64,000 bases of DNA from NCBI RefSeq assembly GCF_000012505.1, contig NC_007513.1:1488001-1552000 (forward strand), in the 5' to 3' direction. A model generated the notes under the pieces. That model did not search any database and was not told the origin of the DNA. It worked only from the letters and a program-made list of their open reading frames with translations. This stretch comes from Synechococcus sp. CC9902 (GTDB taxonomy: Bacteria > Cyanobacteriota > Cyanobacteriia > PCC-6307 > Cyanobiaceae). Of this stretch, positions 1-64,000 are shown one piece after another (position 1 is the first letter of the stretch; the number at the start of each line of letters is the position of its first letter). The translations under genes were made by a program, and so were the position numbers.

Positions 1-156
1 CGCTCGAGCCCCCGCGAGCTTGGGACTCAGTACAGGCGAGTAGTCGTATGCATCGCGGGAACATCGCAGCAACTGTCCGGGATCGTCCTGAAGATCCAGT
101 TCAGAAATATTGGCGAGATCATGTCTTAGAGCGAGAAGCGCATCGGCGCGAGTCAT
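1..156 (-). CDS. FAD-binding oxidase (GlcD-like), N-terminal fragment
   Basis: A reverse-strand reading frame starts with ATG at 156 and stays open for 52 codons to the window edge, so only the N-terminus is seen. The motif CSRDAYDYSPVL near residues 31-42 is typical of the start of FAD-linked oxidases of the glycolate oxidase/D-lactate dehydrogenase (GlcD) group, which oxidise 2-hydroxy acids. The FAD-binding PP-loop itself is outside the window. It lies 34 bases downstream of the amidohydrolase gene on the same strand, so it may be the third gene of that operon. The family assignment rests on a short motif only. Confidence 0.55.
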   Translation of the reverse strand, partial: MTRADALLALRHDLANISELDLQDDPGQLLRCSRDAYDYSPVLSPKLAGARA

Positions 157-190
157 GGCTGCAGACCGTTCACTCCAAAGTGTCTAACCG

Positions 191-1456
191 TTAGATGGAC
201 GCGAATGTCGGCGACAACCATTCACCTTGAACAAGAACACGCCGAGACGACGACCCGCGCAAGACATCCGACCAGCTCGTTCCCTTAACCGCCACGAAAT
301 CGGCAGGAGCACCCCGCCGCAGCACACCATCCCAAGACAGGCCAAGAACGCCGGCCGCCGCTGTCGTGAACGGAGCCAAACCAAGACGCTGCCAAGGCAA
401 AAGCTGCGTGAGTGGAATGGCAGCAGCCATCAACGCCAGAGGATCGAAATCACCAGCGGGGAACCAGGGATCAGCGACGTTGTCGCCAGCAACGGCCACC
501 CGGACACCGGATCGTTGGAGTTGACGGATGGGAGCCTGAGGCCGCTTCAGTGGAGTGAGGTCGGAGCATCGCTCTAACAACCAGGCATTCGTCAGGGGAA
601 GGGCAATCACCTGGAGATTGGCCGACATCATGCGCTCACCAAGCCGTTGCAACGCTGCCTGAGGCAGTAGCGAAAGGCTGCTGGCATGACTGCAGCTGAT
701 CGGCACCCTGACAGGAGTGATCTGCAGCGCCCGAAGCAGCTGTTTCACCCCTTGTGCCGGCGCATGGTCGGCTTCATCAATGTGCAAATCCACCGCAAGG
801 CCATGACGATCAGCCAAGCGAAGCAAAGCCTTCAACTGCTGATCCACGGCTGGCCCAAGCATCGATGGTTCCAATACACCGCCCAACAACCCACCGCACA
901 GAGCGAGACGCCTAGCCATAGATTCCGCCTCAGCGCTCGTCCAAAAGGCAAGGGGCGCCAGGGCTACCAGTTGAAGCTCCACTCGACCCTGCCAACGCCT
1001 TTGGAGCAGCTCAAGCGCCTCCCAACTCGACGCAGCGCCAGGACCACCACTATCAATGTGGCTACGGACGGCCCTCAAACCCTGCGTGAACGCTTGCTGT
1101 AGAGCCCTTTCTCCGCGGGACAACACCACCTCAGTCGAGCGAGATTGATGCTCCACCAAATTGGCCTTCAATGCCCCCTCGTAGGTGCCGAGAAGATTGG
1201 GATGGTCCTGCCATGTGAAGGCTTTATCGAGATGCACATGGGCATCAACAAACCGTGGCAGCACCACATGCGCTGGTGGAGGTTCACCCGCATCTAGAGG
1301 CCGTAGATCCTCCAAGAGGCCCTCACACCAATCGATTTGAACAGGAGTGAAACCCTCAAGCGTGCATGCCGGCACAGATTGATCAGCCGGAAGCTCAAGC
1401 AATCCCCGCGGGATCCAGGCTTGCAGGGAGTCGGATCGATTGAGGGTCTGATTCAC
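191..1456 (-). CDS. amidohydrolase, cytosine deaminase-like
   Basis: The 421-residue protein has the features of the metal-dependent amidohydrolase superfamily in order: an HVHLDK metal motif near residues 108-113, a HIDSGG segment, DLHIDEAD, CSHASS, and a late Asp in AVAGDNVADPW. This arrangement is closest to the cytosine deaminase/N-isopropylammelide hydrolase branch, which deaminates or hydrolyses C-N bonds of ring compounds in the cytoplasm. The actual substrate cannot be read from sequence. The start overlaps the stop of the upstream DUF4359-like gene by four bases, so the two are probably translated together, with the FAD oxidase following. Confidence 0.75.
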   Translation of the reverse strand: MNQTLNRSDSLQAWIPRGLLELPADQSVPACTLEGFTPVQIDWCEGLLEDLRPLDAGEPPPAHVVLPRFVDAHVHLDKAFTWQDHPNLLGTYEGALKANLVEHQSRSTEVVLSRGERALQQAFTQGLRAVRSHIDSGGPGAASSWEALELLQRRWQGRVELQLVALAPLAFWTSAEAESMARRLALCGGLLGGVLEPSMLGPAVDQQLKALLRLADRHGLAVDLHIDEADHAPAQGVKQLLRALQITPVRVPISCSHASSLSLLPQAALQRLGERMMSANLQVIALPLTNAWLLERCSDLTPLKRPQAPIRQLQRSGVRVAVAGDNVADPWFPAGDFDPLALMAAAIPLTQLLPWQRLGLAPFTTAAAGVLGLSWDGVLRRGAPADFVAVKGTSWSDVLRGSSSRRVLVQGEWLSPTFASI

Positions 1457-1884
1457 TCCTTCGTACCCGGATTCGTTTCAGCCCGCAGCACCACAAAACG
1501 ACCCGCCAATCCGAGACTTAAGACCTCCACCTCCGGCAGACTCAAACCCGGCAACAACGTCTCAGCTTCAAGTTGAGTGACATAAAAGCTGCCGATTCCG
1601 AAGTTCCAACGCGTTGTGAAGCGACCGGCCAAATCAGCAAGAGCCCCTCGCTGCGATGTCACCAGAGCGGAACAATCTTTGACCCATAACCGCAGCAACA
1701 TCGATAACGCGTTTTCGTCGCAGAGTTCTGCAGTAGCGAGAAGCACCAACTGATCACCGGCATGGGCTTCGTAATCATCAAAGGACGGGTTGGTCCAAAT
1801 GAGCGCCAGAGCCCCAGCGACACCAAAGCTCGCCGCCAGCAATGCCGTGACGGGCGGATGCTGACGTGTGAAAAAGCGGGACAC
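1453..1884 (-). CDS. DUF4359-like membrane-anchored protein
   Basis: This 143-residue protein has one hydrophobic segment (about residues 12-32) followed by TNPSFDDYEAHAGDQL, the pattern by which I recognise the cyanobacterial DUF4359 family, and two later cysteines. The topology suggests a single membrane anchor with the rest outside the cytoplasm. No biochemical role is known to me for the family. It is the first gene of a short operon with the amidohydrolase (4-base ATGA overlap) and lies divergent to tRNA-His, about 40 bases away. Confidence 0.6.
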   Translation of the reverse strand: MSRFFTRQHPPVTALLAASFGVAGALALIWTNPSFDDYEAHAGDQLVLLATAELCDENALSMLLRLWVKDCSALVTSQRGALADLAGRFTTRWNFGIGSFYVTQLEAETLLPGLSLPEVEVLSLGLAGRFVVLRAETNPGTKE

Positions 1885-1925
1885 TTGGTGAGCCGTGGCA
1901 CGAATTGGTAGATTCTTACCGACAC

Positions 1926-1999
1926 GGCGGGTGTCGCCAAGTGGTTAAGGCAGCGGCTTGTGGTGCCGCCATCCGGGGGTTCGAATCCCCTCATCCGCC
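1926..1999 (+). tRNA. trnH: tRNA-His (anticodon GTG)
   Basis: A full cloverleaf can be drawn. The acceptor stem uses 1927-1933 paired with 1992-1998, and G1926 pairs with C1999 as the extra G-1:C73 pair diagnostic of histidine tRNA. The D arm begins GCCAAGTGG, the anticodon loop TTGTGGT carries GTG, and the T arm contains GGTTCGAATCC. The CCA end is not encoded. Confidence 0.97.
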
Positions 2000-2101
2000 C
2001 TCAACTTTCAGCCTGGCTTGCATCGCTTCTTTCCGAACGGATTGGATGGCGTTAGGAATCAACCACAAAAGGTTTGCACCGCAATATCAGAAGATGGGGA
2101 G

Positions 2102-3520
2102 ATGACAGCGACATCCCTGAAAACGTTGACCCCACCGTCTAAACAGGGGCTGGATCAAAACCGTCGCAGCTATTGGATTACCACCTTTGGCTGCCAAATG
2201 AACAAAGCCGACTCCGAGCGGATGGCAGGGATCCTCGAGTCGATGGGGTACTGCGAAGCGACAGCAGAACTCGACGCGGATTTGGTTCTCTACAACACCT
2301 GCACCATCCGCGATAACGCCGAACAGAAGGTTTACAGCTATTTGGGTCGACAGGCTCAGCGAAAACGGGACAACCCCAACCTCACCCTTGTGGTGGCTGG
2401 ATGCGTCGCACAACAAGAAGGTGAATCGCTACTCCGTCGTGTGCCTGAGCTGGATCTCGTCATGGGGCCTCAGCACGCCAATCGCCTCGAGACCCTTCTG
2501 CAGCAGGTGGATAGCGGGCAGCAGGTTGTCGCCACAGAAGAGCATCACATCCTTGAAGACATCACAACTGCCCGGCGCGACAGCGCTATTTGCGGGTGGG
2601 TCAATGTGATTTATGGATGCAATGAACGCTGTACCTACTGCGTTGTGCCATCCGTACGTGGACAAGAACAATCCCGTCGGCCTGAGGCGATCCGACTTGA
2701 AATGGAGGGCTTAGCGGCCCAAGGATTTAAAGAAATCACGCTGCTGGGACAAAACATTGATGCCTATGGGCGCGATTTACCTGGGATCACAGCGGAAGGA
2801 CGCCGTGAACACACCCTGACGGATCTCCTTCACCATGTTCATGACGTCGAGGGAATTGAACGCCTGCGGTTTGCCACGAGTCATCCGAGATATTTCACCG
2901 AACGATTAATTGATGCCTGCGCTGACCTTTCCAAAGTCTGCGAACACTTTCATATCCCCTTTCAAAGCGGTGATAACGCCTTGCTGAAGTCGATGGCCCG
3001 TGGTTACACCGTGGAGCGCTACCGCAGAATCATCGACCGCATTCGCGATCGGATGCCCGATGCCTCGATTAGCGCTGATGTGATTGTGGGTTTTCCTGGC
3101 GAAACAGATGCCCAATACCGTCGAACCTTGGATCTAATTGACGAGATCGCCTTCGATCAGGTGAACACAGCTGCCTATTCACCAAGGCCAAATACCCCCG
3201 CTGCTACTTGGGACAATCAGCTCCCAGAAAGCGTGAAGGTCGAGCGTCTCAAGGAAATCAATGCCTTGGTTGAACGCAATGCCCGCGAACGCAATATCCG
3301 GTATCAAGGTCGAACGGAAGAGGTTCTCGCCGAGGGCATCAATCCCAAGGACCCTGAACAACTCATGGGTCGTACACGCACTAACCGGCTCACCTTTTTC
3401 AGTGCCACATCACCCGATGGGCATCTCTACCAGCCTGGTGATCTTGTGAACGTTCGCATCGATGCGGTGCGTTCCTTTTCTCTGAGCGGCACCCCCCTGC
3501 CCAGTAACGCATTGCACTGA
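2102..3520 (+). CDS. miaB: tRNA-2-methylthio-N6-dimethylallyladenosine synthase MiaB
   Basis: The 472-residue protein is a radical-SAM methylthiotransferase that adds the 2-methylthio group to i6A37 of tRNAs reading UNN codons. It has the N-terminal UPF0004 domain ([16 protein letters not shown]; cysteines for the second Fe-S cluster), the radical-SAM motif with C173, C177 and C180 (GCNERCTYC), and a C-terminal TRAM domain. The reading frame is open upstream of 2102, but the upstream part overlaps tRNA-His and does not look like protein, so I chose ATG 2102. The gene is followed by ddl after 39 bases. Confidence 0.95.
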
Positions 3521-3559
3521 TACGTTTGGCGCTCTTGTTTCACGGGGTCAGCCTGAGCC

Positions 3560-4612
3560 ATGGAGTCGCGACCCACAACGATCGGTCTTGTTTTTGGCGG
3601 CTACTCCGGCGAGCACGAGGTCTCCATTCGGTCAGCGACCACCGTCATCCATGGTCTGCGAAGCGGTGAAAACAGTCAGCGCTACCGCGTGATTCCGTTC
3701 TATATCGACCAGGAAGGTCGCTGGTGGGGGGAGGCGTTCGCCAATCGTGTCTTGGCGAGTCAAAAGCCCATCGAGCCGCCTCATTCCATCGAAACCAAAG
3801 GATTTAGAGAGCTTCCCGAGGGCAGTGAAACCGTTCAGGTGTGGTACCCGGTTTTGCATGGACCCAACGGAGAAGACGGAACTGTTCAAGGCTTGTTTCA
3901 GCTGATGCGTCAACCCTTTGTTGGTGCAGGAGTCCTTGGATCAGCAGTGAGCATGGACAAGCTTGCGATGAAAGCAGCGTTCGCTGGTGCTGGCCTGTCT
4001 CAAGTGCCTTACGTCGGCCTCAATGCTTCCGATCTCGGTGATTCCGCCCGGCGTGAACATGTTTTGGATCGGATCGAAGCCGAACTGCACTACCCATGCT
4101 TTGTGAAGCCAGCGAATCTCGGCTCGTCCGTGGGGATCAGCAAAGTGCGCAACCGTCATGAGCTGGAAACAGGCCTCGACCATGCGGCGCAGCTCGACCC
4201 TCGGCTGGTGGTGGAACAGGGCGTTGATGCCCGAGAGCTGGAGTGCGCTGTTCTCGGGCGACATCAGCTTCGATCGTCTGTTGTTGGAGAAGTTCGCTTC
4301 GACGCGGATTGGTATGACTACACAACGAAATACACCGCCGGACTAAGTACAACGGTGATCCCGGCTGAGCTACCGGAAGGTGTCGCAGAGCGTGTTCAGC
4401 AACAAGCCCTCGAAGCCTGTGCAGCACTGGGCGTTGTTGGAATGGCCCGGGTGGATTTTTTCTACGACAACACCAGTCATCAACTCTGGATCAATGAGAT
4501 CAATACCCTGCCCGGCTTCACAAGTCAGAGCATGTACCCCATGCTCTGGGAGGCCAGTGGAGTAACACTCGACCAGCTCGTGCACAAACTGGTTCAATCA
4601 GCAGGAGAATGA
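3560..4612 (+). CDS. ddl: D-alanine--D-alanine ligase
   Basis: The 350-residue ATP-grasp enzyme joins two D-alanines for peptidoglycan precursors in the cytoplasm. The N-terminus [16 protein letters not shown] is the family's nucleotide/substrate motif, the central ATP-grasp part includes [16 protein letters not shown], and the C-terminal [17 protein letters not shown] carries the metal-binding Glu/Asn and the D-Ala-binding loop. Full length compared with the family. It opens a wall/division cluster with the hypothetical gene at 4635, ftsQ and ftsZ, all on the same strand. Confidence 0.96.
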
Positions 4613-4634
4613 AAGCAGCGTCCCCACTGTCCCG

Positions 4635-5045
4635 ATGAGTCACGGACTGCTCTGGCTTCCACTGCTATTTGCCTTCGTCCTGTTGGCCTCCCTTGGTTGG
4701 TTGGAACGTCGACGTCAGACGTTGTTCCGCACCTGGGCCAAGGGGTCAGAGCTCGCCAAACTTGACGGCAGCGGCGGAGCACAGCTTAAAAATGGGCAGC
4801 TCCATTGGAGCCGATTTGAAGCTGGAAAATTTCAAGATCAGGGAAGCTTCGACGTTTGCAAACTCGAATTGGTTGAACTCATGGCCCTCGCATCGGGCGA
4901 TGCACCCCTCACCGACGAATCCCAAGGACCCTGTCGCCTGAGGCTGGTGGGCAAAGGCTTGCAGATGGATGTGCCGTTTGCCGATGCCGAACGGGCCAGA
5001 AACTGGGGGGGCCAACTGATGGCACGCGCCCGCTGCGATCTTTGA
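4635..5045 (+). CDS. conserved cyanobacterial membrane-anchored protein between ddl and ftsQ
   Basis: This 136-residue protein starts with one clear transmembrane segment (about residues 4-22), then has an arginine-rich stop-transfer stretch and a soluble domain of mixed charge with no motif I recognise. It sits 22 bases after ddl and its stop overlaps the TTG start of ftsQ, so it is very likely co-translated with division genes. A role in envelope assembly or division would be an inference from position only. Confidence 0.7.
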   Translation: MSHGLLWLPLLFAFVLLASLGWLERRRQTLFRTWAKGSELAKLDGSGGAQLKNGQLHWSRFEAGKFQDQGSFDVCKLELVELMALASGDAPLTDESQGPCRLRLVGKGLQMDVPFADAERARNWGGQLMARARCDL

Positions 5046-5899
5046 CCCCGAAGTCAGACCGGACTGTGGCATCCCGCACTGAACGATCACAACGTCCCCT
5101 CTCTCCGCAACTCGCACGGCGTCGAGAACTGCGCCAGCGCAAACGCCGAGAGCTTGCTGTTCAAACATGGCGTGTGGTGATTTGTCTATTGCTCGGCAAC
5201 GGCCTTGGCTGGTTGTTGTTGCGCCATGGATGGACCATGGACAGCATCGACAACATTGTGATCAGCGGTGATTCAGGCCTCAGAGCTGAACAAGTGGCCC
5301 AAGCGGGGCAGTTGTCTTTTCCTCAGCCTTTATTTCAACTGAGTCCTGCGGAGCTGGAGCGCCAACTTCTCCGCGACCTTCCGGTGCAATCAGCAACCGT
5401 CGAAAGGCGCCTCCATCCAGCCCGCATCGAAGTCCATCTGCTGCGTCAAACGCCGGTGGCTCGTGCGACACGACAACAAGCGGGATTACGAGAGCGCGGA
5501 ATGGTCGATTCCGACGCTCGTTGGATCCCCCTCAGTGCTAACTCGACAATGCCCACGCCGTTATCGGCCATCACCGTTCATGGCTGGAGGCTGTCTCAAC
5601 GACCCGCCATTGCCCAACTCCTTCAAGATCGCAACCGATTTCAAGGCAAGCTCCAAACCATCACGGTGCATCCCGATGGAGCAATCAGCTTGCGGACCAG
5701 CAGCACCGGTCGCATCGACCTCGGACAAGATCGCGGACGATTAAATGAACAAATTGACGCCATCGTTCAGCTGAGACGAACCCTGCCGCCGGAGTTATTG
5801 AAGCCGAATCAGGGTTACCTCGATCTCACAAATCCCGACCGCCCCGAGCTTCAGCTACCCGTGACATCTGTTCCCGCTGAAGAAGCCCCAATCCCTTGA
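5042..5899 (+). CDS. ftsQ: cell division protein FtsQ (POTRA domain)
   Basis: The 285-residue protein has a basic cytoplasmic N-terminus, one membrane span around residues 40-60, and a periplasmic region starting IDNIVISGDSGL, as in POTRA domains of FtsQ/DivIB. It belongs to the divisome and links FtsZ-ring events to septal wall synthesis. The start is a TTG overlapping the TGA of the gene before it (TTGA), which implies translational coupling. ftsZ follows after 85 bases. Confidence 0.88.
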   Translation: MTPKSDRTVASRTERSQRPLSPQLARRRELRQRKRRELAVQTWRVVICLLLGNGLGWLLLRHGWTMDSIDNIVISGDSGLRAEQVAQAGQLSFPQPLFQLSPAELERQLLRDLPVQSATVERRLHPARIEVHLLRQTPVARATRQQAGLRERGMVDSDARWIPLSANSTMPTPLSAITVHGWRLSQRPAIAQLLQDRNRFQGKLQTITVHPDGAISLRTSSTGRIDLGQDRGRLNEQIDAIVQLRRTLPPELLKPNQGYLDLTNPDRPELQLPVTSVPAEEAPIP

Positions 5900-5984
5900 G
5901 TGAGAAACGCTGCACTCCCTCAACGTCGATCAACCTGTCTTTAGTTGAGGCTAATTCGAGCCAATAACTGCTCTCAGAGACATA

Positions 5985-7130
5985 ATGCAGCCACACATCA
6001 CTCAATCTGCCGAAGCGATGGAGATGGCGAGCGGTCGAACCTCCTTAGAAAGTGCTGGTATTCAACCCAGCCAGTCGGCTCGCATCGAGGTCATCGGCGT
6101 CGGTGGTGGCGGAAGCAATGCGGTGAACCGCATGATCCTGAGCGACCTTGATGGCGTCGCTTATCGCGTTCTCAATACGGATGCGCAAGCGCTGATCCAG
6201 TCGCAGGCCATTCACCGCCTGCAACTCGGCCAAACCTTGACCCGAGGACTAGGTGCCGGCGGCAACCCCACCATCGGCCAAAAAGCTGCGGAAGAATCCC
6301 GCACCGATCTGCATGATTCGCTGCAAGGCGCCGATTTGGTGTTCATCGCGGCTGGCATGGGCGGCGGAACAGGAACGGGTGCTGCCCCCGTTGTCGCGGA
6401 AGTCGCCCGTGAGATTGGTGCCCTCACCGTCGGCATCGTCACAAAACCCTTCAGCTTTGAAGGGCGTCGGCGCATGCGCCAGGCCGATGAAGGAATTGCT
6501 CGGTTAGCTGAGCACGTCGACACTCTGATTGTGATTCCGAACGATCGCCTCCGTGATGCAATCGCAGGCTCACCGCTTCAAGAAGCATTCCGCAGCGCTG
6601 ACGACGTTTTGCGGATGGGTGTCAAAGGCATTAGCGACATCATTACTTGCCCTGGCCTTGTCAACGTTGACTTTGCCGATGTCCGCTCGGTGATGACCGA
6701 AGCCGGAACAGCACTTCTCGGCATTGGCATCGGGTCTGGTCGTTCCCGTGCGATCGAAGCAGCACAAGCGGCAATCGCCAGCCCACTTCTGGAAACAGAA
6801 CGCATCGATGGAGCGAAGGGCTGTGTCATCAACATCAGCGGTGGCAAGGACATGACCCTTGAGGACATGACCACAGCCTCTGAAGTGATTTACGACGTGG
6901 TGGATCCAGAAGCCAACATCATTGTTGGTGCCGTCGTTGATGAAGCGCTTGAAGGAGAGATTCACGTCACCGTGATCGCTACAGGCTTCGAAAACAACAA
7001 GACCTATCGCTCTGAACGCACAAATCGCGTCTCCAGCAATCCTTTATCGCCGCAAATCGCGGAGGAAAATGGAGCCCGGATTCCTGAGTTTTTAAGACGC
7101 CGGCAACAGGAAACCGAAAACCAGAGCTGA
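5985..7130 (+). CDS. ftsZ: cell division GTPase FtsZ
   Basis: The 381-residue tubulin homologue polymerises into the division ring. The nucleotide-binding motifs are all visible: [13 protein letters not shown] near residues 37-49, the tubulin signature [13 protein letters not shown], the T7-loop region with [11 protein letters not shown], and a short C-terminal peptide ending [10 protein letters not shown] that normally binds FtsA/SepF-like partners. The N-terminal extension of about 33 residues before the core is usual in cyanobacteria. It is the last gene of the ddl-ftsQ-ftsZ cluster. Confidence 0.97.
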
Positions 7131-7145
7131 TATCAGCATTGTTTG

Positions 7146-7243
7146 GTGACCCGGAGTCCACGCCTGTCCTGAGCATCCCGTGTGGCTGCTACCTTCCGGT
7201 CCTGACCAGATTTGGGCGTCAGAACCGCATGGGTCCGAGTCAC
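7146..7243 (-). ncRNA. ffs: signal recognition particle RNA (4.5S type)
   Basis: On the reverse strand the apical segment GGTCAGGACCGGAAGGTAGC, followed by AGCC, matches the universal SRP domain IV tetraloop (GGAA) and asymmetric loop, positions about 7180-7205. The two ends (GTGAC at 7243-7239 and GTCAC at 7150-7146) pair to form one long hairpin of about 98 nucleotides, the usual bacterial size. It lies between ftsZ and panB in the opposite direction. Exact ends are estimated from the pairing. Confidence 0.9.
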
Positions 7244-7284
7244 TGCGATGCTAGCAATGTGATGCAGGGGAGAGCAAAAGTTTC

Positions 7285-8097
7285 ATGCGTCCCTTCGACC
7301 TGATCCGTTTCAAGCAGAGCGGACGCCCAATCACCATGCTGACGGCTTGGGATTGCTTGTCGGCTGCCCTCGTTGAGGCGGCTGGGGCCGACGTGGTTTT
7401 GGTGGGTGATTCGTTGGGGATGGTGGCGCTGGGCCATGCCACAACGCTGCCAGTCACCCTCGATCAAATGCTGCATCACACCCTGGCTGTAGCCAGAGGG
7501 TTTACGGCATCCCATGACCAGCAGCCGCTGCTCGTTTGTGACTTGCCCTTCCTTAGCTATCAATGCGGTCCAGACCTTGCTGTGGCTGCCGCAGGAAAAC
7601 TGCTCAAAGAATCCTCCGCAGCGGCGGTGAAACTAGAGGGAGCAGATCCCGAGATCGTGGCTGTGGTGGACCGGCTAGTGCGAATGGGCATCCCGGTCAT
7701 GGGTCACTTGGGCCTGACGCCTCAAGCGGTGCATCGTTTGGGGTACCGACGCCAAGCCCTGGATCCAGTGAGTCAAGACCGGCTGATCGAACAGGCCTTG
7801 ACCCTGGAAAAAACAGGTTGTTTTGCCCTCGTGCTGGAGCATGTCCCCAGTGAGCTGGCCGCGCGAGCAAGGCATGAGCTCGGAATTCCTGTGATTGGCA
7901 TTGGCGCCGGAGACGACTGCGATGGGCAGGTCCGTGTCACAGCAGATCTCTTGGGCCTGACCCCACATCAACCTCCATTCAGCCCCCCCCAATTGAATGG
8001 ACGCCAGCTTTGTATTGAGGCCCTCAGGGGCTGGATACAGGAGCACCAGAGCAGCTCTCCCACCACAGCACCACCTCAAGCAGAACCCGATTGCTGA
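7285..8097 (+). CDS. panB: 3-methyl-2-oxobutanoate hydroxymethyltransferase
   Basis: The 270-residue enzyme makes ketopantoate from alpha-ketoisovalerate and methylene-tetrahydrofolate, the first committed step of pantothenate/CoA synthesis. Visible family segments are [33 protein letters not shown] (Mg-binding Asp), [16 protein letters not shown] and the catalytic region with [10 protein letters not shown]. Length is normal. Its last 74 bases overlap the end of hemW on the other strand. Confidence 0.95.
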
Positions 8098-9226
8098 GGG
8101 CCATCCCCTCTGGATCTTTTAAACACCAGCGACCGGCACGCCGCTGCATCAATCCCTCTTTGAGGAATGGAGCCCATCGCTCTTCCAAGGATGTGATCTG
8201 AGCAGAGCTCAGATCGAATGCAGTCAAATCCATTCCCTCCTCACGCCGCAAGCCCACCAGCAGCTGCTCATCGAGGGGCACTCCGAATCCACCCTCCGGT
8301 TCGCGAGGATCGTTTAACCACGCTGAATAGGCCTCACGGGTCCGCGGTCGAGCGACGCGTTCTCCCCATGGGGCGGATGTTGCCCCCATGCCAAATCCCC
8401 ACCAACCGGATCCGCTCCAATACACCCGGTTGTGCCGCGATGCATGGCCAGGTCTTGCATGGTTCGAAATTTCGTAGCGGCGAAAACCCGCTTCGGATAG
8501 GCGCGAGGATGTCAGTGCCATCAGATCGCACGAAACATCGTCGTCGGGCAAGGTCAGGTCACCGTGATGAAGCCTGTGGTGGAAAACGGTTCCAGGTTCA
8601 ACAGAAAGGTCGTAGATCGAGATATGAGGCGATCCACAGGCGATGGCCTGATTCAATTGATGGCACCAGTCCTCAAGGGTCTGCCCAGGGAGGCTCTGAA
8701 TCAAATCCAAGCTCCAGGAGCTCAGTTCACCAGACCGATGGGCATCGTCCATCCATTCGCAGGCCTCTAAAAGATCCTTGGAGCGATGGCGTCGACCCAA
8801 TTGTTCCAAGACCCCATCGTCAAAACTTTGCCCTCCAAGACTGATCCGATTCACCCCAAAGGCCAAAACTTCCTTCAGCTGATGCTGATCAAAACTGGCG
8901 GGATCCATCTCCAGGGTGATTTCCGCACCTTCTTGCAGGCCATAACGCAACCGAAGCTGACCCAGTAACTCGGCGATCTGAGCTGGGCTTAAAAGCGATG
9001 GAGTTCCGCCACCGAAGTACACCGTTGAAAGCGGTGGACCCTTTGGCGCAGAAGCGATCTCGTGATGCAAGACCTGGAGATAACTTTGGATCGAAGCACT
9101 CCCTGGTCCCTGGCCACCGCGGGCCCGATCTCCGAGGGGAACAACAGCAAAGTCGCAGTAGTAACAGCGACGGTGGCAGAAGGGAATGTGGAGGTAGGCG
9201 CTGCGAGGTGGAGCGGGATAAGGCAT
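8024..9226 (-). CDS. hemW: HemW-like radical SAM protein (formerly 'oxygen-independent coproporphyrinogen oxidase')
   Basis: The 400-residue protein starts [18 protein letters not shown], the radical-SAM motif CxxxCxxC followed by the F/Y typical of the HemN/HemW group, then [10 protein letters not shown] and the SLGGQSFDD segment. Marine cyanobacteria usually carry this shorter form, which in other bacteria is a heme chaperone rather than a coproporphyrinogen oxidase; the choice is inferred from length and the N-terminal motif. It overlaps panB by 74 bases tail-to-tail and is divergent from the PIN/TRAM gene with about 39 bases between starts. Confidence 0.88.
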
Positions 9227-9265
9227 GCTTCGATTATTCGGACTGAGCTGCCACGACCTGAACCC

Positions 9266-10432
9266 ATGGTGGATCCGCTCATCCTGCTGCTGTTCATCCT
9301 CTCTGGCTCAGCCGCTGGGTGGATGGGAATTCATCTCCTTCCGATCGGGGTGGTGAATGAAACCACCGATGCGGAACAACTTCGTTTGATCCTGACCGCG
9401 TCAGGCGGTGGCATCGGATTGATCGCTGGATTGGTCTTCAAAAGGCTGCGGATCAGCCTGATGCAGCAGGTCCGCACGATGCCGACCGACCTGCTCGTGA
9501 GCCGAGCCTTGGGATTAATCCTGGGCTTGCTGGTAGCCAACTTGTTGCTGCTTCCAGTTTTGCTGCTGCCTTTCTCTGGCGGCGTTGCCTTAGTGAAGCC
9601 ACTTCTGGCAGTCGTTAGCAATGTGTTTTTCGGAATTTTGGGAAGCAACCTTGCCGAAGTGCACGGTCGCACCCTGCTTCGACTATTCAACCCAGCAAGC
9701 ACAGAGGCGCTTCTTGTGGCCGATGGGGTGCTCACCCCTGCCACCGCAAAAATCCTCGATACAAGCGTGATCATCGATGGACGGATTCGCGGCATGCTCG
9801 CCTGTGGCCTGTTGGAAGGTCAGGTGATCGTTGCGGAGTCTGTGATCGATGAGATGCAGCAACTGTCGGATTCCACCAACATCGAAAAACGGGCTAAAGG
9901 GCGACGAGGACTGAAATTACTGAGAGATTTACGTGAAACCTATGGCCGCAGGCTGGTGATCAACAGCACCCGGTACGACGGCAAAGGCACCGACGACCGA
10001 TTGCTTCAGCTCGCAGGCGATACCGGCGGAACTTTGGTAACAGCAGACTTCAACCTGGCCCAAGTCGCTCAAGTGAAATCCCTCAAAGTGATGAATCTGA
10101 GTGAGCTAGTCATTGCGCTTCGCCCAGAAGTACAACCCGGTGATGAACTCAATTTAAAAATCGTTCGGGAAGGCAAAGAATCCAGCCAAGGAGTTGGCTA
10201 CCTCGAAGACGGAACGATGGTGGTGATCAATGATGCGCGGGAACTCATTGGTCAGCGTCGTCCTGTCGTGGTAACCGGTGCCTTACAAACACCAACCGGT
10301 CGCATGGTGTTTGGTCGGCTCGAGACCAACAAAGACAGCAAAACCACTAGTAAGGGAAAAAGTCAGGGCAAGACCGAGGCCAAGACCAAAACTGATCAAA
10401 CCACGACTCAACGACCCATCGACCCCCGCTAG
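9266..10432 (+). CDS. membrane-anchored PIN/TRAM domain protein
   Basis: From ATG 9266 the protein has 388 residues. It starts with several transmembrane segments (about residues 2-115). A PIN nuclease domain follows, opening with KILDTSVIIDGRI (metal-binding Asp at 165), and then a TRAM domain around residues 290-350. The tail is rich in Lys and Thr. This architecture is that of the YacL family, thought to act on RNA at the membrane, but the target is unknown. The longer open frame back to 9062 overlaps hemW and was not used. clpR follows after 29 bases. Confidence 0.85.
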   Translation: MVDPLILLLFILSGSAAGWMGIHLLPIGVVNETTDAEQLRLILTASGGGIGLIAGLVFKRLRISLMQQVRTMPTDLLVSRALGLILGLLVANLLLLPVLLLPFSGGVALVKPLLAVVSNVFFGILGSNLAEVHGRTLLRLFNPASTEALLVADGVLTPATAKILDTSVIIDGRIRGMLACGLLEGQVIVAESVIDEMQQLSDSTNIEKRAKGRRGLKLLRDLRETYGRRLVINSTRYDGKGTDDRLLQLAGDTGGTLVTADFNLAQVAQVKSLKVMNLSELVIALRPEVQPGDELNLKIVREGKESSQGVGYLEDGTMVVINDARELIGQRRPVVVTGALQTPTGRMVFGRLETNKDSKTTSKGKSQGKTEAKTKTDQTTTQRPIDPR

Positions 10433-10461
10433 GCTTTTTTCACTCGAGATGATGCGAGGAA

Positions 10462-11133
10462 ATGACCACGTCTGCTCCTTATTACGGCGACGGCGCCGCA
10501 ATGAGAACGCCTCCTCCCGATCTCCCTTCTTTGCTTCTCAAAGAACGGATTGTTTATTTGGGGCTCCCACTTTTCTCCGATGACGATGCCAAGCGTCAAA
10601 TGGGCATCGATGTCACTGAATTAATTATTGCCCAGCTGCTTTTTCTGGAATTTGATGATCCAGAAAAGCCAATTTATTTCTATATCAATTCGACGGGAAC
10701 GAGTTGGTACTCGGGTGATGCCATTGGCTTTGAAACAGAGGCTTTCGCCATCTGCGACACCCTTCGCTACGTCAAACCTCCCGTACACACGATTTGTATC
10801 GGCCAGGCCATGGGAACCGCGGCAGTGATTCTGTCTGCCGGAACCAAGGGTCAGCGGGCTGCTCTGCCCCATTCGTCCATCGTTTTGCATCAGCCTCGCA
10901 GTGGCGCTCAGGGGCAGGCGACCGACATCCAGATCAGAGCCAAAGAGGTTTTGCATAACAAGCAAGCCATGCTCGAGATCCTCTCCAACAACACGGGGCG
11001 CACCGTCGAAGAGTTGAGCAAAAATTCCGACAGGATGAGTTACCTCACCCCCCACGAAGCCGTCGAATTCGGCCTCATCGACAGGGTCTTGAGTAGCCGT
11101 AAAGACCTCCCTGGCTCCACAACAGCCAACTAA
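10462..11133 (+). CDS. clpR: ClpR, inactive ClpP-like subunit
   Basis: The 223-residue protein is a ClpP fold member in which the catalytic serine motif (G-x-A-S-M-G-A in ClpP) reads GQAMGTAA, so the nucleophile is Gly118. The His motif LHQP is kept (H143), and the catalytic Asp position reads Met when aligned by eye with ClpP3 downstream. This is the cyanobacterial/plastid ClpR, which forms a mixed ring with ClpP3 in an essential cytoplasmic protease. It is 45 bases upstream of clpP3 in the usual clpR-clpP3 order. Confidence 0.92.
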   Translation: MTTSAPYYGDGAAMRTPPPDLPSLLLKERIVYLGLPLFSDDDAKRQMGIDVTELIIAQLLFLEFDDPEKPIYFYINSTGTSWYSGDAIGFETEAFAICDTLRYVKPPVHTICIGQAMGTAAVILSAGTKGQRAALPHSSIVLHQPRSGAQGQATDIQIRAKEVLHNKQAMLEILSNNTGRTVEELSKNSDRMSYLTPHEAVEFGLIDRVLSSRKDLPGSTTAN

Positions 11134-11178
11134 TCGTTTTCGATATCCATTTTTTTCACCACTTCCCCGACCTGACCC

Positions 11179-11781
11179 ATGCCGATCGGTACTCCCAGCG
11201 TTCCTTATCGTCTTCCCGGCAGCCAAATGGAGCGCTGGGTCGACATCTACACCCGTCTTGGTGTGGAAAGAATCCTTTTCCTCGGATCTGAGGTCAACGA
11301 CGGCATTGCCAACAGCCTCGTTGCACAAATGCTCTACCTCGACTCTGAGGACAGCAGCAAACCGATCTATCTGTACATCAATTCCCCAGGTGGCTCCGTC
11401 ACCGCAGGCTTAGCGATCTACGACACCATCCAATACGTCAAAAGTGAGGTGGTCACAATTTGCGTGGGTCTCGCCGCCTCCATGGGGGCTTTCCTATTGG
11501 CGGCCGGTACGAAAGGCAAGCGGGTGGCTCTGCCCCACAGTCGGATCATGATCCACCAACCCTTGGGTGGTACGAGTCGTCGTCAGGCCAGCGACATTGA
11601 AATCGAGGCACGTGAAATCCTCCGAATGAAAGACATGCTCAACCACTCTTTGGCAGACATGAGTGGTCAGACATTCGAGAAAATCGAAAAGGACACGGAC
11701 CGCGACTACTTCTTGAGCGCTGAAGAAGCCATGGCGTACGGCCTCATCGACCGTGTGATTTCTCACCCGACCGAAGCCTGA
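11179..11781 (+). CDS. clpP3: ATP-dependent Clp protease proteolytic subunit ClpP3
   Basis: The 200-residue serine protease subunit has an intact triad: S101 in GLAASMGA, H126 in MIHQP and D176 in DTDRDYF. Family signature segments [18 protein letters not shown] and [15 protein letters not shown] are present. Its place directly after clpR identifies it as the ClpP3 paralogue, the partner of ClpR. It degrades unfolded or tagged proteins with a Clp ATPase chaperone. Confidence 0.92.
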
Positions 11782-11806
11782 GCCAAATCAGACGGTGCCT
11801 GCGTAA

Positions 11807-12838
<1,032 letters not shown>

Positions 12839-12839
12839 T

Positions 12840-13847
12840 TTGATCATTGTTCAGCCCGGAATTTGGGTGGTTGCGGCCGCCGCCGGGCTGGATTGGTTGA
12901 TCGGAGATCCAGCCCAGATTGTGCATCCCGTTGTGGTGATGGGCTGGTTCATCGGGCAAACGCGAACCCTGTTGGAAAGGGTGGTGGGTGACAATCCCAT
13001 AGCCCTCAGGCTTGGGGGTGGAGTGATCACCCTGGGGGTGGTGCTGGGTAGCGGCACCGTGGGATGGACGATCGAGCGCTTGTGTTTTGCTCCATCACCC
13101 ATCCATGCATTGGGCTGGAGCCTGCTGTTGATTGGTTTGGCCAGTGCCCTTGCCGCCCGAAGCTTGCGATCCAGTGTGAGTGCCGTGGTTAAGGCATTGC
13201 CAACGTCACTCGGCGAGGGAGATCTCGCGACAGCCCGCCAACGACTCAGCTGGATTGTGGGCCGTGATGTTTGCGAACTCAATGAGCAGGAGATTCTTCG
13301 AGCAACAGCGGAAAGTGCTTCGGAAAATGCTGTAGATGGCCTGTTTGCACCGCTGTTTTGGATGCTCCTCGGATTGGCCCTTTGGGGAATCAGCCCCAAT
13401 CTCCCCGGTCCATTAGCCCTGGCTTGGGCCTTTAAAGCAAGCAGCACCTTGGATTCCATGCTCGGATACCGAACGGGTCGCCTCTACTGGATGGGCACCG
13501 CTGGAGCTCGTCTCGACGATCTCCTCACCTGGATTCCCTGCCGAATAGTGATGGTGACGTTGCCGCTCGTCGCGCAGCCATGGAGCCGATGGACTGAGTT
13601 GGTCCGAGCTGCGGAGCACGATGGAGCCCCTGATCCATCGCCAAATGCAGGCCGCTCGGAAGCGAGCTTCGCTCATTGCGCCGGCATTCGCCTCGGAGGC
13701 CGCAATCGCTATGGAGCCAACTGGGTCGATAAACCGATCTTGGCTGAACACTGCCCGTCACCCGATCGAACCGCAATTACGCGGGTACTGAACCTCAACC
13801 TAAAGCTCGAGCTCTTCTGGCTTCTTGGGATGATCTTGATCTGGTGA
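12840..13847 (+). CDS. cbiB: adenosylcobinamide-phosphate synthase CbiB/CobD
   Basis: The 335-residue integral membrane protein begins with LDWLIGDPAQIVHPVVVMGW, the hallmark of CbiB/CobD, and includes ESASENAVDGLFAPLFW and FKASSTLDSMLGYRTGRY-like segments. It attaches the aminopropanol arm to adenosylcobyric acid in cobalamin (here probably pseudocobalamin) synthesis. The start is a TTG almost touching the ilvC stop, so it is probably read through from ilvC. CobQ of the same pathway is elsewhere in this window (56.9 kb). Confidence 0.92.
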   Translation: MIIVQPGIWVVAAAAGLDWLIGDPAQIVHPVVVMGWFIGQTRTLLERVVGDNPIALRLGGGVITLGVVLGSGTVGWTIERLCFAPSPIHALGWSLLLIGLASALAARSLRSSVSAVVKALPTSLGEGDLATARQRLSWIVGRDVCELNEQEILRATAESASENAVDGLFAPLFWMLLGLALWGISPNLPGPLALAWAFKASSTLDSMLGYRTGRLYWMGTAGARLDDLLTWIPCRIVMVTLPLVAQPWSRWTELVRAAEHDGAPDPSPNAGRSEASFAHCAGIRLGGRNRYGANWVDKPILAEHCPSPDRTAITRVLNLNLKLELFWLLGMILIW

Positions 13848-13874
13848 GCTTGAGACAGTTGTCAGACGAATGCC

Positions 13875-14633
13875 TTAATAAGCGCCACGATCCATAGGCA
13901 ACAACAACACTCCGAAGGTGCGAAGAATGATGGCGAAATCAAGGACGAATGAACGACCTCGGGCGTAAGCCAAATCGAGTTTGACACGCTTTTTGTAACT
14001 GAGATTGTTGCGACCACTGACCTGCCAAAGACCAGTGAGACCAGGACGCACAGCCGCCACTTCATCCATATAAGGTCCGTAACGAGTCAATTCTTTGTCG
14101 ACAATCGGCCGCGGGCCAACGACACTCATTTCTCCGCGCAGAACATTGATGAATTGCGGTAATTCGTCAAGGCTCGAACGTCTTAGAAACTTTCCGACCC
14201 AAGTGATTCGAGGGTCGCTCTTGAGCTTGAAATCTCGTTCATATTCAGCTCTAAGTTCGGGATCCTCCGACAAAACCTTCGCAAGCACAACATCAGCGTC
14301 AGGGCGCATCGTGCGGAACTTGATGCAACCAAAACGTTGATAATCCCGACCCACACGTCGCTGAACGTAAAAGACGGGGCCAGGTGAGCTGAGTTTGATT
14401 AAACAAGCCAGAAGAAGAAGAACAGGTGAACCCAAGCCCAAAACAGCCAGGGAAAACACCACATCTCCAGTGCGCTTCAGTCCCCGTCCTTTTCTGCTCT
14501 GCTGGCGAATCAATGATTCCGCGGTGAGGGTGGAAGGCGGGCCTGATATCACAGCCAAATGGGGGCGATAAGCCCCCCGCCCGATTCCCAAACCGGTGGT
14601 TTTACGCAGAGAAGGCCGGGGGGCCGTCGTCAA
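13875..14633 (-). CDS. exopolysaccharide sugar-phosphate transferase (WcaJ/RfbP type)
   Basis: The protein has the bacterial sugar transferase domain: LKRTGDVVFSLAVLGL, a membrane hairpin, SSPGPVFYVQRRVGRD, CIKFRTM, FLRRSSLDELPQFINVL, MSVVGPRPI and PGLTGLWQVSGRN. Such enzymes load the first sugar phosphate onto undecaprenyl phosphate at the inner membrane. The frame is open to 14831, but that part overlaps the glycosyltransferase gene; the first start after its stop is a TTG at 14633, giving 252 residues, a normal length. It follows the glycosyltransferase in the same direction. Confidence 0.9.
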   Translation of the reverse strand: MTTAPRPSLRKTTGLGIGRGAYRPHLAVISGPPSTLTAESLIRQQSRKGRGLKRTGDVVFSLAVLGLGSPVLLLLACLIKLSSPGPVFYVQRRVGRDYQRFGCIKFRTMRPDADVVLAKVLSEDPELRAEYERDFKLKSDPRITWVGKFLRRSSLDELPQFINVLRGEMSVVGPRPIVDKELTRYGPYMDEVAAVRPGLTGLWQVSGRNNLSYKKRVKLDLAYARGRSFVLDFAIILRTFGVLLLPMDRGAY

Positions 14634-14664
14634 AGGCTCAGTTTGCGTCTCAACACACTCAACG

Positions 14665-15912
14665 TCAGGAGAACAGCCCTGGCACCTTGGCGGGGTCACT
14701 CGCCGCAACGGCACAGCGCATCTGGTGACCTGCCCATGACCGACGCATGGACGCCTCAAAACGGGCCGCAAACGCTTCCGGACGAAAACGTTCGGCCCAA
14801 GACCTGATGCTCTCTGCATGGAACGACTCAAGCCGATGCTGCTGAAACCACTGAACGGCCTGGATCACCGACTCCACCGATTGGTCGGGGAAAAGCACAC
14901 CAGTGGGCTGTGAACAGCCTGCTGCAGCGCAACGCACCGTATCGAGCAAGCCACCACGACCGAGGCCGATGACTGGAGCCCCTGCCGCCATGGCTTCAAC
15001 TGGCGCAATCCCGAAATCTTCAAGCCCGGCGTATACAAAGGCGCGACAGCGCGACATCAACGTTTCCACCTGGTGTTGGGACTGACGCCCTAAAAGGGTG
15101 ATGTTGGACCCTGCGAGCGCCTCCAAGCGCGCGCGCTCTGGGCCATCGCCAACAACCAATAGAGGAAGACCAAGCCGATTGAATGCCTCAACAACCAAAT
15201 CAACGCGTTTGTAAGGAACCAATCGACAAACACAGAGAAACGTGTCGTCGCGTGGGGACTGCCAACGAAAGCGCGCCACATCGACGGGGGGATGAATCAC
15301 CTCAGCCTCACGTCCCCAGAACTTGCGAATCCGACGGGCGGTAAAGCGAGAGTTGGCAATGAGATGGTCCACACGCTGGGCACTGAGTTGATCCCATTGC
15401 CGCAACGCATGCAATTGCCAGCGAATGAGGGGCCCTAGCCCCCGTCGAGCCAAGGCTGAGCGCTGGAGGTAGGCATGCATCTGGTCCCAGGCATAACGGA
15501 CCGGCGTGTGCACATAACTGATATGGAGTTGGTCCGGCGAGGTGAGCACCCCTTTCCCGACAAGGTGACTACTGCTGATCACCAAATCAGCATCGCCAAG
15601 ATCAATTTGCTCAATCGCCATCGGAAGGAGTGGCAGATATTGCTGCACATGGCTCACTCCCCACGGCAAATGCTGAATTGCACTGGTGCGGATTGAACGG
15701 CCCGACAACCAACTACCTCGGCGTTTGCTTTCACCATCAACGAGAGCCGCCAGAATGGGTTGTCGCTCGAGATCGGTTAGCAAGCGATCCAATGCCTCAA
15801 CCACCAGCTCAGCCCCACCGGTTGATCGAGGGGTAAACCATTCATGAACAAGAGCAATGCGCCGGGGCAACGCATCGGAGGCCGGCGACATGATCTTTGA
15901 CGAAGTATCCAT
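14665..15912 (-). CDS. glycosyltransferase family 4
   Basis: The 415-residue protein begins RRIALVHEWFTPRSTGGAEL, the typical N-terminus of GT4 enzymes, and has the C-terminal donor-binding region with LVPYKRVDLVVEAFNRL, LLVVGDGPER and GLEDFGIAPVEAMAAGAPV (the E-x7-E motif). It should add a sugar to a growing exopolysaccharide or O-antigen-like chain; donor and acceptor cannot be told. I kept ATG 15912 because a GAGAG stretch precedes it at a suitable distance; ATG 15891 is the alternative. It is probably co-transcribed with the sugar-phosphate transferase. Confidence 0.88.
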   Translation of the reverse strand: MDTSSKIMSPASDALPRRIALVHEWFTPRSTGGAELVVEALDRLLTDLERQPILAALVDGESKRRGSWLSGRSIRTSAIQHLPWGVSHVQQYLPLLPMAIEQIDLGDADLVISSSHLVGKGVLTSPDQLHISYVHTPVRYAWDQMHAYLQRSALARRGLGPLIRWQLHALRQWDQLSAQRVDHLIANSRFTARRIRKFWGREAEVIHPPVDVARFRWQSPRDDTFLCVCRLVPYKRVDLVVEAFNRLGLPLLVVGDGPERARLEALAGSNITLLGRQSQHQVETLMSRCRAFVYAGLEDFGIAPVEAMAAGAPVIGLGRGGLLDTVRCAAAGCSQPTGVLFPDQSVESVIQAVQWFQQHRLESFHAESIRSWAERFRPEAFAARFEASMRRSWAGHQMRCAVAASDPAKVPGLFS

Positions 15913-15954
15913 ACAAATTCTCTCAGCTCGTTGCAGGGTCCTTAGGAGCTCACG

Positions 15955-16224
15955 ATGCTGGTGAACATGTACAGCTCGAACCTAACGATCAACACCCTCC
16001 TTGAGGAGGCGTTGAACGAACCGGACATCGGCACAACCAGCCGATTCCGATGGCACGCAACCGCCATCGGAATCGCTGCCCTTTGGACGGAAACCAATAC
16101 GCCGAGCACTCCCCCCTTCGAGGATGCTCTGAAGGAAGGATTAACAGTGGGCTTGGACCTCAGCCGCGAAGAACGCGAATTTCACCAAGTGGAACAGGGA
16201 CTTGTGCTTCTTTTTCATTCTTGA
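15955..16224 (+). CDS. hypothetical protein, 89 aa
   Basis: This reading frame is divergent from the glycosyltransferase gene. The product is acidic, soluble, without signal peptide or membrane span, with a likely helical region around residues 12-25. Codon use looks like the neighbours rather than like a chance frame. A second start at 15970 is possible. I recognise no family. Confidence 0.45.
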   Translation: MLVNMYSSNLTINTLLEEALNEPDIGTTSRFRWHATAIGIAALWTETNTPSTPPFEDALKEGLTVGLDLSREEREFHQVEQGLVLLFHS

Positions 16225-16306
16225 TCAAGTCCGTACAAGCCAATGGTTCATCAATGGCCATTCTTCAATCGAACCAGCAATCCCATCGGGGACATATCCC
16301 GCCACC

Positions 16307-16483
16307 TCAGCCTTCAGGATCCCAGCATTCACTCCATTCCACTAAAAGTTGTTCAAGAGTCAAAGAGTTATAAAATCCTCTCCATTTCTTTTCAGAATTA
16401 GCGTCGAAGGCCACAAGCGAGACGAGTAAGGCAATGGCTTGCTCTCGATCGAGGCGGTGATTGGATTCAGTAAAAAATTCCAT
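16307..16483 (-). CDS. small acidic protein, 58 aa
   Basis: An ATG at 16483 opens a 58-codon frame beginning MEFFTESNHRLDREQAIALL and ending SECWDPEG, rich in Trp near its end. The ATG directly follows the TGA of the 87-aa gene upstream, which argues for translational coupling and that both are real genes. The composition (amphipathic helix, several Trp) resembles small conserved proteins of marine picocyanobacteria, but I cannot name a family. Confidence 0.6.
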   Translation of the reverse strand: MEFFTESNHRLDREQAIALLVSLVAFDANSEKKWRGFYNSLTLEQLLVEWSECWDPEG

Positions 16484-16747
16484 TCATTGCTTTCCGGCAG
16501 AAAGATTCACTTTTGCCACTTTTAAAGCCTCTTCGCAGGCCTTTCGATCATCTCCATCAATATCCCCCTGACTACCGTTCAGACGAGCCTCAAGAAAAGC
16601 AATTTCATCCATCCAATACTCCTTACCCTTGGGCGAATCAGCAGTCATTTCATTAAAAAGGTCGACACAATCATTGTGACTAGTACAGTCTAGATTTACA
16701 ATAGACGCGTAGACAAACAGAGATAAATCTCTGACGAGCGTCAGCAA
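16484..16747 (-). CDS. hypothetical protein with four cysteines, 87 aa
   Basis: The product has a hydrophobic start (about residues 3-18) that may be a signal peptide, then a small acidic region with C21, C27 and C70. The N-terminal start is a TTG and is uncertain. It is immediately followed by the 58-aa gene with no gap, and is divergent from the 76-aa gene at 16773 with only 25 bases between starts. A small exported protein is a reasonable guess, no more. Confidence 0.5.
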   Translation of the reverse strand: MLTLVRDLSLFVYASIVNLDCTSHNDCVDLFNEMTADSPKGKEYWMDEIAFLEARLNGSQGDIDGDDRKACEEALKVAKVNLSAGKQ

Positions 16748-16772
16748 TGATCAACACAGAAGAACTGCAAAA

Positions 16773-17003
16773 ATGTTAAAAATTTTCATTGGTATGGTCC
16801 TTGGATATCTACTCTTCACATCCCCCCAAGCAAGACGCATTACCGGAGACCTACTTCGTAGTGCAGCCGAAACGATCTCGCCAGAGGAGGAACGCCATCA
16901 GCCACCAGCCTCAATCGATCAGACAACCAAACCAGCCCTGAAAGAGTTCGACGCAAAAACAAACAACGCACCACTCAGAATTGAACATCCTGATATTCAA
17001 TGA
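16773..17003 (+). CDS. small single-span membrane protein, 76 aa
   Basis: The protein begins with one membrane-inserting segment (residues 3-19, LKIFIGMVLGYLLFTSP), then an amphipathic stretch and a hydrophilic proline-rich tail. This layout resembles small YtxH-like or thylakoid/envelope-associated proteins of cyanobacteria. Its stop codon overlaps the start of a 30-aa membrane peptide (ATGA), so the two probably form a translation-coupled unit. Confidence 0.6.
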   Translation: MLKIFIGMVLGYLLFTSPQARRITGDLLRSAAETISPEEERHQPPASIDQTTKPALKEFDAKTNNAPLRIEHPDIQ

Positions 17004-17092
17004 AAAAGCATTTACTCTTTGTTGCAACATTTTGGCTTGGAGGATTCACTACACTCATGTTGACTTTTTATCTGATCATCTCCTTAAGATAA
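17000..17092 (+). CDS. 30-aa membrane peptide
   Basis: An ATG at 17000 overlaps the TGA of the preceding gene by four bases (ATGA) and opens a 30-codon frame, MKKHLLFVATFWLGGFTT and on, ending with the TAA at 17090-17092. The peptide is one hydrophobic span of about 22 residues with basic ends. The ATGA junction, the KK start and the uniform hydrophobicity favour a real small protein over chance. Confidence 0.5.
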   Translation: MKKHLLFVATFWLGGFTTLMLTFYLIISLR

Positions 17093-17102
17093 GCAGATTC
17101 TT

Positions 17103-17495
17103 TCAATCCCTACGCTTCACAAACCCTTCCCATAGTGGGCTTGACAGCACATTGCCGAGAAGATCAAGAAGTTCTGATCCAGAATTTGTTAGGCGCTCAG
17201 CTTGAATGCCAAGAAGGTACTCATGTTGAACTCCCCGACCACGCTGACGAGAACAAACAATCATGACATCGTCATATTGAATCGGGAAATCACTTGTAAA
17301 TCTCACATCAAGAATCCCTTCTGCAATAAAAAGAAGGAAATCACAAACAACTTGATTGATATATTCCTCATCATCCCGCAAGTCGCCACAGCGAATCATT
17401 TGATCCCTCGTTTGCGGCGTATACGTGACAAACGAAAAGAACAGTCGAGACTGCGTTGGTTGCAGATAAATTCGATAAAATGGCTTATAAGACAT
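17103..17495 (-). CDS. hypothetical protein, 130 aa
   Basis: The product starts MSYKPFYRIYLQPTQSRLFF and looks like a compact alpha/beta domain with alternating hydrophobic residues, no membrane span and no known motif. I took the inner ATG at 17495 because what precedes it looks non-coding. A forward frame over the same bases (17202-17549) has poor composition and was rejected. The segment is AT-richer than the flanks, as is the whole stretch from 16.3 to 20.7 kb. Confidence 0.5.
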   Translation of the reverse strand: MSYKPFYRIYLQPTQSRLFFSFVTYTPQTRDQMIRCGDLRDDEEYINQVVCDFLLFIAEGILDVRFTSDFPIQYDDVMIVCSRQRGRGVQHEYLLGIQAERLTNSGSELLDLLGNVLSSPLWEGFVKRRD

Positions 17496-17577
17496 TACAC
17501 AATTCAAAATTTAAAAAGTGTTTTTCTTGCAATAGCAATAAGCGATTAAATCTCAAGAAATACTCCACAATAAGCTT

Positions 17578-18945
17578 CTATGAACTGGAGCGAGTCTTCA
17601 GATCAAGCCACTCTTTACCATAGGAATCTGTAAACCACGATGAATTGTATTTACGAAGTCCAAATGCACAATAGGCAGTACTGAGACCTTCACCCAGACG
17701 TTTTGAAAACATCTCACCCTCAACATCCTTGGTTGTGAACTCAGCAGAGACAGCATCCATCACCCTTTGCTCAAACTCAGCTTTACCGAGAAGGAAACGC
17801 TCCGACTCAACACAAACCTTGAGCTGGCGCAGCGCCTCATCAATCGCCAAGACACGCACGGGCTGGCCTCTCTCATAGAGGCGGTAGTTCGAGGAAACAG
17901 TCTTGGGTTTGTTTTTGCATTTATATTTTTTCTTTGCTTTATCGGAATCTTTTTTGAGTTTCTTGATTTCCTTATGAAACTCTTCAAGATCATCCAAACC
18001 AGGTTTGATTCGAAATGAAGGGTCAAGCAAATCCTGTTTTAATACATTCACAACAGAATCTTTTGCGGGATCACCCACCATCGCCTCAGCGATAAACAGA
18101 ATCAACTCTTCACGCCTGAACTCAAGATGAGGGGTGTATCGGGTTTTTTGCAAAGCACCCACACAGGAGTGATACGTACTGGTGGTGACCTTGGTATCAC
18201 CAATCGTTCGCTCGACAATCTCCTCAACATCACCGCGTTGTTCCAACGGCAATGTTTGAAGAAGCGATAATGCCCTTGGTTTACCAAGAATCCAACGAAC
18301 TAAGGCACGCTTCTTCGCCCCTTGAACAAATCGCTTGTCATAGCTCTTGTGTCCTGATGATTTCATCAGGGAGTTAATGGCAATCGGAATTTCTAAGGAG
18401 CAGTGAGTCAGCACTTCATGGGCAACGTTCCCAGGATCCAACGACGAGGCCTTCTTAAGACGCGCCAGCAAGTCACTGACGGGGTCTTGACTAAATGCAT
18501 CCCAACATGACTGGATACGCGAACTAACAAATGTTCGGTGATCTTTTCGGAGGGAGCACCAGGCCCTTAAAACGAAAACTCCATCGTCATATTCATATAC
18601 CTCCTCGGTACGAATCATCCGAGAGGATGATTTACCGGCCTTGCTCACATAATCGATCCGAAGAGTGTCTGTGGCAAGAAACTTATTGCAACAGATCGGG
18701 CTGTTCTTAACCGCCTCACTCTCAGTTGTTTTGCGCTGAGTCCCCGAGACCCTGGACAGATCAGCCGTGGATTCCTTGAATCGCTCCAGAAAGGGGGTGG
18801 CACTGCTGCTTGAGGTCCGTGGGCTTGGACGCCCTCGTTTTAAGACACCATTGGGGCCGTCTCGCAAGGCATTCCGAAGTTTTTCATAGGACGACTCCCC
18901 AATCACACGTTTGAGCAATTGACGCGCAGATGCCCTTAAACCCAT
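17578..18945 (-). CDS. hypothetical protein with WYL-like segment, 455 aa
   Basis: Residues about 94-150 (LRIDYVSKAGKSSSRMIRTE ... VFVLRAWCSLRKDHRTFVSS and RIQS) follow the pattern of WYL domains: a beta-strand reading 'I-Y-S-G-R-I-P-E', then 'Y-L-A-W-C-R-D-R-F-R-I'. WYL domains bind ligands or nucleotides and often regulate defence genes. No helix-turn-helix is evident before it. The C-terminal 250 residues are helical, including a Lys-rich coiled-coil-like part near 330-350 (EIKKLKKDSDKAKKKYK). The N-terminus is basic. It could be a regulator or a nucleic-acid-associated protein; the role is unknown. Confidence 0.65.
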   Translation of the reverse strand: MGLRASARQLLKRVIGESSYEKLRNALRDGPNGVLKRGRPSPRTSSSSATPFLERFKESTADLSRVSGTQRKTTESEAVKNSPICCNKFLATDTLRIDYVSKAGKSSSRMIRTEEVYEYDDGVFVLRAWCSLRKDHRTFVSSRIQSCWDAFSQDPVSDLLARLKKASSLDPGNVAHEVLTHCSLEIPIAINSLMKSSGHKSYDKRFVQGAKKRALVRWILGKPRALSLLQTLPLEQRGDVEEIVERTIGDTKVTTSTYHSCVGALQKTRYTPHLEFRREELILFIAEAMVGDPAKDSVVNVLKQDLLDPSFRIKPGLDDLEEFHKEIKKLKKDSDKAKKKYKCKNKPKTVSSNYRLYERGQPVRVLAIDEALRQLKVCVESERFLLGKAEFEQRVMDAVSAEFTTKDVEGEMFSKRLGEGLSTAYCAFGLRKYNSSWFTDSYGKEWLDLKTRSSS

Positions 18946-19170
18946 CTCAGATCAACAACTTTTCCATAGTTTAAACCTGTAAAAATGATTCGGCCTAACA
19001 GCGTGAAACCCATCGAACCGCCAGATGAGGGGCCGTCCCACAAAGAATTCATTCAATCAAGCAAAATGGTTTAAAGCTTGGTTTAAATTTCACTGAATCA
19101 TCAAGCATTCCCAAACAACAACATATGAGTAATAATCCACTAAAGAGCAACAACTAGAAACGAGCTTGCC

Positions 19171-19713
19171 ATGAATACAAATACCTCGCAGAACAGAAGG
19201 AATCGCATTGAAGCAAACTTTGAAAGATGGCTATGGCGCTTCAGGCTGATCAGTATTATTCCCGTTTTAATGAGCCTTTTAGGAAGCATAAGCTGTTTTA
19301 TTTTAGGAACACAGGAAGAATTATCGGCACTGCATAAACTCTTTAATGGGCACTTCGATTCTGATAAAAGCATCCTCCTTCTTGGCAAAGTCGTAGGAGG
19401 AATTGATTACTATGTGATTGGAATAGCATTGCTTATTTTCGGCTACGGTGTCTACGAATTAATTATCTCTGATATCGACCCTCGCTTACAAGACTTAACT
19501 GACGACAGAAGAAATATTCTTAGTATCAATTCGCTCGAAAGCCTCAAACAAAAACTGACCAATGTCATTATCGTTGCCTTAATTGTAACGGCATTTAAGT
19601 TAATGATTAGCTTTGAGGTCGATTCAATTGTTGAGGTTTTTCAGTACTGCGGATGCGTTCTAATGCTTTCATTTAGTGCTTGGCTCGTCGGCCAGAATAA
19701 CAACAACCATTGA
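19171..19713 (+). CDS. UPF0114 (YqhA) family membrane protein
   Basis: The 180-residue protein has about four membrane spans and the family signature GGIDYYVIGIALLIFGYGVY followed by ELIISDIDP at about residues 78-107. UPF0114 proteins are found across bacteria, algae and plants; their transport or other activity is not established. AT-richer than the core flanks. It stands alone, with 225 bases before it and 290 after it that show no gene I would defend. Confidence 0.8.
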   Translation: MNTNTSQNRRNRIEANFERWLWRFRLISIIPVLMSLLGSISCFILGTQEELSALHKLFNGHFDSDKSILLLGKVVGGIDYYVIGIALLIFGYGVYELIISDIDPRLQDLTDDRRNILSINSLESLKQKLTNVIIVALIVTAFKLMISFEVDSIVEVFQYCGCVLMLSFSAWLVGQNNNNH

Positions 19714-20003
19714 AGCCTTGCACATAGAAATTATCAATGAACGAAAACTGACTGGACAGGCGCTATGCAGCAACTACATTAAATCAAGCCATATCAGTAC
19801 AGCCTCTTTTTATTGAGCAACTCCTAATCAGGCGTATATCCCAAGAGAGCTCTATACGGCACTTAAAGCCGATAATTATTGGGTATTAAATCAGTACAAA
19901 GCTTCATGACTCGACACTTAAACAATTTCAAATAAATTTTTATTCTCGTTTTTGTCCAATGACGAGATTGCGTCCAAGATTAAAGAAATAGATTGCCGCA
20001 ACG

Positions 20004-20741
20004 TTGAAGACCCCGGAAATCCCTATAAATGAAGCAGAACGCCTGAAAGCACTCAGTGAATACAGGATTCTTGGAACGAAACCGGAACAAACCTACGACG
20101 ACATTACAAAAATAGCTTCTCTCACCTGCGACACACCAATCGCTCTGCTCAGCCTGGTCGATACCAATCGCCAATGGTTCAAATCAAAAGTGGGCGTTGA
20201 TGTCGAAGAAACAGTACGAGACTGGTCATTCTGTGCCCATGCGATTCACTCCCCTGAGCCATTAATTATTGAAGACGCACTACAGGATGAACGTTTCGTC
20301 GATAATCCGCTGGTAAAAGGAGACCCTCAGATCAGACTCTATGCAGGTTTTCCCTTACAGAATGATCAAAACCATCGCATTGGAACCCTTTGCGTCATTG
20401 ATCGTAAGCCCCATGGCCTCACAGATGTTCAGTGCGAAATCATGGAATCACTGGCAAGGCAAGCGGTTTCTTTTCTTGAGTTAAGGAAGAGATCAATCAA
20501 GCTCATTGAATCTTTTTGCTCTCTAACAGATGCAGGAGGAATTATTAGTACTTGCTCTTACTGCCGCAAGGCAAAGGATACGAGCGGACACTGGATGCAT
20601 CTCGATAAATACTTATCATCTCGCACAAACTTAAACTTCAGCCATGGCATCTGCGATACATGCATTGAAGAACATTTTCCCGATGTTCTTCAAACATGGA
20701 GAGCAGAAGAGAAAGCCAATACAAAAGAAACGGCAATCTAA
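20004..20741 (+). CDS. GAF-domain protein with C-terminal Cys motif
   Basis: Residues about 20-165 are a GAF sensor domain of the type seen before histidine kinases and cyclases (DTPIALLSLVDTNRQWFKSK, WSFCAHAIHSPEPLIIEDAL, YAGFPLQ, GTLCVID). There is no kinase or cyclase output. Instead residues about 180-232 hold STCSYCRKAKDTSGHW, then SHGICDTCIEEHF, a C-x2-C ... C-x2-C unit that often ends bacterial signalling proteins and may bind metal. The start is a TTG at 20004, the first usable codon after an in-frame stop. Ligand and partner are unknown. Confidence 0.8.
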   Translation: MKTPEIPINEAERLKALSEYRILGTKPEQTYDDITKIASLTCDTPIALLSLVDTNRQWFKSKVGVDVEETVRDWSFCAHAIHSPEPLIIEDALQDERFVDNPLVKGDPQIRLYAGFPLQNDQNHRIGTLCVIDRKPHGLTDVQCEIMESLARQAVSFLELRKRSIKLIESFCSLTDAGGIISTCSYCRKAKDTSGHWMHLDKYLSSRTNLNFSHGICDTCIEEHFPDVLQTWRAEEKANTKETAI

Positions 20742-20808
20742 TAGATGGTATTTTGTTGCCAAAATCGTATCTCTTTCAAGGCAATTTCTCAACAAGTTTT
20801 TTTTTAAA

Positions 20809-20895
20809 CGGAGAGGGAGGGATTCGAACCCTCGAGGGTGTTACCCCTACACGATTTCGAGTCGTGCGCGATCAACCGGGCTCTGCCACCTCTCC
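20809..20895 (-). tRNA. trnS: tRNA-Ser (anticodon CGA)
   Basis: Read on the reverse strand from 20895, the molecule begins GGAGAGGTGGCAGAGC, has anticodon loop CTCGAAA (CGA) on a five-pair stem, a long class II variable arm and a T arm with GGTTCGAATCC, and closes with CTCTCC plus discriminator G. Length 87 fits serine tRNA. It marks the right edge of the accessory stretch 15.9-20.8 kb. Confidence 0.97.
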
Positions 20896-20922
20896 TAAAC
20901 GTCAAAAAGACGCATTTCGATT

Positions 20923-22758
20923 CTAAGGGTCCACCCGCATGGCGTCTTTGGCCTTTAAACGATGCAGCCAACGTTGCTGATCCTGCGTGGGCTTAAAACC
21001 CAGCCATGTTCCTGTCCATCGACCTGATCGAGCACTAGACGATCGGCCTGCTGCCCAAAGCACTTGAGGCTTGGGCAGCAGGCGCCATCGTTGCTCACCA
21101 GCTTGCAGCTGAAAAGCCTGCCCCTTATCAGTTAGCAACGAGAGCACCAGGCCCTCGCTCCGCAAGCGTTGTCCCTTCAACAGGGGGAGGTGTCCCTGAT
21201 GCGGAGCCTGGACATGCTCCGCCATCGACATCCAGCATCCCATCGCCTCCGAAGCCACAGGATCCAACAGAACAATCCCATCCAAACGACGATGTCCATG
21301 GGAATGCGCCAGTTGCTTGGCAAAACGACAACTTTGCGGTTCGGCATGGGTACTCACCAGAGCGGCCCGACCGCGATGACGAGCCAACAGCCAGTGGCGG
21401 CCAAAGCGCGACGCAACCACAACCCCATCCCCCAGCTGCACAACGGCATGGAGAAAAACGGCACTCAAAAGAGTCACCACGCCAAAACCACGTAATCCGC
21501 GTTGGGAGCTAATAACCCAAGGAATCAAACCAAAAGCCATTAGCAGCACCACCCAAGGCTGCGGATGACCGCTCAGTAATTGGGCTGCGGGCCAATGGCT
21601 AATCCAGTGCACCAGGGAAATCAACATCCCCGCGAGTTGCTGCACGGGCCAAGACAATCCCACCAAAAGAGGGTGGGGCAAGAGCAAGGCGACCACCGCT
21701 AGGCCCATCGCCGACAACGTGAGGGGAGCCAACAGGGGTGCCGCCAGCAGATTGGCCACCAGCGCGTAAAGCGGTGTGGATCCGAAATGAAGTAATTGAA
21801 GCGGCAGGGTCCAGATCAAGGCCGCCCAAGACACCGCGATTGCAGAAGCCAGCCAACGGATCCTCGATGGACAGCAGCGCAAAAGTTGTTGTTCCACACC
21901 GGGGGCCGACAAGGTGAGGCCAGCAGTGGCAGCAGCACTGAGTTGAAAGCCAACGGATTGGGCCCAATCGGGACGAATCAACAACATCAGAATCAAAGTA
22001 AATAGCAACACGCCCGCTCCCCGACTGCGCTGATCTGACTCGCGGATCAGCAATGCCGTCGCCCCCATCAACACCGCACGAACTACCGATGGTTGCCCCC
22101 CCGCGAGGGTGAGAAACATGAGCAAGGCAGAACATCCGAGCGACACCCGAAACGGACGGGATAGGCCACGGGCAATGGCCAAGACCGCGCCGAGAACAAC
22201 CGACAAATGAAAGCCAGAAGCCGCTAAGGCATGCGATAAGCCAGCAACACGGAAGGCTTCGCGCAACTCAGCCGGAAGTTGAACTTGGGCCCCACCGAGA
22301 ACAAGGGCCGCAAGCAGACCACCGCGTTGGGGACCCGCCACCTGCTGAAACCGTGCGGCAACCGACCGACGTGCATCCGCAATAGGAGTCCAAGATTTGT
22401 GCAACACCTGCCACTGATCCGCCCGGAGCTGACTCCAACTACCGAGCCGATGAAGACGGCTAGCAGGCCCAGACACAAGCCGATGAACACCGGCCTGCGG
22501 CGCCTTCAACGCACCGGTGAGCTTCAACTGCCAGCCTTGCTGGGGAGGATTTAGGCAAGGTTGCAGGACCACCTCAGTGCGGCCGCGAAAGCGACGACCA
22601 TCGATACGGTCCACAGCGATCAAGGCCGAACAGCTGGTGTCGAAAACCCGGGCATCAGCGTGCAACCGACCGATCAGTTCAACGGTGCGGCCATTCAGCA
22701 GAGATGGATCATGGGCGCCAGGTGATGGGGCCCCCCACAACAGCCCCTTGATCAACAA
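20923..22758 (-). CDS. comEC: ComEC/Rec2-family DNA uptake channel protein
   Basis: The protein contains the Competence domain (LAASGFHLSVVLGAVLAIAR and many membrane spans, residues about 180-430), preceded by a soluble DUF4131-like region, and followed by a C-terminal region with HSHGHRRLDGIVLLDP that corresponds to a reduced metallo-beta-lactamase-like part. ComEC carries single-stranded DNA through the inner membrane during transformation. I used the first TTG (22758); coding-like sequence with another hydrophobic segment runs upstream to about 22839 without ATG or GTG, so the true N-terminus is uncertain and may be longer. Confidence 0.85.
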   Translation of the reverse strand: MLIKGLLWGAPSPGAHDPSLLNGRTVELIGRLHADARVFDTSCSALIAVDRIDGRRFRGRTEVVLQPCLNPPQQGWQLKLTGALKAPQAGVHRLVSGPASRLHRLGSWSQLRADQWQVLHKSWTPIADARRSVAARFQQVAGPQRGGLLAALVLGGAQVQLPAELREAFRVAGLSHALAASGFHLSVVLGAVLAIARGLSRPFRVSLGCSALLMFLTLAGGQPSVVRAVLMGATALLIRESDQRSRGAGVLLFTLILMLLIRPDWAQSVGFQLSAAATAGLTLSAPGVEQQLLRCCPSRIRWLASAIAVSWAALIWTLPLQLLHFGSTPLYALVANLLAAPLLAPLTLSAMGLAVVALLLPHPLLVGLSWPVQQLAGMLISLVHWISHWPAAQLLSGHPQPWVVLLMAFGLIPWVISSQRGLRGFGVVTLLSAVFLHAVVQLGDGVVVASRFGRHWLLARHRGRAALVSTHAEPQSCRFAKQLAHSHGHRRLDGIVLLDPVASEAMGCWMSMAEHVQAPHQGHLPLLKGQRLRSEGLVLSLLTDKGQAFQLQAGEQRWRLLPKPQVLWAAGRSSSARSGRWTGTWLGFKPTQDQQRWLHRLKAKDAMRVDP

Positions 22759-22851
22759 AAACAGGAACAGACCGAGGGCGATGTAATCAATGGATCGGCG
22801 CGTTGGCAGAGCGATACCCGCAGCTAACGCGAGTGTTCCCCCCGTTCTTGG

Positions 22852-23724
22852 TTAGTTACTGGGAAGCAGCGGGAAACCCAAGGCCTCGCGTTCCACTAAC
22901 CAGGCCTCTGCCACCTTTCGAGCCAAATTGCGAATCCGGCCGATGGTGGCGGTGCGTTCCGTCACCGAAATCACACCACGCGCCTCGAGCAGGTTGAACG
23001 TGTGGCTGCACTTGAGCACGAAATCGAGAGCTGGTGCGGGTAACTGCTGATGGATTAGATCCGACGCCTCAGCCTCATAAATGGCAAACAATTGCTTGAG
23101 CCGATCTGGATTGGAGGCCTCAAAGTTGAATTTGCATTGACCTTTTTCAAAGGGGAGCCAAATGTCGCCGTATTTACGGTCGGCGTTCCAGCTCAGATCC
23201 CAAATGCTCTCAACATCCTGGAGATACATCGCCAAACGCTCCAACCCGTAGGTGATCTCAATCGAGACAGGCTTGCAATCCAGTCCGCCACATTGCTGGA
23301 AGTAAGTGAATTGGGTGACTTCCATACCATCCAGCCATACCTCCCAACCCACACCCCAAGCGCCAAGGGTGGGGGATTCCCAGTTGTCTTCAACAAAACG
23401 AATATCGTGATCTGCTGCCTTGATTCCCAACGCCTCCAGGGAAGCGAGGTAGGTCTCCTGGATCGCGTCAGGGGACGGTTTAATCAGAACCTGATATTGG
23501 AAGTAATGCTGCGCCCGGTTGGGGTTATCTCCGTAGCGGCCATCCGTCGGACGGCGGCAGGGCTCGGGGTAAGCCACAGCCCAAGGCTCAGGCCCAATGG
23601 CACGAAGCACCGTATGAGGACTCATCGTGCCAGCCCCTTTTTCCGTGTCGTAGGGCTGCAGCAACAAACAGCCCTGGTTGGCCCAGAAACTGTTCAGCGT
23701 GCCGATGATGTCTTGAAAGTGCAT
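22852..23724 (-). CDS. glyQ: glycyl-tRNA synthetase alpha subunit
   Basis: The 290-residue protein starts [20 protein letters not shown] and contains [20 protein letters not shown] and [20 protein letters not shown], all characteristic of the alpha chain of the heterotetrameric glycyl-tRNA synthetase. It charges tRNA-Gly together with a beta subunit (glyS) that is not in the window; in cyanobacteria the two are usually unlinked. Its upstream side is the start of the AT-rich region. Confidence 0.96.
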
Positions 23725-24072
23725 ATGTCGGTCTTTTCAAGTGGTGGTGGGGTGTTTGGGCGGAAAGCATTGTTGTTTGCTCGTTGATCCCGCCGGAACA
23801 ACAAGGCTATTTTCCCAAATGATGTGCAGGGTGAATTGGGAACCACCTTCAAACAAAACCACGTCACAGGACGACAGACAACCCACAGCCCCCCTGAAAA
23901 CTTTTCAATTGTTTTAAAACGGAGCAAAAAAACAGACCAACAACAACATCAAAAGAATCATTGAGAGTGAACTAGAAATTATCAAGAGCCGGGACTGATA
24001 TAGTAGGAAGATATAAACATAAGTTGAATTGAGCTTTCTCAACAAGAAACTCGCATCAACAGCTAAAAAACC
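23725..24072 (+). other. intergenic, 348 bases, no gene seen
   Basis: This gap lies between the divergent glyQ and lipoprotein genes and should hold both promoters. Base composition shifts here from the core to the AT-rich accessory region. I see no frame with coding character, no tRNA and no convincing hairpin. Confidence 0.5.
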
Positions 24073-24618
24073 ATGAATCACATGGCAATATCAAGGGGAA
24101 CGATTCTTCTTTTAGCAATACTTACATTGACGTCTTGCGTCAGACGACATAGTTCGAGGGACGAGGCACAAAAGGCATCAATAGCGTGGATCAACCAAGG
24201 TGGCACAGTCACTGTATTAACGCTACCGAATGAAAATGAGATCAAAGCGCAATGGAGACGAGAGCGAATCGCGGAAAACAATAAGTGTGAGTTTGCGAAA
24301 CAGGAAATAGAAGAGCTCGAACGGTCTGTTCCACCAGATAATTTTGAAGAGAATGAAATTCAAGGTCAGTACAAAGACTTGATCGCGACAAGAGATGATA
24401 CTTGCCGTGACCGTAAAATCCTAGTCGAAAAAATAGACTTAGCGGACAAACAAGAAGAAAAAAACCGAGAATGCATAGACAACGAACAATCAATGCAATT
24501 CATTTGCACAGAAAGAAATATACCGACTGACATGATTTCAAAAGAAGACTGGGACAAATGGCCACGAAAACAAAGTTACTTTGCATATAAACAATACGGA
24601 ATAAACGATAAGGAATAG
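24073..24618 (+). CDS. putative lipoprotein, 181 aa
   Basis: The N-terminus has a short basic start, a hydrophobic core and the lipobox-like LTLTSC at about residues 17-22, so the mature protein would be lipidated at Cys22. The rest is highly charged and helical, with spaced cysteines (C73, C111, C133, C145) and a likely coiled coil. No family recognised. First gene of the AT-rich accessory block, same strand as the next two. Confidence 0.6.
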   Translation: MNHMAISRGTILLLAILTLTSCVRRHSSRDEAQKASIAWINQGGTVTVLTLPNENEIKAQWRRERIAENNKCEFAKQEIEELERSVPPDNFEENEIQGQYKDLIATRDDTCRDRKILVEKIDLADKQEEKNRECIDNEQSMQFICTERNIPTDMISKEDWDKWPRKQSYFAYKQYGINDKE

Positions 24619-24754
24619 TGGAATACATCCCAAAACCATGTCTCAACTCACTTCACACTTATACATCAATCATCACATTAAAATAGTATACTTAGACACA
24701 AATGTCTAGACGATGAGGCCATAATATTCCACAAGAACACAGCACAAGCACTCA

Positions 24755-25240
24755 ATGAAATGGCTAAGATCTAAAATAAACTCTCTTAAGAAATATCTAA
24801 CGGCCAGCGGCATAAACAGCAGAGAGGACAGCCTTAATTACAAAATTAATAATGGAACAATTCAATGCAACTGGACGATCAGGAAAAGCTCAAAAAGATT
24901 GATCGATGAAAATTTTAATTCGGCTTTATTTCTAAGAGTTAGAGATATATCAGGAGATGGAACCAACGCTTCTGTGACGCTCGAGACGACAACAAGCACA
25001 AATCATGCAGACATTCATCTTCCGACCACTCAAGGCAAGATCTTATTAGAATTGGGATATAAAGCCTACAAAGGTGATTTCATAACGCTAGAATATAAAA
25101 TATTCAATTTAGGCGAGAAGAAGATCAAAGCGATAAGGTATATCGATTGGTTTAATATTGAGCCGGATAATATTCATCAACAAATGTACGAAATGGCCAC
25201 TAGAGGTGTTCCAACTGGTGGCTCAGAACAGCGAACCTAA
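24755..25240 (+). CDS. DUF4912-like protein, 161 aa
   Basis: After a basic N-terminus, residues about 35-130 follow the DUF4912 pattern: a tryptophan strand (IQCNWTIRKSSK), LFLRVRDISGDGTNAS ('L-R-L-Y-D-v-t-g'), ADIHLPTTQGKILLELGYKA ('G-Y-x-A-E-L-G-Y') and a following strand. DUF4912 proteins are widespread in cyanobacteria and Firmicutes and have no fixed role known to me. This version is diverged, hence the moderate certainty. AT-rich, like its neighbours. Confidence 0.55.
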   Translation: MKWLRSKINSLKKYLTASGINSREDSLNYKINNGTIQCNWTIRKSSKRLIDENFNSALFLRVRDISGDGTNASVTLETTTSTNHADIHLPTTQGKILLELGYKAYKGDFITLEYKIFNLGEKKIKAIRYIDWFNIEPDNIHQQMYEMATRGVPTGGSEQRT

Positions 25241-25449
25241 AACTCGAGGCATCATTCAAATCGGTAATCTCATCAGACCCAACTCAATGGCCTAGCGACA
25301 GAATGATTACAGCAAAGCGCAACAGCAGCATTTCGCGAAACTCATTTATGAACACTGTGGGCATTATTGCTGATTGAAAATAGTGGTTAGGCAAAATTAG
25401 GATTATTTATAACAAGTCTTGGATAACCAAGCTAATTACGACTTCAGGA

Positions 25450-25815
25450 ATGCTCTTCAACCTACTAGGAAAACCATTAAAAATATGTGGATGCAGCCCA
25501 AGAACAGGATGGTATTTAGACGGTTATTGCAAAACAGACCAGTCCGACTTAGGCAATCATTCTATATGCAGTGTCGTAACAGATACCTTCCTTAAATATA
25601 CTAAATCACAAGGTAATAACCTAATTGATCCGAACCTTTTGATGGAATTCCCGGGCCTTAAGGCGGGGGACCATTGGTGCTTATGTGCTGAACGATGGGA
25701 ACAAGCCAGAATTGACGGAGTAGCACCACCCATCATTATTGAATCGACAAATCTATCTGCAACTCAAGTAATACCCTTAAATATTTTAAAATCATTTGCA
25801 TTTGAGATTATCTAA
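25450..25815 (+). CDS. DUF2237 family protein
   Basis: The 121-residue protein matches DUF2237 across its length: NLLGKPLKICGCSPRTGWYL, GNHSICSVVTDTFLKYTKSQ, FPGLKAGDHWCLCAERW, and APPIIIESTN near the end. The family is small, soluble and cysteine-rich (a W-C-L-C motif near residues 76-79), present in many cyanobacteria; no function is established. The stop overlaps the end of the Nif11 gene on the other strand by four bases. Confidence 0.85.
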   Translation: MLFNLLGKPLKICGCSPRTGWYLDGYCKTDQSDLGNHSICSVVTDTFLKYTKSQGNNLIDPNLLMEFPGLKAGDHWCLCAERWEQARIDGVAPPIIIESTNLSATQVIPLNILKSFAFEII

Positions 25816-26135
25816 TATTTTATTCCAGACCTGAAATCCCGCTCCTCTTCTGAAAGATTGCTAGAACTACACGTCGATTGAGCATAATGAATCAGATTTT
25901 TGTAACCATCGGGAACTAAAGCAGGACACAGCTGTCCAACCTCGATGGCCTGGGGGCAAAAATAAACACCGCTCCATCGATTGATAAAGCGCCCTTTAAT
26001 TTCGTCCGAGAACAAAAAACCATGCTGTCCAGCAAATTCAATTATTTGATTGGGATCAAGATGTGCAAGTTTTGAACGAAAATCCTCATCAGCTCGAGCT
26101 CTATCGATGAAAGCATGCAATGCAGACTTAGACAT
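25812..26135 (-). CDS. Nif11-domain protein, 107 aa
   Basis: Residues about 1-50 fit the Nif11 domain: ALHAFIDRARADEDFRSKLA, then a helix-turn-helix-like IIEFAGQHGFLFSDEIKG. In marine picocyanobacteria this domain serves as leader of natural-product precursors (prochlorosins, N11P), where a GG site ends the leader. Here I see no GG; the tail has three single cysteines and ends in a charged stretch, so it may be a free-standing Nif11 protein. It lies next to the CA4 regulators, and some published CA4 islands carry unknown genes at such a place; the link is inferred. Confidence 0.75.
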   Translation of the reverse strand: MSKSALHAFIDRARADEDFRSKLAHLDPNQIIEFAGQHGFLFSDEIKGRFINRWSGVYFCPQAIEVGQLCPALVPDGYKNLIHYAQSTCSSSNLSEEERDFRSGIKY

Positions 26136-26241
26136 CAGACAAGTATCGCTTCAAAATGAATACAACAGATTCTCCAAAAAATGTGACCGAATAGTACTTT
26201 TCTCGATTAATATAATGGGGATACAACGAATATGTTCTCCA

Positions 26242-26340
26242 TCAAAATCCAATATTGCTGCCACGCCACAGCGCAATAGCAGGAATAATAACTGCGACAA
26301 TGAAGAGAAGTAAACAAATCGCGAGAATAGGAAAAAACAT
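26242..26340 (-). CDS. 32-aa membrane peptide
   Basis: ATG at 26340 opens a 32-codon frame, MFFPILAICLLLFIVAVIIP and on, ending WRGSNIGF before TGA at 26242. It is one strongly hydrophobic span with a polar Trp-Arg-containing end, like small photosynthetic membrane subunits. It lies between the Nif11 gene and the AraC pair in the CA4 region. Too short to prove by eye. Confidence 0.45.
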   Translation of the reverse strand: MFFPILAICLLLFIVAVIIPAIALWRGSNIGF

Positions 26341-26450
26341 GAATCTTCTGGAAAGTTAAAATGTAAAGGCACGCAACAGCAACTATTCACTTCCGCAAGA
26401 ACAAACTAAAATAGTTTTACTTATTACTGATAACTCACCAATACACAAGA

Positions 26451-27479
26451 ATGAAGGCAAGGAAAGCGAAAGAATTTGTCTTCAACGATCTCCTCTCGAT
26501 GGAGAGCTATTGCATAAATCATTATTCAGATTATTATTCAAAATCAAATTTTTCATGCAATGTTACCCAACTAAGCAAAGGTGAGCTGGTTACTAGTTCG
26601 ATTTGTGCGCCAATCAACGATGCGCACCTTGAAATTTTCAAATCAAATCAAACTATTTTGTATGAAGAAGAAGCCAACCAAAACTCTGTAGCCTTCTGCT
26701 GGATAAATAGTAACGGCGAACAAGCGCAAACCAATACTATCATCAGTGGTCATAAGATGATGGATCTAAGTATTGCAGGATTTAATCGATTAAACAAAAC
26801 AGGAGGAAACGTATGGGATATCGTTGGCGCAAATACTCAGCTTTGCTGCATGAGTCTTAAGTGGGAAAAGGTGAAAGAAAAGATTAATCAAATGAATGCA
26901 TACAATGCATTCGCTAAGCTTGAGGAATGTATTGGAATTGATTCAAATAGTTCAGCAAGCATTCAACTAAAGAGCCTATTTGAACGTCATTTTACAAAAG
27001 GATTACGCGAGTCAGAAGCTTTTTATGATTTAGCAATTGCAACATTAGAAGAACCGTGTGATCTAGAAATTCTGACTGAAAGATCAGACAAAACAGAGCT
27101 CATAGAAGATCTTGTTAAGCTACTTTATGAAGATAGAGAAGGAATGCCACCCCTAACAATTAGTGAGATCACAAAATATTTGAACACAGAAAAAGAGTCC
27201 CTAAGCATTGCATGTAGAACGAATTTTGATATGCCCATTCTCGATTTAATAAAAAGCATCAGACTAGAGCAAGTCAAGAAGTCATACCTCAATCCACACG
27301 TACCAAAAGGGCTGAAAAATTTCACAAAGAAGCAAAATGCTTTGTACTATGGATTTAAGAACTGGACAACATTTCAGAAATTTTACCATCAATCATTTCA
27401 AGAAAGCCCCGATGAGACTATTAATAAATCAAGCAAGGCCTCTGTATTGGTAACAGATCTATTTACGAGGCGTAGTTAA
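26451..27479 (+). CDS. AraC-type regulator, first of tandem pair (FciA/FciB type)
   Basis: The 342-residue protein has a large N-terminal region without known sensor motif and a C-terminal AraC-like DNA-binding domain (residues about 235-330): first helix-turn-helix ISEITKYLNTEKESLSIACR, linker helix IRLEQVKKSYL, second helix-turn-helix region YYGFKNWTTFQKFYHQSF. The second helix-turn-helix departs from the usual consensus. Its N-terminal segment GFNRLNKTGGNVW matches GFNTLNTSPGNSW in the next gene, so the two are duplicated. The stop overlaps the next start (TAATG). In CA4 islands FciA and FciB control mpeZ; which name applies here I cannot tell. Confidence 0.82.
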   Translation: MKARKAKEFVFNDLLSMESYCINHYSDYYSKSNFSCNVTQLSKGELVTSSICAPINDAHLEIFKSNQTILYEEEANQNSVAFCWINSNGEQAQTNTIISGHKMMDLSIAGFNRLNKTGGNVWDIVGANTQLCCMSLKWEKVKEKINQMNAYNAFAKLEECIGIDSNSSASIQLKSLFERHFTKGLRESEAFYDLAIATLEEPCDLEILTERSDKTELIEDLVKLLYEDREGMPPLTISEITKYLNTEKESLSIACRTNFDMPILDLIKSIRLEQVKKSYLNPHVPKGLKNFTKKQNALYYGFKNWTTFQKFYHQSFQESPDETINKSSKASVLVTDLFTRRS

Positions 27480-28435
27480 TGAAATTAGAACTCTCTTATT
27501 CAGATCATCTCCAGCTCTCAGAATCTCTCAATGAGTTGGGACAGACAACCCGCATCACTCAACTTGAGCCGGGTGAGGGGAAATATACGATGTCGTTCAA
27601 ACAATCTACTGGAATCGCTTTAGCTGAAATACAGTCAACACAACCACTTTTATATGAGGGCTGGGGAACAACTTGGTCGGTTGACTTCAATTGGATTACA
27701 CCAACCTGCCATTTGAATGATCCTTTCGGCTATTGCGAGGGGTATGAAATGAAAGAAACTAGTCTTGGGGGATTCAATACTCTCAATACTTCACCAGGGA
27801 ACTCATGGGGTAAATATTCAAATAATTGCTCATCTACAGCATGCATGCTTGATAAAAATATTTTGATGAAAATGCTTAAAGAATGCAATGCAGCACAAGC
27901 AATCGATAATCTCTCAAAAGCAAGAGGTCTCGATGTAAGTAGTGAGTCTTTGTATCAACTTAAGAAATTAACAAGGAAGGACTTGGTGAGAGGAATAATG
28001 AATCCGACAAAATATTATGACCTAATCGTTGCCTGCCTAGAAGGTGGCGATAAAAGAGGATATAGGAAGGGATTGACAAAAAACTATCGGTTGCTTGGCG
28101 AAATTGTGCAGCTTTCACATGACAGCCGCCGAATGAGCTCTCCAATGACACTTTCAGATGTATGTCAGTATCTAGATACTGGTCAAGCGTCTCTATACAG
28201 AGTTTGCCAAGATTACTTCGGCATGGGAATCATTGAAATGATGACGCAAATAAGACTTGAAGAGGCTAGAAGAGCCTTGTTAATGTTCAAGCAAAATGAA
28301 AAGAATCATGCCCTAACCGTTCGTGATGTCGCTCTTGGCTACGGGTTTAAACACCAAGGACGGTTTTCAAGGAGATATTTCACTAGTTTTGGAGAACTTC
28401 CCAGTCAAACACTGGACAGAAGCCAAGAGCTTTGA
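27479..28435 (+). CDS. AraC-type regulator, second of tandem pair (FciA/FciB type)
   Basis: The 318-residue protein ends in a canonical AraC domain (residues about 220-310): LSDVCQYLDTGQASLYRVCQ, IRLEEARRALL, then VRDVALGYGFKHQGRFSRRY and the GELPSQTL end. The N-terminal region resembles the preceding regulator and probably senses or dimerises. It begins at the A of the preceding TAA (TAATG), so both are made from one message. Known FciA/FciB pairs act oppositely on CA4 in blue and green light; the same is inferred here. Confidence 0.85.
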   Translation: MKLELSYSDHLQLSESLNELGQTTRITQLEPGEGKYTMSFKQSTGIALAEIQSTQPLLYEGWGTTWSVDFNWITPTCHLNDPFGYCEGYEMKETSLGGFNTLNTSPGNSWGKYSNNCSSTACMLDKNILMKMLKECNAAQAIDNLSKARGLDVSSESLYQLKKLTRKDLVRGIMNPTKYYDLIVACLEGGDKRGYRKGLTKNYRLLGEIVQLSHDSRRMSSPMTLSDVCQYLDTGQASLYRVCQDYFGMGIIEMMTQIRLEEARRALLMFKQNEKNHALTVRDVALGYGFKHQGRFSRRYFTSFGELPSQTLDRSQEL

Positions 28436-28456
28436 TGCCAGCTTTGCTGCTTGGGA

Positions 28457-28573
28457 TTAGAGCACGTCTGAGAATGCATGCTTACCATTTTGCCACGAAC
28501 GATTGAGAGAAAAGCGATGCGGCCCACCATATTGATCGCCCAACAAGGTTAAGCTTCGTAAAGCAGTATCCAT
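28457..28573 (-). CDS. possible 38-aa ORF
   Basis: ATG at 28573 opens a 38-codon frame that includes GDQYGGPHRFSLNRSWQNGK and ends FSDVL. The composition looks protein-like, and the DNA here is less AT-rich than the flanks. It could be a small gene or the remnant of a larger one. No family recognised. Confidence 0.28.
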   Translation of the reverse strand: MDTALRSLTLLGDQYGGPHRFSLNRSWQNGKHAFSDVL

Positions 28574-28655
28574 TTCTTATCAAAGAAAGTAAAATAAGCG
28601 CATAATTCGCGAAAGCAACTGTTGACCAAGTGCATCATCCCTTTCTAAAGAAATA

Positions 28656-28826
28656 ATGAAAAGAGTAACTTTTGAACTTAGTGATGAGCTCCACAAAAAG
28701 CTAAAACTTCTTTGTTATACAGAATCTGTATCGATTGGCCATATTTTAAGGCAATGCGTCTCCGACTTTTGTGATAAACATGATGCACATCTGATCGAAC
28801 TAATCGACAAAAGGTCACACAAGTAG
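28656..28826 (+). CDS. ribbon-helix-helix-like protein, 56 aa
   Basis: The frame from ATG 28656 encodes MKRVTFELSDELHKKLKLLC, then ESVSIGHILRQCVSDFC. This is the arrangement of MetJ/CopG-type ribbon-helix-helix proteins: one beta-strand (KRVTFEL), a helix starting at SDELHKKL, a turn, and a second helix with S-x-x-x-I-L-R. Such proteins are dimeric DNA binders. It lies between the AraC pair and mpeZ on the same strand, and may be one of the uncharacterised 'unk' genes of published CA4-A islands. Confidence 0.6.
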   Translation: MKRVTFELSDELHKKLKLLCYTESVSIGHILRQCVSDFCDKHDAHLIELIDKRSHK

Positions 28827-28969
28827 GTCGCGATATTTAAACCATTTTTGCCGAGATTTAAATAACTTTAGACAATTTCAGCCAAAAATAATCATTGCTT
28901 GTTAATTGCATTTGCTATGCATGTAAATCTGTCAAGAGTCTCAGTTCATATTGAGTAGCCACCACTGCA

Positions 28970-29015
28970 CATCTATGATTCTTGCATAAATGCATATACG
29001 CAAGATGCATAGATG
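28970..29015. promoter_or_regulatory. 46-bp near-palindrome upstream of mpeZ
   Basis: Left arm 28970-28988 (CATCTATGATTCTTGCATA) and right arm 28997-29015 (TACGCAAGATGCATAGATG) are reverse complements at 16 of 19 positions, around an 8-base centre. It ends 150 bases before mpeZ. No T-run follows, so a plain terminator is unlikely; an operator for a dimeric regulator, or an RNA hairpin in a long leader, are the simpler readings. Confidence 0.6.
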
Positions 29016-29064
29016 ACCTATCAGGCCTACTTGATGCGCAAGAGAGCAAAAGAGCAAAACTACA

Positions 29065-29157
29065 ATGAAGGCTTACAATGACTGCTTAGAGAAAATATTA
29101 TATGTAGATTATCAAATGGAAAGATATCAATCAATTTATATTCGAATGATCCTATAA
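29065..29157 (+). CDS. possible 30-codon leader ORF before mpeZ
   Basis: ATG at 29065 opens a frame MKAYNDCLEKILYVDYQMER and on, ending TAA at 29155-29157, only 7 bases before the mpeZ ATG. The peptide is rich in Tyr and Ile. No strong ribosome site precedes it. If translated, it would deliver ribosomes to mpeZ, whose own upstream AAAG is weak. It may equally be chance in AT-rich sequence. Confidence 0.3.
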   Translation: MKAYNDCLEKILYVDYQMERYQSIYIRMIL

Positions 29158-29164
29158 ATTAAAG

Positions 29165-30394
29165 ATGGCTGAGCGATTTGATGTTCTTGTCCAGGGAATA
29201 AGTGAGCAAGATGCACTCTCCCTATTAATGGCTCAGACCTCAACTGTTCCAAGACCTGCAGATCGATATTTTGCAGCAACTCGACTTGGATTGAGCAAGA
29301 CCAACGAATCTCTAGACGCACTATTAACGGCAACAAATAACCTCAAAATTGATGAATTATATGATCGAATAACACGTAGAAAAGCTATTGAATCCTTGGG
29401 ACGAAGAAAGGATAAACGGGCAATTCCAGCCTTAACAAATGTTCTGACCTGTACAGATACAGAGGCTGTTATAAACGCAATTTATGCCCTTGTACGCATC
29501 GATTGGGATCCAAGTGAAGAGAACAAAGATCTACTCTTATCGCTTTTGAATGGAGAATGTACGTTGGTTCGAGCAGTGATTCAGGCCCATACAAGACTCA
29601 ACATCAAACATTTAAAAGCCGAAAAATTGATTGCTGAGCTTTGTGATCATGAACAAGCCTTGATTGCAGGTGCAGCACGAGCTTATCAAGCAAAACTTTA
29701 TGGAAAAACTGAACTTTTAAATCCACTTGAAACCCAGTTACTCGATACCACTGCAGGAAAACGACGTTCGGCAGTGATCGATTTAGGCGATGCTATAGAC
29801 CCGAATCGAATCAAGAGCTTGGTGGATGCACCGATCTCGATGTCGCTAAGAGCGAATAGTTGTTTTCAGATTATTGATGACCGAAATCAACTACAGCAGA
29901 AACATGTCATCTCACAACTTGAGGTTCTTTTAACTGATAATCCGAAACATCTAAAGATCAGACCCGAATGGCAATGCAAACCTACTCCTGAAGAGATCGA
30001 ACGATGCCTTAGCCATCGAGATGAAGCGATTCAATATGGAGCTGCACTAAGCCTGATGAATCTTAATTCAGAGGATTGCCTGAAAATTATTAACAGCATG
30101 GAAGAAAGACTCTGGTCAGACTATGTGACACACTATTACCTCACTTGCATTGTAGGACTAAGACAATTCTCTGAGAAAAGTTACTTAGTAAAATCTGCTC
30201 TTGCAGAGACCACTCCGCAATACACGAAGTCGAGGGTTGCAGCAGCCTGGGCTTGCTTGAAACTCGATCTTTATGATCAATTAGACCTTCTTTACCAGTT
30301 ATCAAGTTCCGCATACTGGAAGCCACTGCGATGGTCTTGCCAACAAGTGTTTGCCCGAATGATTGATAAGCAACAGTCTCAAATAGAACTCTAG
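29165..30394 (+). CDS. mpeZ: phycoerythrobilin lyase-isomerase MpeZ (CpeY/MpeY family)
   Basis: The 409-residue protein is built of helical HEAT-like repeats, with ITRRKAIESLGRRKDKRAIP at about residues 69-88 and EAVINAIYALVRIDWD following, as in bilin lyases of the CpeY/MpeY/MpeZ group. MpeZ attaches phycoerythrobilin to the alpha subunit of phycoerythrin II (Cys83 of MpeA) and isomerises it to phycourobilin, tuning light capture to blue. The choice of MpeZ over MpeY or MpeW rests on context: it follows the FciA/FciB-type genes and lies away from phycobilisome genes. Length fits. Confidence 0.82.
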   Translation: MAERFDVLVQGISEQDALSLLMAQTSTVPRPADRYFAATRLGLSKTNESLDALLTATNNLKIDELYDRITRRKAIESLGRRKDKRAIPALTNVLTCTDTEAVINAIYALVRIDWDPSEENKDLLLSLLNGECTLVRAVIQAHTRLNIKHLKAEKLIAELCDHEQALIAGAARAYQAKLYGKTELLNPLETQLLDTTAGKRRSAVIDLGDAIDPNRIKSLVDAPISMSLRANSCFQIIDDRNQLQQKHVISQLEVLLTDNPKHLKIRPEWQCKPTPEEIERCLSHRDEAIQYGAALSLMNLNSEDCLKIINSMEERLWSDYVTHYYLTCIVGLRQFSEKSYLVKSALAETTPQYTKSRVAAAWACLKLDLYDQLDLLYQLSSSAYWKPLRWSCQQVFARMIDKQQSQIEL

Positions 30395-30551
30395 ATTTTT
30401 AATAGTTAATTAGCGAACATTATTGTCTTGGGATGAATCTACGCAGACTCGACAAGACCTTTTGACGCATCTGTTCCGAACGAAATTGGCAACTGTCGTA
30501 TGCCGGACAGCTCCACAACCGTTGCCCCCCCCCAACGGGGCTCCGCAGAAC

Positions 30552-30902
30552 TCAAGCCGGCAGCTCTAAGCACCGATACAAATGATCAATGGCGTTGTGG
30601 CGATGACGCTGCATGGGGCTAAGGCCGATCATCCCCAACCAAAAACGTCCATTCCCCTGACACACCAATACGGGCTTTGCCGCCCCTTTGCCATGGGCCT
30701 GCAGCAACGACATACAGAGCTTTTCGGCCACCTCGGCCCCCCTGGGGCGCTGGCGCAACCGGCGTAACAAGGGGTCGACCTGGGAGAACGACACAAAACT
30801 GGCTCGCTCGGAGTCGGTCACCAGGATCAAGCCATCGAGCCACTGCACGTCTTGCAGCAAATCCTCAATGTCGGACAACAAATTAGGGAGAGGAAAAGCC
30901 AA
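30552..30902 (-). CDS. conserved hypothetical protein, 116 aa
   Basis: The protein has segments LSDIEDLLQDVQWLDGLILV and RFWLGMIGLSPMQRHRHN and looks like a soluble alpha/beta domain. Base composition returns to core values here. It converges on mpeZ with about 157 bases between, marking the right limit of the AT-rich block. No function known to me. Confidence 0.65.
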   Translation of the reverse strand: MAFPLPNLLSDIEDLLQDVQWLDGLILVTDSERASFVSFSQVDPLLRRLRQRPRGAEVAEKLCMSLLQAHGKGAAKPVLVCQGNGRFWLGMIGLSPMQRHRHNAIDHLYRCLELPA

Positions 30903-30996
30903 GAGGGACCCTCCTTCTTTATCTTTTCTTCAGCTTCTTTAGGTCGTTTTGATGGCTTAGCGCAAGCACTCCAAGCAAAGCTTCACGCGCGGAGTT

Positions 30997-31698
30997 TCAG
31001 GCGCGGAGCATCAGGCAGCCCATTTGCCCTCCAACCATGGGCTGATGCTGGACCTCCGAAAATCCAGCTTGACGGGCCAGCGCCTCCTGTTCATCACCCA
31101 TCGGGAAGCGTTGCAAGCTCTTCTCGAGGTAGGCGTATTCAGCCCTTAAGCCCACTGAAGCGGCGATCGGAACCACAAGGCCTCGGAGGTAAAAGCGCTG
31201 AAACTGGGCTGCTGCCGAGCCAGGGAGCAAACGATTGAAATCGAGCACCGCAGCGCGACCGCCTGGTTTCAACACCCGGTGCATTTCCTTAAGACCAAGA
31301 GCGGGATCAGCCAGGTTTCGCAGGCCATAGGCCATTACCAAGCCATCGGCAGTCGCCGATGGCAATCCCGTCGCCAGGGCGTCACCTTGCTGAAATCTCA
31401 CCGGTAACCATGGCTGACGCCGCTGACGCGCCTCAGCCCCTTGCAGTGGGGTGGCAGCGGCATCGACACCGATCACCATTCCGCCTGGACGCACGCAACG
31501 GGCAAGCTCCAGGGCCAAATCCCCAGTACCGCAGCACAAATCAAGCCAGTGCTCACCAGCGACGGGCTTTAGCGAACGCACCACTTGCCGCTTCCACTGC
31601 CGATGCAAACCCAAACTCAACACATCATTGAGACGGTCGTAGCGAGGAGCGACAGCATCAAAAAGCTGCTCAACAGCAGCAGCATCTCCAGGTTTCAT
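30997..31698 (-). CDS. menG: MenG/UbiE-type quinone methyltransferase
   Basis: The 233-residue SAM-dependent methyltransferase has [20 protein letters not shown], the motif [14 protein letters not shown] (SAM binding), and [20 protein letters not shown]. In cyanobacteria this enzyme methylates 2-phytyl-1,4-naphthoquinone in the last step of phylloquinone synthesis for photosystem I. The start overlaps the end of hisF by four bases, so the two are probably translated together. Confidence 0.93.
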
Positions 31699-32471
31699 GG
31701 TCGAATTTTGAGACCACGAGCCAATAAATCGGCCTTGATTTGCTCCACTGTGAGAACACCGTCATGCAGCAACGACGCCAACAATGCTGCTGAGGCATGC
31801 CCACCCTCAGGCCCGGTTTCCAACGCCGCCGCGATGTGGTCCAGACAGCCAGCCCCCCCAGAAGCAATCACCGGCACTGAAACGGCAGCTGCCACAGCCC
31901 GGGTGAGCTGGAGGTCATATCCGGCTTGTGTTCCATCTCCATCCATCGAGGTGAGCAAGATTTCGCCTGCGCCTAACTCGGTGACCTGTTGTGCCCAGCG
32001 AACGACATCTAAACCGGTGTTTTCTCGCCCGCCTTTGACGTAAACGTCCCAGCCATCCGTGCCGCTGTTACGACGCCGCGCATCAATCGCCACAACAATG
32101 CATTGACGACCAAAACGCTGCGCTCCTTCCCGCACCAACTCTGGCCGCCCCACGGCGGAGGAGTTCAGGCTCACTTTGTCGGCCCCGGCCCGCAGTAATT
32201 CGGTAATGCCTTCAACCGAAGAAATTCCCCCTCCCACGGTGAAGGGGATCGTCACCGACTCGGCGGTGCGTCGCACCAAATCCACAAGCGTTGCTCGTCC
32301 TTCGTGGCTCGCGGCGATGTCGAGAAACACCAATTCGTCGGCGCCAGCATGGCTGTAACGACAGGCCAGCTCCACCGGATCGCCGGCATCGCGGAGGCCT
32401 ACGAAGTTGATGCCCTTCACCACCCGGCCACGGGCAACATCGAGGCAAGGAATAAGACGCAGGGCAACCAT
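31695..32471 (-). CDS. hisF: imidazole glycerol phosphate synthase subunit HisF
   Basis: From ATG 32471 the product has 258 residues and begins [20 protein letters not shown], the invariant HisF start with its catalytic Asp (LDV). The second catalytic Asp lies in the [12 protein letters not shown] segment. HisF closes the imidazole ring in histidine synthesis using ammonia from HisH. The open frame to 32600 was not used because it runs into the divergent DUF2862 gene and is not conserved. Confidence 0.96.
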
Positions 32472-32528
32472 GGTTCTGAGCGCAAAAGCGACTGTTAAGG
32501 TTGCGCCACTCTCCAAGCCTCGCAGGCC

Positions 32529-32744
32529 ATGTCCCAGGCTGCATCGATCACCATCGGATCCAAAATCCGAATTTCCCGCGTTCGGGATCGGATTCCCCAA
32601 AATTTGGTGGATCTACTCAAGAAAGACCCCACTGGAACCGTGAAGGAGTTCCGGACCGTTGACGGCAAAGGAATTGGCGTGGTGGTTGACCTGAGCGACG
32701 GCTCCACCAGCTGGTTCTTTGAAGACGAAATCACCGCTGCCTGA
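32529..32744 (+). CDS. DUF2862 family protein
   Basis: This 71-residue protein has the pattern [20 protein letters not shown], then [20 protein letters not shown], by which I recognise the cyanobacterial DUF2862 family. It is short, beta-rich and probably folds like an SH3 or KOW barrel. It lies 11 bases upstream of the chlG GTG start, so the two are likely in one operon. Function unknown; a role near pigment synthesis is only suggested by position. Confidence 0.8.
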
Positions 32745-32755
32745 GTTCGGATTCT

Positions 32756-33709
32756 GTGAGCGACGCACGTCAGCTGCTGGGCATGAAAGGTGCCTCAGGC
32801 ACCACCAATATTTGGAAGCTGCGGTTGCAGCTGATGAAACCAGTCACCTGGATTCCCTTGATTTGGGGGGTAATTTGCGGAGCAGCAGCCAGCGGTAACT
32901 ACCACTGGCAGTCGGATCACGTGCTGGCGGCATTCGCTTGCATGCTGATGAGTGGTCCGCTGCTGGCTGGGTTCACCCAGACCATCAACGACTACTACGA
33001 CAGAGAGATCGACGCGATCAATGAGCCGTACCGGCCCATTCCCTCTGGAGCAATTTCCCTAGGGCAGGTGAAACTTCAAATCTGGATCCTGCTGCTGGCT
33101 GGCCTCGGTGTGTCCTATGGGCTCGATGTGTGGGCCCAACACACCACACCCGTGGTGTTCCTGCTGGCGCTGGGTGGCTCCTTTGTGAGCTTTATCTACT
33201 CAGCCCCTCCCCTGAAGCTGAAGCAGAACGGTTGGCTCGGGAACTATGCCCTCGGCGCGAGCTACATCGCGTTGCCATGGTGGGCCGGCCAAGCCTTATT
33301 TGGGCAGCTCACCTGGACGACAGCATTGCTCACCCTGGCCTACAGCTTGGCGGGACTGGGAATCGCGGTAGTGAACGATTTCAAAAGCGTTGAGGGCGAC
33401 CGTGCCCTTGGACTTCAATCTCTTCCTGTGGTGTTTGGCATCAAACGTGCCAGTTGGATCAGTGCAGGAATGATCGATATTTTCCAACTCGCGATGGTCG
33501 GGGTATTGATTGCCATTGGCCAGCATTTCGCAGCTGTTCTTCTGGTGCTGTTAATCATTCCCCAGATCACATTTCAGGACATCTGGCTGTTGACTGACCC
33601 CGTTGAATTTGATGTGAAATATCAAGCCAGTGCTCAGCCTTTCTTAGTTCTTGGCATGTTGGTAACGGCTTTAGCTGTTGGCCACAGTTCTCTGACCCAG
33701 GTGATGTGA
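32756..33709 (+). CDS. chlG: chlorophyll synthase ChlG
   Basis: The 317-residue membrane prenyltransferase starts at a GTG and has about eight or nine spans. The UbiA-type motif NDYYDREIDAINEPYRPIPS (about residues 79-98) carries the Mg-prenyl-phosphate Asp residues, and a second motif near GIAVVNDFKSVEGDRALGLQ is also ChlG-like. It esterifies chlorophyllide with phytyl or geranylgeranyl diphosphate in the thylakoid membrane. Its stop overlaps the GTG start of the PBP gene. Confidence 0.95.
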   Translation: MSDARQLLGMKGASGTTNIWKLRLQLMKPVTWIPLIWGVICGAAASGNYHWQSDHVLAAFACMLMSGPLLAGFTQTINDYYDREIDAINEPYRPIPSGAISLGQVKLQIWILLLAGLGVSYGLDVWAQHTTPVVFLLALGGSFVSFIYSAPPLKLKQNGWLGNYALGASYIALPWWAGQALFGQLTWTTALLTLAYSLAGLGIAVVNDFKSVEGDRALGLQSLPVVFGIKRASWISAGMIDIFQLAMVGVLIAIGQHFAAVLLVLLIIPQITFQDIWLLTDPVEFDVKYQASAQPFLVLGMLVTALAVGHSSLTQVM

Positions 33710-35784
33710 ATCGCACCCGTCTCCATTGGGCCCTTATCGCAGGAACAGCAGCGGCTGTTGGCGTCGGCGCAGCCCTAGGAACCCGTGCGGTCACGCAACT
33801 GGTTGATTCGACGCTTCCCGATGCACGGGGAATCGCCAGTTTTAATCGACCCGGAACCATCACGCTGCTCTCGTCCCAGGGCAAGATCATCCAGAAATTG
33901 GGTCCTGCGACTCGAGAAAAGATCAAGCCGGGCGCCATGCCGCCATTGGTTCAAAACGCTTTTATCGCTGCGGAAGACCGCCGGTTCTTTCAGCACGATG
34001 GCGTCGACGCTTGGGGCATTGCACGGGCGGCGGTCACCAACGTGCGACAGGGTGCCGTGCGTGAGGGGGCGAGCACGATTACCCAACAATTGGCTCGGAT
34101 CGTTTTTCTGAGCCAAGACCGCACCATTACGCGCAAACTGAAGGAAGCCGCTCTGGCACTGAAGCTTGAGCGGCAACTCAGTAAGCAACAAATCCTCGAG
34201 CAATATCTGAACTACGTGTATCTGGGCTCCGGTGCCTACGGCGTTTCAGATGCAGCATGGATTTACTTCTCAAAAACCACCGATCAACTAACGGTTGCTG
34301 AGGCTGCATTGATCGCGGGGCTCCCACCCGCTCCGTCGATCTATTCACCCTTGGTGAATCCAGATTTAGCCCGAAAGCAGCGGGCTTTAGTGCTTGATCG
34401 CATGGCCCAGTCGGGAGCGATTAGCCGCGTGGAAGCGGAACGAGCAAGCGCCTCTCCCCTCGCTCTGAAGCCGGCCACACCCAAGTATTTCAACAGCTCC
34501 GCTCCGTACTTCACCACCTGGGTGGCTCAGGAATTACCCAAGCTGGTGACCCCAGAACAACTGGAAGTGGGCGGGATCAAGGTGAGAACCAGCTTGAACC
34601 TTGACTGGCAAATAAAAGCTCGCGATGTGATCCTCAAAAACGCCCCGTTCGATACCGAGGGCGTCATGGTGTCGATCGAACCGGGCACCGGACTTGTTCG
34701 CGTGATGGTGGGAGGGCGCGACTTTTACGAGAGTCAGTTCAACCGAGCCACCTTGGCGTTGCGCTCGCCGGGCTCCACTTTCAAGCTGTTCCCCTACGCC
34801 ACAGCCATCGACCTGGGCGTTAAACCGGAAACCATTGTTCTCGATAAGAAGCGCTGCTGGAATGGATATTGCCCGAAAAATTTTGGCAATAAGTATTACG
34901 GGAAGGTGTCGCTTGCGAATGCGCTGAAGAACTCCCTCAACACCGTGGCTGTGCAATTACAAGACATCGTGGGGTTCGACGCCATCATCGAAACCGCCAA
35001 CAAATTTGAGATCGGCACCCAACGCCCCCTCGGCAAGTACTACCCGATGGCGATTGGTGCCTATGAGCAAACCGTGTTGGATATGGCCGCGGCCTATGCC
35101 GGTGTTGCCAACCGTGGCGTCTTCGTTAAACCCAGTCCCTTTGAAGAAATCCGAGGGCCGGAAGGCAACATTCTCTGGAGCCGTCGGGTGGATGGAGACC
35201 GGGGACGGCGGGCTCTCGACAGTGATGTTGCCGATGCGATGAATTGGATGTTCCAGCGCGTGGTAACTGGAGGAACCGGCATCGCAGCAAAAATGGATGA
35301 TCGTCAGGTGGCCGGCAAAACAGGCACCTCAGAGGGTGCACGGGATCTGTGGTTCATCGGTTCCATCCCCCAACTCACCACCGCCGTTTGGTTCGGCTAT
35401 GACGACAACCGTGAAACCAAAAGCAACAGCGGCGAGGCGGCATGGGCTTGGAAACAATTCATGCTTCAAATCGAAGCGGAAGTCCCCGTTCAGGAATTTC
35501 CGCCAAAGCCTGAGCTGAATCGTCCATGGCGAGTGCCTGGCAGGAAGAAACCGAAGAAAACCGACAAAAAGGCTGCCTACCTCGGCTATGAGCACGAGAA
35601 AGAATCTCCGGAACAGCTCGACGCCCCAGCTGGGAGTGCATTTCCATCAACAGGCATGCCATTCCCTCCGGAGTTTGCACCGCCTGCACCGGTTCCATCC
35701 CCGAGAGAGAGCCAAGCACCTGCTGCAAGCCCACAACGAAATTGGATGAAGCCACGCATTCAGGAGCGGCGCTGGACCCGCTGA
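33706..35784 (+). CDS. class A penicillin-binding protein (PBP1 type)
   Basis: The 692-residue bifunctional wall enzyme has one N-terminal membrane span, a glycosyltransferase (GT51) domain with AAEDRRFFQHDGVDAWGIAR and EGASTITQQLAR, and a transpeptidase domain with the SxxK motif in SPGSTFKLF, SLN in NSLNTVAVQ and KTG in AGKTGTSEGARD. The C-terminal 100 residues are Pro- and Lys-rich and disordered. It makes and crosslinks peptidoglycan outside the inner membrane. GTG start overlapping chlG; its last 25 bases overlap rsmB on the other strand. Confidence 0.94.
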   Translation: MNRTRLHWALIAGTAAAVGVGAALGTRAVTQLVDSTLPDARGIASFNRPGTITLLSSQGKIIQKLGPATREKIKPGAMPPLVQNAFIAAEDRRFFQHDGVDAWGIARAAVTNVRQGAVREGASTITQQLARIVFLSQDRTITRKLKEAALALKLERQLSKQQILEQYLNYVYLGSGAYGVSDAAWIYFSKTTDQLTVAEAALIAGLPPAPSIYSPLVNPDLARKQRALVLDRMAQSGAISRVEAERASASPLALKPATPKYFNSSAPYFTTWVAQELPKLVTPEQLEVGGIKVRTSLNLDWQIKARDVILKNAPFDTEGVMVSIEPGTGLVRVMVGGRDFYESQFNRATLALRSPGSTFKLFPYATAIDLGVKPETIVLDKKRCWNGYCPKNFGNKYYGKVSLANALKNSLNTVAVQLQDIVGFDAIIETANKFEIGTQRPLGKYYPMAIGAYEQTVLDMAAAYAGVANRGVFVKPSPFEEIRGPEGNILWSRRVDGDRGRRALDSDVADAMNWMFQRVVTGGTGIAAKMDDRQVAGKTGTSEGARDLWFIGSIPQLTTAVWFGYDDNRETKSNSGEAAWAWKQFMLQIEAEVPVQEFPPKPELNRPWRVPGRKKPKKTDKKAAYLGYEHEKESPEQLDAPAGSAFPSTGMPFPPEFAPPAPVPSPRESQAPAASPQRNWMKPRIQERRWTR

Positions 35785-37097
35785 AGAACGGCGGCATAAA
35801 AGCCATCACCACCTTCTTCCGCATCCGGCCAACGTTGTTGTTCCCGCTCCAAGGTCAACTCAGAACAACGGCTGAGAAGGTTGGCCACTTGTTGGGCGTT
35901 TTCAGCTGGATGCATCGTGCAAGTGGCATACACCAAGCGTCCACCAGGAGCCAATAAAGGAACGAGGCCGTCTAACAACGCCTGTTGCTGCGGGAGCAAT
36001 TCTTGAATGGCTTTCGGTGTCATCCGCCATCGCGCATCGGGATGGCGGGCCAAGGTGCCCAACCCCGAGCACGGTGCATCGATCAGGATCGATTGAAAGG
36101 TTTCATTCCACTCGGGGCGCTCTCTCGAGAGCTGCGCCGCATCAGCGGCCAAAGCCTGAATCGAACCCAGTCCAAGCCTCGCCGCATTCACTGCCACCCG
36201 TTTGAGACGCCCCGCAGAGCGGTCAATGGCCCAGATTTCACCCACATCACCCATGAGCTCCGCCAGGTGTGTGGCCTTACCGCCGGGAGCTGCACAAGCA
36301 TCCAAAACTCGGTCCCCAGGCTTGGGCTCCAGCAGTGGAGCCACCCACTGAGCCGCGCGGTCTTGAACACACCAATGTCCCTCCACATACCCCGGCCAAT
36401 TCCGCAGATCACCGCTGTGGCCCAACACTTGCAATCCATCCGCGCAGCCTGAAATCGGACGGGTTTCAATTCCTGCCTCCGCTAAATCACGTCCCACCTG
36501 CTCGGGCGTCGAACGCAACCGATTGATACGCAGATCAAGATCCGGCACGTAATTACAAGCGGCGGCCACAGCTGCGGCCCCCTCTTGCCCCCGCCATTGG
36601 ATCAACGATGCAGCCAACCAATCGGGCAATGAAGTCTGCTGAGCCAACCGAATCGCTGGATCGGCGGACAACTCCAGCATTTCGCCCGCTTCATGGGCCC
36701 GCAGCACCCCCCGAAGGAGGCCATTCACCACCGGTGCCAAACGACCAAGACCACTCACTTTGGCCAGTTCCACCGTGGTGTTCACCGCTGCCGCGGATGG
36801 AATCCGCTCCATCAACAGCAGTTGATAGAGCCCCACATGCAGCAACCAACGCAACTTTGGTGGTTGCTTCGAGGCAGGCACCTTGCCCATTCGATCGAGC
36901 CAGCCATCCAAAACACGACGCTGACGAATCGCTCCGTAGGCCAGCTCCGTAGCCAAGCCTCGATCAGGCCCCCGCAGCGGATGGTCCCGCAGGCAGCGTT
37001 CCAGCGCCACATCCGCATAGGCCCCAGCTGCAACCGCTTGCAACACCTTCCATGCCAGCTGGCGTGGCGCAATTCCGATGCTCGAAGGGGTGGTCAA
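35760..37097 (-). CDS. rsmB: 16S rRNA (cytosine-967-C5)-methyltransferase RsmB
   Basis: The 445-residue enzyme has an N-terminal NusB-like helical domain (residues about 10-140) and a C-terminal Rossmann domain with VLDACAAPGGKATHLAELMG, a DAPCSGLGTLARHPD segment carrying the releasing cysteine, and the catalytic cysteine in LVYATCTMHPAENAQQV. It methylates C967 of 16S rRNA. It is followed, on the other strand, by the 3' end of the PBP gene (25-base overlap). The ATL gene lies 3 bases upstream in the same direction. Confidence 0.94.
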   Translation of the reverse strand: MTTPSSIGIAPRQLAWKVLQAVAAGAYADVALERCLRDHPLRGPDRGLATELAYGAIRQRRVLDGWLDRMGKVPASKQPPKLRWLLHVGLYQLLLMERIPSAAAVNTTVELAKVSGLGRLAPVVNGLLRGVLRAHEAGEMLELSADPAIRLAQQTSLPDWLAASLIQWRGQEGAAAVAAACNYVPDLDLRINRLRSTPEQVGRDLAEAGIETRPISGCADGLQVLGHSGDLRNWPGYVEGHWCVQDRAAQWVAPLLEPKPGDRVLDACAAPGGKATHLAELMGDVGEIWAIDRSAGRLKRVAVNAARLGLGSIQALAADAAQLSRERPEWNETFQSILIDAPCSGLGTLARHPDARWRMTPKAIQELLPQQQALLDGLVPLLAPGGRLVYATCTMHPAENAQQVANLLSRCSELTLEREQQRWPDAEEGGDGFYAAVLQRVQRRS

Positions 37098-37100
37098 GGG

Positions 37101-37478
37101 CTATTGGCTTGATGCACCAGAGATAGCGACTGGACGCCAAAGAAACCGCTTCAAAGGCAAACGTCCCTCCTGATCCACTGGAATTCCCTCCGTGATTAGC
37201 AAGTGTCGTTGCATCCAATCGCTGCCTTCACGGCTCGGGCTCATCGAGATTTGCCCTTTGGCATTCACCACACGATGCCAAGGAACATCCGTTGGCAATT
37301 GCAGCCGGCGCAGCGCCCAACCCACCTGCCGTGCGCAACCCCAAGCACCGATCAGATCAGCGATCTGACCGTAGGTGGCAAGTCGACCATGGGGAATTTG
37401 CTCCACAACGGACCAAACGCGTTGATCGAAGGTTGGTTGAACCAAGGGTGGAGCCAAGGATTGATCACCTTTTGGCAT
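37101..37478 (-). CDS. alkyltransferase-like protein (ATL)
   Basis: The 125-residue protein has the DNA-binding part of O6-alkylguanine-DNA alkyltransferases (IPHGRLATYGQIADLIGAWG), but where the active-site motif is PCHR it reads VPWHRV, with Trp67 in place of the acceptor cysteine. This is the mark of ATL proteins, which bind O6-alkylguanine without repairing it and hand the lesion to nucleotide excision repair. It sits directly upstream of rsmB. Confidence 0.88.
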   Translation of the reverse strand: MPKGDQSLAPPLVQPTFDQRVWSVVEQIPHGRLATYGQIADLIGAWGCARQVGWALRRLQLPTDVPWHRVVNAKGQISMSPSREGSDWMQRHLLITEGIPVDQEGRLPLKRFLWRPVAISGASSQ

Positions 37479-37597
37479 TGGCCATTGATGTCTTGAAACT
37501 ATGGGGTGATGCTTTCAATGGAACAGCCTGGGACGTACGGTTTAGCCAGGGATCCATCAACACGGATCACGACATTCTTTGACGATCAACTCTGTCG

Positions 37598-38287
37598 ATG
37601 CCCCTGCTGCCTCGTCGGTTTGAACGACTCAAGTCCGTCTTGAACCACCGCATGGCGGATCTCACCGTGCTGCTCGAGCACGTGGAGAAGCCCCATAACC
37701 TTTCGGCCATCCTGCGTAGCTGCGATGCCGTTGGAGCCCTGGAGGCCCATGCGGTGAGTTTCTCGGGACGGCCGCGCACCTACAACAGCACTGCCCAAGG
37801 GAGCCAAAAGTGGGTGCCGTTGAACGATCATCCCGACATCGAAACGGCAATCAAGGTTCTGAAGGCCAAGGGATTCCGCTTGTATGGCACCCATCTCGGT
37901 ACGAATGCCAAGGACTATCGGGACTGCGATTTCACCGGGCCGACCGCCTTCGTGCTGGGAGCAGAAAAATGGGGCCTAAGCGATCAAGCTCGTGATCTGA
38001 TGGATGAAGCCCTGTTCATTCCGATGCGCGGGATGGTGCAGTCCCTGAACGTGTCCGTCGCCACGGCCACGCTGCTATTCGAATCCTTGCGCCAACGACA
38101 AGCGGCGGGGGTGGCCCCAAGTCATGGGGAAGGGCTAACAGCCGAGCACTACCAACAACTGCTGGTCGAATGGTCGTACCCCGAGGTGGCGGCATGGTGC
38201 CGTGAGCAGAACAGGCCCTATCCAGGCCTCAATGAACAAGGGGAACTGATGGAAGAGTTGCCGCGCACGGTGAAGCTGCGCTGCTGA
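37598..38287 (+). CDS. trmH: tRNA (guanosine(18)-2'-O)-methyltransferase TrmH
   Basis: The 229-residue SPOUT-fold enzyme has HVEKPHNLSAILRSCDAVGA, the motif GAEKWGLSDQA, and the third motif IPMRGMVQSLNVSVATA. These give the SAM-binding knot and catalytic Arg/Asn positions of TrmH, which methylates the ribose of G18 in tRNA. Length and order are normal. Confidence 0.92.
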   Translation: MPLLPRRFERLKSVLNHRMADLTVLLEHVEKPHNLSAILRSCDAVGALEAHAVSFSGRPRTYNSTAQGSQKWVPLNDHPDIETAIKVLKAKGFRLYGTHLGTNAKDYRDCDFTGPTAFVLGAEKWGLSDQARDLMDEALFIPMRGMVQSLNVSVATATLLFESLRQRQAAGVAPSHGEGLTAEHYQQLLVEWSYPEVAAWCREQNRPYPGLNEQGELMEELPRTVKLRC

Positions 38288-38352
38288 AACTTCATCAAAT
38301 CTTGTTTCCCACACATCCTTGAGCCATAACTCCATCAGTTGCTTTGTCAGGG

Positions 38353-38526
38353 ATGGATCACAAACAGATGCATCAGTACGCGGTGACATATCACTGCGGC
38401 AAGGACTGGGGCGAGGAAATGGTCCAATCCGTGGATCTTGGCCATGCCGTGGAGGCAGCCCATGCGATCTTCCCGAGTTCCTGCAGGATCTCCATCCGGG
38501 AAGTGAAAACCAAAACCCAGGGCTAG
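38353..38526 (+). CDS. small conserved-looking protein, 57 aa
   Basis: From ATG 38353 the product starts MDHKQMHQYAVTYHCGKDWG and has a helix around VEAAHAIFPSSC and a last strand ISIREVKTK. It looks like a small alpha/beta fold with two cysteines. Codon use matches the neighbours. A TTG at 38344 could add three residues. No function known. Confidence 0.6.
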   Translation: MDHKQMHQYAVTYHCGKDWGEEMVQSVDLGHAVEAAHAIFPSSCRISIREVKTKTQG

Positions 38527-38537
38527 TTCGTCCTGAT

Positions 38538-38753
38538 TCAGGAGGGGGGGCGACGCGCTTTCGGCAAGAAAAAGGCGATTAACAAAGCCACCCCCTCCAA
38601 GAGCACACTGCGATTGAGCAGCACTACAAGCATCACGGCGGTGACGGCGATGATCTTCTCGAGAAGACCGATCACATCGTCGGAGTTGTCACGGGCGATC
38701 AGCCAAAGCAGAACAGCAGCCGTAAGGAACAGAGCGCTGACTCCCCAAGACAT
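38538..38753 (-). CDS. small two-span membrane protein, 71 aa
   Basis: Two hydrophobic spans (about residues 5-20 and 34-63, the second perhaps divided) are joined by an acidic loop RDNSDDVIGLLEKI; the C-terminus is basic. It lies directly downstream of the ABC permease on the same strand (31 bases) and converges on the 57-aa gene. No family recognised. Confidence 0.6.
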   Translation of the reverse strand: MSWGVSALFLTAAVLLWLIARDNSDDVIGLLEKIIAVTAVMLVVLLNRSVLLEGVALLIAFFLPKARRPPS

Positions 38754-38784
38754 CAGAACTCCTCAGGCAACATCAGTGTGACGT

Positions 38785-39666
38785 TCAGTCTGATGCTGGA
38801 CGTGCTTCGCCGCCGCTCACCCACGCCTCGATCCCCTCACCAAGGAAGGAGAGACCGAGCACAAGGATGAACATCGCCAAGCCCGGGAAGAGAGCCGTCC
38901 ACCAAACACCCGTGGGTACGGCTGCGAGGGCGAGGTTCAAATCCCCTCCCCACTCCGGCACCGTTTCAGGCAAGCCAAGGCCGAGGAAACCAAGGCCGCC
39001 CAACACCAAAACGGCATCGGCAGCATTCAGGGTGAGCAACACCGGCACCGACGTGATCACGTTGCGAAACAGGTAGCGCCGCAAGATCCACACCGGCCCG
39101 GCCCCAAGAGACTGGGCTGCTTCCACAAACAACTCACTTTTGACCTGTGCCGTTTGGTTGCGCACCACCCGGAAGTACTGGGGCACATAGACAACGCAGA
39201 GGGCCGCTGCGGCATTGGGGATGCCCTTACCGAGCAGGAAAGCAAGCACCACCGACAACAACAACACCGGCAGGGTGTAGAGGGTGTCCATCAGCAGCAC
39301 CAGCGTTCGGTCGATCGCTCCGCCGAAATAACCGCTCACCATTCCGAGGGGAACACCCAACACGAGGGCAAAACCCACAGCGAGCAGTACCACCTGGAGG
39401 GCCACGCCACTTCCGGCCATCGTGCGAACACACACATCTCGACCCAGGCGATCGGTGCCACACCAGTGGCTCCAACTCGGGCTGTTGTAAATCGGGTTGG
39501 ACAGTCCGGCATTGGCATCGGGAAGCCAGCCCAAGTGGATCAAGACTGGAGTGATCAAGGCCACCAGCAAGTACAGCCCAACAATCACGAGCCCCCAACG
39601 GGCCATTCGAAAAGAGAGGCTGCGGATCACAGGCCGAGGACGGTCCGAATTCACTGCATTTTCCAC
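38785..39666 (-). CDS. ABC transporter permease, DppC/OppC type
   Basis: The protein has about six membrane spans, a periplasmic region with HWCGTDRLGRDVCVRTM (the 'GTDxxGRD' mark of dipeptide/oligopeptide/nickel permeases), and an EAA-type loop VEAAQSLGAGPVWILRRYLF. It would carry peptides or similar small molecules into the cell with partners not in this window. The frame is open to 39714, but two GTG codons at 39666 and 39654 are better starts; I used 39666. It is divergent from the sensor kinase. Confidence 0.85.
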   Translation of the reverse strand: MENAVNSDRPRPVIRSLSFRMARWGLVIVGLYLLVALITPVLIHLGWLPDANAGLSNPIYNSPSWSHWCGTDRLGRDVCVRTMAGSGVALQVVLLAVGFALVLGVPLGMVSGYFGGAIDRTLVLLMDTLYTLPVLLLSVVLAFLLGKGIPNAAAALCVVYVPQYFRVVRNQTAQVKSELFVEAAQSLGAGPVWILRRYLFRNVITSVPVLLTLNAADAVLVLGGLGFLGLGLPETVPEWGGDLNLALAAVPTGVWWTALFPGLAMFILVLGLSFLGEGIEAWVSGGEARPASD

Positions 39667-39687
39667 CGAACTGATGAGAATGGATTG

Positions 39688-41124
39688 ATGCCATCCCAAC
39701 GACGCTGGCGACAACGGCTGCTCGGCAGCCTTCAGGGGCAGCTTCAGCTCGCCACCTATCTCGTGGTGTTTGCTGGTTTTACTGGCGCCTCAACGGCGGG
39801 GTTATGGGTGGGTCAACGGAACCTGATCCACAACGAAACACAAACACTTCGCAGCAGTGCGGGCGAAATTCAGGCATCGCTTCGGTCCGATCAGAGCGCT
39901 AAGGCCAATGCCGATGGTGCGAATGCGATTGAACATCTTCAGCTGGAGCTCCTGGTTCACTCCAGCCATCGCACCCGGCTGTGGATTGAACAGCCCGATG
40001 GACGCCTGATCCTTCCTCAACGAGAGCATCTGAAAATTTCGGACACGGCGCTTCGCGCCGCCATGCAAAGCAATCCAGAGCGCGTTGTGGGTCGTCAAGA
40101 ACAGATCAACCTCGGCAACACGCGCTACCTCAGCGAATTAGTGGAAGAGCTCCCCGGTGGAGGGCGGCTCTGGATCTTGCATGAAGTGGGAGCCAATCAA
40201 CAGGCCCTCGGCAACTACTTGCAGTTGATGATCCTCACCTGGGGCAGCTGCTTAGCAATCACCTTGTTGGCCGTGAGCTGGCTGGTGCGGCGCATCGTGA
40301 AACCACTGGAACAGCTCAATGCCACCACGTCCCTCGTCACGGCCGACAACCTCAATACAGCGCGGCTTCAACTCAGCACAGGTCCAATCGAGGTGGTGCA
40401 GCTGGGGCGGACCTACAACGAGCTCCTGGAACGGTTGGCCTTGTCTTGGAGCCAACAGCGGCAATTCGTGAGTGCGGTGAGCCATGAGCTGCGCACGCCG
40501 CTCACGATTGTTCAGGGCTACATCCATCGCACGATCAAGCGGGGCGACAACCTCAGCAGCGAGCAAGTGCATGGCTTGCAAACCGCCAAGGACGAAAGCA
40601 TTCGCATGCAACGGCTGATGGATGAGCTGCTGGATCTATCCCGAGGAGATTCAGGCCAGTTGGCGATCAGCTGCGAACCGGTGCGTTTAGCGGATCAATT
40701 GGAGCAAGTGGCCGACATGGCACGCCACACCCTGCAGCGCCCGTTGGTGTTGCACCTCCCCGATGATCCTCAGCAGCGTGATGGGATCGCCCAGGCTGAC
40801 CCGGCCCGTCTGCGTCAGGTGTTGCTCGATCTGATCGAGAACGCCGACAAGTATTCCCCCGAGGGTCGTCCGATCCTGCTCAAACTCCAACACGACGGGA
40901 ACAACTCTGCGATCGAGGTGATCGACCAAGGCATCGGCATTCCAGAGGACGAGCTCGATGCCGTGTTCGAACGCTTTCAGCGCGGTAGCAATGCACCTGT
41001 GAAAACCGGTTCCGGTCTGGGACTGTCACTGGTGAAGCTGCTGGTGGTGGGCATGGGCGGCAGCATTGAGGTGCGTAGTCGTCTCAACGAAGGGAGCTGC
41101 TTCACCGTGCATCTGAGCCCATGA
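39688..41124 (+). CDS. two-component sensor histidine kinase
   Basis: From ATG 39688 the product has 478 residues: a membrane span near 20-40, a periplasmic sensor region to about 180, a second span, a HAMP domain, then HisKA with SAVSHELRTPLTIVQ (phosphorylated His266) and a catalytic domain with N-box ENADKYSPEG, EVIDQGIGIPEDEL and GSGLGLSLVKLL. The open frame back to 39154 is antisense to the permease and was rejected. No response regulator is adjacent. The next gene overlaps by ATGA. Confidence 0.93.
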   Translation: MPSQRRWRQRLLGSLQGQLQLATYLVVFAGFTGASTAGLWVGQRNLIHNETQTLRSSAGEIQASLRSDQSAKANADGANAIEHLQLELLVHSSHRTRLWIEQPDGRLILPQREHLKISDTALRAAMQSNPERVVGRQEQINLGNTRYLSELVEELPGGGRLWILHEVGANQQALGNYLQLMILTWGSCLAITLLAVSWLVRRIVKPLEQLNATTSLVTADNLNTARLQLSTGPIEVVQLGRTYNELLERLALSWSQQRQFVSAVSHELRTPLTIVQGYIHRTIKRGDNLSSEQVHGLQTAKDESIRMQRLMDELLDLSRGDSGQLAISCEPVRLADQLEQVADMARHTLQRPLVLHLPDDPQQRDGIAQADPARLRQVLLDLIENADKYSPEGRPILLKLQHDGNNSAIEVIDQGIGIPEDELDAVFERFQRGSNAPVKTGSGLGLSLVKLLVVGMGGSIEVRSRLNEGSCFTVHLSP

Positions 41125-41465
41125 TTCCCTTTTTGGTGTTTTGCTCATTTCTGATCCCGATCAATGCCTGGGCTGCAGTCACACCGCATTTGCACAGTGA
41201 TTTGTCGATGCGGCTGCTGCATGGGGTCTGCACCCTGGTGTTGATCCCGCTGTTGTGGAGCCTGTGGCTGCGACGCCATGATTTGAGCCGCTGGCCTGCT
41301 CTCAGCCTCACGCTATTTGCGGTGGTGATGGTGGTGGTGAACAGCTGGATTGCTGGGATGGGAATGGGAGTGGAATTCGGCTGGCTCGACCACGTGATGC
41401 TGGCCTGCATCGAGGTGGCCTTAATCGCCTACTTCCTGCTAGGGCCAGATCCTGCTGAAGCGTGA
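41121..41465 (+). CDS. small integral membrane protein, 114 aa
   Basis: About four hydrophobic segments (residues 3-20, 30-48, 60-80 and 88-107) with several His and Arg residues between. The ATG overlaps the stop of the sensor kinase (ATGA), so it is translated with the kinase and might modulate it. No known family. Confidence 0.7.
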   Translation: MIPFLVFCSFLIPINAWAAVTPHLHSDLSMRLLHGVCTLVLIPLLWSLWLRRHDLSRWPALSLTLFAVVMVVVNSWIAGMGMGVEFGWLDHVMLACIEVALIAYFLLGPDPAEA

Positions 41466-41804
41466 AGACATCACCGAATCACCTTCAGCCAACAGCCCGT
41501 CAGCCAACAGCCATCGAGCGAACAGGCTTCGACTGATTGCTGTTGGCGCCAACGGTGGTAGTTGGTCAAACTGGGATCAAGAGCCGACAGCAGATTTTTA
41601 TTCTTCCCAGAACACAAATCGGCAATTCAACAATCAAGATCGCGCCTTAATTGTGAATACCACATCTCTGGGGCTAAGCTCACCATGGCTAGAACATCTA
41701 TCTCAAAAAACCCAGGGTTACTACAATCAAATCGACAAAGAATCGATTGAGAACAACCAAGAAGATTTAGGTTAGATGAATAACTAAAAAGGCTTAGCAA
41801 CCTG
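41466..41804. other. convergent intergenic region, 339 bases, no gene
   Basis: The gap lies between two gene ends. It has a direct repeat of CAGCCAACAGCC (41486-41497 and 41501-41512) and a 9-base inverted pair GCCAACAGC/GCTGTTGGC at 41503-41511 and 41539-41547, which could form a 3'-end hairpin for the kinase operon. The two or three open frames here have poor composition. Confidence 0.5.
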
Positions 41805-43613
41805 TTAATCATTCAGCTTCAATACCGCCATGAAGGCTTCCTGGGGCACATCCACCTTGCCCATCGCCTTCATCCGCTTCTTACCCTTTGCCTGCTTCTT
41901 CAACAGTTTCTTCTTCCTTGAGATGTCACCGCCGTAACACTTGGCCAACACATCCTTGCGGATCGCACTGATGCTGGTAGACGCAATAATCCGGCTACCA
42001 ATTGAAGCCTGAAGCGGAATCTTGAACTGCTGGCGGGGAATCAGTTCTTTTAATTTATCCACCAAGGCCTTACCCACGTTGTAGGCCTTGTCTTGGTGAA
42101 CAATCGTGGTGAGCGGATCAGCGCGATCACCATTGATCAAAACATCGAGGCGCACCAGCTGATTTTTGCGATAGCCGATCAGGTGATATTCCATTGAGGC
42201 ATAACCCTGGGTGCGGGTTTTCATCTGATCAAAGAAATCGGTCACCACTTCAGCCAATGGCAATTCATAAATCAAGGTGACCCGATCTTTGGTGATGTAT
42301 TTCATATCGATGTATTCACCGCGCCGCTCTTGGCACAAACCCATTAGGGCTCCGTTGTAATCATTGGGCGCGAAGATTTCCATACGCACGTAGGGCTCTT
42401 CAATCGATTCACGCTTTTGAGGGTCTGGCAGCGTGGCGGGGTTATCCACCAACTCCTCACTGCCATCCACCATATTCACGTTGTAAATCACCGATGGTGC
42501 GGTGACTATCAAGTCGAGGTCGTATTCACGCTCCAGCCGTTCTTGCACGATCTCCATATGCAACAGACCCAGAAACCCGCAACGGAAACCAAAGCCCATC
42601 GCGCTGCTGGTTTCGGGCTCGAACTTCAGCGCCGCATCCGATAACTGCAGCTTGTGCAGGGCTTCGCGTAGGTCGGGATATTGATCGGCCTCGGTGGGGA
42701 ACAACCCGCAAAACACCATCGGCTTGGCTTCGGCATATCCCGGCAGCTCTTCGTCGGCTGGCGCGTTGAACAGCGTGATCGTGTCGCCCACCCGGGCATC
42801 AGCCACCGCTTTGATCGATGCGGCGAGGTAGCCCACTTCACCGGCGTGAAGTTCTTCGACCTTGCGCTCATTGGGCGCCATGATCCCAATTTCATCCAGC
42901 TCATAGGTTTTCTTGCTGGCCATCAGCAGCACTTTGTCTTTGCAACTGATCCGGCCACTCATCACCCGGAAATACACAATCACACCCCGATAAGGGTCGT
43001 AATAGGAATCAAAGATCAGCGCTTTGGTGGGTTCTTCGACGGCATCAGCGGGAGCCGGAACCCTATCGACCACCGCTTGAAGGATTTCCGGCACCCCGAG
43101 CCCGGTTTTGGCTGAGCAGTAAATCGCGTTACTGCAATCCAAACCGATGATGGCCTCCACCTCTTCCTTAATCCGATCCGGGTCAGCGCCGGGAAGGTCG
43201 ATTTTGTTCAGCACTGGAATGATCTCAAGATCATTTTCCAAAGCCAAATACACGTTGGCCAGGGTTTGCGCTTCAACGCCCTGGCTGGCATCCACCACCA
43301 ACAACGCTCCCTCACAAGCCAACAGGCTGCGGCTCACCTCATAGGAGAAATCGACATGCCCAGGCGTGTCGATCAGGTTGAGCACATATTGCTCACCATC
43401 CGCCGCCGTGTAGTTCATCCGGGCGGCCTGGAGCTTGATCGTGATCCCCCGTTCTCGCTCCAGTTCCATGTTGTCGAGGAACTGCTCTTGCATATCCCGA
43501 TTGGCCACCGTGCCCGTGTCCTGCAGCAGACGATCAGCCAGCGTCGACTTGCCGTGGTCGATATGGGCAATGATGCAGAAGTTGCGAATCCGTGAAACGG
43601 GGGCGTCGGTCAT
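41805..43613 (-). CDS. lepA: elongation factor 4 (LepA)
   Basis: The 602-residue translational GTPase has the G motifs [28 protein letters not shown] and NKIDLPGAD, and the LepA-specific C-terminus with [19 protein letters not shown] and [20 protein letters not shown]. It acts on stalled ribosomes. Length is standard. It is divergent from the SMR gene. Confidence 0.97.
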
Positions 43614-43678
43614 GCAGCGGCGAACTCCCTTCCTTGGGGCAACGATCTGAATTGAACTAATCCTAAGGAGAAGCTCGG

Positions 43679-44005
43679 TTGCCTTTGAACAATCCCTGGA
43701 CCCTGCTCCTTCTCGCCATCAGCGCCGAAGTGATTGGCACCTCTTGCCTACGACTCTCCGAGGGGATGACACGACCGGTCCCCACACTGCTGGTGTTTTC
43801 GGCCTACGCCATTGCCATGGGGTTGCTCTCCAAGGTGGTGATGAGCCTCCCCCTTGGCATCACCTACGCCCTCTGGAGCGGCATCGGCACCGTGGCGATC
43901 GTTCTGGTGGGTCGCTTCGCTTATCAACAAACGATGGGAGTGGGGCAACTGATCGGGATCGCCCTGATCACAGCGGGGGTGGTGCTGGTGAACCTCAAGC
44001 AGTGA
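43679..44005 (+). CDS. small multidrug resistance (SMR/EmrE) family transporter
   Basis: The 108-residue protein has four membrane spans. The first contains the essential acidic residue E17 in [19 protein letters not shown], and the third includes [19 protein letters not shown], as in EmrE and QacE. It exchanges protons for cationic drugs, quaternary ammonium compounds or polyamines. The start is a TTG. It converges on mqo with 9 bases between. Confidence 0.9.
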
Positions 44006-44014
44006 TGACGGGTA

Positions 44015-45523
44015 TCAGCGGCTGAGACCCAACAGGCCATCGCTGCGCTCCCGCATCCCCTTCAACACATCGGGATCGCTCTTGGGATCGCTATAGAAAC
44101 TCGGCAGCAAGGCCTTGAGTCGTGCTTGCCAATCCGCACTGGCGAGCCGTTCTGGGAAGCAGCGCTGCAGCACCTCCAACATGATCGTCACCGCCGTACT
44201 GGCCCCTGGCGATGCCCCCAACAACGCCGCCAATGAGCCATCGCTGGCAGCCACCACTTCCGTACCGAGTTGCAGGCGACCGCCCTCTTTGCTGCGTTTG
44301 ATGATCTGGACCCGCTGGCCCGCTACCGACAAACTCCAGTCGTCTTGGCGCGCTGTTGGCAGAAAATCCCGAAGCGCATCAAAGCGTTGGTCTGGGGTCT
44401 GGCGCAGCTGATTGATCAAATACCGCACCAACTCAATATTGGTGGCTCCCACTTGCAACATCGGCAAGAGGTTTGTTGGCCGCACCGAGGCCGGCAAATC
44501 CAGCAGAGATCCCTGCTTTAAAAATTTGCTGCTGAATCCGGCGAAGGGGCCAAACAACAGGGAACGACGCCCATCCATCCAACGGGTATCGAGGTGGGGC
44601 ACCGACATCGGTGGAGCCCCCACCGCCGCCTTGCCGTACACCTTGGCCCGCTGCTGTTCCGCCAGGTCTGCGTCGTTGCACACCAGCCAAAGACCGCTCA
44701 CCGGGAAGCCAGCAAAATCGTCGCCTTCCGGAATCCCCGACCGTTGCAACAGCGGAAGGGCACCACCGCCGGCCCCAAGAAACACAAAGGGCGCACGCAC
44801 CTCACGTCGACCGGAAGGCCCCTTGGTGATCACCCGCCAATCCCCTTCAGTCATGTTGGGGCGACGCAATCGCTTGAGATTGCTCACCTCGGTGCCGTAT
44901 TGCACCGTGAGTGCACCGCTGCTCTGCAACGGCAGCAGGTAGGCCCGGGTGAGCGCACCAAAATCCACATCGGTTCCGCGCTCAATCCGGGTAGCAGCAA
45001 CCGCCTGGTTGGGATCGCGCCCCTCCATCACCAGGGGCATCCACTCCGCTAAGTCCTGCCGATCTTCGGTCCATCGCATCTCAGCAAAGGCTGGGATGTC
45101 TTTGAGCTGCTCAAAGCGCTGACGCAGAAAAGCGATGTTGGCAGGACTCCACACGGCACTGATATGGGCTGCTCGATGCAGAAAATCGGTGGACGTGAGC
45201 CGACCTCGCTCGAGCAGAGACCCCCAGAACTCAAGGCTGCGCTCAAAGGCGGCATTGATGGCCACGGCTTTATCGGTGGCGACCCGACCATTCGGTTGCA
45301 TCGGGGTGTAATTCAGTTCGCAGTTGGCTGCATGCCCTGTGCCCGCGTTGTTCACCGCAGCGGAGCTCTCCAACGCTGGCGCCTCGAGGCGTTCCACCAG
45401 CAACAGGCGCAGCTGCGGGTCCAGCTCATGCAGCAACGCCGCGAGAGTCGCGCTCATGATTCCAGCGCCCACCAACACAGCGTCGTAGCTGGCTTCCGGA
45501 TCGAACGTGCCGTCGTTTTGCAC
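44015..45523 (-). CDS. mqo: malate:quinone oxidoreductase
   Basis: The 502-residue peripheral membrane flavoprotein has the FAD-binding start [20 protein letters not shown], the segment [20 protein letters not shown], and [20 protein letters not shown]. It oxidises malate to oxaloacetate and passes electrons to the quinone pool, in place of NAD-linked malate dehydrogenase. Full length. Confidence 0.95.
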
Positions 45524-45603
45524 CAGTGCCTTGGGTGGAAACCGCTCTCGTCAGCCTATGGGGGCACTCCGTAGGGTGGGCTCAAAGTTGTAGTGGACGT
45601 TCG

Positions 45604-45849
45604 ATGAGCACCGAAACCATGGCCCTCACCTTGGACAACGTGGAAAAGGTGCTCGATGAATTGCGTCCCTTCCTGATGGCCGATGGCGGCAACGTTGAAG
45701 TTGTTGAAATCGATGGCCCAATCGTGAAGGTGCGCCTGCAGGGAGCCTGCGGCAGCTGCCCCAGCAGCACCATGACGCTGAAAATGGGGATTGAACGCAA
45801 GATGCGCGAGTCAATTCCTGAAGTGAGTGAAGTGGTTCAGGTGCTCTGA
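45604..45849 (+). CDS. NfuA-type Fe-S cluster scaffold
   Basis: The 81-residue protein is a single NifU C-terminal domain with the cluster-binding CGSC motif (C49 and C52) in [20 protein letters not shown]. It carries iron-sulfur clusters to client proteins; in cyanobacteria this short Nfu is an essential scaffold serving photosystem I. The frame is open to 45526, but ATG 45604 gives the usual family N-terminus. A cysteine lyase-like gene follows after 89 bases on the same strand. Confidence 0.92.
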
Positions 45850-45938
45850 GGGCACCAAGCCTCGATCCCGATTTCCTAGCTCCCCGTTGCCGCAGCAACA
45901 ACAGCAAAAGCCCTCTGCGATCCAGGGATCAACAGGAT

Positions 45939-47159
45939 TTGTCGTCGGCGATCAAGATGGAATCCACCGGTCTGAGCCCGATGCAGCTTCGCCAACAGAT
46001 GCCGGCCCTGGCGAACAAGACCTACTTCAACTACGGAGGGCAAGGCCCGTTACCAACGGCTTCCCTGGAAGCCATCACCGCCAGTTGGCACCGCATCCAA
46101 GAACTCGGCCCGTTTACCACCGATGTGTGGCCCTTCATCGCCGCGGAGGTGAATCGCACCCGCCGTCTCCTGGCGCAATGGTGCGGGGTCCCTCCCCACC
46201 GCATGGCACTCACTGAAAATGTCACCAGTGGCTGCGTTTTGCCGCTCTGGGGCCTGCCGTTTAGCAGCGGAGACCATCTGCTAATCAGCGACTGCGAGCA
46301 CCCGGGGGTGGTGGCCGCTTGCGTCGAGCTCGCTCGCCGCGAACAGCTGGTGATCGACACCCTTCCGGTGAAGCATCTGCGGGGAACAGCAAGCGACACC
46401 GATGCAGGTGTTCTCCAAAACCTGGAGACCACTCTTCACCCCCGCACACGCCTCGTCGTGCTGAGCCATCTGCTCTGGAACACCGGCCAAGTGATGCCGA
46501 TTGAAGCGGTGGCCAATCAGCTCAAGCAGCATTCACAGCATCCGTTTCTGCTCGTGGATGCTGCCCAAAGCATGGGGCAGATCCCTGTGCAAGCCGCAGC
46601 GGCTGCCTCCGACATCTACGCCTTTACTGGCCACAAATGGTGTTTTGGACCGGAGGGGCTCGGCGGGGTTGCCCTCTCCCAACGCGTCCTCGAGCAGGGC
46701 CAGCCCACCCTGATCGGCTGGCGAAGTTTGCAGGATGAAAGCAAAGCGGTTTTTGATGCAGAGGATCCCTTTCATCACGACAGCCGTCGTTTTGAAGTGG
46801 CCACCAGCTGCGTGCCGCTAATGGCAGGGTTGCGCTGCTCACTCGAGCTCATGGACCAAGAGGGGCCCGCCGAAGAGCGGCTCGATCAGATCCTTCAGCA
46901 CAGCCAAATGCTCTGGCAGAGCTTGGATGCAATGGAGGGAATCACACCGCTGCTGTCGGTGCCACCAACCAGCGGCCTGGTGAGTTTTCAGCTGGAGAAT
47001 GCTCCTCCACCGGCCGACGTCGTGACGGCACTCGGCAAACAAGGAATCTGGATCCGAGACCTTGCCGACCCGGCTTGCCTCAGGGCTTGCACCCACATCA
47101 CCACTTCAAGTGAGGAACTCAACCAGCTGAGTGAGGCCCTCGCCACCCATCAAGGTTGA
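45939..47159 (+). CDS. PLP enzyme, L-cysteine/cystine lyase (C-DES) or cysteine desulfurase-like
   Basis: The 406-residue class V aminotransferase-fold enzyme starts near [19 protein letters not shown], a pattern of the cyanobacterial C-DES group, and has the PLP lysine K233 in [14 protein letters not shown], with Asp207 in [11 protein letters not shown] holding the pyridine ring. C-DES breaks cystine to provide sulfur for Fe-S clusters in vitro; classical desulfurases have a mobile-loop cysteine that I do not see. Its place after nfu supports sulfur delivery. It overlaps murE by 10 bases tail-to-tail. Confidence 0.85.
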
Positions 47160-48658
47160 AGCCGAAGACGTAGTGCTTTTTGCGCTTCCTCTCGGTCGTC
47201 AAAGTGCACCTTCTCGGTGCCAAGAATCTGGTAATCCTCATGGCCTTTACCAGCCACCAGCACCAGATCAGCGGCATCAGCCTCAGCAATCGTTTGGGCA
47301 ATCGCCACCCCACGGTCTGATTCCACCACCCGATCAACACCGTCCGGAATGCCCTGCAGCACATCCTCAAGGATGCGCTGGGGATCCTCGGTTCGTGGGT
47401 TATCGGAGGTCACCACCACCCGATCGGCCAAGCGCGCCGCAATCGCGGCCATTTGAGGACGCTTGCCCCGGTCGCGATCACCACCGCAGCCAAACACGCA
47501 GATCAACTTGCCCTCGGCAAAGGGTCTTGCAGCGGCAAGAGCGTTCTCCAACCCATCCGGCGTATGGGCATAGTCCACCAACACCGTGGGGAGCGAATTG
47601 GTCATCGCGTCCTCCAACAGCACCCGTTCCATCCGGCCAGGCACGCCTCGGAAATCACTCACTGCCCGCAGCAGATCTGGCAAGGGCAACTGTTGCTGGA
47701 GCAGAACACCCACCGCTTGCAACAGATTCATCAAATTGAAGCGACCCAACAGAGGCGACTGAAACGCACCCTCTCCCAGGGGACTGATCAACCGGCCTGA
47801 TACCCCGCGGCTGGTCATGCTGAGATCCTCCATTCGCAACTCCGCCGTGGAATCGGTAAAAGAGCTGCGCCAGCACTGCGATCCAAGCCGTTCAGCCAGC
47901 TTTGCCCCCCAGGGGTCATCGCCATTCACCACCGCCCGGGCGGGGCCGGCTTGCAGCAACGCCTCCGAAAACAACAGGGCCTTCGCCTCGAAGTAGTCCT
48001 GCATCGAGAGGTGGTAGTCGAGGTGGTCCTGGGTGAGATTCGTGAACACAGCGCCAGCAAACCGGCACCCCGCCACCCGGTGCTGTGCCAGAGCATGAGA
48101 ACTGATTTCCATCGCCGCCAGCTGGCTCCCAGCCGATGCCGCCTCCGACAATTGGGCCTGCAGGCGATCAGCAAACGCCGTGGTGTGGGTGGCGGTGACG
48201 CTGTGGCCAGGCCAACGATTCACGAGGGTGCCAAACAACGCGGTGGATCGTCCACAGGCCAAGGCCAGATGTTCGATCAGATAGGTGGTGGTGGTTTTTC
48301 CATTCGTCCCGGTCACACCCAACAGCGCCATTCGCTCACTCGGTCGGTTCCAAAACGACGACGCCAGCTCACCAAGCGTGCTGGCCACTGGCTCGGACAC
48401 CACCAACACCTGATCGTGATCCCCTGGTGGATCCGAAGCAGCAGCCGCTGGACCAATTACCGCCGCCGCGGCACCCGCGTTTAAGGCTTGACGCCAAAAC
48501 AAACCTCCATCGACCCGCTCACCAGGCAATCCCACAAACAAGCTGCCTGGGCCAGCCAAGCGGGAGTCACTGGTGACGGCCTCGATCTGCGGATTGGTCC
48601 CACCTGCGGGGGGCGTGAGGCCCACATCTCGCAGAAGCTCATCCAGGAGCTGACCCAT
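47150..48658 (-). CDS. murE: UDP-N-acetylmuramoyl-tripeptide synthase MurE
   Basis: The 502-residue ligase has the Mur family P-loop [20 protein letters not shown], the segment [22 protein letters not shown], and the C-terminal [16 protein letters not shown] and [10 protein letters not shown]. The last is the DNPR motif that selects meso-diaminopimelate. It adds the third amino acid to the peptidoglycan precursor in the cytoplasm. Length is normal. Confidence 0.95.
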
Positions 48659-48918
48659 CGAAAACTCCGATCAACCTGAATCCTGAGGCCTTTCTAAAGC
48701 GATCCGGGCAAGAAGAAAAGTGGCTGGCCTCAAAAAGGTTTTAACTCATCAATCAGCCAATGCCATTGCATCCAACAATCAAACCGCTTAGCAGAAGAAA
48801 GCATTTTCCCGGCATTCATCTCCACAAAATATGTGTTTACAGCGAACGGAACTTGTTGACCGTTTTAGTAGGATTCATCAATCGACATGCGCATCCTACA
48901 TAACATTTTGAGCGACGT

Positions 48919-49188
48919 TTATTGCGGCAACTGTTTTACAAGCCACTTCAACAATCCATCCCCCGACAATCTCGGCGACACCCGCGGTAGTTCGTTGCTG
49001 TCCAGCACTAGAACCGGAACCTCGAGGTCGTAGCGGGCTTTCCACTCGGAGGGGGTCTCGGGATGGTCGATATCCACTGTGAGTAGCTCCAGGTGAAGGT
49101 TGTCCAAATCCAGCTGTCGCAGGCGCTCCTCGAGGCCAGCGCAAAGGCAGCAGCCTGCTCGGCTGTAGAGACGTAATTCGTGCATCAA
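48919..49188 (-). CDS. glutaredoxin-like (DUF836) protein
   Basis: The 89-residue thioredoxin-fold protein begins [20 protein letters not shown] with a C-x2-C pair at residues 13-16 (SRAGCCLC), and has a cis-Pro strand [13 protein letters not shown], as in the DUF836/glutaredoxin-like family. It is probably a small cytoplasmic redox protein. Its start overlaps the end of yidD by four bases. Confidence 0.82.
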
Positions 49189-49463
49189 TCAGGAACCGGA
49201 TCGCAACCGCAGGGCGTGAAGGGATGGCAACGCAGGACACGTTTCAGCGTGAGCCAGCCGCCGCGCCACGGCCCATGGCGTTGAATCGCTTCCAACCCAT
49301 AGGCGCTGCAAGTGGGCGTAAAGCGGCAACGAGGTCCGAGCAGAGGCGAGATAAAGGTTCGATAAAAGCCAATCAAAGCCAGCAACAGCGCCGCTACACG
49401 CCGATTCAAGCCAGCCCATCGATTGGGTTGGTCTCCATTGGATAAGATGGGAGATTCGTGCAT
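49185..49463 (-). CDS. yidD: membrane protein insertion efficiency factor YidD
   Basis: The core [20 protein letters not shown] followed by [20 protein letters not shown], with the late [15 protein letters not shown], is diagnostic of YidD, a small membrane-associated protein helping YidC insert membrane proteins. The frame is open to 49505 with other possible starts; I used ATG 49463 because it leaves room for the divergent rpsD promoter and gives the usual length of about 92 residues. It overlaps the DUF836 gene. Confidence 0.92.
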
Positions 49464-49538
49464 CGATGGATGCGCTGGCACCTGTAATGGGTCCAGCATG
49501 CCCAAAGATCGCGCGATTTGATCTAACTCCCTTCACTT

Positions 49539-50147
49539 ATGTCTCGCTACCGCGGCCCTCGCCTGAGGATCACGCGGCGCTTGGGAGACCTCCCTGGTCT
49601 CACCCGGAAGGCCGCAAAGCGGTCCTATCCCCCCGGTCAGCACGGCCAAGCCCGTCGCAAGCGCTCCGAATACGCAATCCGTCTCGAAGAAAAGCAAAAA
49701 CTTCGCTTCAACTACGGAGTCTCCGAGCGCCAACTCGTGCGCTACGTGAAAAAGGCCCGTGCCCAGGAAGGTTCCACAGGAACCAACCTGCTCAAGCTTT
49801 TGGAAAGCAGACTGGACAACATCTGCTTCCGCCTCGGCTTCGGCCCCACCGTTCCAGGCTCTCGTCAGCTGGTGAACCATGGCCACGTGACCGTGAACGG
49901 TCGCGTCACGGACATCGCCAGTTATCAGGTGAAACCCGGTGACGTGTTGGCCATCCGCGAAAAGAAAGGCAGCAAGCAACTGGCCGAAGGCAACCTTGCC
50001 TTCCCCGGCCTATCCAACATCCCTCCTCACTTGGAGTTGGACAAAGCCAAGTTGAGCGCCAAGTGCACCGGTCGCTGCGAACGCGAATGGGTTGCCCTGG
50101 AAATCAACGAACTGCTGGTGGTGGAGTACTACTCCCGCAAGGTGTAG
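49539..50147 (+). CDS. rpsD: 30S ribosomal protein S4
   Basis: The 202-residue protein starts [20 protein letters not shown] and includes [20 protein letters not shown] and [11 protein letters not shown] (the S4 RNA-binding domain). It binds 16S rRNA early in small-subunit assembly. It is a single-gene unit in cyanobacteria and is closed here by a strong terminator at 50172-50204. Confidence 0.98.
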
Positions 50148-50171
50148 TCGCAACAGCTTTTTTATTCATTC

Positions 50172-50204
50172 AATCCCCCACCAAATGGTGGGGGATTTTT
50201 TTTT
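50172..50204 (+). terminator. rho-independent terminator of rpsD
   Basis: AATCCCCCACCA pairs perfectly with TGGTGGGGGATT around a two-base AA loop, then a run of nine or more T follows. It starts 24 bases after the rpsD stop. Confidence 0.93.
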
Positions 50205-50279
50205 GCAATTAAGTACATAGCATCATCCAGACATGCATGGATTAAACGCTTACTAGATGCAGCGGACAATTCGCTGCGA

Positions 50280-50408
50280 TCACCAACGAATAAGCGTTCT
50301 CAATTCTGCGCCCTCCAACAGCATCTCTTCGATGGCGTCATAGAGACGATCCATCCCATCGAAATAAGGATCAGCAAAGACTGTGTGAATTTCTTCTCTT
50401 GTTGCTAT
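50280..50408 (-). pseudogene. coding-like fragment without a good start
   Basis: A reverse frame of 42 codons between two stops reads IHTVFADPYFDGMDRLYDAI, then EEMLLEGAELRTLIRW. The composition is convincingly protein-like, but no ATG, GTG or TTG precedes this part; the only ATG (50354) would leave 24 residues. It is probably the 3' end of a decayed small gene. It lies between the rpsD terminator and the tRNA relic. Confidence 0.4.
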
Positions 50409-50447
50409 TTATCAGTCGTATGAAGAGCGTGGGCAGCAGAAAGTAAT

Positions 50448-50477
50448 AGGTCGTGTGTTCGAATCACACAGGGGGGT
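50448..50477 (+). repeat. 3' tRNA fragment (T arm plus acceptor strand)
   Basis: AGGTCGTGTGTTCGAATCAC followed by ACAGGGGGGT has a perfect five-pair T stem (GTGTG 50453-50457, CACAC 50465-50469), the TTCGAAT loop and a seven-base strand plus discriminator. No matching 5' half (CCCCCCT) is present upstream. Such partial tRNA copies usually come from integration of mobile DNA at a tRNA gene. Confidence 0.55.
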
Positions 50478-50601
50478 TAGCAAGAGCGACGAGTTTCGTT
50501 GGCTTTGAAGGACTGCCGTGAAAGTCACCTTGGGGACTGCACTTTTTACGTAACAAATATCATAAATCGCTGTCACCATTAATTCGTTTATAAATCGTTT
50601 A

Positions 50602-51552
50602 ATGCTGCGTCGTCTTTCTGCAGGGCTGCTTGCCACTGCTGCTTTTGTTGCACCACTGGCTGCTACTGCTCAAGAAGGCTCAGCAGAAGACCTTGGTGTG
50701 ATGAGCATCAGCCTCGCTGATATCGTCAAACCCACCATTGGTTTTCAAGGCGCACTACAAGGTGCAGGAACACCAAACCAAGCAGGCATCGGTGGTTTTC
50801 TCCCGCTCTCTGTTGGTGAGAACAGCGTGTGGTTCCTTGATGCCCTGGTCAACGCCAACTTCGCCGATCGCGACGGCGAAAGCAGCCTCATCAATACCGA
50901 GGTTGCTGGTGGAACTTTGTCCACTTCAACCCGTGTTGGTTATCGCTGGCTGAACAACGACCGCAGTTGGATGTTTGGCCTGAATGGTGGTTATGACAGC
51001 CGTACATTGAAATCAGGTGATGCCGATACCGGCGTCAACGTTAAAAACAAGAAAACCGTCGGGTTCCAGCAGATCGCACTGAATGCAGAAGCGGTTTCTA
51101 ATAGCTGGACCTTGAACGGCTATGGACTGATCCCTGTTGGTGATGTGGAGCAGAGACTCAACAGTGTCTTTGACTCTGGTGCGTTGAACACCTACGGCCT
51201 GGATGCCGGTTATTTCATCACTCCAGTTCTAAAAGCATCCATAGGTTATTACTACCAACACCGTGATCAAGAAGATGTCGATGGTTCTGGTATGCGAGGA
51301 CGCTTGGCCTATGAGATCAGCAATGGATTAACAGCTGGTGTGAATGTCTCCTATGACGAAGAATTTGACACCAGAGTTTCTGCAGACCTTAAGGTTCGCT
51401 TTGGTGGTGCAAATACAACAGCGCAACGCAAAGCTGTTCAACAACTACCTGTAATCAATGCCTTAACATCAACACCAATCGAACGGGATGTGAGGGTTCA
51501 CGATTCCTGGCTTCAAAAATGCGAGGAGTGGTGTCCGATTATTTTTATGTAG
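50602..51552 (+). CDS. outer-membrane beta-barrel protein, inverse-autotransporter-like
   Basis: The 316-residue protein has a signal peptide (LRRLSAGLLATAAFVAPLAA, cut after ATAQ) and then alternating strands: GIGGFLPLSVGENSVWFLDA, LSTSTRVGYRWLNNDRSWMF and GLNGGYDSR. The 'flawless-resolved strand, G-x-G-x-R-W-L-x-D, G-x-N-x-x-Y-D' pattern resembles the beta-barrel of intimin/invasin-type inverse autotransporters. There is no long passenger; only about 45 residues with two cysteines follow the barrel. So it may be a surface barrel with a short exposed end. It has no gene partner nearby. Confidence 0.65.
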   Translation: MLRRLSAGLLATAAFVAPLAATAQEGSAEDLGVMSISLADIVKPTIGFQGALQGAGTPNQAGIGGFLPLSVGENSVWFLDALVNANFADRDGESSLINTEVAGGTLSTSTRVGYRWLNNDRSWMFGLNGGYDSRTLKSGDADTGVNVKNKKTVGFQQIALNAEAVSNSWTLNGYGLIPVGDVEQRLNSVFDSGALNTYGLDAGYFITPVLKASIGYYYQHRDQEDVDGSGMRGRLAYEISNGLTAGVNVSYDEEFDTRVSADLKVRFGGANTTAQRKAVQQLPVINALTSTPIERDVRVHDSWLQKCEEWCPIIFM

Positions 51553-51690
51553 CCTAGGCTCTTAAAACTCTTTTAACCTCAGGCACTTTTATTTCTTTAA
51601 TCACTGGCTAATCACGCATAAATGCCATCCACTGCCTGGCACTTAATAAACATCATCCCGCCGCAAGGTGTGGTTTTTTAGTAGTTGATC

Positions 51691-51831
51691 ATGCCCCAAC
51701 GTGTTTCCGGCAGAGGTTCAAACTCTTGGCTCGATGTGCCTCAGCGGATCAGCGTTGACCCAACGAACCACACACACCCCAATCAAGTACGGCCACTTGA
51801 AAAATGGATAAGTGATCGCCTCAGTCTTTGA
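51691..51831 (+). CDS. possible 46-aa ORF
   Basis: ATG at 51691 opens a frame starting MPQRVSGRGSNSWLDVPQRI and ending WISDRLSL. It is followed by overlapping genes on the other strand (11 shared bases). The composition is compatible with a small protein but proves nothing. Confidence 0.3.
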   Translation: MPQRVSGRGSNSWLDVPQRISVDPTNHTHPNQVRPLEKWISDRLSL

Positions 51832-51973
51832 ACTTCTCTATTTCAGCTTTTAGCTCTGTGAGGTTTTGCTCCAGCTTTGAGTAGTTATCAGGGTCTTCAT
51901 CCCAAGTCTCGATCAGCTTTTGAGCCGTCTCGATAAAGCTCCTCAAGTCATCACAAGCCCGCAAGAGATTCAT
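51821..51973 (-). CDS. small acidic helical protein, 50 aa
   Basis: The frame from ATG 51973 reads MNLLRACDDLRSFIETAQKL, then IETWDEDPDN and a Lys/Glu-rich helix ending IEKFKD. Heptad-like spacing of Leu and Ile suggests a short coiled coil. Its start is two bases after the stop of the 47-aa gene, as in an operon. Confidence 0.5.
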   Translation of the reverse strand: MNLLRACDDLRSFIETAQKLIETWDEDPDNYSKLEQNLTELKAEIEKFKD

Positions 51974-51975
51974 AG

Positions 51976-52119
51976 TCAGCCTTCCTTGTCACCGAGCTTC
52001 AATAGCTTTTCAAGCTTGAGAAACTTCAAAAGTTTTACCCCCCAAATAGCAGCAGCAGGTTTCACCAACGTCTGCTCGATACGAAGCTGATCTTGTGGAG
52101 TGATTCTTGGTTCAGGCAT
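51976..52119 (-). CDS. small basic protein, 47 aa
   Basis: The frame from ATG 52119 begins MPEPRITPQDQLRIEQTLVK and ends in a leucine/lysine-rich amphipathic stretch (KLLKFLKLEKLLKLGDKEG). It is immediately upstream of the 50-aa gene on the same strand. Together they look like a tiny two-gene operon of phage or host-accessory origin; no family recognised. Confidence 0.45.
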   Translation of the reverse strand: MPEPRITPQDQLRIEQTLVKPAAAIWGVKLLKFLKLEKLLKLGDKEG

Positions 52120-52632
52120 AGTTGCTATATACAAAAAAGGGGGTTGCAGGAATGGCTCCTTACATGCTTCTGGGATGATGTAATGATTTTATGACATTCA
52201 CAAAAAAAGCCGTTATAAAGAACAAAAGTTCAACAGCCGACATTCACGTTTATGAAGATCTGTAATAGCTAATTTAAATCCATTCGAAAGATATATAAAA
52301 CACGCTCGTTTGATTTCAGAAGGAAAAGGCCACGGGCTGACCACTCCAAAAGAAAGAACCAAGTGGGCGTTAGTTGCGCCAGGGCTACACGGTCAGACTG
52401 CACCAGCTAGCAGATAATTTTTCTGCAGGAATAGCCAAAACAAAACCCCCGCCAAAGGCAGGGGTTCCGAAAACTCAGTGGGAGTGTGGCCTTGTTTCCA
52501 CCCCGTAAGTTTTTATCCTCACCTCATGAACCTAGCCTAGGGAATTGGCACAGTGCCAGTTAGGAGTGGACGGCATCGGAGTTGACAACCCAGACCTTGG
52601 GCTCGGCATGTCGATGCCTGCACTCCAAGTAA
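52120..52632. other. sparse region, about 510 bases, no secure gene
   Basis: The stretch is AT-rich to about 52320 and then closer to core composition. It has a 24-codon frame at 52191 and a 34-codon TTG frame near 52313 (ISEGKGHGLTTPKERTKWAL) that may be relics. The only clear signal is the hairpin at 52434-52466. Confidence 0.4.
52434..52466 (-). terminator. rho-independent terminator on the reverse strand
   Basis: AACCCC-C-GCC-AAA-GGC-A-GGGGTT (52444-52466) forms a nine-pair hairpin with one internal mismatch. Read on the reverse strand it is followed by TTTGTTTTGG. It would stop transcription coming from the 70-aa frame at 52633-52845. Confidence 0.65.
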
Positions 52633-52845
52633 TCATTCCTGTTCTTTCAGGTCGTCCTCGGGAGGGCAAACAGGAGCTACTGCATAACGCTTTTGGATGT
52701 GGCGTTGCGCCCACCGCTCCAATACAAATGAACTGAGGTGACTCTCTCCAAGAACTTTGGTGAGGCTTGGCATTTGGCTTGTGGAGATTGCTTGAGTCAC
52801 TAAGGTGATGAGCACTTTCTGATTACTAGCCACAGCTCCATGCAA
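52633..52845 (-). CDS. hypothetical protein, 70 aa
   Basis: The product starts MHGAVASNQKVLITLVTQAI and continues with SSFVLERWAQRHIQKRYA, then an acidic tail (PPEDDLKEQE). It looks like a small helical soluble protein. The forward frame over the same bases (52545-52736) has poorer composition. The terminator at 52434-52466 lies downstream in the right orientation and supports this strand. Confidence 0.42.
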   Translation of the reverse strand: MHGAVASNQKVLITLVTQAISTSQMPSLTKVLGESHLSSFVLERWAQRHIQKRYAVAPVCPPEDDLKEQE

Positions 52846-52913
52846 GTGCAGTGGTGGCTAGCAAAACGTTGTGCGAGCTTGAGCTGAAAACCAATGCGCA
52901 GAAGAATGAACGA

Positions 52914-53171
52914 ATGAACAGAATTACTTACATTGCAGGACTTTTAACAAACAAAAACTATCTCTTCTCTATATTTCCGGGAGCCGGGACACAATTTGAG
53001 AGAGAATTAGTCGCACTCCCAATCAAGATACCAATCGAATTCAAAAGCAGACTTGCCATCAAGAGTCAATTCTTGAATTCATACAAGTTAAATTTTCTAT
53101 CGCAAAACGTTAAAGCAAGTCACCAGAATATGAGTTCAAAATACCCGGGCTGGATAGCAAGTTTATTGTGA
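52914..53171 (+). CDS. hypothetical 85-aa ORF in AT-rich DNA
   Basis: From ATG 52914 the product begins MNRITYIAGLLTNKNYLFSI and includes FERELVALPIKIPIEFKSRL. The sequence is AT-rich with neither signal nor motif. It may be a small accessory gene or a remnant. Confidence is low. Confidence 0.3.
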   Translation: MNRITYIAGLLTNKNYLFSIFPGAGTQFERELVALPIKIPIEFKSRLAIKSQFLNSYKLNFLSQNVKASHQNMSSKYPGWIASLL

Positions 53172-53209
53172 AAACAAGCGAGAACAATAGCATCTAAAGC
53201 AAACACCAA

Positions 53210-53335
53210 ATGCTGAAAAATTCAATACGAATATCACTGAACCAATCAAGCAAAAAGTTTGTATTAATTCGGTGGATGTCAGATACCAATAAAACAGCGG
53301 CATCTGAGAGCTCATTCATAGAAGATAGTCATTGA
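53210..53335 (+). CDS. possible 41-aa ORF
   Basis: A complete frame from ATG 53210 reads MLKNSIRISLNQSSKKFVLI and ends EDSH. It is in the same AT-rich stretch as the 85-aa frame and may be chance. It stops 21 bases before the DUF4079 start. Confidence 0.22.
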   Translation: MLKNSIRISLNQSSKKFVLIRWMSDTNKTAASESSFIEDSH

Positions 53336-53356
53336 GGCTTCGTGATTGCTTTGGCC

Positions 53357-53962
53357 ATGGAATCCATAAGCCCCCACGACTGGTTGAGCCTGGCTCATCC
53401 TGTGTTGATGATTCTGTTCGTGTACCCCGTGTTCGGGGCCACGGTGCGTCTCGGAATCCTCGCCCGCGAAAAACGCTTGGAGCTCAACCCGATTGCTGAA
53501 ACGGTCCCGGTCGAACATGCCCAACATGCTGCCTGGGCCGTGGGAGGGATCCTTGTTGCCATTCCGATCGCCCTTAGCGTCAGCCTGCTCAACACCACAT
53601 CTCCCCTCGCACTGGTGCTGATCGCTGGGACGGTGCTCTTCAGCTACAGCAAAGTTTTGAAAACCAAGCTGATTTGGCAGCGCCTGGCCTGGGCCGCCAT
53701 CAGCTGGATCGGACTCTTACTGCTCGGACTCCAGCCGGCTGTCGAGCGACTGAGCGATCAGCCATGGACGGCGTTGTTCTGGCAATCTCACTTTTGGATG
53801 GGGATGGCGCTGATCGCCCTGCTCCTGGCAACCACAGCGATGCAACCCAGCATTGGCCGCAATATGCAAATCAGACGCCTCCATATCAGCGTCAATGTGA
53901 TCGTTGCCCTTTTGCTCTTTATGCAAGCTGTCTCGGGAACCAGAAATTTATTACTCCGCTAA
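53357..53962 (+). CDS. DUF4079 family membrane protein
   Basis: From ATG 53357 the protein has 201 residues and about five membrane spans, starting SPHDWLSLAHPVLMILFVYP, the typical DUF4079 opening, with conserved histidines in HAQHAAWAVGG and QSHFWMGMALI and in the last span. Such His pairs could bind heme, as in cytochrome b561/ferric reductase-like families. No function is proven. It converges on mscS with 47 bases between. Confidence 0.8.
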   Translation: MESISPHDWLSLAHPVLMILFVYPVFGATVRLGILAREKRLELNPIAETVPVEHAQHAAWAVGGILVAIPIALSVSLLNTTSPLALVLIAGTVLFSYSKVLKTKLIWQRLAWAAISWIGLLLLGLQPAVERLSDQPWTALFWQSHFWMGMALIALLLATTAMQPSIGRNMQIRRLHISVNVIVALLLFMQAVSGTRNLLLR

Positions 53963-54009
53963 TCAAGTGTTTTCATTGATTCAACGAAAACAAAACTGGG
54001 CACACCGTT

Positions 54010-55764
54010 TTAACGAGCTCCTGAGGGCAGCAGGCCTAATGGAGAAATTTCCAGGCCATCGGCAAGGTCCACACCACGCCGATGAAGCGCCTTCAGAATC
54101 CGACGCTGGAATTCCCGTTCCGTTGTCCACTGTTCACCGGCTCTGGTCACCAACAAAATTTGCATATGGACGCCTAGGGCGGATGTGCGTTTCACACCAC
54201 GCAAAATCGGATCAGCAATCAGTCGCGAGCCCCAAAGGGGATCTTGCTTAAAATCTGAAATCTCAGCAGCCAACACTCGGTAAACAACATCGAGATCAGT
54301 TTGCCGGTGCGAAATCAACAGTGTAATCAAACTACCCGAACGAAGTTTTGTGTGATTACGCATCTGCACAATAGACGCATTATCAACAACATTGACCCGC
54401 TGATCGAGGCAACGAACTTGGGTACTAAACAGACCAACATCAATCACTTCACCCTGAATTCCATCCACCTCAATCCAATCTCCAATCGCACAACGATCCT
54501 CAAGCAGCATTAATAGTCCCGTGGAGAAATCCCGCAAAAGACCTTGAAAAACGAAGGCCAAAGCACCTAATAAAGCACCACCAGCTAACAACAACGATGT
54601 CGATGTGGAGCGAACCCCTGGAACATCGAGCACAACCCAAAAACCAACGATCAAAATACCGGCAACATTCACCAATCGATGACTAATTCGGACAAGACTG
54701 CGATAGCGCTGTTGTCTGCGATTTTGCTCCTGCAAAGGAACATCAATATCTGCCGACCACTGTCGTAACAAGAAGGTGACCAAACTACGAAGCAAGTAAG
54801 CACAAAAACTAATGAAGACAAACTTGGCGATTGCCAGCAACGGTTGCAGCAGCAATTTCATGCTTAATGGCAGTTGACCAGGAATGGCCATCAGGCCAAA
54901 GGCCAACATCAACACCAACTCCGTCAGCATCAGAGCAAGCACAGCAATCGTGAGGGCCTGCTCGACATGAAGACGCATTTCGCTCCACCGATGATGTTGC
55001 CGCCGCTCTAAATGCTCACGTTGCAATCGTGTGGTGCGCTGACGCAACCGATTCCAGAGCAGAACAGTCGCCGCCACCGCAACACCCAACAGAAGTTCCA
55101 TCAGCAAGGCCAAGCGGAAACGATGTTGCAGCTGTTCTGGGGAGTAAACCTGCCGGGCATAGTTCAAACGCTTTTCCAAACGATCCCGCCAAAGCTCAGC
55201 CAAAGCCTTTTCATCAAGGCCATTAATCTCTGCATCTGCATTGGTTATTGTGAGAAGCGGAAACGATGCTTCACGGCCAGATACGCGAACTGATATCTCA
55301 TAAAGACCATTATTTTCCTGGACAATATTCAGGGTGATGGGCTCATTCGATCGCATCAATCCATAACGTTCACCAGCGCGACAAACTTGAGAATTTCCCT
55401 CCAAAATTGAGTTAAGTATTCCCTCACTCAGTCGCTCACTCCATGAACAAATCTGATCTGGGTGATACAAAGCACGCAAATTTCCTTCAATCACTCGAGC
55501 ACGAACAGAGGCTCCAATCGATGATGATTCCTGAAGGGGAACAAGGGTTGCCACATTGATCGCCGGCACCCCAAGAATACGAACCTTGGCTAACTCAAAC
55601 TTCCCTTCTTGTGTAAATTCTGGGTTGCCATGGGTGACTGGAGCAAGCCCATTTTTAGGCGTCAAATCAATCAATGAAGCCCGACTAGTTAGTGGCAGCA
55701 TGAGCAATGCCACTACAACAAGACAACAAAAACTTTTAAAGCGTTGCCTGAGTCGAAACCACAC
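54010..55764 (-). CDS. MscS-family mechanosensitive channel
   Basis: The 584-residue protein has a signal-like start, a periplasmic region (residues 30-200), four to five spans, and the MscS pore/beta domain: LLLAGGALLGALAFVFQGLL, EDRCAIGDWIEVDGIQGEVI and DVGLFSTQVRCLDQRVNVVD with the NHTKLRSG segment. It opens under membrane tension to release solutes on osmotic downshock. Upstream lies a 29-aa membrane peptide and maf. Confidence 0.9.
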   Translation of the reverse strand: MWFRLRQRFKSFCCLVVVALLMLPLTSRASLIDLTPKNGLAPVTHGNPEFTQEGKFELAKVRILGVPAINVATLVPLQESSSIGASVRARVIEGNLRALYHPDQICSWSERLSEGILNSILEGNSQVCRAGERYGLMRSNEPITLNIVQENNGLYEISVRVSGREASFPLLTITNADAEINGLDEKALAELWRDRLEKRLNYARQVYSPEQLQHRFRLALLMELLLGVAVAATVLLWNRLRQRTTRLQREHLERRQHHRWSEMRLHVEQALTIAVLALMLTELVLMLAFGLMAIPGQLPLSMKLLLQPLLAIAKFVFISFCAYLLRSLVTFLLRQWSADIDVPLQEQNRRQQRYRSLVRISHRLVNVAGILIVGFWVVLDVPGVRSTSTSLLLAGGALLGALAFVFQGLLRDFSTGLLMLLEDRCAIGDWIEVDGIQGEVIDVGLFSTQVRCLDQRVNVVDNASIVQMRNHTKLRSGSLITLLISHRQTDLDVVYRVLAAEISDFKQDPLWGSRLIADPILRGVKRTSALGVHMQILLVTRAGEQWTTEREFQRRILKALHRRGVDLADGLEISPLGLLPSGAR

Positions 55765-55773
55765 AACAAAGTT

Positions 55774-55863
55774 CTACAAATCGACCCCATGATGCGGTGA
55801 TTTATCCATCTGTGCACCCACCACAATCGAAGTCAACACCGTTAGAGCCAACACCGTGATCAA
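55774..55863 (-). CDS. possible 29-aa membrane peptide coupled to maf
   Basis: A TTG start at 55863 overlaps the TGA of maf (TTGA), the same kind of junction as ftsQ in this window. The 29-codon frame reads [20 protein letters not shown] and ends SPHHGVDL, one hydrophobic span with a His-rich end. It stops 9 bases before the mscS start. Confidence 0.42.
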
Positions 55864-56495
55864 CCAGCGCAGTGATCCTCTAGGGCAGTGCGCAACCAGG
55901 GCAGGCTCAAGCCGATCACGTTCGAATAACAGCCATTTAATCCGCGAATCAACAACCCACCACGCCCTTCGAGGGCAAAGCCTCCCGCACAGTTCAATGG
56001 CTCTCCACTGGCCACATACGCTTCAATCTCTCCCAAACGAAGCGCAGCGAATTGCACCACGGTGCTAACGCAAGCCATGGTCGCCCCCAGCCCATCAGCG
56101 ACCAAACAGTGGCCGGTCAGCAACTCTCCACTCCCACCAGCCATGCGTTGCCAGCGATCGATCGCCTCCTTGGCATCGGCTGGCTTTCCAAACACCTCTC
56201 CCTCGAAAACAAACACCGAATCACATCCGAGCACAGCTGTAATCCCCCCATCAACTGAGGGATCCAAACAACTCTGAACAGCTGAAGCCTTGGCAAACGC
56301 CAGCTTCTGCACGAGTGCCCTTGGGTCTTGGTCATGAATGGTGCTTTCGTCGACACCACTAACGCGAACACGATGGGGGATCGCCGCCTGCTCCAGCAAA
56401 CGTCGACGGGCGGGAGACGCCGAGGCAAGGAGGAGCACGAAAACACAACGCTGAACAACGGTTCGTAGGCTGCCAGGAATAGGCCGTATTGCCAT
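55860..56495 (-). CDS. maf: Maf-like nucleotide pyrophosphatase
   Basis: The protein has the Maf fold motifs [20 protein letters not shown], the Asp/Glu site in [34 protein letters not shown] and the final [20 protein letters not shown]. Maf enzymes hydrolyse non-canonical or modified nucleoside triphosphates. The start at 56495 gives 211 residues with about 17 extra at the N-terminus; a later start near the V of VFVLLLAS is possible. Confidence 0.92.
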
Positions 56496-56550
56496 CGCTC
56501 ACCCCACCGACCTGCTCGACCAACGCAGCCGCAATCGGGCCAGTAGGGCA

Positions 56551-56871
56551 ATGCGCTGCCTGCCATTTGCTGAAGCTGTTTATCGAGGCCTTCAAGAGCA
56601 GGGGCTGGATGCGGGCCAACTCCTCAACAACCCGCGCCTGTATCAACGCAAGGGGAGCTGGTATCGCAACAGCGATTCTCTCGAGAACGATCTGCTTTGG
56701 CTGATTTGCGTGGGGGTCCTACGCCGGGAAGTGGATGGCCAGGGCCTCACCAGCCGATTCCGACTGACACCCCTCGGCCGCCAAATGCTCGACGACACGC
56801 CAGACCTTCTGCGTCTGCCGGTGTCTTGGAACGAGTGGCTCCAACACTGGCTTCGGCGCAGGATGTCTTGA
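56551..56871 (+). CDS. conserved hypothetical winged-helix-like protein, 106 aa
   Basis: The product begins [20 protein letters not shown] and ends [20 protein letters not shown] and so on; the middle ([20 protein letters not shown]) followed by '[15 protein letters not shown]' has the shape of a winged helix. It resembles an uncharacterised cyanobacterial family of about 100 residues (Npun_R1517-like). It lies 13 bases before cobQ, so they are probably one operon; DNA binding is not shown. Confidence 0.65.
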
Positions 56872-56884
56872 AAGGAGGCTTGCG

Positions 56885-58375
56885 ATGCAGCGCCCACTGA
56901 TGGTGCTCGGCACCTCTAGTGGTGCCGGCAAAACCTTGATGACAGCAGCCCTCTGCCGGGTCCTGAAACGTCAGGGAGAGCAACCCCTGCCTTTCAAAGG
57001 GCAGAACATGAGTAACAACGCCTGGGTGGATGGCGCGGGAGGCGAGATGGCCTACTCCCAAGCGATGCAGGCCTGGGCAGCCGGTCTTGAGCCCTGCTGC
57101 GCGATGAACCCTGTGCTGCTCAAACCGAAGGGCGACAGCACGAGCGAAGTCATCCATTCAGGCCAAAGCGTCGGCACCGCCCGCGCCGAGCACTACTACC
57201 GCGATTGGTTTCGCCCAGGCTGGCAAGCCATTCGCAGCGGGTTAAGCGAACTGCAGCAGCAATGGCCTGAAGGACGTTTAGTCCTGGAAGGAGCCGGCAG
57301 CCCTGTGGAGGTGAACCTGCAGCGCCGCGACCTCACCAACCTCAGATTGGCGCAATACCTACGAGCCAACTGTCTGCTCGTCGCCGACATCGAACGGGGC
57401 GGCGTCTTTGCGCAAATCGTTGGCACCCTCGCCTTGCTTCGACCGGTGGAACGACCGCTAATCAAAGGAATCCTGATCAACCGGTTCCGCGGCCGCCGCG
57501 AATTGTTTGATCAGGGGAGAACCTGGCTGGAAGACAACACCGGAGTGCCAGTGCTGGGAGTGATGCCCTGGCTCAATGAGTTATTCCCCCCCGAAGACTC
57601 CCTCGACCTGCTTGAGCGAAAGCCCAGCAGGGGTGCCTCCGACCTGGACATCGCCGTGTTGCGATTGCCGTCGTTGAGCAACTTCTCAGATCTCGATCCT
57701 CTGGAAACGGAAGCGACGGTGCAGCTGCGATGGGTTTCTCCAGGGGAGGCGCTTGGCGTGCCCGATGCCGTGGTGATTCCGGGCAGCAAGCAAACCCTGC
57801 GGGACTTGTCTGCCATGCGCAGCAGTGGACTTGCGGCCGCCCTTCAGGCTTACAGCGCTAGGGGAGGCCACGTGTTTGGTATTTGCGGTGGCATGCAGAT
57901 GCTCGGCCAGGAGCTTGAGGATCCCCAGGGCCTAGAAGGTGGCGCTCACTCCTGCGAAACCGGGCTTGGCCTCCTTCCGCTTCACACCGTCTTCACCGAC
58001 AACAAAGCATTGCGGCAGCGCAGCAGTGCAGCTCTCTGGCCCCAAGGAAACACAACGCTTCAACTAGAAGGCTTTGAGCTGCACTACGGCCGCACCACAG
58101 CATCTGCCCCCTGCGAACCGTTATGCGGTGAAGCCGAGCTGGGCTGGGTTAAACGTTTCGGAGAGGATGGGGGATTGGTGGCAGGCACCTATCTGCATGG
58201 AGTGTTTGAAAGCGGCCCTTGGCGACGGCGCTGGCTCAACCAACTCCGAGCGACTAAAGGATTGCCGCCGCTTACCGAGCAGCAGCAGCATCACAGCAAG
58301 CAGCGGGAGGCACTGCTCGATCGGCTCGCTGATGCCTTCGAAGAACACATCAATCTCGAACCACTCTTGCGCTGA
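56885..58375 (+). CDS. cobQ: cobyric acid synthase CobQ
   Basis: The 496-residue enzyme has the N-terminal synthetase part with [20 protein letters not shown] and [20 protein letters not shown], and a C-terminal glutamine amidotransferase with the nucleophile C334 in [12 protein letters not shown] and a final HGVFE. It amidates four carboxyl groups of adenosylcobyrinic acid a,c-diamide in cobalamin synthesis. Pathway partner cbiB is at 12.8 kb. A hairpin overlaps the stop codon. Confidence 0.95.
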
Positions 58376-58384
58376 GAGTGGTTC
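58358..58384 (+). terminator. hairpin at the cobQ 3' end, no T-run
   Basis: GAACCACTCT (58358-58367) and AGAGTGGTTC (58375-58384) form a perfect 10-pair stem around a 7-base loop that includes the last cobQ codons. There is no T-run, so it may stabilise or process the mRNA end rather than terminate by itself. Confidence 0.55.
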
Positions 58385-58583
58385 ATCACGTCATCTAAGA
58401 AACAGAGGTTTGATATTGCGGCCGTCCCTCATTGAGCTTTCTACACCGCAACCAAATGAACAAGCTTCTCAACACAATCCATTCCATAAAAGAATTGAAT
58501 TGAGCCGAGCAACTTGATATTGACGGTTCCAACAGATAAGAACCACCGAGTGAACGTTATCTTTAACCATAGTGATCATCACG

Positions 58584-58832
58584 ATGACAGCGATGAGCAG
58601 CATTCCTGTGCGTTGGCCCCATGGCCAAACCACCATGGAAACCGTTGGCGAGGACTGGTTAAAAGCCGCTAGCAACGCAGACGTTTCGATCCCAACCGGC
58701 TGTCTGGGGGGCAGCTGTGGCGCCTGCGAAATCGAAGTGAACGGAAAGATGGTTCGGGCCTGCATCAGCACAGTTCCACCCTCCAAATCGGGGGAATTAG
58801 TGGTGACATTTGCCACCGACCCCTACTGGTAA
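58584..58832 (+). CDS. 2Fe-2S ferredoxin-like protein, 82 aa
   Basis: The protein has a plant-type 2Fe-2S motif GCLGGSCGACEIEVNGKMVR, then AC, giving C-x4-C-x2-C and a later C. The spacing differs slightly from classical ferredoxins (C-x4-C-x2-C-xn-C with a shorter gap). It should carry single electrons in the cytoplasm. The start may be 58572, 58584 or 58593; I used the second ATG. It lies near cobQ on the same strand, but about 210 bases apart. Confidence 0.85.
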   Translation: MTAMSSIPVRWPHGQTTMETVGEDWLKAASNADVSIPTGCLGGSCGACEIEVNGKMVRACISTVPPSKSGELVVTFATDPYW

Positions 58833-58838
58833 ATGAAC

Positions 58839-59018
58839 TCAGCCAGATTGCATTGCCACAAGACATTCCATCACCTTCGAGGTTTGCAAATCCTGCACAA
58901 AAAGTTCAAAAGATTGCTTTGTTTGCTTGTAATCGGGCCGCCATGCAAAAGGCTGACTCATCAATTGGGCAAGCTGTTCTCGTTCAGCTCGCATGGTCAG
59001 TGTAGGAAGTTGAACCAT
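58839..59018 (-). CDS. small hypothetical protein, 59 aa
   Basis: The frame from ATG 59018 reads MVQLPTLTMRAEREQLAQLM and continues SQPFAWRPDYKQTKQSFELF. Composition is that of a small soluble helical protein, with coding-like third positions. It converges on the ferredoxin gene with a six-base gap. No family recognised. Confidence 0.55.
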   Translation of the reverse strand: MVQLPTLTMRAEREQLAQLMSQPFAWRPDYKQTKQSFELFVQDLQTSKVMECLVAMQSG

Positions 59019-59180
59019 AGTTTTTCATTGTGGATACTCCAAGTTTCACCCCATGAAGGCGTGATGTCGTCCCATGAATGGGTGATCTGTTTAGTGAGAT
59101 CCAGCCAACGAAAGAAGTCAGCAAACGGGGTGGACCAGCAAGGGGTTGAGCGATACCGTTCAGCCATCGGCAATCTTGAG

Positions 59181-59390
59181 ATGCGGAGCTACACCAAAAC
59201 GTTAAGGAGCGCTGCTTTAACAGGATTAGCGATGCTCGCAGCAGTAGCAATCACCATTCATATCGTGCTCACATTTTTTTTCATGCACGGCTTGCTCCTC
59301 ACGATGTGCTTCCTTGCAGCCTTAATTTTGATCATGCCAAGAATTGGACGATGGCATAGCAAACGACAACTTCATTCATCTACAAATTAA
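59181..59390 (+). CDS. small two-span membrane protein, 69 aa
   Basis: From ATG 59181 the product starts MRSYTKTLRSAALTGLAMLA and has two spans (about residues 12-33 and 35-51), then a basic His-containing tail. The open frame upstream to 58833 does not look coding. Function unknown. Confidence 0.6.
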   Translation: MRSYTKTLRSAALTGLAMLAAVAITIHIVLTFFFMHGLLLTMCFLAALILIMPRIGRWHSKRQLHSSTN

Positions 59391-59491
59391 AATAATTTTG
59401 GCGCATCGGGCCGTCGAACTCAGAAATTGATATCGCCTATCCTGTCCAAGCCAAGACAAGCAGTTTGCACCTTATAAGCGACAACAATAGT

Positions 59492-60301
59492 ATGGTCAGC
59501 CGATCCACAACCAATTGGAATTTATTTTGGCAGCACCATTTAGGCAGCTGGCTAGGCCAGTGGACGCGATATTCCCAATCGGGCAAAATTCAGGAATCAT
59601 TTAAAAGCAAACGTTCATTTTCAGCCAATTCAGACTGCTCTGAGATCGCTCAAACTAATCAACAAATGTATGCCAATGGCGATACAAATACAATGCGATG
59701 GAATTATTCCATCGATGAACATAGCCACAACGATGGATTTGCTCATCCAGCAAGCACCTTGATGCGGGGCTTCGCCTTTGAGAATGGTGCAGCGGCATGG
59801 TTAATACCACAGCTTAAAAACACCCAATATCAACCCTTTGAACTCTTTCTAACGCAAAAAGACATTCGCCATAGCGTGGGAGTTCTCTATGGAGACAGCG
59901 GACAATTACTGCATACAGCAAGCATTCGTGAATACCGCGGAGACCCATGGAACAACAACTGGTCGACCAACACTGAGCAAGTCAATCCCTGGACGATTGA
60001 GGGAAGATGGCAAGGGGAAGAACTCCGAATTCAATCAGACCTGTTCCGAGATCCAATACAAGCCCGTCAATGGCAGTGGAACGAAGATGAACTTAAGGAC
60101 AATCATGCCAATCATTTCTTTCCTGACAACATCATTCTTCGCTGCCCAAAAGTGTTATTACAAGACAAGTCATTTGGCATCACAATTTACTGGCAAACAA
60201 AAAATAATCAGCTTCAAATTATTCAAGCAGATTATAACCAGACCCATCAACTCATTGCAATCAGCCAGCAGACGATGGATCAGACCTCTGAACAATCTTA
60301 A
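59492..60301 (+). CDS. DUF3598 family protein
   Basis: From ATG 59492 the protein has 269 residues. TTNWNLFWQHHLGSWLGQWT and RYSQSGKIQESFKSKRSF at the N-terminus, and FENGAAAWLIP in the middle, follow the DUF3598 pattern. These cyanobacterial proteins are predicted lipocalin-like beta-barrels, some related to bilin lyases of the CpcS/CpcT group. Any link to pigments here is only inferred. The gene converges on the LuxR regulator. Confidence 0.7.
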   Translation: MVSRSTTNWNLFWQHHLGSWLGQWTRYSQSGKIQESFKSKRSFSANSDCSEIAQTNQQMYANGDTNTMRWNYSIDEHSHNDGFAHPASTLMRGFAFENGAAAWLIPQLKNTQYQPFELFLTQKDIRHSVGVLYGDSGQLLHTASIREYRGDPWNNNWSTNTEQVNPWTIEGRWQGEELRIQSDLFRDPIQARQWQWNEDELKDNHANHFFPDNIILRCPKVLLQDKSFGITIYWQTKNNQLQIIQADYNQTHQLIAISQQTMDQTSEQS

Positions 60302-60314
60302 AACAACAGATTCA

Positions 60315-60998
60315 TTACATCCCTGCGCGTATGGCAGAAATCACTGCTTGAGTTCGGTCTTTAACACCAAGCTTGCCAATCACAGTACTAACGTGGCTTT
60401 TAATTGTTTCAGGACTGACGAACAAGACTTCAGCCATCTCTTTATTACTCATTCCTTGGCACAACGCTTCTAAAACTTCTGATTCACGGTCGGACAATCC
60501 GGCAAGTGCGATACTTTTGACATAACCAGCCATGGTTCTCACTTCCTTCGGGTAATAACTTGATCCATTCGCAATCGCGCGAATCGACTTCAAAAAATCG
60601 CCATCGGCACTTTGACCAATGGAATGAACGAAGATAATTCCATCAACATTCGCCTCAATTGCTTCTCGCACAACGTCTTGGCTTTCACGGTGTAAAAACA
60701 CTAAAACACTAGTGGCTGGGGAAATATTTTTAACTTTTAAAGCAAGATTAATACCATATCCCTGTTCCAACTGTTCCGTGATGTACAGCAAATCAGGCTG
60801 CTTATCCTGACAAGCCATTAACGCTTCTCGCTCTGTTGTAAATGCACCTAGAAGTGAATTATTGATGGGAATAGCATGACTAAAGGCTGCCAGCGTGAGC
60901 ATATCTCCCATACAAGCCATCGAAGTTTTACCTGCTAGCAGGCCTTTCACCTCCTCGAAAGCTTCGCGCACGCGATCCGATTGAACAAAGTATTCCAC
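60315..60998 (-). CDS. LuxR-type regulator with atypical receiver domain
   Basis: The C-terminal 65 residues are a LuxR/NarL helix-turn-helix (LSDRESEVLEALCQGMSNKE, then VSPETIKSHVSTVIGKLGVK). The N-terminal part resembles a receiver domain, but the phosphorylation site aligns to T74 in DLLYITEQL in place of Asp, and the acidic pair near the start is reduced to D32. It is therefore probably not phosphorylated in the usual way. No kinase is adjacent. Confidence 0.82.
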   Translation of the reverse strand: MEYFVQSDRVREAFEEVKGLLAGKTSMACMGDMLTLAAFSHAIPINNSLLGAFTTEREALMACQDKQPDLLYITEQLEQGYGINLALKVKNISPATSVLVFLHRESQDVVREAIEANVDGIIFVHSIGQSADGDFLKSIRAIANGSSYYPKEVRTMAGYVKSIALAGLSDRESEVLEALCQGMSNKEMAEVLFVSPETIKSHVSTVIGKLGVKDRTQAVISAIRAGM

Positions 60999-61313
60999 GT
61001 TCGGGGAAAGGGAAGCAGTCCCTGTTGATCATGATCCATTTTGGAGCTGATCTTGGCCAATGTCACTACAACATGAACAAAGAGCCAGGCCCCACCAACT
61101 CTTGAAGATGAATCGTGAAAGTGGCTGGAGCGCGATCTGTGATCTCAACAATACATTTCAACAATGCATCAAAATAATCAATCAAAGCAATGAATAGACT
61201 GGTAAAACACCAACCATCAAAAAGCTTCAAAGCCTTCTCCTTCTGACCAAAAAAGCAACCAGACGAAAGCAGGCAAGAACAATAAAAACATCTAACTCAA
61301 AAACAATCGAGTA
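60999..61313. other. intergenic, 315 bases, no gene
   Basis: The gap lies between the divergent LuxR-type regulator and the acyltransferase and probably holds both promoters. It is AT-rich near the end. I see no coding frame or clear hairpin. Confidence 0.5.
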
Positions 61314-62456
61314 ATGGAGTCACTGATTCAAAACAAGCCAAGACAGAGGAGCCTTTTTCTCGACCAGATCAAAGCGATCATGATCGCTTTGGTGATCGCT
61401 TCCCATACTGTTCTACTCGCCAGCCTGTCCTCCGATGGCGTCGGCCAACTCATCAAAGATGCACCACTATTTGAGGGCGTGAATCTTTGGTTTGTCTGGG
61501 TAAGCAATACATTTTTCATGAATATCTTATTTTTAATATCTGGATATCTATTACCTGAATCGGTTCAAAAGCAAGGCCTTAAGCAGTTTGCCAAAAATCG
61601 CCTCATTCGCCTTGGAATCCCTTTAATATTTAGCATAATCTTGATTAATAATATCTTACCAATTGGCGGATTACTTGTACCTGACAGCCCTGCATTCGGC
61701 CAGAGCATCATCAACCTACCGCTCAACAGAATCGGACCACAATGGTTTCTAGTTGTCTTGATTTTGTTCAATGCTCTGTATTGCATATGGGTAGGCCTTC
61801 GCAAAACCAAATTTTCAATCAATCAGGCAACATCCGTTCCTGGATGGAGATCTTGGCTCATCAGTGCCATGATTCTTGGACTAGCAGAAATGGAAATGAG
61901 CCATTTCTCAAATGTTTGGATCAACCTGAAGGAAACAAACCTAGATGGTCTTGGGTATCAAGGTATGCACCTATTCACCTATGGATTTCTCTTTGCCGTT
62001 GGCTGCAAGGCAGCATCCCATCGTTGGATTGAACGCATCAATCTACGTTTGGCATCTTCATGGTTTCAAGCATCTCTGTTGATCAGCTTGACTTTTTTGG
62101 CCATCATGGTTGCAACTATTCTGATGGGCAACAATTCCTACTTCCTTCAGCAAGCATTGCCAATTTTATCGGCCCTCATTCCATTCGTAGGCTGGGGCTA
62201 TATGGCTATGTTTCTTACTTGGACTCAGCAGCATGAGCACATTGGCGGAGCATGGTTAGCCCAAGCAGGACGAGATGGCTTTGGTGCCTATTTGATTCAC
62301 ATGCCCATCCTCTATGGATGTTTTATGCCCCTCTACCTGTTAGGTATAACGAATATTTGGATCCTGAGCCTATCGGCCACGATTTTGGCCATCGTTCTGT
62401 CGTTTTGGGGAAGTCATCAATTGCGAAACATTCCTGCCGTCCGTCGCATCATCTAA
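61314..62456 (+). CDS. membrane acyltransferase 3 family (OafA/NolL type)
   Basis: The 380-residue protein has about ten membrane spans. The N-terminal FLDQIKAIMIALVIASHTVL resembles the family motif with its essential His (IASHT), and a later NRLIRLGIPLIF contains the R-x-x-R-L-x-P motif. Such enzymes put acetyl or other acyl groups on sugars of surface polysaccharides or lipids. The gene lies 64 bases before clc. AT-richer than average. Confidence 0.85.
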   Translation: MESLIQNKPRQRSLFLDQIKAIMIALVIASHTVLLASLSSDGVGQLIKDAPLFEGVNLWFVWVSNTFFMNILFLISGYLLPESVQKQGLKQFAKNRLIRLGIPLIFSIILINNILPIGGLLVPDSPAFGQSIINLPLNRIGPQWFLVVLILFNALYCIWVGLRKTKFSINQATSVPGWRSWLISAMILGLAEMEMSHFSNVWINLKETNLDGLGYQGMHLFTYGFLFAVGCKAASHRWIERINLRLASSWFQASLLISLTFLAIMVATILMGNNSYFLQQALPILSALIPFVGWGYMAMFLTWTQQHEHIGGAWLAQAGRDGFGAYLIHMPILYGCFMPLYLLGITNIWILSLSATILAIVLSFWGSHQLRNIPAVRRII

Positions 62457-62520
62457 GACTTCGAGCGTCCCAACAGGTGTGGGGCAGACACCTTCAGAGA
62501 CAACACCTACCCGTCTGCGG

Positions 62521-63846
62521 ATGAATCAGCGACACTCAGGCCAACACCTCGCTCACCCTCCACTGATCAACAAACTTCTGATCGATCAACTGCGCTTCAG
62601 CCTGATGGCGTTGTTCGCCGGCGCAGCAAGTGGGGCGGGCGTGGCATTGATCATCAGCCTGATTGATCTCGCCACACGACAGCTTTGGGGAGGTCCGGTT
62701 GAACAGGCCCTCGGACAAGCTCCACCCTTGGCTTGGTCGGTGTTGGTCTGCGGGGGCTTTGGATTGCTTCTCTCGTTCATTCATCGCGGTGGTTCCTCCA
62801 CCTTGCTGCCCGAACTCCCAGAAACCATGGAGGACTTGCGTCATCCAGACCGGGCACCAAAACGAGACGAGCGCAGGGCCATTCTTGGGGCTGCCCTCGC
62901 CCAGATCGGTGGTGGCAGCATTGGCCCAGAAGCCCTAATGACGCGACTTGCGACATTGATCAGTCGTCGAATGTGGAAAGGCAACGATCAAGCTCTGCAG
63001 TCAGCCTCTGTGGCCGGAAGCTTGGGATTTCTCGGCGCCCCTCTCTTGGGAGGCATGGTGGTCGGTGAGCGGAAACAAGACGTTCTTCGCCGTTGGATCC
63101 CTGGAATTCTGGGGGGGCTTAGTGGTTTTGTTGCTTTCCACGGCATCAATGAAGCCAGCGGTGGGTCCCTCAAAAACTTGCCCTACGTCTGGCCCTCCAA
63201 CATTGGGGAAAGTTTCGACACTCTTGTTGCAGCGTTGCTAGCCGGAGCAGTCGGTTGCGGGTTGGGACTCATCTTCCAAAGGTGGCGTTACTGGCTAGAA
63301 CAACGGCGGCTCATGGCGCGCTGGTGCTGGTGGCCTGTAGTCACCGGAGTGCTGCTAGGTGCCTTGATGCATTGGCTTCCCCTCGTGCCTTTTGGCGGGG
63401 AAGAGCAGATGCGGCCTCTGCTGGAAAACCAACAAAGCCATCCCTCCGCACTGCTGTTCTTATCCGCCTTCGGCAAACTGTTGATGCTGGGCCTTTGCCT
63501 TGAAACAGGCTGGCGTGGTGGGATCTTTTTCCCTGTTTTTTTGATTGCCTGTGCCACCGGCACGGGGCTCCATCAAATCTTTCCCGACCTGGGCAGCCTC
63601 GGCAGCTGGTGCGGAGGGCTCACGGGCGCCTTTTATCGCATTCTTTTGCCTTCACCACTGGTGGTTGTTGTGCTGGGCTTGGCTTTACTTCAGGGGCATG
63701 GGGCTAGTGGTCTGCTGGTGGGAGTCGCCATGGCTCACCTGATCAAGCAGGGGACAAGCCTGGGTGATGTCCCTCCACCTCCCCAGCGAACACTCGACTC
63801 GCACGAATGTCCGAAGCCTCAATGGTCATCAAGTCGTCCTTTGTAA
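62521..63846 (+). CDS. ClC-family chloride channel/transporter
   Basis: The 441-residue protein starts at ATG 62521 and has many membrane helices. GGGSIGPEALMTRL takes the place of the selectivity motif G-(K/R)-E-G-P, and GSLGFLGAPLLGGMVVGE matches the next family helix. The N-terminal GSGIP signature is not clear, so this is a diverged ClC. It moves chloride or exchanges it for protons. The last 104 bases overlap the AAA+ gene on the other strand. Confidence 0.85.
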   Translation: MNQRHSGQHLAHPPLINKLLIDQLRFSLMALFAGAASGAGVALIISLIDLATRQLWGGPVEQALGQAPPLAWSVLVCGGFGLLLSFIHRGGSSTLLPELPETMEDLRHPDRAPKRDERRAILGAALAQIGGGSIGPEALMTRLATLISRRMWKGNDQALQSASVAGSLGFLGAPLLGGMVVGERKQDVLRRWIPGILGGLSGFVAFHGINEASGGSLKNLPYVWPSNIGESFDTLVAALLAGAVGCGLGLIFQRWRYWLEQRRLMARWCWWPVVTGVLLGALMHWLPLVPFGGEEQMRPLLENQQSHPSALLFLSAFGKLLMLGLCLETGWRGGIFFPVFLIACATGTGLHQIFPDLGSLGSWCGGLTGAFYRILLPSPLVVVVLGLALLQGHGASGLLVGVAMAHLIKQGTSLGDVPPPPQRTLDSHECPKPQWSSSRPL

Positions 63847-64000
63847 AGGCGTCTCCCATCCGCTCAAACAATCGATTTGCCTGACGCAGTCGTGCTCGAT
63901 CGATGGCATTGCGAATCGATCGGGCATTCGCAAAAAACGGCAGCTGACGGCGTCGACCGATGTACTCCTCAAAGGCCTCATTTGCTTCAGGACTCAAGCA
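63743..64000 (-). CDS. cbbX: CbbX-type AAA+ ATPase (Rubisco activase-like), C-terminal fragment
   Basis: Only the last 85 residues are in the window. The segment RRRQLPFFANARSIRNAIDR followed by ARLRQANRLF is the C-terminal helical lid of CbbX-like AAA+ proteins, including the arginine sensor region (FANARSxRN). CbbX remodels inhibited red-type or form IA Rubisco; marine Synechococcus usually carry it near carboxysome genes. The ATPase core lies beyond the window edge. It converges on the ClC gene with 104 bases of overlap. Confidence 0.78.
   Translation of the reverse strand, partial: CLSPEANEAFEEYIGRRRQLPFFANARSIRNAIDRARLRQANRLFERMGDAFTKDDLMTIEASDIRASRVFAGEVEGHHPGLSPA

Follow-up and report, generated by a model that had tools for sequence, protein, structure and literature searches.

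The closest described system is the CA4-A genomic island of marine Synechococcus (type IV chromatic acclimation), which in the parts of PMC3877281 covered here comprises fciA-fciB-fciC-mpeZ together with unk10 and unk14. Strain CC9902 is among the strains published there, as pigment type 3dA with the response 'Large variation but delayed in BL to GL'; blue-light induction of mpeZ and a reversible PUB:PEB change are what a CA4-A island would be expected to give. In the literature covered, an MpeZ-type lyase-isomerase ligates PEB and isomerises it at Cys-83 of alpha-PEII, a chemistry that is putative for the MpeZ studied here, and the part of PMC10904595 covered treats MpeZ and MpeY as two competing enzymes. 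In blue light, MpeZ would attach phycoerythrobilin to the phycoerythrin II alpha subunit and isomerise it to phycourobilin, in competition with an MpeY encoded in the phycobilisome region, and mpeZ expression would be set by FciA and FciB. A second type of island, CA4-B, combines fciA-fciB with mpeW and unk10. The present analysis shows the gene content, the orthology, Val instead of Gly at one residue, the place of insertion and a conserved element in the fciC-mpeZ promoter region; the light response and the chemistry are those of the literature.

The CA4-A island of CC9902

The window, a stretch of 64,000 nucleotides from the CC9902 genome, carries fciA, fciB, fciC and mpeZ within 26451-30394 (Table 1). 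Together with unk10 and unk14 this is the content of the CC9902 island in the parts of PMC3877281 covered, with no gene difference and with the same order, strands, low GC and non-phycobilisome location. Every testable feature of a CA4-A island was found: the AraC-type fciA and fciB are in tandem, the ribbon-helix-helix-like (RHH) gene fciC is located between fciB and the lyase gene, the lyase is MpeZ rather than MpeW or MpeY, unk10 lies on the reverse strand at the 5' end of the island, and the low-GC locus is sited outside the phycobilisome rod region. The marks of CA4-B, namely mpeW and a position inside the phycobilisome region, were looked for and were absent, and no evidence against CA4-A identity was found. 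We therefore put the probability that the feature is the CA4-A island of this clade IV strain at roughly 0.95, the roles of MpeZ, MpeY, FciA and FciB being those given in the literature; the island itself is already known.

Table 1. Positions of the island genes and candidate regulatory elements in the window
Feature	Position	Strand	Description
unkA	24073..24618	+	181 aa, in AT-rich insert; no Pfam or NCBIfam match
unkB	24755..25240	+	161 aa; weak DUF4912 match below cut-off
unk14	25450..25815	+	DUF2237 protein (PF09996, E 1e-44); tail-to-tail with unk10
unk10	25812..26135	-	Nif11-domain protein, 107 aa; found in CA4-A and CA4-B loci
fciA	26451..27479	+	AraC-type regulator, 342 aa; HTH_18 E 1.1e-5, below Pfam cut-off
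fciB	27479..28435	+	AraC-type regulator, 318 aa; HTH_18 E 1.4e-15
Candidate Fci box	28567..28582	+	TATCC-N2-TTCTTATCA; putative FciA/FciB operator, conserved
Candidate -10 element	28590..28595	+	TAAAAT of the putative fciC-mpeZ promoter, 17 bp after TATCCA
fciC	28656..28826	+	Small ribbon-helix-helix-like protein, 56 aa
mpeZ	29165..30394	+	E/F-type bilin lyase-isomerase, 409 aa; HEAT_2, HEAT_PBS; Tyr320-Val321; HRDE at 284

The original prediction, made from the letters of the DNA, had described two overlapping AraC genes, a small DNA-binding-like gene and a bilin lyase as a CA4-A island with FciA, FciB and MpeZ, and gene content, order, tree and residue test all agree with it. HTH_18 was detected in both AraC products, which are 30% identical over 291 columns, and the overlap is a single base, 27479, common to the TAA stop of fciA and the ATG of fciB. 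The small gene encodes a product with weak ParG (E 0.0056) and RHH_1 (E 0.019) matches, both under the Pfam cut-off; it is 87-98% identical to fciC in other fciAB-bearing CA4-A loci and 66% identical in the broken locus L069. An in-frame stop in fciB of genome G024 was considered as the cause of a weak response and was ruled out, the TAG being a stop near the C-terminus.

Two of the earlier statements held in part. The genes had been placed on one strand, which is correct for the four named ones but not for unk10, which falls in the same range; unk10, unk14 and the regulatory DNA had been left unnamed. The region had also been called AT-rich and about 4.6 kb long, and GC is indeed low (39.0% over 23900-30400 vs 54.5% for the remainder of the window), but the insert, upstream of glyQ, is longer at ~6.5 kb, and it also contains unk14 and the two ORFs unkA and unkB. 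The site is empty at 7/16 genus-mate loci. Among 39 stretches compared, which include duplicates, unkA was found only in the window and in L042 (75%); unkB is present in L042 (90%), with a fragment in L011, and unk14 occurs in 9 of the 19 fciAB-bearing CA4-A islands. Phycobilisome genes had been reported as absent here, and the phycoerythrin genes (two pairs of alpha and beta genes, accompanied by MpeY and CpeY) lie near 1.81-1.82 Mb of the same genome, about 0.3 Mb from the island near 1.51 Mb.

The lyase was 92% identical to the nearest CA4-A MpeZ and 47% to the strain's own MpeY, and a best match to MpeY, named beforehand as the refuting outcome, did not occur. In a tree that left out loci L004-L008, L010 and L011 (several of which repeat genomes of the G series) as well as L177 and L183-L188, it grouped with 17 other rows, all from CA4-A loci. 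This group of 18 was separate from own MpeY, CA4-B MpeW and CpeY, at a fork with values of 88/100, below the tool's 95/80 mark. The structures 7mc4 and 7mch, titled 'Bilin Lyase-Isomerase' in the PDB, are taken by us to be MpeQ, a full-length homologue of the window MpeZ (E 6.7e-120). Residues 336-337 of 7mc4 were read as MpeQ 318-319 because the chain has 18 residues ahead of Met1, and at this place MpeQ and the window protein have the same Tyr-Val pair, as expected for an MpeZ-type lyase-isomerase. Tyr-Val was present in 25/25 MpeZ rows inspected, whereas the strain's MpeY and CpeY and the five aligned MpeW rows have Tyr-Gly; we interpret this difference in the light of the mechanism that the part of PMC9705338 covered gives for MpeQ and MpeW. 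MpeQ differs in that the rows closest to it, judged by eye from sequence, belong to CA4-B loci, where they are the second lyase and occupy the position of MpeY, whereas the window MpeZ lies in the island; the name MpeQ for that second lyase follows the same part of PMC9705338.

The CA4-B islands resemble the window in FciA (50-57% identical), FciB (49-51%), Unk10 (47-49%) and a shared 16-bp core described below. They differ in their lyase, MpeW, with Gly at the decisive site, in having no fciC match and several copies of the core rather than one, and in adjoining other lyase genes of the phycobilisome region (MpeQ/MpeY-like and CpeY-like).

The candidate Fci box

The fciC-mpeZ pair is preceded by a 16-bp element, TATCC-N2-TTCTTATCA, here termed the Fci box, which we propose as a candidate FciA/FciB operator; binding is putative. 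The box is possibly a new part of the feature: the parts of PMC3877281 covered do not mention an element at 28567-28582, and no binding site for FciA or FciB was met in the parts of the CA4 literature covered. It was found with at most one mismatch in 19/19 fciAB-bearing CA4-A islands. Exact copies co-occur with the regulator genes, in 25 of 29 FciB-bearing genomes as against 3 of 371 others (Fisher p 2e-32, the genomes being related). Note that the 29 genomes are not a held-out set: two genus searches added no new FciB genome, so the CA4 genomes that yielded the box are also those in which it was counted. The 371 FciB-less genomes took no part in the derivation. A 29-bp block around the box was 82% identical vs 38% elsewhere in the same stretch, with 53% for the best other segment, as calculated from 14 of 20 rows picked by hand.

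The box probably overlaps the -35 position of an fciC-mpeZ promoter, because TATCCA is followed after 17 bp by the -10-like TAAAAT; TANNAT is present there in 19 of 20 aligned rows, L049 having TAAACT. The CC9902 genome has exactly one exact box. In CA4-B the box recurs before mpeW as a tandem pair, and its locations, ahead of mpeW/unk10 and next to fciA, are not equivalent to that in CA4-A. An operator of the AraC/XylS family would be expected to have direct-repeat half-sites about 21 bp apart, and the candidate regulators are of AraC type. The CA4-B boxes form a direct repeat with a 20-21-bp period, but CA4-A has a single copy, and binding by FciA/FciB is putative. In 6/6 fciC islands in which both fciA and fciB were lost or broken, the box had at least two mismatches or was not found, and this decay is seen where fciAB is lost while mpeZ remains open. 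It could be that the decay represents few independent events, because the fciAB-less islands may be few lineages.

Some observations speak against an operator. AraC-type proteins usually bind paired half-sites, unlike the one copy per CA4-A island. No second box above shuffle level was found in CA4-A between unk10 and fciA, nor between fciC and mpeZ (60 shuffles each). L059, which has a stop in fciA alone, lacks mpeZ and keeps fciC, retains an exact box, and of 32 one-mismatch matches across the 19 CA4 genomes scanned, 9 fall outside the islands. Separately, a dyad, GCTTTGTAAAGC, 5' of the box was tried as an FciC operator and dropped; it precedes the box, with at most one mismatch, in only 5/19 fciAB-bearing CA4-A islands (the window, L042, L053, L055 and L057), and its other copies lie elsewhere.

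One interpretation of these data, which we favour with a little more than even confidence, is that one 16-bp word is the operator of both FciA and FciB in both CA4 types. In CA4-A the single box over the -35 position of fciC-mpeZ, often the sole such site in the genome, would be acted on by FciA and FciB in opposite directions, partly by competition. With one box per island the paralogues would therefore compete for it, and the FciA:FciB ratio would set the blue/green switch. In CA4-B the word would be used again, in multiple copies that lie ahead of mpeW/unk10 and next to fciA, a rewiring by which FciA and FciB would give expression of the opposite enzyme in green light. Once fciAB is lost, the box would be free to decay, and this may be accompanied by loss of mpeY, which would leave the cell fixed as a specialist for blue light.

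Alternative readings and biological meaning

Of the alternatives, a conserved core promoter (-35/-10) or RNA leader element with no dedicated regulator survives best, unlikely as we consider it. The position of the box over -35, with the -10-like TAAAAT 17 bp on, speaks for a core promoter. Against it, CA4-B has the 16-bp core in a tandem pair and in locations that do not correspond to the CA4-A one, and the core decays with fciAB though mpeZ stays open. As to an RNA leader, Rfam at the gathering threshold returned no match apart from a tRNA. A sigma-70/terminator scan was at chance, giving 9 promoter-like and 4 terminator-like sites where 10.7 and 3.2 were expected.

Slightly less probable still is that the box serves FciC or a global regulator instead of FciA/FciB. 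Autoregulation of the operon is common among small RHH proteins, the box lies directly upstream of fciC, and L059 retains fciC and box alongside a broken fciA. However, CA4-B islands have the box and no fciC match, the box is degraded or missing in the six fciC islands that lack an intact fciA and fciB, and a global regulator would be expected to have more sites than the one exact copy in this genome.

That the locus is of CA4-B type or another MpeY-like lyase locus can be dismissed almost entirely: MpeZ, MpeY and MpeW are paralogues that share an HRDE motif, and also HEAT repeats (computed for MpeZ, from the literature for the others), but the locus has fciC, carries unk10 on its upstream side and is placed away from the phycobilisome region, and the tree together with Val instead of Gly at the decisive residue speaks against both MpeW and MpeY.

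If the operator reading is true, the Fci box would be the DNA end of the CA4 switch, and its direct targets would be predictable from sequence alone. It would also suggest how a small island can work after transfer to a new genome, since the island brings along a target that is nearly unique, and changes to a 16-bp word would make it possible to test why CA4-A and CA4-B follow opposite logic. With the island as a whole, marine cyanobacteria can adjust the pigments of their light-harvesting apparatus to blue or to green light.

The CA4-A island and its insertion site

The four genes of the original prediction, two AraC regulators, a small DNA-binding-like gene and a bilin lyase, were present at the coordinates claimed and all on the + strand, and domain searches gave AraC-type HTH signatures for the regulators, a weak RHH signal for the small gene and the HEAT signature of bilin lyases for the last. 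The proposal that everything lies on one strand held for these genes and failed at the start of the range, where unk10 runs in the opposite direction. The region is AT-rich as proposed (39.0% GC over 23900-30400 vs 54.5% in the remainder of the window), but the AT-rich block also takes in unk14 and two ORFs and so does not have the suggested extent of ~4.6 kb. Humily et al. (PMC3877281) list fciA, fciB, fciC, mpeZ, unk10 and unk14 for the CC9902 island and assign the strain to pigment type 3dA, its response being large but delayed; the CA4 island is therefore confirmed in the window, and the finding was correct and already known.

Island features (window coordinates) and MpeZ relatives elsewhere in the genome (contig coordinates)
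Feature	Position	Strand	Remark
unkA	24073-24618		upstream ORF inside AT-rich block
unkB	24755-25240		upstream ORF inside AT-rich block
unk14	25450-25815	+	DUF2237; upstream part of AT-rich block
unk10	25812-26135	-	Nif11 domain
fciA	26451-27479	+	
fciB	27479-28435	+	
box	28567-28582		candidate Fci box
fciC	28656-28826	+	
mpeZ	29165-30394	+	
mpeY	contig 1,813,400-1,814,593		47% relative of MpeZ
cpeY	contig 1,818,949-1,820,058		27% relative of MpeZ

In the window unk14 and unk10 stand tail-to-tail (ends at 25815 and 25812), whereas PMC3877281 terms them 'head-to-head'. Among fciAB-bearing CA4-A islands, unk14 was present in 9 of 19 (window, L042, L044, L045, L049, L053, L054, L055, L057), adjoining unk10 in all nine; in 2013 it was known from four strains, according to PMC3877281. 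Outside the window, unkA and unkB turned up in L042 alone among the stretches compared, with a fragment of one of them in L011; unkA has a lipoprotein-like beginning by eye. Dufresne et al. (PMC2441476) place CC9902 in clade IV (2.23 Mb, 54.2% GC, complete), with BL107 as the other clade IV strain in their table. Island proteins of the relative G089 were 90-97% identical to those of the window, and unkA 74%.

The empty site was surveyed in 16 same-genus loci with glyQ, the window and L073 (G089) being set aside. The distance from glyQ to an upstream homologue of 30552-30902 was 51 to 134 bases in seven (L075, L076, L077, L079, L080, L084, L086), where ubiE followed, and 0.9-1.2 kb in three (L074, L081, L083); the homologue was not found within the 1.5 kb compared in five (L078, L082, L085, L087, L088), and one (L089, G261) carried an mpeZ homologue at the site. 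The AT-rich block has thus been inserted between glyQ and the gene at 30552, a place that is variable in other genomes too. In L045 (G156) the CA4-A island lies ~2.3 kb 3' of glyQ (2387-3250), mpeZ end nearest, whereas in the window it lies 5'; CA4-A islands may insert preferentially near glyQ. A second AT-rich stretch of the window (16001-20900, 39-48% GC), beside tRNA-Ser (20809-20895) and encoding a GAF-domain-like protein by eye (20004-20741), is possibly a separate island. Two more low-GC stretches (42-47%) span 51001-53000 and 59001-62000.

Identity of the lyase

An MpeZ query matched three proteins in its own genome: MpeZ itself, MpeY and CpeY. In a tree of 47 rows, the window protein was nearest to MpeZ of G089 (92% identity), within an 18-row group whose other 17 members also come from CA4-A loci, while MpeY and CpeY of the same genome fell outside; the deeper forks had moderate support (bootstrap 87-90). 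The assignment as MpeZ thus stands. In PMC9705338 the isomerase pair of MpeQ is given as Tyr318-Val319, and the lyase MpeW is stated to have Gly319. Alignment to chain 7mc4 (entry title 'Bilin Lyase-Isomerase', taken as MpeQ) put Tyr320-Val321 of the window MpeZ at this place. Tyr-Val was found in 25/25 MpeZ rows inspected and in 9 MpeQ-like rows from CA4-B loci, and Tyr-Gly in the genome's own MpeY and CpeY and five aligned MpeW rows. Two phycoerythrin alpha/beta pairs lie in the region of MpeY, and together with the residue split this agrees with the two-enzyme model of PMC10904595.

A conserved box before fciC-mpeZ

Among 400 genomes sampled from the family, 29 had an FciB match (E up to 1e-20), comprising, by locus content, 19 CA4-A islands with fciC, nine CA4-B islands and one broken remnant (L069, G075). 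The fciB-fciC intergenic DNA of 20 CA4-A sequences (the 19 genomes and L009, a contig recorded for a different organism) was poorly conserved bar one block, approximately TATCC[A/G]NTTCTTAYCAAANNNAGTANAAT. Mean pairwise identity was 82% over this 29-bp block vs 38% outside it, and no other window of 29 columns rose above 53% (computed on 14 of the 20 rows). The block closes with TANNAT, 17 bp after its first six bases, in 19/20 rows (TAAACT in L049), which resembles a -10 element and would place the box across the -35 position. The 16-bp core was within one mismatch in all 19 CA4-A genomes (14 exact, five with one).

Two of the 19 islands lack mpeZ (L054, L059), and L059 also carries a stop in fciA, a defect published for WH8016 as well. 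L054 (G147:C1:2119000-2135000) has open fciA, fciB, fciC, unk10 and unk14 and an exact box with no mpeZ match; its next sizeable + strand ORF past fciC is not lyase-like by eye, and the mpeY-like gene of that genome is 52% identical to MpeY of CC9902.

In the nine CA4-B loci the core precedes mpeW on the same strand (six exact, two with one mismatch, one with two), and alignment placed a second copy beside it in all nine, at a distance of 20 bp in L068 and 21 bp in the other eight. Two weaker copies nearer mpeW (by eye) and a further opposite-strand copy 5' of fciA (≤ 2 mismatches) were each seen in 8/9. Few regulators bind direct repeats, and most of those few belong to the AraC family (PMC9723621).

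Exact matches to a 16-base pattern with a Y occurred in 28 of the same 400 genomes: 25/29 with FciB and 3/371 without (G042, G093, G190). The remaining FciB genomes were G101 (one mismatch), G225 and G070 (CA4-B variant boxes) and G075 (broken fciAB). A reversed control pattern matched in 9/400, one with FciB (counted from the scan table). Allowing one mismatch, a scan covering 19 of the 29 FciB genomes gave 32 matches, 23 in islands and nine elsewhere (six genomes), one of the latter, in G222, between two ORFs that look regulator-like by eye. A slightly longer pattern gave one exact and five two-mismatch matches in the CC9902 genome.

Islands without FciB and the proposed switch

At E up to 1e-125, 25/400 genomes had an MpeZ match, that of G070 (53%) belonging to the MpeQ-like row from a CA4-B locus; seven of the other 24 had no FciB match (G261, G277, G295, G301, G307, G317, G327). 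Five of the seven keep unk10-fciC-mpeZ, and at the aligned place the box had two mismatches in L184, three in L183 and more than three in L186, L187 and L188. Neither an fciC match nor a box was found in L185, no box preceded the lone mpeZ of L177, and none within two mismatches was found in L069 (broken fciA and fciB, fciC fragment). L059 is a counter-case: fciA alone has a stop there, and the box is still exact. A search with the CC9902 MpeY (E up to 1e-30) found only the MpeZ locus in six of the seven, and in G317 three further mpeY pieces, two with TGA; completeness of only 70-80% weakens FciB and mpeY absence in G307, G317 and G327. According to PMC3877281, BIOS-E4-1, without fciAB, is fixed in its blue-light state, and mpeZ is the same in both colours. 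G277, G301, G307, G317 and G327 (L183, L185-L188) resemble it in having mpeZ without FciB or an intact mpeY match, and the FciB-less mpeZ genomes other than G295 extend this known pattern. G261 looks, from its gene content, like a frozen blue-light type: FciB and mpeY gave no match genome-wide, and fciA, fciC and unk10 none in 16 kb around mpeZ. In this two-contig relative mpeZ (6576-7805 of L177, G261:C1:697000-713000) occupies the same glyQ-ubiE site as in the window.

In the literature, CA4 is controlled by FciA and FciB, and MpeZ is the enzyme that produces PUB. The two regulators, paralogues with 30% identity, would recognise one and the same box. The single box of CA4-A suggests competition: over the -35 position, activator and repressor would contend for it, and their ratio would set the switch. 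Mutants in fciA and fciB reportedly have opposite fixed phenotypes, and the two proteins are said to co-regulate only three genes, all within the island, which agrees with a nearly unique operator. The blue-locked state of BIOS-E4-1 is a difficulty for this activator/repressor model: its mpeZ promoter must either be active at a basal level or be altered. The box was counted in the genomes it came from and its losses may be few independent events, so the probability that it is an operator shared by FciA and FciB is put at about 0.6. As a predicted and testable element, the box is a good candidate for the operator of the CA4 switch.
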